From assembly GCA_944381075.1 (NCBI GenBank), contig CALWJT010000032.1, forward strand, positions 1 through 38,288: a stretch of DNA of 38,288 nucleotides, written 5' to 3'. Each line of letters starts with the position of its first letter. Position 1 is the stretch's first letter. Under the pieces are notes generated by a model. It was given only the letters and a program-made list of their open reading frames with translations, had not been told where the DNA came from and searched no databases. The DNA is from an uncultured Clostridia bacterium (GTDB lineage Bacteria > Bacillota > Clostridia > Oscillospirales > CAG-272). Positions 1 to 38,288 of this stretch are shown piece by piece. The position numbers were made by a program, and so were the translations under genes.

Positions 1-107
1 CTCCGAAAGGTATTCAGCGCAAGTTGCTCCACTGCCTTGCACCACCCGGCAGCTCTCTTAGGAGCAGCGCTCCGCCTACTTGGTTTCTTCTACGCATTTG
101 AATGATT
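1..107 (-). promoter_or_regulatory. T-box leader (partial), specifier UAC, likely tyrS
   Basis: Read on the minus strand, this stretch has the hallmarks of T-box Stem I. An AGTA motif lies on the 5' side, opposite GAA-TAC on the 3' side (S-turn plus specifier codon). The pairings AGCGC/GCGCT and GCTCC/GGAGC build the helix. The distal part has AGAGAG followed by CTGCC-GGGTGGTGCAAG-GCAG, a typical distal loop. The specifier reads UAC, so the expected ligand is uncharged tRNA-Tyr and the regulated gene probably tyrS. The antiterminator and the gene lie beyond the left edge. A promoter with 17-bp spacing sits just upstream. T-boxes of this kind are typical of Firmicutes. The structure was read by eye and not folded. 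Confidence 0.75.
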
Positions 108-113
108 GGGCAT

Positions 114-142
114 ATCTTATCACCAAGCGCCCATGGTGTCAA
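114..142 (-). promoter_or_regulatory. Predicted sigma-A promoter of the T-box transcript
   Basis: On the minus strand a perfect TTGACA (137-142) is followed after 17 bp by TAAGAT (114-119, four of six matches to TATAAT). It points leftward, and the predicted start near 107 leads straight into the T-box Stem I, which supports both calls. Confidence 0.55.
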
Positions 143-361
143 CGTTTTTTTGCTTTAAGGAACGTTTCCGGCGCATTCGGTTGCATGCACAAATTCCCGC
201 TTGTTGCACGCAATTTGCCCGAACGACCCTACCCCAATTTGCATCAGCGTCGCGAGGGCGCATTTGCCTTCTAAACAAACAACCTTGGCGGCCAACTGCC
301 TGCCAGACGAATTGTTGGGACATTCTAAAAGGGATGTTAACCAGATTTGCGTGTACTTTTC
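143..361. other. Intergenic stretch, no gene seen
   Basis: Short open frames exist here on both strands, but none has a ribosome site, a recognisable product or a consistent codon pattern. The stretch lies between the T-box promoter and the end of the serine recombinase gene, so one end of the integrated element could fall here. I see no clear attachment-site repeat. Confidence 0.4.
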
Positions 362-403
362 AAAAATAAAACGCCTAAAACTGCAGTAGTTTAGGCGTTT
401 TTT
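362..403. terminator. Bidirectional terminator overlapping the recombinase 3' end
   Basis: Twelve-bp perfect arms (368-379 and 390-401) enclose a 10-nt loop, with a T-run on the plus side (398-403) and an A/T-rich run on the other side (362-371), so it could stop transcription both ways. The hairpin is also coding: the last residues of the recombinase (KTPKLLQF) and its stop codon are read from the stem. Confidence 0.7.
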
Positions 404-1871
404 CTGGTGGAGTAGCCCCATCAAAATCCGAACTCAACGCCGACTCGATCTCTTCAAGCGAGATCGTCTGCGTCCCATGTTGATAGTTGTAGGTCAAGAC
501 CAGTTTATCATCGAACACATACACGGCGTTTACAAATGTATCAATCAGGCGTTTCTGAAAATCACGGTTTGCTGGATCGCCATGACGGAACTGCTCAAAC
601 CATGCCGTCATCTGTTCGCGGGTCAGCTTTGGCTTTTGCAGTTCGGCAGTCTGGATATTCGCAAGGATTTCTTCTTTTCGTGCTTCCAGCTCATCAAGCC
701 GCTGTTTGGTGGACGGCGTGAAAATGCCCTGCTCGATTGCTTTCAGAATGTTTCCAATGGAGGACTCGGTTTCCGCAAGCTGTGAGCGAAGCGCAGGGGC
801 TGTTATGTCTTCCTGCTCCTGCATAACAAGAATTGCATCGATGAGCCTGTTAATCTTCTCTTCATCCATGACGCGCTGCATGGTCAGGCGGACAACAACA
901 CGTTCAATCCAGTCTTTGCGAACAGCCTTCTTGTCGCAATCCTTCAGGCGCTTCGCTCCGCTGCATTTGTAATAATAGTGCATAGCGCCGGTATGGCTCT
1001 TGCCGCTTTCACCAACCATCATGCGCTCACATTTACCGCAGAACAGCTTCGTTGTCAGCAGATAGTCCTCTTTTGCTTTTGCCATTGCGGGAGCATGGCG
1101 GTTCTTCTCCATGCGTTCCTGCACACGGTTGAACAGGTCTTCCGGAACGATAGCAGGAACGCCGCCCTCAATTACAACATCCTGATAGCGATACTCGCCA
1201 ATGTATTTGCGGTTTTTCAGAAGAGAGCTGAAACTATTGATATTGAAGGGCTGTCCCCTTTTCGTTTTAAGTCCGCGGGCATTGAAATCCTCAACAATAG
1301 AACGAACCGATTTGCCATCAGCATACTTTTCAAATATCTCAACCACTAATGGTGCAGTCACGGGATCGATCACAAGCTTCTGTGCTTTCTTGTCCAACAG
1401 ATAGCCGAGCGGAACGCCACCGCCGTTGTTTTTTCCTTTCAATGCATTCTCTTTCTGCCCACGATGGATCTTCTCTGATAACTCAGCAGAATAGAACTCA
1501 GCATAGCCCTCCAGCATTGCTTCCAGAATAATACCCTCCGGGCCTTCGGAGATATGCTCTTTCGCAGAAATAACCTTTACGCCGTTCTTTTTCAGAATGT
1601 GCTTGTAGTGAGCGCTGTCGTAACGGTCGCGGGAAAAGCGGTCGAGCTTCCATACAAGCACAATCTCGAACAGCTCTTTTGCACTGTCCTTGATCATGTG
1701 CTGGAACTCGGGTCGATCTGCTGTTTTTGCAGATAATGCCCGGTCAATATACGTTCCAACAATGGTCATGTTGTTGCGTTCAGCATATTCCCTGCACTCG
1801 CGGAGCTGACCTTCAATGGATTCCTCGCGCTGGCTATCAGAGGAATAGCGGGCGTAGATAACAGCGTTCAT
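375..1871 (-). CDS. Large serine recombinase (498 aa)
   Basis: Site-specific DNA recombinase of the large serine type, expected to integrate or excise the mobile DNA it sits in. The N-terminal resolvase domain (about 1-145) has YARYS with the catalytic Ser10 and the KLDRFSRDR arginines (75-83). A recombinase domain follows (about 150-265), then a zinc ribbon with Cys278, Cys281, Cys303 and Cys312, a coiled-coil-rich part (about 340-410) and a C-terminal tail. Length and domain order fit intact family members. The start codon overlaps the stop of the upstream DUF1016 gene (ATGA), so the two are probably translationally coupled in one operon with the XRE gene. No partner directionality factor is obvious. 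The family call is firm. Which DNA it moves is inference. Confidence 0.93.
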   Translation of the reverse strand: MNAVIYARYSSDSQREESIEGQLRECREYAERNNMTIVGTYIDRALSAKTADRPEFQHMIKDSAKELFEIVLVWKLDRFSRDRYDSAHYKHILKKNGVKVISAKEHISEGPEGIILEAMLEGYAEFYSAELSEKIHRGQKENALKGKNNGGGVPLGYLLDKKAQKLVIDPVTAPLVVEIFEKYADGKSVRSIVEDFNARGLKTKRGQPFNINSFSSLLKNRKYIGEYRYQDVVIEGGVPAIVPEDLFNRVQERMEKNRHAPAMAKAKEDYLLTTKLFCGKCERMMVGESGKSHTGAMHYYYKCSGAKRLKDCDKKAVRKDWIERVVVRLTMQRVMDEEKINRLIDAILVMQEQEDITAPALRSQLAETESSIGNILKAIEQGIFTPSTKQRLDELEARKEEILANIQTAELQKPKLTREQMTAWFEQFRHGDPANRDFQKRLIDTFVNAVYVFDDKLVLTYNYQHGTQTISLEEIESALSSDFDGATPPEKTPKLLQF

Positions 1872-2890
1872 TCTTCATCACCCTCGTTGCCTTCGCCACT
1901 TTCCAAAGCAAGCTCTGTCAATTCACGCAGCTTGTTTTGTAGAAGCGTCTTGTCGGGAAGACAAAGCCGATAATCTGCAACAAGTGTGGGCGACATACTG
2001 CGGCTTAAAGCATATTCGACAACCGCGTCATCCTTGCTGGCGCAAAGAATAACGCCTACACTTGGATTTTCATTTGGTTTCTTCACATCGCGGTCAAGTG
2101 CTTCGAGATAAAAATTGATCTGCCCGATGTGTTCCGGCTTGAATTTTCCGATTTTCAGTTCAATCGGGACAAGGCAGGAAAGCACACGGTTATAAAACAG
2201 CAAGTCGATGAAGAAATCTGTATTGCCGACCTGAACACGGTACTCCTCACCGATAAAGGTAAAGTCCCAACCAAATTCAAGTATAAACTGCTTCAGATTT
2301 TCGATGATTGCTTTACGGAGATTCTTTTCAGAAAATTGCTCCGGCAAGTCCAGAAACTCAAGCACATAGGTATCGAGGATGCTTTCACGCACATCATGCG
2401 AAACGGATTCAGGCATCGGCTTCTTGGCAGAAATCATTGAACGCTCATAGTACGATGTGCCGATCTGACGCTCCAACTCACGTTTGGAATAATGTTCCTT
2501 CGCACAGAGCGCCATGTAAAAATGCCGTTCATCTGCCGTCTTGGAGCCAGACATAATAAGCAGATGGTTTGTCCAGCTGATTTGTGTCACCAGTGGTGTC
2601 ACAAATTCATCGTCCTTGTAAGTCTCGTAGAATTGCTTCATACGATAGAGACCGCGACGATTGAAACCTTTGATGTTGGGGTTCTCTTGCGCAATGTATG
2701 CGGCAACTTCGTCAATGATCTTATCGCCAAAGCTTGATGCAGAACAAAGCTCTGACAAATACGCACCGACGCTCCAATACATCTGAATAAGCTCTGCATT
2801 GACTGCTTTCATGGCGCGGCTGCGGGCGTTGTCGATGATATGGATGACTTCATCAAACTGTCCCGGATTATGGGTTAATTCATTGCTCAT
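1868..2890 (-). CDS. DUF1016 (YhcG-type) PDDEXK nuclease-like protein
   Basis: 340-aa protein of the DUF1016/YhcG family. The N-terminal half (EVIHIIDNARSRAMKAVN, then YWSVGAYLS) matches the DUF1016 N domain. The C-terminal half carries a PDDEXK-type core: an Asp in FFIDLLFY, then ELK in VPIELKIGKF, followed by the HIGQINFYLEAL helix. The start at 2890 is chosen because its ATG overlaps the XRE stop codon (ATGA) and GGAGG lies 7 nt upstream. An in-frame ATG at 2965 would give 25 extra residues inside the XRE gene and is less likely. YhcG-type proteins often travel with restriction-modification and mobile elements. The true substrate is not known, and a defensive or element-maintenance role is inference. 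Confidence 0.88.
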   Translation of the reverse strand: MSNELTHNPGQFDEVIHIIDNARSRAMKAVNAELIQMYWSVGAYLSELCSASSFGDKIIDEVAAYIAQENPNIKGFNRRGLYRMKQFYETYKDDEFVTPLVTQISWTNHLLIMSGSKTADERHFYMALCAKEHYSKRELERQIGTSYYERSMISAKKPMPESVSHDVRESILDTYVLEFLDLPEQFSEKNLRKAIIENLKQFILEFGWDFTFIGEEYRVQVGNTDFFIDLLFYNRVLSCLVPIELKIGKFKPEHIGQINFYLEALDRDVKKPNENPSVGVILCASKDDAVVEYALSRSMSPTLVADYRLCLPDKTLLQNKLRELTELALESGEGNEGDEE

Positions 2891-3243
2891 ATCTTCGCCT
2901 CCCCAAGCATTTTCAGCATTGCTTCTTTCAGCTTTTCGTTCATCGGTGATTCCGGATCGAAGCACATCTCAACAAACTTCCTCAGTTCAGGATTGTTCGC
3001 GTCAACCGGAGGTTTCGCTTCATACAACTTACCGTGCGGATCATCGCAACGGGCGAAGATGTAGTCCATTGAAACGTCAAAGTAGTCCGCATACTTGCGC
3101 AGAAGCTCAACCGTCGGCGTTGCCTGACCGTTCTCATAGCGGTTGATGCTGGACTGTGTGGAGCCGATCACCTCGGCAAACTTCGCTTGGGAAAGCCCGG
3201 TGCCCTCCCGCAGGATTTTCATCCTGTTACCCAGCTCTTTCAT
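2887..3243 (-). CDS. XRE-family transcriptional regulator
   Basis: 118-aa protein with an N-terminal helix-turn-helix of the Cro/CI (XRE) type: GLSQAKFAEVIGSTQSSINRYENG at about residues 13-36, followed by LLRKYADYFDVSMDYIF, the usual end of this domain. The C-terminal third is unassigned. The start at 3243 is preferred to the in-frame ATG at 3258 because GGAGG sits 8 nt before it. It is the first gene of the XRE-nuclease-recombinase operon. Its promoter lies inside a 13-bp inverted repeat about 35-70 nt upstream, which suggests that the protein represses its own operon. The family call is firm and autoregulation is inferred. Confidence 0.9.
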   Translation of the reverse strand: MKELGNRMKILREGTGLSQAKFAEVIGSTQSSINRYENGQATPTVELLRKYADYFDVSMDYIFARCDDPHGKLYEAKPPVDANNPELRKFVEMCFDPESPMNEKLKEAMLKMLGEAKI

Positions 3244-3272
3244 TGATTCAACCTCCATTTCGGGTTAAGAAC

Positions 3273-3314
3273 AGTATAATCAAAATCCGGGCTGTTGTCA
3301 ACCCGGATTTTGAT
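3273..3314 (-). promoter_or_regulatory. Promoter and palindromic operator of the XRE operon
   Basis: On the minus strand TTGACA (3296-3301) and TATACT (3273-3278) are 17 bp apart, close to perfect sigma-A consensus. A perfect 13-bp inverted repeat has arms 3279-3291 and 3302-3314 (ATCAAAATCCGGG and its complement), separated by 10 bp. Its arms flank the -35 box and fill the spacer, so a dimeric repressor bound here would block RNA polymerase. The XRE protein encoded just downstream is the obvious candidate. Confidence 0.8.
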
Positions 3315-3344
3315 ATTTTGAAATTGCTTATCAAGTCATGGAAT

Positions 3345-3827
3345 CTACTTGGCGCTTTCGATGCGCGAAAGAACCAGTTCTGTCGTAATATCTGCCTTTT
3401 TCATTTTGATAACCGAAGCAATACACTTAGAATACTCTATGGCGCAATCCAAAAGAATCCCCTGCACTGAAATAAACACAGCGCCGTTCTGTTCTGCCAG
3501 TGGGAAAATCACTTGTGATTGTTTGTGTGAAAAAACTTCTATCGGCAGTTGGATATGTCGAATCTGCCTATGCGTTTCTTCCAAATGGTGAATTGCATCC
3601 CAATATTTCAAATATCCGGAATTCATCGCCTCCTGAAGAATTTCTTTTGCCACCACTTGCGTCAACTTTTTTTGCAAACAGGCATATTCCTGGTTTTCTT
3701 TCTCCGCTCTTTCTGCAAGAAAAACTTGCTGTTCATCGCCTGAAAATATCTCTGATGGTTTTTGTTTTGCAGCAAGAACACTTTCTTTTGACAGCATCTG
3801 TTCTGGTTCAATATGCAGTCCATTCAT
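3345..3827 (-). CDS. Hypothetical protein (160 aa)
   Basis: I do not recognise this protein. It is hydrophilic, with a Glu/Lys/Gln-rich middle that probably forms a coiled coil (about 35-90, including AERAEKENQEYACLQKKL), then a more ordered C-terminal half with VFSHKQSQVIFPLAEQNGAVFISVQG. There is no signal peptide or membrane segment. Its ATG overlaps the stop of the preceding gene (ATGA), so the two are probably translated together. It ends 30 bp before the XRE promoter region. The base composition is more balanced than in the AT-rich genes further upstream. It probably belongs to the mobile-element cargo. Confidence 0.55.
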   Translation of the reverse strand: MNGLHIEPEQMLSKESVLAAKQKPSEIFSGDEQQVFLAERAEKENQEYACLQKKLTQVVAKEILQEAMNSGYLKYWDAIHHLEETHRQIRHIQLPIEVFSHKQSQVIFPLAEQNGAVFISVQGILLDCAIEYSKCIASVIKMKKADITTELVLSRIESAK

Positions 3828-4123
3828 ATCGGCGATTGATGTAACAAGCTTTTCTCCGCCCGTTGAAGCAACAAGGTATCTACCATCTCCATGCTACCAT
3901 TCTGCACAGAGATCCTTTGAATCGGCCCGTTATTCGAAATTTTGCTACAAATCGCAGTCAAGAGTTCGTCCACGGCGCTGTTTCCCCAGGAAAGGTCTGC
4001 CACTTTGTCCGTGACTGCATCATGCCGGTTGGTTACCCTTAGTTCACAGGGTCCATCGCTCCCCGACAAATGCCACACGCCATCGGCCGATGAGGTTTTT
4101 CTTATATCCCGAACAGACAGCAA
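3824..4123 (-). CDS. Hypothetical protein, possibly an N-terminally truncated gene
   Basis: Unrecognised 99-aa reading frame with a TTG start and no good ribosome site. The frame stays open further upstream and into the 3' end of the FkbH-like gene, so this may be the C-terminal remnant of a longer protein. Visible residues include SADGVWHLSGSDGPCELRV and a mixed C-terminal part. The coupling overlap with the 160-aa gene (ATGA at 3824-3827) argues that the end of the frame is really translated. The start coordinate is uncertain. Confidence 0.4.
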   Translation of the reverse strand: MLSVRDIRKTSSADGVWHLSGSDGPCELRVTNRHDAVTDKVADLSWGNSAVDELLTAICSKISNNGPIQRISVQNGSMEMVDTLLLQRAEKSLLHQSPI

Positions 4124-4172
4124 AAGCAGAATTAGGCACCAATCCTTTTGTGTTTTGTCTACTAACCTAAAG

Positions 4173-5717
4173 TTAAAGGATTTCGCGGTTGACTATAACA
4201 GCATTCGGGAACGACTTGGATAAAAGCGTTTTAAATGCCGCATTCTTGCCTGTTGATTGAAACTCTATCCTTTTGATTGGATGCTTGTCCGAAATAAATT
4301 CGATCATCTTGTCCTCAATTTCTCGTCCTAATGCTCGACAGGATAAACTAAAAAGCGTTAAGGCTTCCCCTTTAACCTCCATTGCCCCTACAAGTCCCAA
4401 ATCAGAAAATCGGTCACAAACGGAAACAGAATACAGTTTAAAAGCTCCAGAAGCAATGTGCCCCTTGATTTCAGCTACTGTATATCGTCTGCCATTGGTA
4501 CATTTATTTGTCCGTTGAGTAAGTTCGGCGATACGGCTATATTCGATAAGCACCGCCTCGTGAATTTCTGTCCTGATTTCGAGAGCAGCTATATAATCCG
4601 CATAATCCGTATATTTCGCTTTTAGCTCTTCCCGAAATTTATTGGTCCGATAAGTTTCGTTGCGTTTATCGATGTCCGCTATGTTAACGTTACTTTTCAG
4701 ATTAAAGCAGGAGAACTGCTCAAATTCCATATCCCGTTTAAAGAGAATGGCCGTCACTTCCGGCAGCAGCGCCTTCACCGCCTCAATCTCAACAGGAGAG
4801 TCATCCACAAATACCATGCTGTCAAGCCCGATATTCAGTTTCTCCGCGATTTTCTGGATATTGCTGGGTTTGTCCTCCCAATTTACCTGAAAGCAGGCGA
4901 TATACTCTTCTTTTAAAAGCATCTCGCCGTGCTCGTGGAACATGACTAATACATCTGACAAATCATTCTTGCTGCATATAGCAAGAATGACACCATGATA
5001 GTAAAGTGACAGAACAAACTTCTGAAAATCCTGATAGACCCGGCCTAATCCGTTGCTACTTAGTTTCAGGTTTTCAATCCCATCTTCGGAGAGAATACCG
5101 CCCCAAAGGACATTATCGCAATCTAAAACAAGGCATTTTTTAGTGACGCCCTGTTCAATCAGATATTGCTTGTGGATTTCGTTTACAGCGGCTTCGATCA
5201 GTATTTTGGAATAGGGCGCATTCCAGCGGTATTTTCCCTTGCGATCATAGGCATTGATAATACCGACCCCTGCAATAAGATGCTTTAGATCGATGAATAA
5301 CACTTGTTCGCCCAAAGTATCCTTTAATGTAAAATTCAGCTTATCAACAAAATCATAGTACACATGACCAATTGTCGCAAAAAGCGGCAGGTCGTAATCT
5401 TCAAACAAGAACCATAGAATTTTCACATGAGAAATGTGTGTCAGATCAGCATACAACTTTTTACAAAGTGCAATGGTTTCATCCGAGCCTTGTTCTGCCA
5501 AGGAGTAAAATTGTCCTGGAAGCAAAGCCTCTATGTTTAACCAAACTACAATCAAATCAGCGCTTACAAGCTGTGTTTGAAATTCCGCCTCTGTATGTTC
5601 TCCAAATGAAATCGGGAAAATAGCGGTATTTTCACCAAAATACTGCTTTGTCAGCGGCAGGAAGTGGGGTTCAAATATGATATTAGAAATAACCGCTATA
5701 TGTAATCCAATTTCCAT
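4173..5717 (-). CDS. FkbH-like HAD-family protein (glyceryl-ACP synthase type)
   Basis: 514-aa protein of the HAD-IIIC/FkbH family. In studied members the HAD domain dephosphorylates a 1,3-bisphosphoglycerate-derived unit and loads a glyceryl group on an acyl carrier protein. Seen here: an N-terminal SGNH-like region (1-190), HAD motif I LVLDCDNVLWGG (Asp199, Asp201), motif II CSKND (Ser249), a Lys in NWEDKP (283), motif III FVDDSP (Asp305, Asp306), and a C-terminal acyltransferase-like part from about 360. The start at 5717 follows the carrier-protein gene by 1 nt. The in-frame start at 5768 would overlap that gene and is rejected. The adjacent ACP is the natural partner. The glyceryl substrate is family knowledge, not shown by this sequence. 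Confidence 0.88.
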   Translation of the reverse strand: MEIGLHIAVISNIIFEPHFLPLTKQYFGENTAIFPISFGEHTEAEFQTQLVSADLIVVWLNIEALLPGQFYSLAEQGSDETIALCKKLYADLTHISHVKILWFLFEDYDLPLFATIGHVYYDFVDKLNFTLKDTLGEQVLFIDLKHLIAGVGIINAYDRKGKYRWNAPYSKILIEAAVNEIHKQYLIEQGVTKKCLVLDCDNVLWGGILSEDGIENLKLSSNGLGRVYQDFQKFVLSLYYHGVILAICSKNDLSDVLVMFHEHGEMLLKEEYIACFQVNWEDKPSNIQKIAEKLNIGLDSMVFVDDSPVEIEAVKALLPEVTAILFKRDMEFEQFSCFNLKSNVNIADIDKRNETYRTNKFREELKAKYTDYADYIAALEIRTEIHEAVLIEYSRIAELTQRTNKCTNGRRYTVAEIKGHIASGAFKLYSVSVCDRFSDLGLVGAMEVKGEALTLFSLSCRALGREIEDKMIEFISDKHPIKRIEFQSTGKNAAFKTLLSKSFPNAVIVNREIL

Positions 5718-5718
5718 T

Positions 5719-5989
5719 TTATTCACCCATTGAGTTGTTTTGATTATCAACAACAGCAGATATGACATCAGTCATTTTGGATATGGTGTTCATCTCAGTT
5801 AACAGCAACTTTGAATCTGGCATTTCACATTCGAACTCTTCTTCAAGAGAAACAACAATCCGGATAAATTTGGATAGAATCCATTCCGAGTTTTGATAAC
5901 TCGGAATCGTATTGTTCAACAGTTACCGCTCCGTTTTCAATGTTTGTGTTGACAATTTCAAGTATTTTTTCCTTTGTAACTTCGTTCAT
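5719..5989 (-). pseudogene. Acyl carrier protein gene with a 1-nt frameshift
   Basis: Read from the ATG at 5989 (overlapping the previous stop as ATGA), the frame gives a normal ACP N-terminus and reaches LGMDSI, with the Ser that would carry phosphopantetheine, but then runs into a stop at 5843-5845 after 48 residues. The rest of a good ACP (KFIRIVVSLEEEFECEMPDSK, ending VVDNQNNSMGE) continues in the next frame. Removing one C from the run at about 5872-5873 restores a single ~90-aa ACP. So the gene is either broken by an insertion, read by frameshifting, or carries a sequencing error. It lies directly before the FkbH-like gene, the expected partner enzyme. Confidence 0.8.
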
Positions 5990-6909
5990 TCGGATACCCC
6001 CAAGAAAACGCGCTTATTTATTGCGATTTTCTCTTTGTCTTTTTCGGTCAAATCATCTTTTATCAGATCATATAGGTTTTCTGCTTCAAGCCGAGTCTTA
6101 AAATCGCATTTCCACTTTTTTTGTTCTTTGACACATAAGCCGTAGTAATCAAGCAATGCCTCTCCTTCGGGAGTCTTGAATGCTTCTATGTATTGTCTGA
6201 GAATCTCGTCGTCGAACACTTGTCCGGTGTGGTACAGGATGTAGAATACATACGGAATGATTTCATATCTTGAGCTCATCGCATACAGTTTGTCCAATGT
6301 GATCGTGTCAAGATTGTTTTTCAGAAGATAATATACGTCCTTGAACATATCGTATTTGATGCTTTTGCGTGTAGCAAGCAGGAAAATAGAGTTCATATCT
6401 TTATAGTGATGAAGAATAAGCTGAACCATTGCTTTAAGCGGAGGAAGAGTTTTTACTCTCACTCCGTAGATGTCCATGACTATTGTGTCGGATAGAAATT
6501 CGTCAATATCGATCCGCTTCCCGGTATATTCACCCCAAAAAATATCATAGTTTAGATCAATAATTATATTGATGTTTATTATTTCACACTGCTTTGTGTA
6601 AGATGGCGTTTGGTGCGAATATGCCAAGTGGAGTACTCGTTCTTCTTTTGTCAAGCAATTATATTTAAATCCATTGTTCAGTAAAACAGAATGTATCTCT
6701 TTAAGCATTCCTTTGTTAATTAAGATATCTATATCTGACCAATATCTATTCCCGTATGCCTTAAATGCAAAAAAAGATAATGCCTCTCCTTTTATGTATG
6801 CATACGGGAAGTCAGCGATTTGTTCAAATACTGAACGACATTTTACAAGCATTAACGAAGAAAAAACTTTATTGGCAGCACTTATATTTTCCAAATACAA
6901 CTCACTCAT
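5986..6909 (-). CDS. NTP_transf_5-type nucleotidyltransferase
   Basis: 307-aa protein resembling the uncharacterised nucleotidyltransferase family PF14907 (NTP_transf_5), often found in peptide-modification gene clusters. The core motif is visible: IKGEALSFFAF at 39-49 followed by YWSDIDILIN with Asp59 and Asp61 as candidate metal ligands, then the IIIDLNYDIFW strand near 120. The C-terminal half is helical. There is no signal peptide. The stop overlaps the ACP start (ATGA), and the ABC exporter gene is 24 nt upstream, so all belong to one operon. The reaction, perhaps transfer of a nucleotide to a product or carrier, is not known. Base composition is AT-rich. Confidence 0.78.
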   Translation of the reverse strand: MSELYLENISAANKVFSSLMLVKCRSVFEQIADFPYAYIKGEALSFFAFKAYGNRYWSDIDILINKGMLKEIHSVLLNNGFKYNCLTKEERVLHLAYSHQTPSYTKQCEIININIIIDLNYDIFWGEYTGKRIDIDEFLSDTIVMDIYGVRVKTLPPLKAMVQLILHHYKDMNSIFLLATRKSIKYDMFKDVYYLLKNNLDTITLDKLYAMSSRYEIIPYVFYILYHTGQVFDDEILRQYIEAFKTPEGEALLDYYGLCVKEQKKWKCDFKTRLEAENLYDLIKDDLTEKDKEKIAINKRVFLGVSE

Positions 6910-6933
6910 TTCTTGGTTAGACTAATTATCAAT

Positions 6934-8730
6934 CTAATTTTCATATTGACTGGACTGAATATAGTACATGTTAGCATATTTTCCATTCCTGTCTATCAAA
7001 TCTTTATGACAACCAATTTCTTCGACATGACCATTTTCAATTAGAGCAATCGTGTCTGCTTTTATTACAGTTGAAAGTCTGTGAGCAATCATTATTACCG
7101 TTTTATCTTTAGATATATCCAAGAGCTGATTATTAATTTCATATTCGCTGATTGGATCTAAAGCACTACTTGGCTCGTCCATAATATATATATCACTATC
7201 CTTATAGCACATTCTTGCTATACATAATTTTTGCTGTTCACCACCAGAAAAAACAATGCCTTCATTATCGAATAATTTACCATATTCGCTATGTATCCCT
7301 TTGGTGCTTGAAATCACTTTATTTAACAGTCCAACTTTTTTAAGAACTTTAGTTATTTTTTCTTGATCTACTTCTGTACTGCATGATATTATTTCATCTA
7401 TAGGCATTGAATACAACTGAAAATCCTGCAGCAATGTTGCTATCTTTTCTCTCAATGAGTATATATTATATTTCTTAATATCAATACCGTTTATTAAGAC
7501 GCGCCCAGATTCAGGATCGTAATATCGAAGTAATAGCTTTACTATTGTCGATTTACCAGCTCCGTTTAATCCAACTATTGCTAATTTCTCTCCTTTCCTA
7601 ATTGAGATATTAAAATCACGTAATACATAATCATCAGAGTGCGGATATTTAAAGTATACTTCACTAAAAATAATGGTATTAATTGTGCTAACTTTTTCTC
7701 CTTCATTTCGTTCAATTTTTGGTATATAGTCAATAACATTCTTTAAATTTTTAATATATAGGCAACTCTCTTTTAAGTTTGTTATTTCACGAGAGGCATC
7801 TGAAAAACCATTAACAATTAGATTGAATGAATTGTACATGGCTGGAATATCTGCAATCGAAATAATTGATCTGTATGCTTGAATTGCCAAGTATACATAA
7901 GGGAATAAAATGCTTAATAATGTCACGATTAATTGAGATTTAACTGTAAATCTCAATTTTTCTTTCGCTAATTCCATCGATAAACCAATTTGTTCATCAG
8001 CACTTTTATTATATTTTTTAATAATTAAATCCCCAAGCTGATTATATTGTTTAACATCCGATATCGTTGACTTATTAAACAGAAGCGAATGAAAATAATC
8101 AACAATTCTGTTGATTGGGACCATCTTTTCATACGCTTTGAATTTTACTTTTACGAAAAAAATATCAAGAAAGTACATTATTACTCCAGAACCAAGTGCA
8201 ACAATAATCATTCCCGCATTTAACATAGTTACAATAACAAGACCAGATATAAAATTAATAAGACTGATAGATAATCTAAGGAGTTGATAAAACACTTGCA
8301 TAGCTCGCCCATCAACTTGCGCTAAGGCTTTAGATAATTTGTCATAAAATTCCTTATCGTCAAAACATTCCATGTCCAATTCGGTACATTTTTTCAACAT
8401 GATATTATTTGAATATTTTTTCACATTTAAACTCATGCGATTAAATCTATGTTCATATATGAAATTGCTAAATATTCTTGTAATAATACTAACCAATGCA
8501 TATAATGATACTATTGCAATGATAAAAATCAATTCTTTGTTTTGAGTTAATGAATCAATTAAGAACTTATAAATAAGCGCATTAAATGCAGTTGGAATTA
8601 TATACCATAATAGATAGATTATAGCCCAAACAAATCCGGCTTTATCTGATTTAAAAATAAACCCCAACATGAAACGAAGAAGCTTAATACATTCCATAAA
8701 ACGTATATTATCATTATTTTTTTCTTTCAT
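6934..8730 (-). CDS. ABC exporter, fused membrane and ATPase domains
   Basis: 598-aa half-transporter: an N-terminal exporter membrane domain with about six hydrophobic segments (roughly 32-60, 68-90, 152-172, 174-196, 265-290 and beyond) and a C-terminal ATPase. Walker A is GLNGAGKST (387-395), the signature FSGGEQQ (494-500), Walker B DIYIMDEP (513-520) and the H-loop IMIAHRLS. There is no N-terminal peptidase domain, so any leader removal would need another enzyme. Its ATPase resembles those of the two exporters at 34.4-38.0 kb, including the SGGE-x-QKL signature. It starts 13 nt after the signal-peptidase-like fragment. Codon use is strongly AT-rich. The likely role is export of the operon's product. 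Confidence 0.93.
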   Translation of the reverse strand: MKEKNNDNIRFMECIKLLRFMLGFIFKSDKAGFVWAIIYLLWYIIPTAFNALIYKFLIDSLTQNKELIFIIAIVSLYALVSIITRIFSNFIYEHRFNRMSLNVKKYSNNIMLKKCTELDMECFDDKEFYDKLSKALAQVDGRAMQVFYQLLRLSISLINFISGLVIVTMLNAGMIIVALGSGVIMYFLDIFFVKVKFKAYEKMVPINRIVDYFHSLLFNKSTISDVKQYNQLGDLIIKKYNKSADEQIGLSMELAKEKLRFTVKSQLIVTLLSILFPYVYLAIQAYRSIISIADIPAMYNSFNLIVNGFSDASREITNLKESCLYIKNLKNVIDYIPKIERNEGEKVSTINTIIFSEVYFKYPHSDDYVLRDFNISIRKGEKLAIVGLNGAGKSTIVKLLLRYYDPESGRVLINGIDIKKYNIYSLREKIATLLQDFQLYSMPIDEIISCSTEVDQEKITKVLKKVGLLNKVISSTKGIHSEYGKLFDNEGIVFSGGEQQKLCIARMCYKDSDIYIMDEPSSALDPISEYEINNQLLDISKDKTVIMIAHRLSTVIKADTIALIENGHVEEIGCHKDLIDRNGKYANMYYIQSSQYEN

Positions 8731-8743
8731 AATTCACTCAACC

Positions 8744-8920
8744 TCATTCATAATTCCTTGTCAAGTTTATCATAATATAAATTATGTCAATTCTTACCTT
8801 TTGACCATCAACCAAGGAAGGATACATACTATTACCATTTACAGTAATAAATTCATTATTGAGTATATTGGGATGCTTTAATATCATCTGAAAAAATGCT
8901 GTTTTTTGTTTTAAATTCAT
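8744..8920 (-). pseudogene. S26/S24-type signal peptidase fragment (58 aa)
   Basis: A short gene starting at 8920 with GAGAGG 6-7 nt upstream. Residues 24-43 (FITVNGNSMYPSLVDGQKVR) match the Ser-containing box of signal peptidase I/LexA-type peptidases (G-x-S-M-x-P-[TS]-L-x-x-G). The frame then becomes DIIYIMINLTRNYE and stops. The Lys-containing region and the rest of the usual 150 or more residues are missing, so the protein cannot be a working Ser/Lys peptidase by itself. It ends 13 nt before the ABC exporter gene. S26-like proteins are common companions of NTP_transf_5 enzymes in peptide clusters, which fits the context. Fragment status is inferred from length. Confidence 0.65.
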
Positions 8921-8993
8921 TACATACCTCTCTAAAATAAATATATTCCGCTTATCTTGATGTCCTAATCAAAATTATTATTTTTAAATAAGA

Positions 8994-9119
8994 CTATAAA
9001 GTTAGGATATCTCCATCAACATTATTATCAAGTTTTTTACAGTTTCGAAGAATTTTTGCACCAACCGCGAACCCGCCAAATTTCATTCTCTCTACATAAT
9101 GCGAACTTACTTTTTTCAT
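8994..9119 (-). CDS. Small ORF, candidate precursor peptide (41 aa)
   Basis: An ORF beginning MKKVSSHYVERMKFGGFAVG and ending NNVDGDILTL lies between a terminator-like hairpin and the signal-peptidase-like fragment, the place where a precursor-peptide gene would be expected. It has one Cys, a basic middle and an acidic tail. The ribosome site is weak (GGAA about 9 nt upstream). I do not recognise the peptide. An overlapping frame across the same region lacks a start codon. Treat this as a candidate only. Confidence 0.3.
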   Translation of the reverse strand: MKKVSSHYVERMKFGGFAVGAKILRNCKKLDNNVDGDILTL

Positions 9120-9157
9120 CTACAAGGTTTCCAACAAAGTAAAACTCATTAGAACAT

Positions 9158-9205
9158 AAAAAGCGACACAAGGCGCAGTTACATATTGCGGCTTGTATCG
9201 CTTTT
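9158..9205. terminator. Terminator or attenuator hairpin before the ABC/FkbH operon
   Basis: Arms of about 14 bp (AAAAGCGACACAAG at 9159-9172 and CTTGTATCGCTTTT at 9192-9205) with an 19-nt loop and T-runs on both strands. On the minus strand it lies about 180 nt after a good promoter and before the signal-peptidase-like fragment. It may therefore limit read-through from small upstream ORFs into the exporter operon. Confidence 0.65.
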
Positions 9206-9260
9206 AATTTCTATTATAAAAAAGTGCAGAATACATCTAGGACAATTAATTCTATACTGT

Positions 9261-9350
9261 TCATTCGAAAATTTTTGCATACATTTCTGATGTTTCATTT
9301 ATTGTTACATCCTCTTGTCTATTTTCTTCAACCCTCATTAAATTCTGCAT
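9261..9350 (-). CDS. Tiny ORF (29 aa) at the start of a short transcript
   Basis: The first ATG after the promoter at 9374-9402 opens a 29-aa acidic frame (MQNLMRVEENRQEDVTINET...) that ends with an ATGA overlap onto a 16-aa frame (9214-9264, MNSIELIVLDVFCTFL). A third frame (9179-9298, 39 aa) contains CPRC. None has a strong ribosome site, and I recognise none of them. The region may instead be an untranslated leader or small RNA ending at the hairpin at 9158-9205. Confidence 0.22.
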   Translation of the reverse strand: MQNLMRVEENRQEDVTINETSEMYAKIFE

Positions 9351-9373
9351 ATTATACTTTCTAGTTTTGTTTA

Positions 9374-9402
9374 ATATTACCATGTATTTTTGAAAATGTC
9401 AA
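9374..9402 (-). promoter_or_regulatory. Predicted promoter upstream of the ABC/FkbH operon
   Basis: On the minus strand TTGACA (9397-9402) and TAATAT (9374-9379) are 17 bp apart, with a TG one base before the -10 box (extended -10). It points toward the small ORFs and the exporter/FkbH operon. Confidence 0.65.
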
Positions 9403-9582
9403 GCATTATTTGTAATAAATTTGTAATTTAAATTTTTATTATGCATATTGGTCGTTTCCGATGACAAATATGCACAAAAATTGCGATCGTTTTTATTGAT
9501 GGGCTGCAAAAGTACAACCTATGCTGTGTAAAAGCCATATTCCATTATGCTTATTTCTCTTTGTTATATATATTTAGATGCA

Positions 9583-9702
9583 TTAATTTTCCATCGTTGC
9601 CGTTTGTTCAATTCCGCCTTTGAATATGACCAGCAGGTCGTTTGATGAAGTCCATTTGCAAACTTTTCCCAAAATCTTCGATTCGATATAAGATAACTTC
9701 AT
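9583..9702 (-). CDS. Small hypothetical ORF (39 aa)
   Basis: Starts MKLSYIESKILGKVCKWTSS with AAAGGA 9-10 nt upstream and ends in TATMEN. Its amino-acid pattern is protein-like, with hydrophobic and charged residues alternating. I do not recognise it. It lies after a strong hairpin (9732-9763) and before the operon promoter at 9374-9402, in an AT-rich stretch with no other gene. It may be a remnant. Confidence 0.3.
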   Translation of the reverse strand: MKLSYIESKILGKVCKWTSSNDLLVIFKGGIEQTATMEN

Positions 9703-9731
9703 ATCGCAATTTCCTTTCTAATTGAATAAAA

Positions 9732-9763
9732 AACGACCTGATTTTCACTAAAATCAAGCCGTT
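9732..9763 (-). terminator. Strong intrinsic terminator
   Basis: A 14-bp stem (arms 9732-9745 and 9750-9763, two G-U pairs) with a 4-nt loop and a run of six T on the minus strand just after it. It could end transcription coming from the tRNA-Ser fragment side. Confidence 0.7.
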
Positions 9764-9804
9764 ATCAATGCAATAATTCTATTTTTAACATATTTGAGGA
9801 AAAA

Positions 9805-9842
9805 GAAGAGACAAGCCAGCTCTAAAACAAGTTTGTCTCTTT
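9805..9842 (-). terminator. Terminator after the tRNA-Ser fragment
   Basis: AGAGACAA (9807-9814) pairs with TTGTCTCT (9833-9840) on an 18-nt loop, starting about 2 nt after the tRNA 3' end on the minus strand. Its position right behind the CCA end suggests that it is the original tRNA terminator. Confidence 0.5.
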
Positions 9843-9843
9843 T

Positions 9844-9901
9844 TGGCGGAGCGGGTGGGATTCGAACCCACGAGCCCGTGAGGACTACCTGATTTCGAGT
9901 C
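9844..9901 (-). tRNA. 3' half of tRNA-Ser(CGA), probable attachment site
   Basis: On the minus strand the sequence from GACTCGAAATC (anticodon loop CTCGAAA, anticodon CGA) through a long variable arm, the T arm GTGGG-TTCGAAT-CCCAC, the acceptor strand CCGCTCC, discriminator G and CCA reads as the 3' half of a serine tRNA. The 5' half is wrong: the bases before the anticodon loop do not pair with TCAGG, and no D arm forms. An HTH gene ends 10 bp further upstream. This is what integration into a tRNA anticodon loop leaves behind, so it is probably a relic attachment site rather than a working tRNA. Confidence 0.6.
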
Positions 9902-9911
9902 CGAGTCGCTA

Positions 9912-10130
9912 TCAGAAACCATGCTCCGCCATTCCGTTTTCGCGGCGGCCCTTGATATACTTCCCGCTCTTGATCCGTGCATCGGCGGGCTTCGGTTCAT
10001 CATCGGGGATTGCCCATCTGTTGCCGATTTTTACCGCGCCCGGAATCCGATTCTCACCGCACAGCACCTGAATACGGCGTGATGAGATGCCCCATCTCTC
10101 GGCTGTCTGTGAGACAGAAAGATACTTCAT
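9912..10130 (-). CDS. MerR/excisionase-like small HTH protein (72 aa)
   Basis: 72-aa protein starting MKYLSVSQTAERWGISSRRIQVLCGENRIPGA, a winged-helix DNA-binding fold as in excisionases and the MerR-like helix_turn_helix_17 group, followed by VKIGNRWAIPDD, the usual wing. The basic C-terminal tail is short. GGGAGG lies about 8 nt before the ATG at 10130, which is preferred to an earlier in-frame ATG at 10163. Such proteins often act as recombination directionality factors or small regulators in integrative elements. Its position next to the tRNA-Ser half fits that role, but no tyrosine integrase remains in the window. Confidence 0.78.
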   Translation of the reverse strand: MKYLSVSQTAERWGISSRRIQVLCGENRIPGAVKIGNRWAIPDDEPKPADARIKSGKYIKGRRENGMAEHGF

Positions 10131-10578
10131 TGTAACAGCCCTCCCAGTCGATCCTCTTTGCATCGTCTTCTAAGTCGCAGATATAATAACTCATTATATA
10201 TTGTAGTCCGATTCGCGAATAAAATCAAGGTATTTCGACAAATTTCCCACCCTACTTAATTCTCTTTTACTTTGGGGCTTGGGATGCTCCCAACAGGTGA
10301 ACATCGCCGTGTGTACATACACCGGCTGTGCTTGCTGTTCTCCAAAATCACATATCTACAAATAGAATGCGCTCCCGCTTTGCATAAGGGCCGGAGCGCA
10401 TTTTTCTTTGCCTTTTTTCAGTTTTCTCCCGGACAAACGGTGAATAAATGTCCGTTGTAAAGTGAAGGGAGGTTTTTCGGAGAAGTATATCGGCCGATAC
10501 AAAGTTTTTCGTCATTGACCGAAGGGAGGTGAATGAATCACGGCAAACCGTACAAGACCAATCCGCATTGAGTTTTGC
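10131..10578. other. Non-coding stretch before mobC, possible oriT region
   Basis: No convincing gene between the divergent HTH gene and mobC. The right part has a hairpin (10366-10402) and a strong GGGAGG ribosome site (about 10524). In mobilisable elements the transfer origin usually lies just upstream of mobC, so oriT may have been here. I cannot point to a specific nick site. Confidence 0.35.
10366..10405 (+). terminator. Intrinsic terminator-like hairpin
   Basis: Ten-bp perfect arms (AATGCGCTCC at 10366-10375, GGAGCGCATT at 10393-10402) with a 17-nt loop and a T-run on the plus strand. No gene ends just before it, so it may be a leftover or part of a transfer-origin structure. Confidence 0.6.
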
Positions 10579-10869
10579 GTGACCGAACAGGAGAAGCAGC
10601 TGATCCGGCACAAGATGATGCAGCTCGGCACAAAAAACATGGGCGCATATCTCCGAAAGATGGCAATTGACGGTTACATCATCAAGGCGGACTACACCCA
10701 GCAGAAAAAGCTGGCTGCCGCCATTAGCCGGGCAGCGTCAAATATCCATCAGATCTGTCGAAGAATCAACGGCACCGGGCGTTTCTATGCAGAGGATGTT
10801 GCGGAACTGAAAGAACGGCAGATTGAAATATGGTCGCTGCTGAAGGAGACGCAAAAGGAGGAACTGTAA
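10579..10869 (+). CDS. mobC: MobC-like mobilisation protein, start damaged
   Basis: Accessory relaxosome protein that helps a relaxase act at oriT. The MobC signature is clear: LIRHKMMQLGTKNMGAYLRKMAIDGYII, then QKKLAAAISRAASNIHQICRRINGTGRFYAEDVAELK. The first ATG-like codon in frame is GTG at 10579, but it lacks a ribosome site. The frame reads sensibly (ITANRTRPIRIEFCV) back to 10537, where a strong GGGAGG is correctly placed but the codon is ATC. An ATG three bases earlier is out of frame by one base, so a 1-nt insertion probably destroyed the normal start. No relaxase gene follows, so the mobilisation module is incomplete. Confidence 0.78.
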   Translation: MTEQEKQLIRHKMMQLGTKNMGAYLRKMAIDGYIIKADYTQQKKLAAAISRAASNIHQICRRINGTGRFYAEDVAELKERQIEIWSLLKETQKEEL

Positions 10870-11091
10870 CCACAACGGACTTTTCCGTGTCCGGCTTTTC
10901 CGTATATGGGTTTTCGGAGCGCGGATTTGCGGACGCCCCAAGAAAAAGATTTTTAGCCGCCCAGACCGCACTTTTCCATGCGGTATCGGAGGATGGAACG
11001 CATCCTCTAATCAATAAGAACAAAACAACATACAAAGAATCATCCATCAATCCAATCAAGACCAAGCGGATGGATAGGATAGGAGAGCTTT

Positions 11092-11483
11092 ATGGAGCAG
11101 AGCTTTTTGAAATTCGCGTTGACAGCTTGTCGGCGTCGTACATACCATTCCCGCGTTTTCTGATGGAGGATGCACTTGCGGCGCTCTCCAACGACGCAAA
11201 GGTGCTTTACGCGCTGCTGTTGGACCGGGCAAGCATTTCCAAGGTCAATGGTTTTCTCGAAACGGACGGCACCATCCGCCTTTATTTCACCGTGGAACAG
11301 GCGCAGAAGAAGCTTCACCGCAGCCGTCAGTCGGCCACCCGCATTTTCAGGGAGCTGGAGCATTGCGGTCTGATCTGCCGAAGAAAGCAGGGCCTCGGCA
11401 GACCCGCCGTGATCACGCTCAACTACCCGGCAAATGCGAAACTCATCCAGCCCAAAGAGGATGGCGAGAATCTGTTGAGATAA
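11092..11483 (+). pseudogene. repA: RepA N-terminal-domain replication initiator, truncated and frameshifted
   Basis: The RepA_N-type domain is plain: SASYIPFPRFLMEDALAALS, NDAKVLYALLLDRASISK, LYFTVEQAQKKLHRSRQSATRIFRELEHCGLICRRKQGLGRP. The natural start is ATG 11092 with AGGAG 7 nt upstream, giving MEQSF, but this is one base out of frame with the domain. Adding one T to the five-T run at 11104-11108 would join them. The domain frame itself is open from 10830, and its upstream part resembles a linker normally found after the domain. After the domain the protein ends quickly (AKLIQPKEDGENLLR), lacking the usual C-terminal part. It is most likely a remnant. Confidence 0.7.
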
Positions 11484-11604
11484 AGGTCGAAAACAAGCCG
11501 TTTTACCCGCTGTGAAGCGCGATTTTTGAGGGGACGATGCCTTTTCCCTACGAAAGGCAAACGAACGGTTTCCACGCCATTTTCATCCCGTAAGGAGGGG
11601 GGCG

Positions 11605-11787
11605 ATGACGCACAATAAAAGTGAAATACACGAAATGGATGCAATCGAAATTCCGGAGTATGTATACGAGTCTCTGGCAAGAAGCTTGCTGCCCACCATT
11701 CAGAAATACTACGAGAGCGGCGAAGGCAAGCAAGCCTTCGCCGAATGGCAGGCAGCACAGACTGCGGATAACAAAGAGAAGACATAG
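11605..11787 (+). CDS. Small conserved mobile-element protein (60 aa)
   Basis: 60-aa acidic protein, MTHNKSEIHEMDAIEIPEYV followed by YESLARSLLPTIQKYYESGEGKQAFAEW. From memory, short proteins of this kind recur in clostridial integrative elements near replication or recombinase genes. No function is known. The start has GGAGGGGGG about 6 nt upstream. Its stop codon lies inside a 24-bp inverted repeat. It is the last gene of the remnant before ssrA. Confidence 0.65.
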   Translation: MTHNKSEIHEMDAIEIPEYVYESLARSLLPTIQKYYESGEGKQAFAEWQAAQTADNKEKT

Positions 11788-11835
11788 CAAAACAGGAGGG
11801 CAGCCGCGTGAGCTGCCCTCCTGCTTTGCTATGTC
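11781..11835 (+). terminator. Long inverted repeat, probable terminator
   Basis: Two 24-bp arms (11781-11804 and 11812-11835) match as complements except for one position, with a 7-nt loop. The stop codon of the 60-aa gene is inside the left arm. There is only a weak T-run, so it may act as a terminator, an RNA processing site or a repeat end. Confidence 0.5.
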
Positions 11836-11914
11836 ACCAATCTGCGATTTCCTCGATAAAAACAAGAAATCCGAACCCATCTCCGATTGGATAAAAGTTC
11901 GGATTATCTCGTTG

Positions 11915-12266
11915 TGGTGGACCCGAGGGGAGTCGAACCCCTGTCCGAAAACCGATCCATACAGCCTTCTCCGAGCGCATCTTGTCTTTTTGAATTCCCC
12001 TTTCCGTACGCCGGCAAGCAGGCTTACGGAAAGAGTAGCTTTTTTCTTTATGACAGCTTCAAAAGCAAACGGGCTGTGCACATTTACCGCTAAATGACGC
12101 CCGGACGCAGGCCGCGGTCCTCCCGCGCCGGACGCGCCGCGCTTAGGCGGCGAGCGCTACTTTTCTATTGTTAGCGTTTATTTTTAAATTGAGATTGTTT
12201 AACGAGATATCCCACCTCGGCTCGCTTACCGTACTTCAGAGTCCCCGTCGAAACCTTTACGGGCCC
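11915..12266 (-). ncRNA. ssrA: tmRNA (tag ANNRKVALAA)
   Basis: Transfer-messenger RNA that rescues stalled ribosomes. The 5' end GGGCCCGTAAAGGTTTCGAC is typical, and its GGGCCCG pairs with CGGGTCC at the 3' end (one G-U), followed by A and CCA. The T arm GGGG-TTCGACT-CCCC is intact. On the minus strand the tag frame GCT-AAC-AAT-AGA-AAA-GTA-GCG-CTC-GCC-GCC-TAA gives ANNRKVALAA, ending in the ALAA degron. Length is about 352 nt. It starts 8 nt after the smpB stop codon, so both may be transcribed together. Confidence 0.95.
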
Positions 12267-12274
12267 ATATTCGT

Positions 12275-12745
12275 TCAAGAGCTTCGCTGCCGCTCTCTTT
12301 CATAACGCTCGATATCGCGCGCCTCCGCCTTTTTTGCGGCATCCTCCCGCTTGTCATAAAGCTTCTTGCCCTTGCAGACGCCAAGCTCCATTTTGACGTT
12401 TTTACCGGAAAAATACAACGACAGCGGCACGAGCGTGTAGCCCTGCTGGCCGACCAGCGCCTGGAGCCTTAGGATCTCCCGCTTGTGCATCAGGAGCTTA
12501 CGCTCGCGCAGCGGGTCACGGTTATAAATATTGCCCTTTTCATACGGGCTGATATGGATCCCCGTTGAAAACAGCTCGCCGTTTTTGATATAGCAATACG
12601 AATCCTTCAAATTGACGCTTCCCTGCCTGAGGCTTTTGACCTCCGTCCCAAAAAGCGCGATGCCTGCCTCATAGGTATCCTCGACGAAGAAATCATGACG
12701 GGCCTTTCGGTTCTGCGCAATGATTTTATTTTTAATTTCCGCCAT
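12275..12745 (-). CDS. smpB: SsrA-binding protein SmpB
   Basis: 156-aa partner of tmRNA. It delivers tmRNA to stalled ribosomes and mimics the missing anticodon arm. Family landmarks are [62 protein letters not shown] and a basic C-terminal tail ([20 protein letters not shown]). The start at 12745 (MAEIKNK) gives the usual length. An upstream in-frame ATG at 12826 would add 27 unrelated residues. It lies directly before ssrA, a frequent arrangement in Firmicutes. Confidence 0.96.
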
Positions 12746-12884
12746 GTGCCCCGTCCCCGCTTTCTTTGAAAGTATCAACAGTTTATCACAAATCCATACA
12801 AAAGTCAATGACCCTGCAGCGGCCATCCGCCGACAAAATACGGCAAATTTTTCAAAGCCCCCGCAGTACGCCTCTTAGGATAGG

Positions 12885-13814
12885 CTACTTCTTTTTCCGA
12901 GATATCTTATGAAGATTCTGAATGGTGTTTTGAAACAGCGACTCGATTTTTTTGTCCATCGCGGAAGCGGCGCCGTCCGCCCTGCCCTCTGAGAGCGGCT
13001 GTCCGCCGTCCTTTGCCGGGATTTCCTTTTCCCCGGCCGGAATGCGCTTCGGCGCTTCCGGTTCCGCCGGCAGGCGTATATACTCAATTTTATTTTCCAC
13101 ATCGATTTTCTTTGCGCTGATTTCCATCATCAGACGGTTAAGACTGTCCCGGATCTCCGATGCAAACAGCATCACCTCGTCATAATAATCCGCGGCGGCG
13201 GTTTTGTAGTCCGCTTTCGCCTTACCGGCGATCTCATCGGATTTTGCCAGCGCATCGCATTGGATCTTTTCCGCCTTTTTTTCCGCCTCCGCGATGATCT
13301 CATCGCTGCGAGACAGCGCGCTTGTCACGATCTCCTGCGCGCTTCTCTCGGCGGCAGCCATGATTTTCTCGACCTTCTCATAGAGCCTTTCGCACAGCGC
13401 ATCGCCCGCCTCCCCCGCGGTCTGCCGAAGGCCCGCCGCTTCCTCCACGGCGGTAAGCTCTTCGTTTCTCTTCGCGAGCGCGCATTCCAGCTCATGTATC
13501 CGGCCCGAAAGGCCGGCGACAGAGGCTTTCAGTTCCATTTCGATTTTGGATTTTTCCTCCAGAGCCGCCTCTTTTTCTTTTTTATCTGACACCGCCGCGT
13601 ATAGCTGACATGCCATCTCATCCCGCTGCGCTTCAGCGGCTTCCTGCTCCGCCCGCGCATTCTCTGCCGCGCGTAAAAGCTTTCCCCGCTCCGTATCCCA
13701 CGCATCCTCGCGGCGTGCGGCTTCCTCCGCCATTTTGGAAATATACTCCTTTACATCGGTCTTGTTATAGCCGCTGATCGCATTCCGAAATCCCATATTC
13801 TTTTCGCTTTCCAT
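12885..13814 (-). CDS. DivIVA-like coiled-coil protein
   Basis: 309-aa cytoplasmic protein. Residues 7-25 (GFRNAISGYNKTDVKEYIS) match the start of DivIVA/GpsB-type proteins, which bind curved membranes and organise cell-wall growth. A long Ala/Glu/Lys coiled coil follows (about 25-235), with a repeat-like stretch (SALSRSDEIIAEAEKKAEKI, then ALAKSDEIAGKA). The C-terminal 60 residues are Pro/Gly-rich and probably disordered. GGAGG is 6 nt before the ATG at 13814. A promoter lies at 13845-13873. There is no membrane segment. The exact role within the DivIVA group cannot be told. Confidence 0.75.
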   Translation of the reverse strand: MESEKNMGFRNAISGYNKTDVKEYISKMAEEAARREDAWDTERGKLLRAAENARAEQEAAEAQRDEMACQLYAAVSDKKEKEAALEEKSKIEMELKASVAGLSGRIHELECALAKRNEELTAVEEAAGLRQTAGEAGDALCERLYEKVEKIMAAAERSAQEIVTSALSRSDEIIAEAEKKAEKIQCDALAKSDEIAGKAKADYKTAAADYYDEVMLFASEIRDSLNRLMMEISAKKIDVENKIEYIRLPAEPEAPKRIPAGEKEIPAKDGGQPLSEGRADGAASAMDKKIESLFQNTIQNLHKISRKKK

Positions 13815-13844
13815 CTTAGTCCTCCTTGAGCCGGCCTTGTTTTT

Positions 13845-13873
13845 ATCATACCACATCGATATTTCATTTGCAA
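13845..13873 (-). promoter_or_regulatory. Predicted promoter of the DivIVA-like gene
   Basis: On the minus strand TTGCAA (13868-13873), 17-bp spacer, TATGAT (13845-13850). The start would be about 25 nt before the GGAGG-preceded ATG at 13814. Confidence 0.6.
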
Positions 13874-13890
13874 GAATAAACCGTAAAATA

Positions 13891-13919
13891 TTGACAGGAG
13901 CTTCCCTACGAATTATAAT
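13891..13919 (+). promoter_or_regulatory. Consensus sigma-A promoter of the SGNH/FkbM pair
   Basis: Perfect TTGACA (13891-13896), 17-bp spacer and perfect TATAAT (13914-13919), 34 bp before the ATG at 13954. This is the strongest promoter by sequence in the window. Confidence 0.85.
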
Positions 13920-13953
13920 TAGAATAATTTTGATACATTCTGGAGGCAATCCT

Positions 13954-14607
13954 ATGAAGTGGAAAACCGTGATGTTCACAGGAGACAGCGTCACCGACTG
14001 CGGTCGTGCGCGTCCGGTCGGAGGATACGGCTTCGGTACGATCGGAGACAGCTATCTTGCGAGAATCTTTATCGATACATGGGCGGATATGCCGAATCAT
14101 TCCATTCGGTATCTCAATTCGGCAACCAGCGGAAATACCTCGGGCATGCTGCTTGCAAGGTTCGAAGAAGAGGTGCTGTCCTACCAGCCGGCATATGTAT
14201 TCATTATGATCGGCATCAACGACGTCTGGCGCCATTTCGACGGCGGCGCCCTGAAAGAAGAGCCGAGCTCCGTCGAGCAGACCATCGGCAACATGGAGAC
14301 GATGATCGAAAAAACACAGAAAAGCGGTGCGGTCCCCGTTATTTTGTCCCCGTTCTTTCTGGAAACCGACAAAAAAGACCAGATGCGCATGATGTGCGAC
14401 AGGATCAACGCCGGATATCGGGCGCTCGCAGAAAAATACCATATCGGCTACATCGATATCCAGTCTGCACTGGACGCATATGTGCAGGCAGTCGGCTCCT
14501 CCTATCTTCTCTCCGGAGACAGAGTCCATCCCAAAGCGCTCGGCTGCGCGCTGATCGCCAAGACCATTTACCGCCATCCGGCGTTCCGTGCCATTTTGGA
14601 TGACTGA
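13954..14607 (+). CDS. SGNH/GDSL-family hydrolase
   Basis: 217-aa cytoplasmic esterase/lipase-like protein. The four SGNH blocks are visible: FTGDSVTDCG (nucleophile Ser12), NSATSGNTSG (Gly block), IMIGINDVW (Asn block) and GDRVHPKALG (Asp and His). There is no signal peptide. Such enzymes remove acyl groups, often from sugars. GGAGG lies 7 nt before the ATG. The stop codon overlaps the start of the FkbM-type methyltransferase by 8 nt, so the two are coupled. Together they suggest trimming and methylation of a saccharide or lipid. The substrate is unknown. Confidence 0.88.
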   Translation: MKWKTVMFTGDSVTDCGRARPVGGYGFGTIGDSYLARIFIDTWADMPNHSIRYLNSATSGNTSGMLLARFEEEVLSYQPAYVFIMIGINDVWRHFDGGALKEEPSSVEQTIGNMETMIEKTQKSGAVPVILSPFFLETDKKDQMRMMCDRINAGYRALAEKYHIGYIDIQSALDAYVQAVGSSYLLSGDRVHPKALGCALIAKTIYRHPAFRAILDD

Positions 14608-15712
14608 CGCATCGAACCTCCCCGACAGGGACCTTTGGGACAGGCTAAAGACCATCGGCCGGCCAATCATCATCTACGGCATGGGAAACGGCGCGGACAA
14701 AATTCTCGCTGTCCTTGCGGAAAAAGGGATCGCCGTATCCGATTTTTTCGCCTCCGAAGGCTTTGTGAGGGGCCACTGCTTTCATGGCAAGCGCGTACTC
14801 TCCTTTCGGGAAATCCAGGAAAAATACAAGGAGTTCGTCATCCTGCTCGCGTTCGGATCCTCGCTTGACGACGTAATGGCGCAGGTCCGCCGGCTTGCCG
14901 CACAGCATCCTCTGTTTGCTCCCGACGTCCCCGTCTGCGGCAGCGAGCTTTTTGACAGCGGATTTTTTCAGAAGAATCGATCCCTCTTTGAAAAAACCCG
15001 CGCACTGCTTGCCGACGAGCGCTCGCGCCATGTCTTTGACAATGTGATCTCCTATAAGCTCTCCGGCGACATCGCCTATCTCGCGAGCGCCGATACCCCG
15101 CAGGAGGAGGCGTTCGCGCATCTGCTCCACGGCGGCTATACCGCCTATGCCGACCTCGGCGCCTACACAGGAGATACCGTGAAAGAAATGCTCGTCCGTT
15201 TTCCGAGTATCCGAAGGGTGATCGCCTTTGAACCGTCCGCAAAACCATACCGCAAGCTTGCCGCATACTGCGGGACGCTTGCGGGCATCGAGTGTTGCCT
15301 ATACCCTGTCGGCGCCTGGGATACAAAAACGGAAATGCTCCTCTCTGACGCAGGCGGACGCAATTCCGCTGTCCGAACGGACCCCCGTGCTTCGGGTAAA
15401 AAGACGGCGAGCGGCGCCCTTCTGCACACCGTGTCCTGCGATTCACTGGATCACTGCGCCGCACTTTGCGCAGAAAAGCTGCTGATCAAATATGATGTGG
15501 AAGGCTCTGAGCGGGAGGCTTTTCTCGGCAGCCTTGAAACCATTGGAAAGAACCGTACGGAGCTTATCGTTTCGGCCTATCACAGAAGCCGCGACCTGTT
15601 TGAGCTTCCGCTGCTCATCCACGAAAAAATGCCGCAGCACCGCCTGTTTCTGCGCAAGCATCCCTATATCCCGGCATGGGACGTCAATTTGTATGTCTGC
15701 ACGTCCGAATAA
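14600..15712 (+). CDS. FkbM-family methyltransferase
   Basis: 370-aa protein. The N-terminal 130 residues include a Rossmann-like start (IIIYGMGNGADKILAVL) as in nucleotide-binding modules that often precede sugar-modifying enzymes. The C-terminal part (about 190-370) is an FkbM/Methyltransf_21 SAM-dependent methyltransferase: YADLGAYTGDTVKEML (motif I), VIAFEPSAKPYRKL, then DSLDH and IKYDVEGSEREAF. The start ATG at 14600 overlaps the SGNH hydrolase stop. Such enzymes O-methylate sugars or polyketide-like products. The substrate is not evident. Confidence 0.85.
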   Translation: MTDASNLPDRDLWDRLKTIGRPIIIYGMGNGADKILAVLAEKGIAVSDFFASEGFVRGHCFHGKRVLSFREIQEKYKEFVILLAFGSSLDDVMAQVRRLAAQHPLFAPDVPVCGSELFDSGFFQKNRSLFEKTRALLADERSRHVFDNVISYKLSGDIAYLASADTPQEEAFAHLLHGGYTAYADLGAYTGDTVKEMLVRFPSIRRVIAFEPSAKPYRKLAAYCGTLAGIECCLYPVGAWDTKTEMLLSDAGGRNSAVRTDPRASGKKTASGALLHTVSCDSLDHCAALCAEKLLIKYDVEGSEREAFLGSLETIGKNRTELIVSAYHRSRDLFELPLLIHEKMPQHRLFLRKHPYIPAWDVNLYVCTSE

Positions 15713-15726
15713 AGTCAAAATTCTGC

Positions 15727-15761
15727 AAAAAATTTCCGGCGCAGGCAAAATACGCCGGAAA
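15727..15761 (-). terminator. Terminator of the manA/P-loop kinase operon
   Basis: Nine-bp arms (TTTCCGGCG at 15733-15741 and CGCCGGAAA at 15753-15761) followed on the minus strand by six T. It is 9 nt beyond the kinase stop codon and also faces the end of the convergent methyltransferase gene. Confidence 0.75.
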
Positions 15762-15769
15762 GACTCCCG

Positions 15770-16303
15770 TCAAAGAGAAAGCTTCTCCATTCCCCTCTCA
15801 AGGGATGCCTGATAGTCTCCGTCTATCAAAATATATGGACAGCCATGCTGCCTGCACCTTTGCAGGTTCGCCCTGTTTTCCGAAATCAGCGCGTCCGGCG
15901 AAAGCCCCGAATCCTCCATGCGCTGCTCGATTGTGGAAGCATGGGCCTGAATATCGGAAAAGTGGGAGAGAATATACGCCTCCGACATGATAAGACAAAC
16001 ATATGCGATGGCCTCTTTTTCCCTTTCCTCAAATGACGCTTTCCAGTCGAATGGGATATAGACGCCCTCTACGATCAAATTCTGTCCGTTTTCGATTGCC
16101 GTTTTAATCATTTCGCGCACGATCGGCCAAAGATACGCCTCAAGTGCCTCGTCGTCCTCCGGCGTCAATGCGGTATTGCCGCTGCGGATGAGTCCCATTT
16201 TCAAATGGTCGATCGAAACATACGGATAATGATATTTTTCCAGCAGACGCTGAGAAAGCGCGGTTTTGCCCGTATGCGTCGCGCCGGCAATTAAAATAAC
16301 CAT
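15770..16303 (-). CDS. Small P-loop kinase-like ATPase
   Basis: 177-aa protein with Walker A GATHTGKT at 7-14, followed by the VSIDHLKMGLIRSG segment typical of adenylate-kinase-like small-molecule kinases, and NGQNLIVEGVYIP near 80. The C-terminal end has a helical lid-like part rich in charged residues. The start at 16303 has GGGAG 7 nt upstream, while the earlier TTG at 16321 is unlikely. It lies 24 nt after manA on the same strand and is probably co-transcribed. The phosphate acceptor is unknown, and the manA link hints at a sugar-related substrate only by context. Confidence 0.72.
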   Translation of the reverse strand: MVILIAGATHTGKTALSQRLLEKYHYPYVSIDHLKMGLIRSGNTALTPEDDEALEAYLWPIVREMIKTAIENGQNLIVEGVYIPFDWKASFEEREKEAIAYVCLIMSEAYILSHFSDIQAHASTIEQRMEDSGLSPDALISENRANLQRCRQHGCPYILIDGDYQASLERGMEKLSL

Positions 16304-16327
16304 ATACGTCTCCCTTTTCAAGCCGCA

Positions 16328-17260
16328 TTACCGCGTCGACATAATGAGCTCTGCGCCGTCCGAAACGGAAAATTTGCCAAAGCCGGCAGGGATAAAAATA
16401 CTTTCGCCCTTGCGAACGGACATCTCTCCTCCCTGCCATCTGAGCGCCGCGCCGCCGTCAAGACACAGCAGATGAATGAAGCTTTCCGGCCCCGCCGCCA
16501 TGGAAAAGGCGCCCGCTCTATGATATACGGTAAAGAATCCGCATTTTGCAAGCATCCCCTGCGCAGGGTCCGATTCGGCACGCACGGACAGCGGATGCGG
16601 GATCTTCTCAATCACCGCGAGCGCATCCTCCACATGGAGCGCGCGCAGCCTGCCGTCTGCGCCGCGCCGGTTGTAATCGTAGACACGGTATGTGATGTTG
16701 GAATTCTGCTGGATCTCGGCAATGAGAAGTCCGCGGCAGATGGCATGTACCGTCCCCGACGGGATAAAATACACCTCGCCCTTTTTGACAGGAACATAGT
16801 TCATCATCTGCGGAAGCGTTCCCGACGCAATGGCCGCCCGAAGCGCTTCTGTCGTGTAGTCCTGTTTCAGCCCATAGATGATCTTGGCATCCGGCGCCGC
16901 GTCCACGATATACCACATCTCCGTTTTGCCGAGGTCGTCCGTATGCGCCGCGGCATATTCGTCGTCGGGATGCACCTGGATGGAAAGGTCATCCTCGGCA
17001 TCGATCAGCTTGATAAGAAGCGGGAAGCGTTTTCCGTCCCAGCCGGAAAAAACCTCGTCGCGGTGCGCGGCAAGATAATCGGAGAGCAGCATGTTATCGT
17101 ATTTTCCCCCGCAGATGGTACAGGTCCCGTCCGCACGGTCGGCAAGCTCCCACGATTCCGCGATTTTTTCCCCGGGCGTGCCCTTGCCGTATTCGCGGGC
17201 AAGGCGCTCCCCGCCCCAAATGATTTTTTTTGTTACTGAACGAAGCTTCAAAGGTTCCAT
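16328..17260 (-). CDS. manA: Mannose-6-phosphate isomerase, class I
   Basis: 310-aa zinc enzyme interconverting mannose-6-phosphate and fructose-6-phosphate. Zinc ligands are seen as Gln95 and His97 in SIQVHPDD, Glu114 in GKTEMWY and His172 in SGTVHAI. ESWELADRADG and YRVYDYNRRG are also class I hallmarks. Length fits the short Firmicutes form. AGGAG lies just before the ATG at 17260. The promoter at 17301-17329 is divergent from the homocysteine methyltransferase gene. It is the first gene of a two-gene operon with the small kinase. Confidence 0.95.
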   Translation of the reverse strand: MEPLKLRSVTKKIIWGGERLAREYGKGTPGEKIAESWELADRADGTCTICGGKYDNMLLSDYLAAHRDEVFSGWDGKRFPLLIKLIDAEDDLSIQVHPDDEYAAAHTDDLGKTEMWYIVDAAPDAKIIYGLKQDYTTEALRAAIASGTLPQMMNYVPVKKGEVYFIPSGTVHAICRGLLIAEIQQNSNITYRVYDYNRRGADGRLRALHVEDALAVIEKIPHPLSVRAESDPAQGMLAKCGFFTVYHRAGAFSMAAGPESFIHLLCLDGGAALRWQGGEMSVRKGESIFIPAGFGKFSVSDGAELIMSTR

Positions 17261-17300
17261 AATTTCTCCTCTATGTAAATCCAAAAAATCTACTGTCATG

Positions 17301-17329
17301 ATTATACCAAGGAATCGGCAGAAATTCAA
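17301..17329 (-). promoter_or_regulatory. Predicted manA promoter
   Basis: On the minus strand TTGAAT (17324-17329), 17-bp spacer ending in TGG, TATAAT (17301-17306). It is 40 nt before the manA ATG. Confidence 0.65.
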
Positions 17330-17351
17330 CCTTCAGAAAGGAAAAAGCCGG

Positions 17352-18575
17352 ATGTCACATCTTCCGGCCGAAAATTCTCCCATGGCTGCACGCTCTATGA
17401 ACGGATATTATCCCGCCTTTCCCTTTCCTCTTCCGCTGCTGCTCGACGGCGCGACCGGCACCGCGATGATCCGGGCCGGCATGCCGGCGGGCGTTTGTCC
17501 GGAAAAATGGATCTTAGAGCATCCCGAGCCTCTCATCCGTCTCCAAAAGCGTTATCTTTCCGCCGGCTCGGACGCGGTGCTTTCGCCCACCTTTGGCGCG
17601 AACCGGACGCTTCTGTCCCGATATTCACTGGCCGACGAGACCATTTCAATGAACGCATCTCTCGCCGCCCTGTCGCGCAAAGCGGCGGGGAATGCACTCG
17701 TCGGCGGAGATCTTTCCCCTACAGGAGCTTATCTTTATCCGTCGGGAAGCACGGATTTCGATGAGCTTGTCTCGATCTATGCGGAACAGGCGGCGGCGCT
17801 TTCCTCTTTCGTGGATTTCTTTATGATCGAAACCAATATGGACCTTGCCTGCACACGCGCCGCCGTGCTCGGTGTCAGGAAAGCCTCAAAAAAGCCTACA
17901 TTTGTCACGATGACGGTGACAAACGCAGGCATGACCATGTCCGGGGATACACCGCAGGCGTGTCTGCTCACGCTGTCGGAGCTCGGCATTTCTGCCTTCG
18001 GTCTCAACTGCTCGACCGGTCCTTCCGAAATGTCACGGCACATCACGCCCCTGCTCCCGCTTTCCCTTGCGCTCGGGATTCCGCTCATCGCCAAGCCGAA
18101 CGCCGGCCCGCAGCCTTCCCGCGCGGAAAGTCCCGCCGCCTTTGCAGACGCCTGCGAAAAAATGCTTTCGTGCGGCGTTGGCATCCTCGGCGGATGCTGC
18201 GGCACCGATGAGCGCCATATTGCCGCGCTGAAAACGCTCGTCGACCGATGGGACGGGGAGACTTTTCCATCCGGCATCTCCCTTCCGGATACGGCAATGA
18301 TGGCGTCCAACGCGCGCCAGATCGTGCCTATTCAAAGGGATTCCCTGCCGGCTCCGCTCGTTCCCAGCGAAGATTTTCCCAATAATGCCGCAGAAATGGC
18401 GGACAGGCATGGCTTTCTTTATATACGTATGGATTCGCGCGCACAGGCGGACACCGTTCTGGAGGAGGCGCCGTTTCTCCCTGTCCCGCTTTGCCTTTGC
18501 GGGAACGCGGACGCCATCGCGTTTTTCCGGAAGCGCTTCTGCGGAAAGGCGCCCGTCATCGAAGTGCTTTCCTAA
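17352..18575 (+). CDS. Homocysteine S-methyltransferase family protein
   Basis: 407-aa protein of the homocysteine S-methyltransferase (MetH N-domain) family, which moves a methyl group onto homocysteine at a zinc site. Seen are LLDGATGTAMIRAG, the zinc Cys220 in FGLNCSTG and the Cys282-Cys283 pair in GGCCGTDERH. The first 25 residues look like a non-conserved extension and the last 100 are family-variable. The start at 17352 has AAAGGA about 9 nt upstream, while M at about 17385 could also serve. No B12-binding or folate domain is present, so the methyl donor is not clear. The gene converges with, and overlaps by 20 bp, the lipoprotein gene at 18556. Confidence 0.85.
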   Translation: MSHLPAENSPMAARSMNGYYPAFPFPLPLLLDGATGTAMIRAGMPAGVCPEKWILEHPEPLIRLQKRYLSAGSDAVLSPTFGANRTLLSRYSLADETISMNASLAALSRKAAGNALVGGDLSPTGAYLYPSGSTDFDELVSIYAEQAAALSSFVDFFMIETNMDLACTRAAVLGVRKASKKPTFVTMTVTNAGMTMSGDTPQACLLTLSELGISAFGLNCSTGPSEMSRHITPLLPLSLALGIPLIAKPNAGPQPSRAESPAAFADACEKMLSCGVGILGGCCGTDERHIAALKTLVDRWDGETFPSGISLPDTAMMASNARQIVPIQRDSLPAPLVPSEDFPNNAAEMADRHGFLYIRMDSRAQADTVLEEAPFLPVPLCLCGNADAIAFFRKRFCGKAPVIEVLS

Positions 18576-19002
18576 TATCCTCGTTCCGGTCCGTGCAGAT
18601 CAGATATACATATACGCCGTCGGCATATACGACGGCGTTCTCTTTTTTCTCTGCACGACGCCGGAAAAGATTCATCACCTCTTCCCGGTGCGAACGGTCA
18701 CAAAGCTTTGCCACAACGATTTCATGCTCGGTAAAGTGCCGGGAAGTATAGACGGCGCAGGAGACGACATACTGAAACGCCGGCACGCCGTATCCATCCG
18801 AGAACATTCTTTCGATCAGGGAATCCGTCAGAGGATATTCCGCTCCCTGAGCATCGCTGTATACGACGCCGGCGGGAAGCTCGAAACGGGACAGCAGACC
18901 GCACAGCACCTGTTCCGCATCGCCCCTGTCTTCCCAAGGCGATGCTGTACAGGAAACGAGGAAAACAGCCGCGATCATAAGAAGCAAGATACGAAATTTC
19001 AT
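18556..19002 (-). CDS. Small lipoprotein of unknown function
   Basis: 148-aa secreted lipoprotein. The signal peptide MKFRILLLMIAAVFLVSC ends in a lipobox, with Cys18 as the expected lipidated residue. The mature part is hydrophilic with mixed beta strands (HEIVVAKLCDRSHREEVMNL, AVVYADGVYVYLICTDR) and resembles DUF4358-type proteins as I recall them, but this is tentative. The ATG at 19002 directly follows the T-run of a terminator hairpin, and the ribosome site GGGAGAG is in that hairpin's 3' arm. The 3' end overlaps the convergent methyltransferase gene. Confidence 0.72.
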   Translation of the reverse strand: MKFRILLLMIAAVFLVSCTASPWEDRGDAEQVLCGLLSRFELPAGVVYSDAQGAEYPLTDSLIERMFSDGYGVPAFQYVVSCAVYTSRHFTEHEIVVAKLCDRSHREEVMNLFRRRAEKKENAVVYADGVYVYLICTDRNEDIRKALR

Positions 19003-19006
19003 AAAA

Positions 19007-19047
19007 AAATCACTCTCCCGTTCATTTTATGACGGGATGAGTGATTT
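19007..19047 (-). terminator. Terminator hairpin containing the next gene's ribosome site
   Basis: Minus-strand hairpin with arms 19032-19047 and 19007-19021 (AAATCACTC...ACGGGA type pairing) and a seven-T run that touches the ATG of the lipoprotein gene. The 3' arm includes GGGAGAG, the only ribosome site for that gene. It could end the DUF5685 operon, limit lipoprotein translation, or both. Confidence 0.65.
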
Positions 19048-19580
19048 TATTTCAGGTATTTCCGGATTTTATTCCGGTATCTTTTCAGATAAATCAAAAC
19101 GAGTCTCGTATACAAAATATCGCAGATGACAAAAACGGCATTGGCAAGAAGCAGGTAAGCCGCAATCATCCATCCGGCCGAAAGCCCGAAGCGATTTTCC
19201 GTTGTAAATCCAAGCAGCTCCCATCCGAAATAGCCGACGGCTGCGGCAGCCGCGTTAAAAAGCAGCAGCTTGGGTATCCAGGAAATCCACTTTCCGAGCC
19301 GTTCAAAAAGGAATTTTGTCACCGGCATATAGCCGAACAGCGCCGCATAAAGAAGCGCCGGCGCTTTGTTGGGAAGAAGCAGGAGCGACAAAAGCGAGGT
19401 GACAAGCCATACGGAGAGTGCAGAAGAATACCCCAGCTCCGCCGTGCAAAAAAGGATCAGAAAAGAAGCGAGGATCGCCACCGAAAGGTCAAGTACGTCA
19501 ACAAGCGCGCCCAGATATAGGATGACCACGCCAAAAGCCGCAAGCAGGGCGGATACCGCAATTTTTTTTGTCTTTTTCAT
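19047..19580 (-). CDS. Conserved integral membrane protein
   Basis: 177-aa protein with about five membrane segments (roughly 8-30, 33-50, 55-75, 78-95, 108-130 and 135-160) and a basic C-terminus (KRYRNKIRKYLK). It starts at MKKTKKIAVS, 2 nt after the DnaJ-like gene's stop, and this start is preferred to an earlier one inside that gene. The pattern of short loops and a positive tail resembles small substrate-binding membrane subunits such as ECF S components, but I cannot assign it. It is the last gene of the DUF5685/DnaJ-like set. Confidence 0.65.
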   Translation of the reverse strand: MKKTKKIAVSALLAAFGVVILYLGALVDVLDLSVAILASFLILFCTAELGYSSALSVWLVTSLLSLLLLPNKAPALLYAALFGYMPVTKFLFERLGKWISWIPKLLLFNAAAAAVGYFGWELLGFTTENRFGLSAGWMIAAYLLLANAVFVICDILYTRLVLIYLKRYRNKIRKYLK

Positions 19581-19582
19581 AC

Positions 19583-20182
19583 TCAACAGCAGGATATGAG
19601 ATCGCCGCCGCAGCATTCACAGCAGCAGTCCGCGCAAAGGAGCCCGCCGCAGAGATTGCATACGGCGTCATCGCCGTTCGATCGTCTCGTCGTCGAAGTA
19701 TGGTTGCGGATATTTTCTGCCGCCGCACGGTATTCGTCATTGGAGGGATCCAGCCGGCACGCATTATCAAAATACTTGGCCGCCTCAAAATACCATCCCC
19801 GTCCGGCAAATACACACCCCTTCAGATAATACCACTCGGCATTTCTCTCCCCCGCGGGAACCGCATTGAGCTGGATATCCGCCTCATAATAATTCTGCTG
19901 GGCGATATAGCTGCGAATCCCGGCAAAGCCGCCCCCATATTCTCTTCCGCCGTTCTCGGCGTCTCCATAATAGGAACTGCCGGAGGAGGATTTTCTCATT
20001 TTCTGGATGGTTTCATACGCCTCGTTGATTTCCTTCATTTTTTCATCGGCAAGCTCGGAAAGAGGCGTATTGGCGTAATTGTCAGGATGATATTTTCTTG
20101 CAAGCTCACGATAAGCCTTTTTGACTTCTTCGTCGCTTGCATTGCGGTCGATGCCAAGTACTTTATACGGATCCTTCGCCAT
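19583..20182 (-). CDS. DnaJ-domain protein with a Cys-rich tail
   Basis: 199-aa protein. J domain at 1-65: DPYKVLGIDRNASDEEVKKA with HPD at 32-34, so it should stimulate a DnaK-type ATPase. Residues 95-160 have a TPR-like pattern (ADIQLNAVPAGERNAEWYYL, GRGWYFEAAKYFDNAC). The last 30 residues hold about ten Cys (CNLCGG, CADCCCECCGG, SCC), probably metal-binding. It lacks the G/F and zinc domains of full DnaJ. It overlaps the DUF5685 gene by 20 bp, so they are coupled, and the same trio recurs in related Clostridia as I recall. Confidence 0.85.
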   Translation of the reverse strand: MAKDPYKVLGIDRNASDEEVKKAYRELARKYHPDNYANTPLSELADEKMKEINEAYETIQKMRKSSSGSSYYGDAENGGREYGGGFAGIRSYIAQQNYYEADIQLNAVPAGERNAEWYYLKGCVFAGRGWYFEAAKYFDNACRLDPSNDEYRAAAENIRNHTSTTRRSNGDDAVCNLCGGLLCADCCCECCGGDLISCC

Positions 20183-21044
20183 CCGTTTTCTCCTTTCCGA
20201 CTGCCATGGAAAGTGCGCTCTCCATGCCGTCTTCGATAATATTTTCTATACATCTGCGCAGCAGCAGGCGGTCCTCAAAATCGATCAGCAGGACAGAACG
20301 CGCGATCGCATCTGTCTCCATCGACAGCACGCCCCGCATCATCGTCCTTCGGAAATCTTCCATCTGTGCTTCCTCCGGAAACGCATATAAAAACGGATTG
20401 TAGGAGCCGCTTTTCTTGTCCTGCGGATAATCGCATACGGCGTCTGCCAGATAGACCCAGCGTCCCGTATGGAGTCCGATCTCCTGCGCAATGGCAGCCT
20501 CTCTTGTCTCAAGTCCGCAGGCGAGCAGCGTCCCCAGCATCCTTCCGAAGCAATCGGCCGGCATATCCGGGATCGGACACCGCTCTTTTTCCAAAGATGA
20601 TATCTCCCTCATCGCCTCGCCAACAACGCTGTCGGCCGTTTCATATACGCGCATCGATCTGCGCCTCATTGCCGACGCGCAGGGGGACAGCACGGCGGCG
20701 CCAAGCTTCTTGGCGCCGTGCTCATCCGCCCGCGTATCCTGTAATTTATAATATACAAGAATCGCGCTGATATACGCCGCATACTCCAACGATGCGTTGT
20801 CACACATCATAGGACGGGCACGCATCGGATGCGCCGCACACCGCTTTCGCCGAATGGAAATATCCTCTCCAGACAGAGCAAGCCGCAAAAGCGCAAAGAA
20901 CGTCATATCATAGCTGAGCGTCGCGCGGGATATCTCTCCCGTATGCCTTTTCATGGAACGGCAAAGACCGCAGTAAACGCTCCGGTAGTATTCATACTCC
21001 TTTACCCGCAGGTTCGGAATAAAGGGCTTTACAAATCCAAACAC
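20163..21044 (-). CDS. DUF5685 family protein
   Basis: 293-aa soluble protein with VYCGLCRSMKRHTG near residues 24-37, a Cys-x-x-Cys pair, and a later aspartate-rich segment LADAVCDYPQDKKSGSYNPF typical of this family. Further Cys and His residues are spread along the chain, so metal binding is likely. The function is unknown. The 3' end overlaps the DnaJ-like gene, and the two plus the membrane protein form an operon. This conserved pairing suggests a common task, possibly assembly of a metal-binding complex, but that is inference. Confidence 0.75.
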   Translation of the reverse strand: MFGFVKPFIPNLRVKEYEYYRSVYCGLCRSMKRHTGEISRATLSYDMTFFALLRLALSGEDISIRRKRCAAHPMRARPMMCDNASLEYAAYISAILVYYKLQDTRADEHGAKKLGAAVLSPCASAMRRRSMRVYETADSVVGEAMREISSLEKERCPIPDMPADCFGRMLGTLLACGLETREAAIAQEIGLHTGRWVYLADAVCDYPQDKKSGSYNPFLYAFPEEAQMEDFRRTMMRGVLSMETDAIARSVLLIDFEDRLLLRRCIENIIEDGMESALSMAVGKEKTDGEGSV

Positions 21045-21055
21045 AAAGCGATCCG

Positions 21056-22264
21056 TCAGGAACTCGAGCCCATGATGCTTGCCAAATACTGCTGATAATA
21101 CAGGTCTGCATAGGTAGAGAGGAAGGTATCCTCCATCGTGTACTCCGCAGCGATCGTCGTATCTACGGTAATTTGATCGAAATACGTTTCGATGTAGTTC
21201 TCGTACTTATCCATCATAACGGCATCTTCATAGTCCTCAAACATCTCGAGATAATCCTCGTCCTCATATACGGCAGGCTTCAGCTCTACCCGCTTTACGA
21301 TATACTGATATCTGTCGCTGTTGACGCTGATAACCTCGTCGGTATATTCGCCGACCTCAAGATCCTTGATCGCTTCGGTCACGGTGCTGTCGATAAAGGT
21401 CCCCTCCTTCAGCACAAACATGCCCTCGGGGAACTCTACAGAATAATAGGCATCGGAATATTCCGCAATCATATCCTCGAAGCTCGCCCCGTCTTCCAGC
21501 TCATCGAGAATGAGCTGCCCCAGTGTCTGTTTTTCTTCCTTCTCTTCTGTGGTCAGCTCCTCGGTCTCATACTCTTCGAGCTCGACCTCATTGCCGTCCT
21601 CGTCCTCTTCGGTTGCGACGACACGGTTGCCGTCCTCATCGCGCTTTACCTTGTTCTCCATATCCAGCATGATGAACTGGTAGCCGACGTAGTTTTCCGT
21701 ATAATAAGTCTCCAGGTCCTCCGCCGTCACCTTATATTCGCCGTTTTCACCGCAGAGGAATTCGGAGACCGCCTCCGAACGGGCGACCATCATCATATAC
21801 ACATTGTAATAGTCGGAAGCCGTATAGCCAAAGTACTGCTTATAAGCGCCTCTGCCGCCGTAAAGCTCATTCTGGGTCTTGATGCTGGATTTATATCCGT
21901 CGATCTTGTCCTCGGAAATCGAAAGCCCGTTCACATCGAACAAATATTTTTCCACGAGAACGGCACGCATCTGGTCCATCACAAGGTTCTTGTAAAATTC
22001 CTCATAGGTCTCGCCGTCCTCCGTCTCCTTGCCCCAGAAGGAGGAATTGTCCGTGCTTCTTGTCACAAGGCTCGCACAGCAGATGTCAAGCTTGCGGATC
22101 TTCATTAAAAGCTCCAGCTCATCGGTATCGATCGTATAGGTTTTTCCGTCTATCGTCAAAGACATCAGCGTGCGCGCCGAGCCGCAGCCGGCAAGCACCG
22201 CGACAAGGATAGAGGCACAAAGCGCAGCAGCCAACAGCTTCAGAAACAAACTTCGTTTTTTCAT
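21056..22264 (-). CDS. SurA/PrsA-like lipoprotein (foldase-type)
   Basis: 402-aa lipoprotein: signal peptide 1-26 with lipobox LAGC and Cys27. The N-terminal part (about 40-150) is helical with LVMDQMRAVLVEKYLFDVNG, as in the SurA N domain, and a region near 270-345 (LILDELEDGASFEDMIAEYS, VGEYTDEVISVNSDRYQYIV) resembles a parvulin-type isomerase domain. A very acidic insert (about 200-245) includes a Glu-rich EETEE-like patch. It is probably an extracellular chaperone for secreted proteins, though no catalytic residue was verified. It has its own promoter at 22330-22358. Confidence 0.75.
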   Translation of the reverse strand: MKKRSLFLKLLAAALCASILVAVLAGCGSARTLMSLTIDGKTYTIDTDELELLMKIRKLDICCASLVTRSTDNSSFWGKETEDGETYEEFYKNLVMDQMRAVLVEKYLFDVNGLSISEDKIDGYKSSIKTQNELYGGRGAYKQYFGYTASDYYNVYMMMVARSEAVSEFLCGENGEYKVTAEDLETYYTENYVGYQFIMLDMENKVKRDEDGNRVVATEEDEDGNEVELEEYETEELTTEEKEEKQTLGQLILDELEDGASFEDMIAEYSDAYYSVEFPEGMFVLKEGTFIDSTVTEAIKDLEVGEYTDEVISVNSDRYQYIVKRVELKPAVYEDEDYLEMFEDYEDAVMMDKYENYIETYFDQITVDTTIAAEYTMEDTFLSTYADLYYQQYLASIMGSSS

Positions 22265-22329
22265 TTTTCATTCTCCTTAAAATGTTTGTCATACGAAAAA
22301 TCGACACGGGGTGTGATTTTCATTTCAAT

Positions 22330-22358
22330 ATTATACATGGCAAACGCAAAAAAATCTA
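22330..22358 (-). promoter_or_regulatory. Predicted promoter of the SurA/PrsA-like gene
   Basis: On the minus strand TATAAT (22330-22335) lies 17 bp after TAGATT (22353-22358). The -35 region shares AAAAAGTGTAGAT with the ppdK promoter. It overlaps the mfd stop codon. Confidence 0.55.
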
Positions 22359-25300
22359 CACTTTTTTTGATTTTAATTGTATATAATTTTTTAACAAACC
22401 GTCGAGAAAGGCAAAAACAGGCTCCCCGCGCCGTCCCTTGCATAGAACATGCGGCCTGTCGGTCGGCCGTATGACGATCCTCCCCGGATAGAGGCCGCTC
22501 ATCTCAGACCATGTCAGCACGTCGAGCTCCTTCGGATAAATCACGACGTCATGCTGCTTTTCGTCGATCTGAACAAAGCCGCACTCGCACGCCATTTCCC
22601 GTACAAGCGAGATGGAGAGCAGCGTTTCCACCGATGCCGGCAGGTCTCCATACCGGTCAAGCAGCTCGTCCGCGATGTCATCCACATCCTTTTCATTTTC
22701 GATGGACGCGATTTTTTTATAAATGTCGATCCGCTGTGCCGCCGAGGGGATATAGCTTTCGGGGATATAGGAATCTCTGCCGATATTGACGACGCATTCG
22801 ATCTTCTCCTTCGGCTCGATCCCCTTCTCCTCTAAGACCGCCTCGTTCAAGATCTTCAGGTACATGTCGTAGCCGACGCTCTCCATGTGTCCGTGCTGCC
22901 TTGCGCCGAGTACGTCGCCGGCCCCCCGGATCTCAAGGTCGCGAAGAGCGATCTTGAAGCCGGAGCCGAATTCCGTAAAATCCCGGATCGCCTGCAAGCG
23001 CTTCGCAGAGACGTCGGTCAGCACTTTCCCCTCGGGATAAGTAAAATAGGCGTACGCACGTCTGGCAGAGCGTCCGACCCGTCCCCTGATCTGATGAAGC
23101 TGGGAAAGTCCCATGCGGTCGGCATTTTCGATAATCAGCGTATTGGCGTTCGGCACGTCGACGCCCGTCTCGATGATGGTCGTACAGACGAGGATATCGA
23201 TTTCCCCATCCACCAGCGCCTGCCAGATGTCCGCAAGCTCATCCTTTTCCATCTGCCCGTGCGCAAAGCGGACGACCGCCTCCGGAAACTGCCTTGACAG
23301 CTTCGCCGCCTTTTCACGGATGGTCTCTACCCGGTTATAGAGATAGAACACCTGTCCGCCGCGGTGAAGCTCGCGCCGGATCGCCTCGAAAATGACGATA
23401 TCGTCATGCTCCAGCACATAGGTCTGCACCGGAAGCCGGTCCTCCGGCGCCTCGTCAAGCACTGACATATCCCGGATAGAAGTCATCGCCATATTGAGCG
23501 TGCGCGGGATCGGCGTCGCCGTCAGCGTCAGCACATCCACGTTCCCGCAAATCTGCTTGAGCTTTTCCTTATGGGCGACGCCGAAGCGCTGTTCCTCGTC
23601 GATGATGACAAGTCCAAGGTCGCGGAACACGACGTCCGACGAAAGCAGCCGGTGGGTCCCGACAATAATGTCGATATCGCCGCGGCGCAGGGCACGCAGC
23701 GTTGCTTCCTGCTCCGCGCCCGACTTAAAGCGCGAAAGATAGGCGACCTTCACAGGAAAGCCGCGCATGCGTGCGGAGATCGTGCTGTAGTGCTGCATGG
23801 CGAGAATGGTCGTGGGGACCAGAATCGCCACCTGCTTAGAGTCGGATACCGCCTTGAAGGCGGCTCGGAGCGCGACCTCCGTTTTGCCGAAGCCGACGTC
23901 CCCGCAGAGCAGGCGGTCCATCGGGACCGGCTTTTCCATATCCTTTTTGATGTCGTCGGCTGCGACAAGCTGCGCGTCCGTCTCTTCGTATTCAAAGGTG
24001 GACTCGAATTCCCTTTGCACATCGTCGTCCGGCGAAAAGGCAAAGCCGGGACGGCGCAGACGCTGCGCATAGAGTGCGATCAGCTCCTTTGCCATGCTTT
24101 TGACCTCGCTGCGCACGCGCGCCTTGGTCCTGCCCCACTCCGCGCCGCCGAGCTTGGAAAGCTTCAGCGTCCCGTTTTCCGCCGCGGCGCCGATGTACTT
24201 GGACACGGTATCGATTTGTTCACATGGGACATACAGCACGTCCGTACCGGAATATTGGATTTTAATATGGTCCCGGCGCACGCCGTCGTAATTTCTGATG
24301 CTCTCAAGGCCCTTATAGATGCCGATGCCGTGGACCTCATGCACCACATAGTCTCCGAACTCAAGGTCGGCATAGGAAAGGATCTTTTCCTGATTTTTGG
24401 AGGAGGCTTTGGCATTTTTGGCGGCGCGGCGCCGGATGGCCTTCTCCGTTTTGGTTCCGCCGGAGCAAAGAGAAATACACACAAATTTTTCCGCCGGCAT
24501 CTCGAAACCGCGGCTGTCAAAGACCGTCACGGACACCGTTTCAGGGAAGGCCTCCATATCCGGCGTCGGAGAATAGACCGCAGGGATCTCCTTTTCCGCA
24601 AGCATAGCCTTCATGGACAAGGCCTCAGCTTCGTTCTCACAAAGCAGCAGGATCGTGTATTTTCCCCTCAAAAAGGAGGAAAGATCCTCCGAGAGCAGGG
24701 CAAAATCGCCGGAAGCGGAAGGCGTGGGACGAACGGAGATTGAATACATGCCGGCAAGCTTCCCCGGATACTGGGAAACGAAATTGTTGACAAGAAGGGC
24801 GCCGCGTCCCTCAAAAAAAGCGAGCAGCTGTGCGTTTTCGGCGGAAAATGTGCAGTATTTCGGCAGCAGAAGGCCGGATTTCAGCAGCTCTCCCGTCGTT
24901 TCCAGCATATGGGCCTCGTCCGCGCGGAGCCTGTCAAGGATCGCCGGCGTCTCCACGGCGAAGGTCAGCGTATCCGGCCCAAAATAATCGAGCAGCGTGA
25001 TCTTTTCCGGATAGAGGTAAGAAATGTACTTGTCGGAAAAGGAGATCTCCATGCCCGTCACAAGCGCCTCGTATTCGTGCATGAGAGAAGCGGAGACCTC
25101 CGGCGAGCCGGCTTTGCCGGAGGCCGTCCGAATCAAAGCGGCAAGACCCTTTCTCTTTTCCTCAGAAATCAGGATCTCTCTTGCGCATGTGATCATGACC
25201 TGAGAAAGATTTTCCGTCTTTCTCTGTGTCATGACGTCAAAATAGCCGATCTGGTCGATCTCGTCCCCGAACAGCTCCATTCTCACGGGGGACGGCAGAT

Positions 25301-25871
25301 GCGGCGGAAAAATATCTATGATCCCGCCGCGGATGCTGAACTGCCCTTTTCCGTCCACAAGATCAGCACGTACATAACCCGCCTGCGAAAGAAATTCCGC
25401 AAGCGAATCCATGCCCGCCGTATCGCCGACACAAAGCAGCTTTGTCGCCTTGCGCAGCGTTTCCTCCGGAATGGTATAGGAAAGCGCCGCGGTCGGCGTT
25501 GTGACGACCGCATCGAGCTTCTCCTGCACAAGCTCCGTCAAAACCGCAATGCGCTCATGCTCCAGCTCATGAGAGGAAACGATGTTGTAAAGCACGGGGT
25601 CCCGTTCCGGATAAAGGGCGGCGCGCAGTCCAAATGCGGACAGCGCCGAAAACAGACGCGCCGCGCTTTTCTCATCCGGCGCCACAACAAGCGCCGGATG
25701 TCCGTTTTCCACATCATTGACACAAGCGGCGAGAAATGCCTCCATTGCTCCCTCGCACAGCCCCGTCACAAGCGACGGATACCGCCTTGCCGCACCTGTA
25801 CGGGCGCGCAGCGCTTTCATGATCTCTCCATATTCCCGATTCTGCCGAATGCGCTCAAGCAGAAGATTCAT
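22356..25871 (-). CDS. mfd: Transcription-repair coupling factor Mfd
   Basis: 1,171-aa ATP-dependent translocase that removes stalled RNA polymerase at DNA damage and recruits UvrA. The N-terminal UvrB-like part has GGIIDIFPP and LVDGKGQFSIRGG. The RNA polymerase-binding domain region has GDYVVHEVHGIGIYKGLE. The translocase core has Walker A CGDVGFGKTEVA (Lys663), IIDEEQRFGV, TATPIPRTLNMA and IRGRVGRSARRAYAY. The C-terminal TRCF domain is present. GGAGGGAAGAGAGCG precedes the ATG at 25871. Length is normal. It is followed downstream by the SurA/PrsA-like lipoprotein, a common Firmicutes order. Confidence 0.97.
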   Translation of the reverse strand: MNLLLERIRQNREYGEIMKALRARTGAARRYPSLVTGLCEGAMEAFLAACVNDVENGHPALVVAPDEKSAARLFSALSAFGLRAALYPERDPVLYNIVSSHELEHERIAVLTELVQEKLDAVVTTPTAALSYTIPEETLRKATKLLCVGDTAGMDSLAEFLSQAGYVRADLVDGKGQFSIRGGIIDIFPPHLPSPVRMELFGDEIDQIGYFDVMTQRKTENLSQVMITCAREILISEEKRKGLAALIRTASGKAGSPEVSASLMHEYEALVTGMEISFSDKYISYLYPEKITLLDYFGPDTLTFAVETPAILDRLRADEAHMLETTGELLKSGLLLPKYCTFSAENAQLLAFFEGRGALLVNNFVSQYPGKLAGMYSISVRPTPSASGDFALLSEDLSSFLRGKYTILLLCENEAEALSMKAMLAEKEIPAVYSPTPDMEAFPETVSVTVFDSRGFEMPAEKFVCISLCSGGTKTEKAIRRRAAKNAKASSKNQEKILSYADLEFGDYVVHEVHGIGIYKGLESIRNYDGVRRDHIKIQYSGTDVLYVPCEQIDTVSKYIGAAAENGTLKLSKLGGAEWGRTKARVRSEVKSMAKELIALYAQRLRRPGFAFSPDDDVQREFESTFEYEETDAQLVAADDIKKDMEKPVPMDRLLCGDVGFGKTEVALRAAFKAVSDSKQVAILVPTTILAMQHYSTISARMRGFPVKVAYLSRFKSGAEQEATLRALRRGDIDIIVGTHRLLSSDVVFRDLGLVIIDEEQRFGVAHKEKLKQICGNVDVLTLTATPIPRTLNMAMTSIRDMSVLDEAPEDRLPVQTYVLEHDDIVIFEAIRRELHRGGQVFYLYNRVETIREKAAKLSRQFPEAVVRFAHGQMEKDELADIWQALVDGEIDILVCTTIIETGVDVPNANTLIIENADRMGLSQLHQIRGRVGRSARRAYAYFTYPEGKVLTDVSAKRLQAIRDFTEFGSGFKIALRDLEIRGAGDVLGARQHGHMESVGYDMYLKILNEAVLEEKGIEPKEKIECVVNIGRDSYIPESYIPSAAQRIDIYKKIASIENEKDVDDIADELLDRYGDLPASVETLLSISLVREMACECGFVQIDEKQHDVVIYPKELDVLTWSEMSGLYPGRIVIRPTDRPHVLCKGRRGEPVFAFLDGLLKNYIQLKSKKV

Positions 25872-26153
25872 CGCTCTCTCTTCCCTCCTTTATCGATCTA
25901 AAACCACGGACGGGCCCAAAGCCGGAGACGCACAGGGAGCAGCGCGGCAAAAGCCTTGTCCCGAATCCTTCCGGCAACGCCGAATTGCGCCGGACAAAGC
26001 CATTTCTCTCTCCGGCAGTCTCCGTACACCGCCGGAGAAGCCCCCGCAAAGTCCTGTCCGCTCTGTCCACGGCTCTGTCAAAATGCCCTCGTATGCGAAA
26101 AGGACCGCCGTCCCGTCCCCTCGAAAGGCCTTCCCCGTCTGACAGGGAATCCG

Positions 26154-26780
26154 CTATCCTCCGTTGTAAAGGCACATCGCACGCTCGAAATCGCCGACAA
26201 GAAGCAGCTCCAGCGCATGATATACGTCCTCAAAGCGGGAGACCAGCGCCTTTTTGTCCGTCTCGGAAAATTTTCCCGTCACCCATGCCGCAAGATCGTA
26301 ATCGGGAGAAGGCTTTTCCCCGACGCCGAGGCGGATGCGCGGGAAATTCTCGCCGTCCAGCATGCCGATGATGCTTTTGAGCCCGTTATGGCCGCCGGCG
26401 CTCCCGCTGCGGCGGATACGAAGCTTTCCCGGCGCCTGCGTGATATCATCACACAGCACAATGATATGCGCCGGCGGGATGTTATAATAGTCCGCCGCAG
26501 CCGAAACAGCGATCCCAGAAGCGTTCATATACGTCTGCGGCTTCATGAGGAGCACGCGCTTCTGGGCCATGACGGCGTCCGCGCAGAGCGCATCGAATTT
26601 CGCCCGGTCGATCTTCACTTTCAGCATGTCCGCGAGAAAATCGGCCGCCATGAAGCCGGCATTATGCCGCGTCTCGGCATATTCCCTGCCGGGATTCCCG
26701 AGTCCCGCGATCAGATATTCCGGCTTTCCCGCCGGCATCCGCGCAGACCTTATCTTTTCAAACAGAGCATCTATCGACAT
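26154..26780 (-). CDS. pth: Peptidyl-tRNA hydrolase
   Basis: 208-aa enzyme that recycles peptidyl-tRNA released from ribosomes. Signature GLGNPGREYAETRHNAGF carries the catalytic His39, and CDDITQAPGKLRIRRSGSAGGHNGLKS and LGVGEKP are further landmarks. The catalytic domain starts at about residue 21, so the protein has a short N-terminal extension (MSIDALFEKIRSARMPAGKP). GGGAGG lies 6 nt before the ATG at 26780. It precedes mfd, a common order, with a 282-bp gap in which I see no convincing gene. Confidence 0.95.
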   Translation of the reverse strand: MSIDALFEKIRSARMPAGKPEYLIAGLGNPGREYAETRHNAGFMAADFLADMLKVKIDRAKFDALCADAVMAQKRVLLMKPQTYMNASGIAVSAAADYYNIPPAHIIVLCDDITQAPGKLRIRRSGSAGGHNGLKSIIGMLDGENFPRIRLGVGEKPSPDYDLAAWVTGKFSETDKKALVSRFEDVYHALELLLVGDFERAMCLYNGG

Positions 26781-26990
26781 CGAAGCCTCCCCAGCGTATC
26801 CGTCCCATGCCGCCGCGTCCGCGGATACGGCGCGGGACAGCATCCTCTTTTTACACAAAAATGGCCACGGCTTTTCTACCGCGGTAATGATATTTTACAC
26901 GGAAACAAAACGTTTTTCAAGATACTTTTTCATTCTCTCCCGGGATTTGTGTATTTTTTTGTATATTTTATAAATTTTTTATAAAAAGTG

Positions 26991-27019
26991 TAGATATCGC
27001 CGAAAGTTTGTGTTATAAT
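26991..27019 (+). promoter_or_regulatory. Predicted ppdK promoter
   Basis: TAGATA (26991-26996), 17-bp spacer ending TGT, and TATAAT (27014-27019) with a TG one base before it (extended -10). The 5' leader to the ATG is about 60 nt. The -35 region shares AAAAAGTGTAGAT with the promoter at 22330. Confidence 0.65.
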
Positions 27020-27088
27020 ACCGTATCGGAAAGGTTTTATTTCAAATTTTAACCGTTAAAACCAAAAAATCTCGGAGGTAAAACAACA

Positions 27089-29728
27089 ATGGCAAAAAAA
27101 TACGTCTACCTATTTACCGAGGGCAACGCGAACATGCGCGAGCTTCTCGGCGGTAAAGGCGCAAACCTTGCTGAAATGACAAATCTGGGTCTTCCGGTTC
27201 CGCAGGGCTTCACCATCACAACGGAAGCCTGCACGCAGTACTATGAGGACGGGCAGCAGATCAACGAGGAAATCATGGCGCAGATCATGGAATACATCGA
27301 GAAAATGGAGAAGATCACCGGCAAAAAGTTCGGCGACCTCGAAAATCCGCTTCTCGTTTCCGTGCGCTCCGGCGCAAGAGCGTCCATGCCCGGCATGATG
27401 GATACCATTCTGAACCTTGGTCTCAACGAAGAGGTGGTTGAGGTCATGGCGAAAAAGTCCGGCAATCCCCGCTGGGCCTACGACTGCTACAGAAGATTCA
27501 TCCAGATGTATTCCGACGTCGTCATGGAGGTCGGCAAGAAATATTTCGAGCAGCTCATCGACAAAATGAAAGAGGAAAAGGGCGTGACGCAGGATGTAGA
27601 GCTCACCGCCGACGACCTCAAAAAGCTTGCCGAGCAGTTCAAAGCCGAATATAAGGCAAAGATCGGCGCAGATTTCCCGAGCGATCCGAAGGAACAGCTC
27701 ATGGGCGCCATCAAGGCCGTGTTCCGTTCGTGGGACAACCCGCGCGCGAACGTATACCGCCGCGACAACGATATCCCCTATTCCTGGGGTACGGCCGTCA
27801 ACGTCCAGATGATGGCGTTCGGCAACCTCGGCGAAACCTCCGGAACCGGCGTCGCCTTTACGCGCGACCCCGCGACCGGCGAAAAGAAGCTGATGGGCGA
27901 GTTCCTGATGAACGCACAGGGCGAGGATGTCGTCGCCGGCGTGCGCACGCCGATGCCGATCGCCAAGATGGCGGAAATCATGCCGGAGGTATTCGAGCAG
28001 TTCCAGACCATCTGCAAAACGCTGGAAAATCACTATCACGACATGCAGGATATGGAGTTTACCATCGAGGACAGGCATCTCTACATGCTCCAGACCCGTA
28101 ATGGCAAGAGAACCGCAAAGGCCGCTCTGAAGATCGCATGCGACCTTGTGGACGAGGGCATGATCACCGAAAAGCAGGCGGTACTCATGATCGATCCTCG
28201 CAACCTGGATACCCTGCTCCATCCGCAGTTCGATCCCAAGGCGCTCAAGGCTGCAAAGCCCGTGGCGAAGGCGCTCGCTGCTTCTCCCGGCGCCGCCTGC
28301 GGTCAGATCGTATTCACCGCCGAGGACGCGAAAGCGTGGAAGGCTGCCGGCAAGAAGGTCGTTCTGGTGCGGCTTGAAACCTCTCCCGAGGATATCGAGG
28401 GCATGAAGGCCTCTCAGGGCATCCTTACCGTGCGCGGCGGTATGACCTCCCATGCGGCGGTCGTTGCGCGCGGAATGGGAACATGCTGCGTTTCCGGCTG
28501 CTCGGACATCAATATGGACGAGGAAAACAAGAAATTTGTTCTGGCAGGCAAGACCTATCATGAGGGAGATTATATCTCCATCGACGGCTCCACCGGCAAC
28601 ATTTACGACGGGGAGATCCCGACGGTCGACGCCACCATCAGCGGAGAATTCGGAAGGATCATGGCTTGGGCAGACAAATACCGCAGACTTCAGGTCAGAA
28701 CCAACGCCGATACCCCGCGCGACGCAAAGAAAGCGTTCGAGCTCGGCGCCGAGGGCATCGGACTTTGCCGCACGGAGCATATGTTCTTTGAGGGCGACAG
28801 AATCGCCGCCATCCGCGAGATGATCTGCTCCGACACGGTCGAGCAGAGAGAAGCAGCACTCGAAAAGCTCCTGCCGATGCAGCAGGGCGACTTCGAGGAG
28901 CTCTATGAGGCGATGGAAGGACGTCCTGTCACCATCCGTTTCCTGGATCCGCCGCTTCACGAATTCGTTCCCACCGAAGAAAAGGACATCGAGCTCCTTG
29001 CCAAGAGCCAAGGAAAGACGGTTGCCGACATCAAGGCGATCATTGTTTCCCTGCATGAGTTCAACCCGATGATGGGACACCGCGGCTGCCGTCTTGCCGT
29101 CACCTATCCGGAGATCGCGAGAATGCAGACCAAGGCCGTGATCCGTGCCGCTATCAACGTGAAAAAGAAGCATCCGGACTGGAACATTGTTCCGGAAATC
29201 ATGATCCCGCTTGTCGGCGAGCTCAAGGAGCTTCACTATGTCAAGACCATCGTCTGCGAGACCGCGGATGCAGAGATCAAGGCTGCCGGTTCCGATATGC
29301 ACTACAAGGTCGGAACCATGATCGAGATCCCGCGCGCTGCTCTGACAGCCGACGAAATCGCCAAGGATGCGGAATTCTTCTCCTTCGGTACGAACGACCT
29401 GACCCAGATGACGTTCGGCTTCAGCCGTGACGATGCTGGGAAGTTCCTCGGCGCTTACTATGAAAAGAAGATTTATGAGAACGATCCGTTTGCCAAGATC
29501 GACCAGACCGGTGTCGGCAAGCTCGTTCAGATGGCGTGCGAGCTCGGACGCAAGACACGTCCCGACATCAAGCTCGGAATCTGCGGCGAGCACGGCGGGG
29601 ATCCGTCTACGGTAGAGTTCTGCCACAGAATCGGACTCACCTATGTATCCTGTTCTCCGTTCCGCGTGCCGATTGCAAGACTTGCTGCAGCTCAGGCCGC
29701 CATCAAGGAAAGCGAAGGAAACAAATAA
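27089..29728 (+). CDS. ppdK: Pyruvate, phosphate dikinase
   Basis: 879-aa enzyme converting phosphoenolpyruvate, AMP and pyrophosphate to pyruvate, ATP and phosphate, in glycolytic or gluconeogenic direction. The N-terminal nucleotide-binding part has LGGKGANLAEMTNLGLPVPQG. The central swivel domain has GGMTSHAAVVARGMG with the phospho-accepting His455 and the regulatory Thr453 position. The C-terminal TIM barrel has GAEGIGLCRTEHMFF, LRxG-type residues and GICGEHGGDPS with a catalytic Cys832. Length and motif positions match the clostridial enzyme. GGAGG precedes the ATG, and a promoter is at 26991-27019. The gene ends at a strong terminator. Confidence 0.97.
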   Translation: MAKKYVYLFTEGNANMRELLGGKGANLAEMTNLGLPVPQGFTITTEACTQYYEDGQQINEEIMAQIMEYIEKMEKITGKKFGDLENPLLVSVRSGARASMPGMMDTILNLGLNEEVVEVMAKKSGNPRWAYDCYRRFIQMYSDVVMEVGKKYFEQLIDKMKEEKGVTQDVELTADDLKKLAEQFKAEYKAKIGADFPSDPKEQLMGAIKAVFRSWDNPRANVYRRDNDIPYSWGTAVNVQMMAFGNLGETSGTGVAFTRDPATGEKKLMGEFLMNAQGEDVVAGVRTPMPIAKMAEIMPEVFEQFQTICKTLENHYHDMQDMEFTIEDRHLYMLQTRNGKRTAKAALKIACDLVDEGMITEKQAVLMIDPRNLDTLLHPQFDPKALKAAKPVAKALAASPGAACGQIVFTAEDAKAWKAAGKKVVLVRLETSPEDIEGMKASQGILTVRGGMTSHAAVVARGMGTCCVSGCSDINMDEENKKFVLAGKTYHEGDYISIDGSTGNIYDGEIPTVDATISGEFGRIMAWADKYRRLQVRTNADTPRDAKKAFELGAEGIGLCRTEHMFFEGDRIAAIREMICSDTVEQREAALEKLLPMQQGDFEELYEAMEGRPVTIRFLDPPLHEFVPTEEKDIELLAKSQGKTVADIKAIIVSLHEFNPMMGHRGCRLAVTYPEIARMQTKAVIRAAINVKKKHPDWNIVPEIMIPLVGELKELHYVKTIVCETADAEIKAAGSDMHYKVGTMIEIPRAALTADEIAKDAEFFSFGTNDLTQMTFGFSRDDAGKFLGAYYEKKIYENDPFAKIDQTGVGKLVQMACELGRKTRPDIKLGICGEHGGDPSTVEFCHRIGLTYVSCSPFRVPIARLAAAQAAIKESEGNK

Positions 29729-29749
29729 TTTCCGACCTAATCGAAGCAC

Positions 29750-29784
29750 ACAGCCGTCCAATTTCCATTGGACGGCTGTTTTTT
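29750..29784 (+). terminator. ppdK terminator
   Basis: Thirteen-bp perfect arms (29750-29762 and 29767-29779), a 4-nt TTCC loop and a run of six T. It begins 21 nt beyond the ppdK stop codon. The next 180 bp hold no recognisable gene. Confidence 0.9.
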
Positions 29785-29969
29785 CTCCAAAATCATTTTT
29801 ATCCGTTGAATTTTCATTCGTTTTACTACGATACCACAATCACCACGTGGTACGCTGCACCATGAGACCGGATATATTTTAATATATATTCTTGAGCTGA
29901 AAGATTGCTGTCTTTTACATTTTCACTTTTTGTTTTATTCGGATTCTCTTGAAACATTAAACACGTATT

Positions 29970-31256
29970 TTAAAACAATTTCACAATATATTCAATGCAG
30001 AAATATCGAACATCGCCATCGATCTCATATTCTATCGTTTTGTAGGAATCCTCCGGCAGACTTTCTTTTTCTTCATATATTTGAAATCCGATGTAAAAAT
30101 CACTGTCACCGGCTCTTTGAAAATAATAAGTCCCTACCTTCAATTTCTCTTCCATAACAAAAAAAGAAAACGTTTTCCCTTCATCATAAGTCCCAACATA
30201 TCCCTCCGCCAAACCGTCGGGGGAACTCACCAGGCACATTGTAGCGAGATATTCATCCTCATATGCAATAGGAAAATAGTCAACCAATTGGTATGAAGCA
30301 TTTTGAGCTTGTATGGCGTCATTCAATTTTCTGTCAAAGCTATTGCTTGAAAAGATAGAATAAATACTTGCCGCAAGCAGCACTCCCAGCAACACGTATC
30401 GCACGACTCGAATTCCGCGTCTTACCGACAGTTGTTTTGGCGTATATAAAACATAATTGGGAGTGGGAATCAATTTCGGATAAGCAAGCGCGCTTTTATC
30501 CGAAGAATCGATCGCATCTATGTATCTTTTTGCCAGCGAGGCATAATTCAATTTGGGAGCTCTCTCCATGATCTCCGCAAAATATGACCTCGCCTCCTCT
30601 GTCTGACCCAATTCATAAACGACAACGGCATAATACAGCCGATCGCGAATGATCTGTAAAATCCAAGCCCGCTCGTTTCTACGCCCCTCCTCGATCAGTT
30701 TTTTGCATGCATCATAATCTCCATTCGAATATAACTGCATAAAATACATCAGGGGAGTGTCCTTCAAATTTTTTCCGTTTAATTGGCTCAAAACAGCTTG
30801 ATATCTATCGCAAATCGTCTTTAATTCTTCAAAATTTCTTGTTTCAAAATAAACGCACGCTAACAATGACAAGCAGAAAAACGCATTCCTGGGTTTGAGT
30901 TTGCCCCGAAGCCGTTTTTCACATATATCGACCGTAGTCTGATAATCTCCGGAGCAATACGCTCCCATCAACCGGCAGAAGGCCGGCGGGAAAAAGAATT
31001 TGCTTCCCGTCAAAACTTCCTTATATTTTTCCGCATCCAAATCTTGAAATAATATAGAATGGATATAATGATTTGCAATCTTTCGAATGACAATGCGTTC
31101 AACCACACAAAAAAACAATACAAAAGCTATCGTAGTCCACATCCATATGGAATGGAATACAACAATCAAAGTTATGAAGATCGCAAACAGAACAAATGCA
31201 CTGAAACCACATACGAGAAAATACTTTCGGATTACGGATTTCGCATCACGGCTCAT
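29970..31256 (-). CDS. Membrane protein with helical-repeat region, unknown function
   Basis: 428-aa protein. Two membrane segments lie near the N-terminus (about 12-34 and 38-55). A soluble region of paired helices (about 70-255), with TPR-like patterns (VDICEKRLRGKLKPRNAFFC, YYAVVVYELGQTEEARSYFA), follows. A third membrane segment is at about 285-305, and an outside or inside C-terminal beta domain (about 310-428) has FPIAYEDEYLATMCLV and FSFFVMEEKLKVGTYYF. GGAGG lies 5 nt before the ATG. A promoter is at 31395-31423, leaving a 130-nt leader. I do not recognise the family. It is separated by two terminators from the peptide locus. Confidence 0.65.
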   Translation of the reverse strand: MSRDAKSVIRKYFLVCGFSAFVLFAIFITLIVVFHSIWMWTTIAFVLFFCVVERIVIRKIANHYIHSILFQDLDAEKYKEVLTGSKFFFPPAFCRLMGAYCSGDYQTTVDICEKRLRGKLKPRNAFFCLSLLACVYFETRNFEELKTICDRYQAVLSQLNGKNLKDTPLMYFMQLYSNGDYDACKKLIEEGRRNERAWILQIIRDRLYYAVVVYELGQTEEARSYFAEIMERAPKLNYASLAKRYIDAIDSSDKSALAYPKLIPTPNYVLYTPKQLSVRRGIRVVRYVLLGVLLAASIYSIFSSNSFDRKLNDAIQAQNASYQLVDYFPIAYEDEYLATMCLVSSPDGLAEGYVGTYDEGKTFSFFVMEEKLKVGTYYFQRAGDSDFYIGFQIYEEKESLPEDSYKTIEYEIDGDVRYFCIEYIVKLF

Positions 31257-31394
31257 GGAAACCTCCTAAAATTCGCATCATATGAACAGCAGAAGAAGAG
31301 GTCATCGAGTCCCATCTTCTCCATGAATCATATGAGAACGTGTTCGCACGTTCCCTATGGCGCCCGTCACCGTCATCGTGCTTAAGTTACCATA

Positions 31395-31423
31395 AGTATA
31401 TCAAATATTTCTCTTTTTTGCAA
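31395..31423 (-). promoter_or_regulatory. Predicted promoter of the 428-aa membrane protein gene
   Basis: On the minus strand TTGCAA (31418-31423), 17-bp spacer, TATACT (31395-31400). It leaves a 5' leader of about 130 nt with small hairpins, including GAACGTG-CGAA-CACGTTC. Confidence 0.55.
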
Positions 31424-31436
31424 GATAAATTCAATA

Positions 31437-31471
31437 AAAAACAGCTGCATCCATACGGTGCGGCTGTTTTT
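31437..31471. terminator. Bidirectional terminator-like hairpin
   Basis: Thirteen-bp arms with one G-U pair (31437-31449 and 31459-31471), 9-nt loop, and a T-run on one side and an A-run on the other. It lies between the peptide locus and the promoter of the 428-aa gene. Confidence 0.65.
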
Positions 31472-31513
31472 TAGTTCCAAAAGCTTCTTATTTTCTGCAA
31501 AATACATATAAAG

Positions 31514-31556
31514 AAAGCCGCTCCATCGCTTGTGATTCCCAAGCATAAGCGGCTTT
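31514..31556 (-). terminator. Terminator after the BtrH-like gene
   Basis: Nine-bp arms (AAAGCCGCT at 31514-31522 and AGCGGCTTT at 31548-31556) with a loop that could also pair internally, and T-rich sequence after it on the minus strand. It is 70 nt past the BtrH-like stop codon and probably ends the peptide operon. Confidence 0.6.
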
Positions 31557-31624
31557 TTGATTTTGGCAATCGAAGCGGGAATTGTCCGCACGCTGCATAT
31601 AGCAAAGGAGTTTTTCCCGTTTTA

Positions 31625-32611
31625 TTAAAGCCCGTTCGGAGAACCGCCCATCGCCAGCACGGCGTTCAAAATTTCCCTTTCCTCCGATAAATTTTTACGG
31701 AGCATTTTCTCTATTTTATCAAAAGCGGAAGCGCTGCGCATCACGTTTGCTTTTATCGCCAGATTTTTCATGGTGACAGCATCCTCATAGATATGGGTAT
31801 AATCAACAAAATCCTTTCTATTCCACGCTTCCAGAAGCAGACGTATTCTTAAATCCATCAGCTTTTTATGCTCTAAATAGAGGTTGAAAAACCGGATATC
31901 CAGCTTTTTCCCTTCCATGATGGTTTGTTTCGAATGCTCAAGCATATCAAGCACCGCCTCCATCCCCCACGCCCCCTCCCGATGAACGGCAGTAAACGGA
32001 ACGATCCATGACGTAGGCTGGGATTCCACATAATCCCTTATCATTTGAAGGTTGAATTCAGGCTCAAAATGATACTGATTGTAGGAGGCATACGAGAAAA
32101 ACACGGTATACCGTCCCGGCTGTACGGCATGAAAAGCATCGTCGAATTCCTTGTCGGACAGCGTCGTTTCCACGTAATGTCCATGTTCATCATATCCCAG
32201 CGCGCACAACGTATGTTCATCGTATCCATAAATCAAAATATCGTGGATAAAATGGGATCTTTGATAAGTATTCCGATGCGGGACATAATATTCGTCCACC
32301 ATAGAATAAACATAACCGCCGTTATCGATAGAGCGTTTGACACAATCGACAACGGAAAGGCTCCAATGCTTCGCATAGTCGCCTCTTATGATATTGTGGA
32401 TGTCAACACACGTCCAGCTGTCAAATGACGGATAATAGAAATTAAAAGGAATACTCTTCCCCTTTCTGTAAGTCAACTGTGTAAAATTATTGAGGACAAA
32501 ATATAGCACATCCGGTTTATTCGCCAGCAGGGCGGAAAGCGGCAGCGCATAGCTTTGATAAGTACCTATAATAGGATTTGCCTCGATTTTTAGTTTTGTC
32601 ATAGCACCCAT
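31625..32611 (-). CDS. BtrH-like protein, putative peptidase or acyltransferase
   Basis: About 328 aa, soluble. The middle part has FDSWTCVDIHN (possible nucleophile Cys), then VDEYYVPHRNTYQRSHFIHD and ILIYGYDEHTLCALGYDEHG, a layout I associate with BtrH N-terminal-type papain-fold proteins; known members move an acyl group from a carrier protein to an acceptor. The C-terminal 150 residues are helical with RIRLLLEAWNRKD. Start is ambiguous: ATGs at 32617, 32611 and 32602. The one at 32611 has AAGGA 7 nt upstream. It follows the protease/P-loop gene and is probably the last gene of the peptide operon. Family assignment is moderate and the reaction is unknown. Confidence 0.5.
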   Translation of the reverse strand: MGAMTKLKIEANPIIGTYQSYALPLSALLANKPDVLYFVLNNFTQLTYRKGKSIPFNFYYPSFDSWTCVDIHNIIRGDYAKHWSLSVVDCVKRSIDNGGYVYSMVDEYYVPHRNTYQRSHFIHDILIYGYDEHTLCALGYDEHGHYVETTLSDKEFDDAFHAVQPGRYTVFFSYASYNQYHFEPEFNLQMIRDYVESQPTSWIVPFTAVHREGAWGMEAVLDMLEHSKQTIMEGKKLDIRFFNLYLEHKKLMDLRIRLLLEAWNRKDFVDYTHIYEDAVTMKNLAIKANVMRSASAFDKIEKMLRKNLSEEREILNAVLAMGGSPNGL

Positions 32612-32662
32612 CCCCATATCCTTGAAACAAAATCAGCCTTTTTATGGATGGTTTGAAGTCTG

Positions 32663-34435
32663 TCAAAAAAAGTCGACAACCACCTGAAATAGCTGCCGCA
32701 TATCCTCCTCGGCGCCAAGCCGAAAGACGGGGACCTCGAATTTTTCTGACAGCATCTCCTTTATTTTTCGGTATTTTTCCTCCGCGAGCGGCTGCTTGGA
32801 GCTATATATCCCCGCCCAGCCGTCTCGGATATCCATTGGAAAGACAACCAGCGAAATGACCTCGCAGCCGACGCTCGATTCGATAAAATCGATGGTCCGT
32901 TCTATATATTGCAGGCTGTCATAGGGATTGACACATAATATCACCGCGTCCGGATGTGTCCCGACCAAAAATTCGTACTGAGGGATATTATACTGGATCA
33001 GATTGCCAAAATCAAAAGTGACCGAGCCCGACTGAGAGCCAACCAAAATAATGTCCTTCTGCTGCCGGCACAGCGCGTTCATTCTGTCGTTCAGGTATTT
33101 TATCACGTCAAATCCCTGAATGGACACGGTAGAATGATACCCCATGGGAAAGACATCGTCCATTCCGTATAACAGGGAGCTCGGTTCCGTACCGATCTGT
33201 CCGACCTTGTATCCTGCCGCGAGCAGCATCTGGCGCAATTTCAACTGCAGGGTGAATTTTCCCTGACGGGAGCTCGTGCCGAAAACGCCCAAAACCGGCT
33301 TCGACAGATGATACAGCATGCCGAATCGATTCGGCAGCACCTCCCTTACGCAGGGGAAGTAAACATTTTCATTGTTCTCATACTGAGGGACGGCGTCAAA
33401 GGAATATACTTTTTTCTTTCTTTGAAGCGCCTGTTCGATCAAGGAATCCTTGAGATCCGAGAGCTTCACAAGCGAAGACAATTCGTCCGTATGTCCTAAA
33501 ATGAGCGTGTCAAAGCGGTCCCAATCGATATTGCTTATATTTTTTATCAGAATATTCTGGACCGAATCATCCTTGAGCAAATGCGCCGTAGTCGCTCCCA
33601 CCGTCGACGAATATTTGGTATCATAAATTTCACAGATCTGAAACGAGAGCAGGTCATGATATCGAACGAGGCTGTGCATCTCCTTGTTAAAGGGAAACAG
33701 CGCGGCGCGCTCGATCTCAAAGCGCTTGCCGGAGGAGGGCACGCAGGAGGGCGCTTCGTACTTGTGAATCGCAATCTCGCGAAATCTCTCCAGCAGCGCC
33801 TCCCTCGTTTTCACGCCTTCCGACATGAACTGCACCGCCTGTACGGTCGCATGCGCACAGGCGAAGCTGTTCCCTCTTATCATGATATAATCCGGCTGTG
33901 ACCATGCCACACGCTGCAGGCCGCCTTTGGCGCCAAGATTGACGACCGGATCCTCGATGAACTCGAAATCACAGGTTCGATCGGTATTCTGACCGGAAAT
34001 GACACCGATTACATTGTCAAATGCCGCAGGATACGAAATAGCCCCAAAGTTGTCAAAAGCAGAAAGGATGACCGTACCGTCATCTGTCAAAGCCCTGCAG
34101 GCCTGATACAGATCCTCATACTGCTCGCAGACGTTGAGACCAAGGCTCAGATTGACGATATCGGCGTGCTGCGTCTCCCTGATATAGCGGAGCACCCAGA
34201 TCAGGTCGCTCTCCTCAAGCCCCTCTTCAAGACCGGGTATCCCGATCACCGTAAGCTCCGCATCTGCATGGCATTGGCTGATGATTGCCGCAACGGCGGT
34301 TCCGTGTCCGTAGGAATCATTGTCCCAAGGCGCCGGAACGACGCTTCCCTGCTCATATTGCAGGGATTCTATCCTCTTGCCCTTCAAAATCGGATGAGAC
34401 CGTCTGACGCCGCTGTCGACAATCACAATTTTCAT
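32663..34435 (-). CDS. S8 subtilisin-like protease fused to a DUF1611-like P-loop domain
   Basis: 590-aa two-domain protein without a signal peptide, so probably cytoplasmic. Residues 1-235 form a compact subtilase: Asp7 in IVDSGV, His44 in YGHGTAVA, Asn129 near SAFDNFG (oxyanion candidate) and Ser190 in IRGNSFACAHAT. Residues about 380-590 look like the DUF1611/BioD-like P-loop domain: VFGTSSRQGKFT (383-395) matches its GT-x-x-x-x-GK-x-T pattern, and IILVGSQSGSVTF at 462-474 its later glycine box. The gene starts 2 nt after the exporter's stop codon, with GGAGG inside that gene. In context it is the likely leader peptidase of the peptide locus. How the ATPase part helps is unknown. Confidence 0.85.
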   Translation of the reverse strand: MKIVIVDSGVRRSHPILKGKRIESLQYEQGSVVPAPWDNDSYGHGTAVAAIISQCHADAELTVIGIPGLEEGLEESDLIWVLRYIRETQHADIVNLSLGLNVCEQYEDLYQACRALTDDGTVILSAFDNFGAISYPAAFDNVIGVISGQNTDRTCDFEFIEDPVVNLGAKGGLQRVAWSQPDYIMIRGNSFACAHATVQAVQFMSEGVKTREALLERFREIAIHKYEAPSCVPSSGKRFEIERAALFPFNKEMHSLVRYHDLLSFQICEIYDTKYSSTVGATTAHLLKDDSVQNILIKNISNIDWDRFDTLILGHTDELSSLVKLSDLKDSLIEQALQRKKKVYSFDAVPQYENNENVYFPCVREVLPNRFGMLYHLSKPVLGVFGTSSRQGKFTLQLKLRQMLLAAGYKVGQIGTEPSSLLYGMDDVFPMGYHSTVSIQGFDVIKYLNDRMNALCRQQKDIILVGSQSGSVTFDFGNLIQYNIPQYEFLVGTHPDAVILCVNPYDSLQYIERTIDFIESSVGCEVISLVVFPMDIRDGWAGIYSSKQPLAEEKYRKIKEMLSEKFEVPVFRLGAEEDMRQLFQVVVDFF

Positions 34436-34437
34436 CG

Positions 34438-36216
34438 TTACACCTCCACATAATACTGCGCCTGCATATTCCACATCTTGGCATATAAGCCGCCCTCTGC
34501 CATCAGCTCCGTATGAGTTCCGTACTGCACGATCTCACCGTGGTCCAACACCGCGATCTTGTCACAGAACTTGCAGCTTGACAGTCTGTGAGAGATGTAG
34601 AGCGCCGTTTTGTTTTTCGTGAGCTCGTTGAATTTTGAATAGATCTCCGCCTCCGCAATGGGATCGAGCGCCGCCGTCGGCTCGTCTAAAATAATGACGG
34701 GCGCGTTTTTGCAAAGCGTTCTCGCCATCGCCAGCTTCTGTGCCTCACCGCCGGAAAACTCGATTCCGCCGCTGTCGAATTCCTTGCTGATATTGGTATC
34801 CAAGCCCTTGGGAAGGCGCTCCAGCTTGGTACCGAGCCCGATCTTGACAAGCGCGCCCGTCACCTGACTTTCGTCGCATTCCTCCCCCAGGGAAACATTC
34901 TCTTTCACTGTAAAATTGAACAGCTTAAAGTCTTGGAAAACCGCTCCGATCAAGCGGATGTAGTCGTCATACGAATACCGGTTGATATTGACCCCATTCA
35001 ATAGAATCTCGCCCTCGGTCGGTTCGTACATGCGGCAGAGCAGCTTGACGAATGTCGTCTTGCCGCTTCCGTTCACACCCACAAGCGAAAGCGAGCTCTT
35101 GCTGTTCAACGTCAGCGAAATATTTTTTAAAACGTATCTGTCCGTATTGGGATATTTGAAGGAAACATTTTGAAACTGCAGGACCACATGCTCCGGATCC
35201 ACTTCCAAAGCCTCGGCGGCATCCTTTTTTTTGGATTTATCCGCGATCTCGATACAATACCGGAAGTCCTTCACGAACAGTCCGGTCTGCATGACCGAAG
35301 AAATCGCAGTAACGATCGACCTTACGTTATTGGAAAACGTAGATACCGACGACGTATACATGGAAAAATCGCCGATCGTCATCGCCTGAAACACGACCTT
35401 ATAGGCCAAGATCAGATAAACGGCCCCCTCCTGCAGGATACCCGCGGCGGACGACAGTATGTTGTTGCGCTGGATCTCCTTGTTGTGTCTGGTCGATGTA
35501 TCAAGATAGATCTCCGTTTGCGCATCGGCCTTGTCATAGAACCATTCCTGCAAATTGTTCACCCGGACCTCCTTGCCGAACTCCGGCCGTCTTATCACAT
35601 TGAGATAATAATGCTCCTTCCGCATAATGGGCGCGTAGCGGGGACGCCACTTATCCCAGAGCTTCCTGTTCTTCTTGTCGGCAAACAGCCTTGTCATAAC
35701 GACCAGCGCGATAAAAAGAAAAATGACCGGCTGTATGGTGATGATGATAGCCGCCACGCCCGCTATGGTCAAAAGGGAGGTGAGGATGCTGGAAATATAG
35801 TCAAAGACCTTTGAAAAATTGGTCCCGTCCTGCGCCAGCTGGATAAAATCCCGGACTTTCGGCTGTTCCGCGTCGCTGTAGGGCATCTCCATTACGATAT
35901 TGCCGAGCCGGTTTTTGATCTTTCTTACCGTCAGCTCCAGCTGATTCTGCAGAAAATAGTTTAAAATGGCAGTCAGCACGCCGGTGACCAAGGTAGCCGC
36001 CGCCAGCAGCACGACATACAGGACCACACGGTCCATATCCCCGCCGATCGTGATCTCATTTAAAATCAGCCTCAAAAAAAGGATGGGGATAAACGGAGTC
36101 GCCGCGTTGAGCAGGATCTGCGGCACTTTGATAAAGAAAACCGTGCGGTTCGTTCGATAGGCAAATTTCAGCAAAAAGGCGCAGTTGGAAAACAGTCCAT
36201 ACTCTTTCTTTTTCAT
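34438..36216 (-). CDS. ABC exporter subunit A (membrane + ATPase)
   Basis: 592-aa half-transporter. Membrane domain 1-320 with six likely segments (about 30-52, 65-90, 145-165, 165-180, 265-285 and 300-315). ATPase with Walker A GVNGSGKTT (380-388), signature FSGGEAQKL, Walker B VIILDEP and H-loop LYISHRLS. There is no N-terminal C39 peptidase. The ATG overlaps the stop of the second exporter gene (ATGA), so the two are translated together and probably form a heterodimer. Placed between the peptide genes and the protease gene, it should export the peptide. The short signature SGGE-x-QKL is shared with the exporter at 6.9 kb. Confidence 0.93.
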   Translation of the reverse strand: MKKKEYGLFSNCAFLLKFAYRTNRTVFFIKVPQILLNAATPFIPILFLRLILNEITIGGDMDRVVLYVVLLAAATLVTGVLTAILNYFLQNQLELTVRKIKNRLGNIVMEMPYSDAEQPKVRDFIQLAQDGTNFSKVFDYISSILTSLLTIAGVAAIIITIQPVIFLFIALVVMTRLFADKKNRKLWDKWRPRYAPIMRKEHYYLNVIRRPEFGKEVRVNNLQEWFYDKADAQTEIYLDTSTRHNKEIQRNNILSSAAGILQEGAVYLILAYKVVFQAMTIGDFSMYTSSVSTFSNNVRSIVTAISSVMQTGLFVKDFRYCIEIADKSKKKDAAEALEVDPEHVVLQFQNVSFKYPNTDRYVLKNISLTLNSKSSLSLVGVNGSGKTTFVKLLCRMYEPTEGEILLNGVNINRYSYDDYIRLIGAVFQDFKLFNFTVKENVSLGEECDESQVTGALVKIGLGTKLERLPKGLDTNISKEFDSGGIEFSGGEAQKLAMARTLCKNAPVIILDEPTAALDPIAEAEIYSKFNELTKNKTALYISHRLSSCKFCDKIAVLDHGEIVQYGTHTELMAEGGLYAKMWNMQAQYYVEV

Positions 36217-37997
36217 TGGGCACCTCCGTCGCTTACTCGGTAATACTGAGCTTGCTTGTCAAACATTTCGGCATAGAGGCCGTTCTGCTGCATCAGCGCT
36301 TCATGGTCCCCATATTCCACGATTTTGCCGTCCTGAAATACAGCGATATGATCGCAAAAGCGCGTCGACGCCAAGCGGTGCGAAATGAAAATCGACGTCT
36401 TGCCGGCGGTGATCTCCTTGAAATTCTGATAGATCTCATCTTCCGCCAGCGCATCCAGCGCCGCCGTCGGCTCATCCAGTATCACAAAGCGGGCGTCCTT
36501 ATAATAAGCCCTCGCAATGACGAGCTTCTGACCTTCCCCGCCGGAAAATTCAATGCCGTTTTCATCAAAATCCTTATAGATATTGGTGGCAAGTCCGTTC
36601 GGCAATGAATCCACCCGGCTTTGCAGGCCCGCGTCCCGGATCGTTCTGTCCAGCTTCTCCTCATCGAGCGGTTGATTCAGCACGATATTTTCAAGGAAAG
36701 AAAAGGAGAACACCTTGAAATCCTGGAATACGACCGCAAGCGCCCTCAGATATTCCTCCCGCTTGATGGTCGAAATATCGACGCCATAATACTTGATAAC
36801 CCCCTTGGTCGGATAATAAAAGCGGCAGAGCAGCTTGACAAAGGTCGTTTTCCCCGCCCCATTCATCCCGACGATGGACAGCTTTTCCCCCGTATGTATC
36901 CGGATCGAGACGTCGTTCAAAACGACCCTTTCGGTATTCGGATAAACAAAGCTGACATGCTCGAATTCAAACATCGGGAGGGCCGGATTCTTCTGCGGCA
37001 TATCGTTTATTTCTGTTTTCTCATGCTGCGGCAGTGCGATATTTTCATATTCATGATAGTCATCAATGTATTTGGAAAGGAACTTCATTTTGATGCACTG
37101 CGCCACGACATTGTTGAACGCGCCGGAAAGGTTGTATATCGCGCCGATATACAGGCTGAACTCGCCGACCGAGATCTCTCCCATGATCGCGATATAGGCG
37201 ACATAGCCATAAGAAAAAAGCATTTGGACAAAGGAGACGACGCGAAGCAGGATATTGACCCAAAGCTGTTTTTTCAAAAATTTTTTATTGTCCGTATTGA
37301 AATCGGATGCGGTCCGGTCGAATTTGCCGGACAATATCTCCTTTGCCCTGTTGACTCTGACCTCCTTGGCATAGTCGAAATTGGTCATGGTCTCAAAGAG
37401 ATAGTCGAAGAGTCTTGTATACCGGGAAAGCGTCGGCTGATACCGATATTCGTTTTTGGAAAGCTTCCGATTCAAAAAATAATTGGCAACGACAAGGCAA
37501 AAAATAACTGCCAAAACGACAGGATGCAGCATGGCAATGAGATAAGCATATCCGAAAAGCTGGATCAAACTCGTCAAAAAGCTGGACAGGATAAGAAAAA
37601 TAAAGTTGTTGGGATGCACCTGTTTTACAACCGTCTGCTGCAGATTGCGGACCTTCTCATCCTCCAACTTCTCATAATCCATTTTGGCACACTGATAGGC
37701 ATAGGAAAGTCCTGTCTTCACGTCGCTTCGGTTGATCGACATGTTGATGAACACATTAAACGCGATGGAAAGCCCGCGCAGCAGCACAAGGCTCCCGATA
37801 AACAAGCCGATGATAAGAAGAACGGTGTTCCAGTCCCGCTCCCCGGTCAGCTCGTCGATTACCAGCGCCGGAAAGATCAAATAGATAAACGGCTCCACGG
37901 CGCCAAGGGTGATTTGGATTGCGGCCGCCAGAAAACTTCTTTTACTTATTTTCCACGAGTATCGAAACATAAAAGCCATATTTCGAATAAATTTCAT
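36213..37997 (-). CDS. ABC exporter subunit B (membrane + ATPase)
   Basis: 594-aa half-transporter, first large gene after the peptide repeats. Membrane segments at about 22-48, 58-85, 133-155, 155-175, 250-275 and 280-300. ATPase with Walker A GMNGAGKTT (377-385), signature FSGGEGQKL, Walker B FVILDEP and H-loop IFISHRLA. A Walker B Glu and a normal signature are present in both subunits, so both sites look active. GGGAGG lies 5 nt before the ATG, and the leader shares sequence with the peptide repeats, so the gene seems to sit in the same array. The stop overlaps the next gene. Confidence 0.93.
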   Translation of the reverse strand: MKFIRNMAFMFRYSWKISKRSFLAAAIQITLGAVEPFIYLIFPALVIDELTGERDWNTVLLIIGLFIGSLVLLRGLSIAFNVFINMSINRSDVKTGLSYAYQCAKMDYEKLEDEKVRNLQQTVVKQVHPNNFIFLILSSFLTSLIQLFGYAYLIAMLHPVVLAVIFCLVVANYFLNRKLSKNEYRYQPTLSRYTRLFDYLFETMTNFDYAKEVRVNRAKEILSGKFDRTASDFNTDNKKFLKKQLWVNILLRVVSFVQMLFSYGYVAYIAIMGEISVGEFSLYIGAIYNLSGAFNNVVAQCIKMKFLSKYIDDYHEYENIALPQHEKTEINDMPQKNPALPMFEFEHVSFVYPNTERVVLNDVSIRIHTGEKLSIVGMNGAGKTTFVKLLCRFYYPTKGVIKYYGVDISTIKREEYLRALAVVFQDFKVFSFSFLENIVLNQPLDEEKLDRTIRDAGLQSRVDSLPNGLATNIYKDFDENGIEFSGGEGQKLVIARAYYKDARFVILDEPTAALDALAEDEIYQNFKEITAGKTSIFISHRLASTRFCDHIAVFQDGKIVEYGDHEALMQQNGLYAEMFDKQAQYYRVSDGGAQ

Positions 37998-38034
37998 AGC
38001 AGCCTCCCTATTATATGATAAATTTTTAAAATTT

Positions 38035-38060
38035 GGTAAGGTCAGGCGCCTGACCTTACC
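38035..38060 (-). terminator. Perfect 26-bp palindrome after the peptide gene
   Basis: A 13-bp sequence (GGTAAGGTCAGGC) is immediately followed by its exact complement, between the peptide stop codon (38081) and the exporter ATG (37997). An almost identical copy (perfect over 24 bp) is at 38222-38245. It is followed on the minus strand by CCAAATTTT, so it may be a partly read-through terminator or an RNA processing hairpin that gives more peptide than exporter. Confidence 0.7.
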
Positions 38061-38080
38061 GTAAACTTAGGTAAGTTAAG

Positions 38081-38188
38081 TTAATGCCAGATCGTGCACT
38101 GATAGTTCATTCCACCTTCAACAGCATACAGGCAAACCAGCTTGCTCTGCTTTGTCATTTTCTTCTTCAGCGTTTTCAAACATTTCAC
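38081..38188 (-). CDS. Candidate precursor peptide, copy 1 (35 aa)
   Basis: Minus-strand frame beginning at GTG 38188 (MKCLKTLKKK) and ending VEGGMNYQCTIWH. Other in-frame starts are TTG 38179 and ATG 38158 (MTKQSKLVCLYAV). A run of six G (GGGGGG) lies 5-11 nt before these starts. The first half is basic, as in leader peptides. The second has one Cys five residues from the end and a GG pair before the last nine. Two following exporters, a protease and the repeated gene copies support a secreted peptide. An ATG frame at 38183 gives only 21 residues and is less likely. The start codon is the weakest point. Confidence 0.6.
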   Translation of the reverse strand: MKCLKTLKKKMTKQSKLVCLYAVEGGMNYQCTIWH

Positions 38189-38266
38189 CCCCCTTCAACA
38201 TATGATAAATTTTAAAATTTAGTAAGGTCAGGCGCCTGACCTTACCGTAAACTTAGGTAAGTTAAG

Positions 38267-38288
38267 TTAATGCCAGATCGTGCACTGA
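38267..38288 (-). CDS. Candidate precursor peptide, copy 2 (partial)
   Basis: The last codons before the window end read QCTIWH and a stop, exactly as in the copy at 38081. The rest lies beyond the right edge. It shows that the peptide gene is tandemly repeated and that its C-terminus is conserved. Confidence 0.6.

Follow-up and report, generated by a model that had tools for sequence, protein, structure and literature searches.

At the right-hand end of the window, the 38,288-base stretch of DNA analyzed here, lies a closely spaced set of genes for a short peptide, two ABC half-exporters, a protease fused to a P-loop domain, and a BtrH-like protein. The features are, in the direction of transcription:

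38267..38288, minus strand: 3' end of a second copy of the peptide gene (six codons and the stop), truncated by the contig end
38084..38179, minus strand: predicted precursor peptide gene (stop codon 38081-38083), 32 codons from TTG, with a basic leader, a VCLYAVE motif and two Cys in total
38035..38060, minus strand: perfect palindrome of 26 bases between the peptide gene and the ABC genes, with an A/T-rich tail and a fold z of -3.6
36213..37997, minus strand: ABC half-exporter 1, 594 aa, with Walker A, FSGGE signature, DE and H-loop, without a C39 domain
34438..36216, minus strand: ABC half-exporter 2, 592 aa, with the same motifs, a 4-base overlap with half-exporter 1 and likewise no C39 domain
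32663..34435, minus strand: fused S8 protease and TIGR04066/DUF1611 P-loop protein, 590 aa with its ATG at 34435, two bases past the stop of half-exporter 2
33821..34432, minus strand: S8 (subtilisin-like) domain of the fusion, nearest named model QhpE
32675..33712, minus strand: TIGR04066 domain of the fusion, with an FPFNKEMH motif, a GTSSRQGKF P-loop and a P-loop region resembling PDB 2g0t
31625..32617, minus strand: BtrH-like accessory protein, 330 aa (325 aa if the second ATG is used), from a family with a conserved His and without a conserved Cys

All visible genes are open over their full length, keep their conserved catalytic residues and remain tightly spaced; this is a real locus whose visible genes are intact. 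Its right edge is also the edge of the contig (C32, 38288 bases). A longer form of the fusion gene, from GTG 34474, is possible.

The preliminary description, made from the letters alone, had read duplicated 35-aa peptide genes. The short peptide gene holds up, while its length and the completeness of the second copy do not. The duplication has a period of 186 bases; where both copies can be seen, the first 67 bases are identical, and only one complete peptide gene is in view. TTG 38179 lies six bases downstream of AAGGGGGGTG, and most homologues start at the matching point, whereas the GTG of the 35-aa reading directly abuts the AAGGGGG stretch; 32 residues from the TTG is therefore the better reading of the predicted precursor. 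The palindrome at 38035..38060, which has a second copy with one mismatch at 38221-38246, is not among the terminator-scan predictions and is a possible attenuator.

We built a profile from 29 precursors, all from loci other than the window's, omitting every candidate without the family motif as well as L018_10562 and L054, which have the motif and are unlikely precursors. Among 999 frames of the window the peptide was its sole match (E 1.4e-6; next frame 0.49), which rules out a chance ORF. The profile matched the 32-codon frame only, and a 27-aa overlapping frame at 38118-38201 was thus rejected as the precursor. Of 52 small ORFs chosen by their leader, the window's among them, 32 carry the motif itself, hydrophobic-x-hydrophobic-Tyr...Glu with the Glu most often six residues on; 1000 shuffles gave 3.2 on average and never more than 9. 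Sactipeptides and ranthipeptides are marked by thioether cross-links from Cys residues, of which the window peptide has two. Homologous loci do include intact peptide frames, where frequent breaks had been named in advance as grounds for discarding the proposal.

The two ABC genes are coupled by their overlap and no C39 domain appears among the Pfam matches of either product, as first described. The Pfam membrane domain is below cut-off in the first protein and not listed for the second, and full-length exporter models match both. The arrangement recalls C39-type bacteriocin exporters in placing an ABC exporter beside a small peptide gene, but the protease here is the S8 fusion. Contig C37 of the same genome has a comparable ABC pair, with no fusion gene. 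It was rejected as a second copy of the locus, TIGR04066 being found only on C32 and C31 in this genome, and no standout precursor was seen by eye in the three forward frames of C37. Such pairs and the general commonness of ABC half-transporters would suit a reading in which the small ORF is accidental and its neighbors, exporters and protease, serve some unrelated efflux or housekeeping purpose; we regard this as very improbable, as it is contradicted by the precursor profile, the motif excess and the recurrence of the neighborhood in other genomes.

The subtilisin fused to a DUF1611-like domain, noticed at the outset, is confirmed by matches above cut-off to Peptidase_S8 (PF00082; E 2.8e-12, 47 bits against 21.8) and to Pfam DUF1611 (E 2.1e-11). 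The protein also matches NCBIfam TIGR04066 (E 1.4e-25), at 90-92 bits and thus below the 200-bit cut-off. All 25 aligned fusion proteins, the window's and those of 24 of 32 named loci (alignment A3, which omits L042, L044, L052, L055, L056, L057, L061 and L063), share the S8 Asp, His, Asn (oxyanion) and Ser and the P-loop GT...QGK. Among those left out, the motifs are also present in L044 and L052; L056 is without the protease ones. The P-loop region matches PDB 2g0t, which we take to be a DUF1611 protein, at E 3.5e-5; the alignment to that structure is confined to some 130 positions around the P-loop, and in the window the domain sits fused behind a protease. Among the papers listed for DUF1611, none deals with its function, judged by title and abstract.

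The S8 domain scores 93.4 bits against the QhpE model NF049966, below its cut-off of 165. The QhpD/QhpE/QhpF system of the quinohemoprotein amine dehydrogenase gamma subunit shares a subtilisin-like protease with the window, and would share leader removal in the cytoplasm followed by ABC export, but there the product is an enzyme subunit and the QhpE model has no P-loop fusion. In the available text of PMC7876137, cytoplasmic leader cleavage by QhpE precedes export by QhpF.

In CLI_3235-type loci the protease is a separate protein, and six such S8 proteases proved not to be bare: the TIGR04066 domain profile recognizes their tails (96.9%, E 1.4e-10; controls 1.6% and 0.1%), which are without a P-loop. 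One S8 match, the 1929-residue protein of L146, was left out (A7). Because these separate proteases carry a TIGR04066-like tail, S8 protease and TIGR04066 are, as judged from sequence, old partners. This link to the protease, the one basis for the claim, argues for a role of TIGR04066 at leader removal or capping and not in immunity. Both the fusion and the P-loop-less tail thus tie TIGR04066 to leader removal, against the immunity suggested for it in the SacP23 system in the available text of PMC10731318.

The likeness of the last protein to BtrH stands as a match, though a weak one: 22.9 bits to BtrH_N (PF14399; E 1.1e-4) against a cut-off of 29.7, with PF14399 matching 5 of the 21 family members. 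The resemblance to BtrH of butirosin biosynthesis centers on the conserved His, and the loci of relatives also hold carrier proteins. A role as Cys acyltransferase or peptidase was rejected, since no family column has Cys in more than 6 of 21 members; the protein more likely assists by binding than by Cys catalysis.

The grouping of peptide, ABC pair and fusion recurs across Clostridia and Bacilli, one complete example being locus L043 of Tumebacillus flagellatus, and the genes stay together in relatives; scattering, the other ground named in advance for discarding the proposal, was not seen. Sampling 394 genomes of the order, we found the fusion in 13, one of which is the window's own genome. 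Across 44 fusion-bearing loci (duplicates L075, L081, L085 and L086 removed beforehand), a radical SAM protein was matched in 41, a carrier protein in 37, at least two ABC proteins in 33 (broken pieces counted), a BtrH-like protein in 26 and a transglutaminase-like protein in 8. The tally counts both L061 and L063, though their carrier genes are identical along the compared stretch, and scores L041, L057 and L084 as radical SAM-positive on short or partial matches (337, 289 and 208 residues). The right-hand layout of L033 equals that of the window, as does that of L048 except that it has one peptide gene. Fusion genes are broken or partial in L055 and L056; L056 adjoins a conjugation ATPase gene. 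We found no match to the locus in phages and plasmids and no relative among 13 pattern hits in viral contigs, and so rejected a phage or plasmid as its usual carrier.

For the maturases of relatives, the TIGR04463 radical SAM/SPASM model is the best-scoring named model in two cases; 14 of 14 tested match it, with L033 far below cut-off (204 against 525 bits). Their carrier proteins have a Ser that is invariant in 18 of 18 aligned; all 18 match a general ACP model at E 0.1 and 6 weakly match TIGR04069 (best 8.9e-5). No such maturase and no carrier protein is visible in the window.

Are these loci members of the bacteriocin-like CLI_3235/CcpM class (TIGR04065, TIGR04066, TIGR04068, TIGR04069), represented by SacP23 of Paenibacillus polymyxa? 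The likeness first proposed is borne out by the short precursor with a basic M-K-K-L style leader and Cys-bearing core, the TIGR04066 match, and the S8 protease and ABC exporter, which count as a criterion of that class; relatives of the fused locus share the radical SAM/SPASM maturase and carrier protein as well. Membership is not. The peptides of the window, L032 and L033 are unmatched by the TIGR04065 precursor model (0 families at E 1), whereas the model gives 55, 38 and 32 bits (cut-off 26) for three precursors whose loci have TIGR04066 as a separate gene. All 14 tested maturases of fused loci match TIGR04068 (CcpM, cut-off 500) below cut-off (best E 7.4e-32, 110.8 bits; L018 111 bits, L033 101 bits), against 626 for the maturase of one separate-TIGR04066 locus. 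Among 391 genomes of the class, 15 have TIGR04066 above cut-off (220-497 bits, frames of 370-417 residues) and a single separate frame reaches 121. Here the TIGR04066 domain that bears the P-loop is part of the protease chain, with no stand-alone copy found alongside. The fused loci usually export through an ABC pair, and their Tyr...Glu motif is missing from 10 of 10 precursor candidates of the CLI_3235/CcpM class. With TIGR04065 missed and TIGR04066 (window) and TIGR04068 (relatives' maturases) below cut-off, the fused loci form, on these model scores, a sister of that class and not a part of it. The combination had been called one without a name, fairly so: no curated NCBIfam model fits, and no name was found in the literature among the matches listed.

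We consider it likely that the genes at the window's right-hand end produce a ribosomally synthesized and post-translationally modified peptide, in a class that has not been catalogued and is sister to CLI_3235/CcpM. The core would first be modified in the cytosol, in relatives by the radical SAM/SPASM maturase and its carrier-protein partner. The S8 domain would then remove the leader, as QhpE does, and the fused P-loop domain may power or complete this cleavage or cap the new N-terminus. The ABC pair would finally export the product, with the BtrH-like protein assisting. A C39 peptidase would be unneeded, since the leader would be gone before export. In the available text of PMC10731318, the SacP23 cluster (radical SAM, TIGR04066, ACP-related, S8 and ABC genes) is active once cloned in B. 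subtilis. SacP23, here a distant cousin, inhibits Gram-positive bacteria; the product of the window's locus might be a bacteriocin or a signal. Given 13 of 394 genomes in the order and the spread to Bacilli, the fused class is probably a modified-peptide family that has stayed hidden.

As was noted at first, the visible genes include no modifying enzyme; absence of a radical SAM gene does not follow, because the contig stops at 38288, where most relatives carry one, and a search for the neighboring contig within the same genome found nothing. An enzyme beyond the edge, as the preliminary description suggested, fits the 41 of 44 related loci and is at odds with the closest relative, L032 (59%), which has none at its locus. 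No closer relative turned up among 7 genomes of the genus, 394 of the order, or two overlapping family samples of 395 and 204. L032 runs BtrH-PEP-ABC-ABC-FUS, has an in-frame stop in the second ABC gene, and shows no radical SAM or carrier match in its 18 kb of sequence, of which about 5 kb lie upstream.

The window's lineage may thus have lost maturase and carrier, its peptide being merely trimmed, modified by the protease, P-loop and BtrH-like proteins, or served by a maturase borrowed from a sister locus. This is a serious though tentative possibility. L032 is the sister of the window (support 100/98), and its contig yielded no such maturase; the window's genome has three elsewhere, on C31, C6 and C16, and a second fusion gene adjoins the C31 maturase. 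The prevalence of maturases among fusion-bearing loci speaks against it. So does the BtrH tree, which joins the L032 protein to the upstream BtrH of L033 (99/97), so that L032 appears to descend by deletion from a layout with a maturase. A visibly damaged gene, moreover, is present in all 3 loci that lack a maturase and in about 5 of the 41 that have one (Fisher p 0.004, a post hoc comparison with damage judged by eye), whereas the visible window genes are intact. With L032 lacking both genes and its second ABC gene interrupted, the window's lineage could be decaying or using enzymes in trans. That the locus is a decaying remnant of a peptide system, with no product, is improbable: the nonsense codon of L032 and the damage in L055 and L056 would suit it, but in the window every visible frame is open with its catalytic residues and close spacing, and the peptide matches the family profile.

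Returning to the biosynthetic reading, the fusion might be a one-chain leader-cleaving macrocyclase or capping enzyme, a speculative idea to which we give little credence. The S8 domain would cut near the hydrophobic residues that open the motif, and the P-loop domain would spend ATP on linking the freed N-terminus to the conserved Glu or to an acyl group. The resulting peptides would be lasso-like or blocked at the N-terminus, whether or not a radical SAM enzyme had acted. An N-terminus blocked to Edman degradation, as reported for SacP23, would fit, the same pair acting there as two chains. The carrier protein with its invariant Ser beside the maturase raises the question of which acyl group, if any, is placed on the peptide.

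The peptide locus lies at the right end of the window, with every gene on the minus strand. It is a genuine locus for peptide maturation, intact for the most part, and belongs to a sister class that has no name. The window is one entire contig of a draft genome (G000) of 2.0 Mb in 47 contigs, 93.6% complete. Gene calling and domain searches bore out the preliminary description of two ABC half-transporters, an S8 protease fused in one chain to a DUF1611/TIGR04066 P-loop domain, and a weakly BtrH-like protein, and a Pfam search showed a C39 domain in neither ABC protein. Walker A, the FSGGE signature, the catalytic DE and the H-loop are present in both. The ABC1 and ABC2 genes overlap by 4 bases, and the fusion gene's ATG comes 2 bases after the ABC2 stop, an arrangement that suggests translational coupling. 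A resembling half-transporter pair without an adjoining fusion gene lies on another G000 contig (L008, C37:122000-141900, 8497-12191; 66-79% DNA identity in short pieces), and the window also holds a tmRNA gene at 11915-12266 (tag ANNRKVALAA).

Based on Shine-Dalgarno spacing and homologues, the precursor is best read as 32 codons from TTG 38179, replacing the 35-residue gene first proposed. The described duplication stands for one complete copy, but the second is present only as six codons plus stop at the contig end. The repeat unit is 186 bases, and the overlap is identical over its first 67 bases. A perfect 26-base palindrome (folding z -3.6) follows the complete gene on its 3' side, and a one-mismatch copy follows the partial gene; a terminator scan did not list the palindrome behind the peptide gene, which may restrict read-through into the exporter genes.

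To assess the peptide itself, we picked small ORFs in the vicinity of the fusion gene from related loci by ribosome-binding site and basic N-terminus, yielding 52 distinct ORFs, the window's included. The motif hydrophobic-x-hydrophobic-aromatic/Leu-x(1-4)-Glu occurs in 32 of them, against a mean of 3.2 and a maximum of 9 in 1000 shuffles, a count that is not independent of the pattern, which was picked after the precursors had been viewed. By eye, two of the 32 are unlikely precursors, and among the 20 ORFs that lack the pattern are clear precursors whose motif varies, as well as some that are obviously not precursors. We then ran a profile of 29 motif-bearing precursors from other loci (three from G000's sister locus) over all 999 stop-to-stop frames of at least 20 residues in the window; the peptide matched at E 1.4e-6 and the next frame at 0.49.

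Of the genomes sampled, 10 of 395 in the family, 13 of 394 in the order and 1 of 7 in the genus carry the fusion, each count including G000; it also occurs in 32 named loci across Clostridia and Bacilli. Across 44 loci (four duplicates dropped, broken pieces counted, some loci cut by contig ends), gene content comprised radical SAM (41), carrier protein (37), at least two ABC matches (33), BtrH-like protein (26) and transglutaminase-like protein (8). All 25 aligned fusions (the window and 24 of the 32 named loci) share the S8 Asp, His, Asn and Ser as well as the P-loop GT...QGK, and all 18 aligned carrier proteins share the carrier Ser. G000 itself has a second such locus (L018, G000:C31:9000-28900, 1549-10241) with a radical SAM enzyme, carrier protein, three precursor genes, transglutaminase-like protein, ABC pair and S8-TIGR04066 fusion.

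In a class-level set of 391 genomes, separate TIGR04066 proteins had frames of 370-417 residues and scores of 220-497 bits, plus a single one at 121 bits, and six low scorers (52-92 bits) lay in frames of 561-624 residues, four of them confirmed fusions (both of G000, L158 and L159); there were also two partial matches (114 and 69 bits). The 14 control genomes gave no match at all. TIGR04065 is matched by all three precursors tested from separate-type CLI_3235 loci and CcpM by the one maturase tested (626 bits), whereas fused-class precursors and maturases miss these models; for the two fused-class maturases shown in full, the nearest named model is TIGR04463, far below cut-off. This split and these misses place the fused class, as judged from sequence models, as a sister of CLI_3235/CcpM outside its membership; the likeness first noted holds as kinship but not as membership. 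The portions available of papers on CLI_3235/CcpM-like, DUF1611, BtrH and QhpE-type systems (including PMC10731318, PMC4573289, PMC7343975 and PMC7876137) do not name the fused architecture, and one describes a Roseburia locus with separate parts (PMC4573289).

The main surprise of the locus is the pairing of protease and TIGR04066. Separate S8 proteases of about 440-550 residues were found in 7 of 15 fetched CLI_3235-type stretches, one doubtful (1929 residues). Only the S8 half of these proteins is named by Pfam and NCBIfam; any other match is at chance level. In single proteins the tail matched the TIGR04066 domain at E 6e-6 and 1.4e-5, and a profile of six C-terminal halves (L147, L148, L150, L151, L154 and L156) matched it at 96.9% (E 1.4e-10, 155 columns), compared with controls of 1.6% (E 0.031; TIGR04066 domain against the BtrH-like family) and 0.1% (E 0.76; maturases against tails). 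Together with the fusion, this match indicates that an S8 domain is paired with a TIGR04066 fold in both classes. The tails, in the alignments shown, are without the GT...QGK P-loop: the fused class has a working P-loop on the protease chain, whereas CLI_3235-type loci have a P-loop-less tail and a separate P-loop protein. The pairing is the best reason to suppose that TIGR04066 acts at leader removal; the SacP23 paper proposes immunity (PMC10731318).

QhpE, the nearest named model for the window S8 domain, cuts off a leader in the cytoplasm once radical SAM cross-links are in place and ahead of ABC export (PMC7876137). By analogy, this order would fit the window locus: modification in the cytosol, cleavage by the fused protease, then export via the ABC pair. 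The BtrH-like family keeps a His in 20 of 21 and no Cys, making binding a more probable role than Cys catalysis; a PDB search with the family profile gave no convincing relative (best E 1.9). The fusion's P-loop region resembles PDB 2g0t (E 3.5e-5) and is presumably akin to BioD-type P-loops.

Radical SAM and carrier genes lie close to the peptide genes in most relatives. The window matches the right half of L033 (radical SAM, carrier, two peptides, ABC, ABC, fusion, BtrH). In L032, the closest relative (59% identity of the fusion, sister at 100/98), the locus is limited to BtrH, peptide, ABC, ABC and fusion, flanked by opposite-strand genes that look housekeeping-like by eye; the L032 BtrH clusters with the upstream BtrH of L033 (99/97), so that L032 looks like a deletion derivative. 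The second ABC gene of L032 (8221-9999) contains an in-frame stop codon, which reflects either decay of the gene or an error of assembly. Damage to a gene is seen in all three loci that lack a maturase (L032, L055 and L056), compared with about 5 of 41 others (Fisher p 0.004, post hoc and by eye). No other G000 contig carries the peptide repeat, apart from matches of up to 32 bases. The adjoining piece is therefore probably absent from the bin, and we lean towards a maturase directly past the contig edge.

Three maturases of the type seen in fused loci lie on other G000 contigs. On C6 the maturase gene begins 1.5 kb from a contig end and reads away from it, followed by an ABC gene; the others are contig-internal. 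The C6 radical SAM locus (L111, 1529-6037) has an ABC protein (by eye) and a weakly BtrH-like protein (BtrH_N 20.6 bits, cut-off 29.7), and that on C16 (L112, 8117-14809) an ABC protein (by eye) and a carrier protein; TIGR04066 was not found on either contig. On C18, no maturase of that type was found, and a carrier-protein-like gene of this class is present (L113, 3969-4262). The L056 fusion locus (7375-11611), whose protease is missing its N-terminal part, adjoins genes for a VirB4-like conjugation ATPase and an M23 peptidase, and thus probably lies inside a conjugative element.
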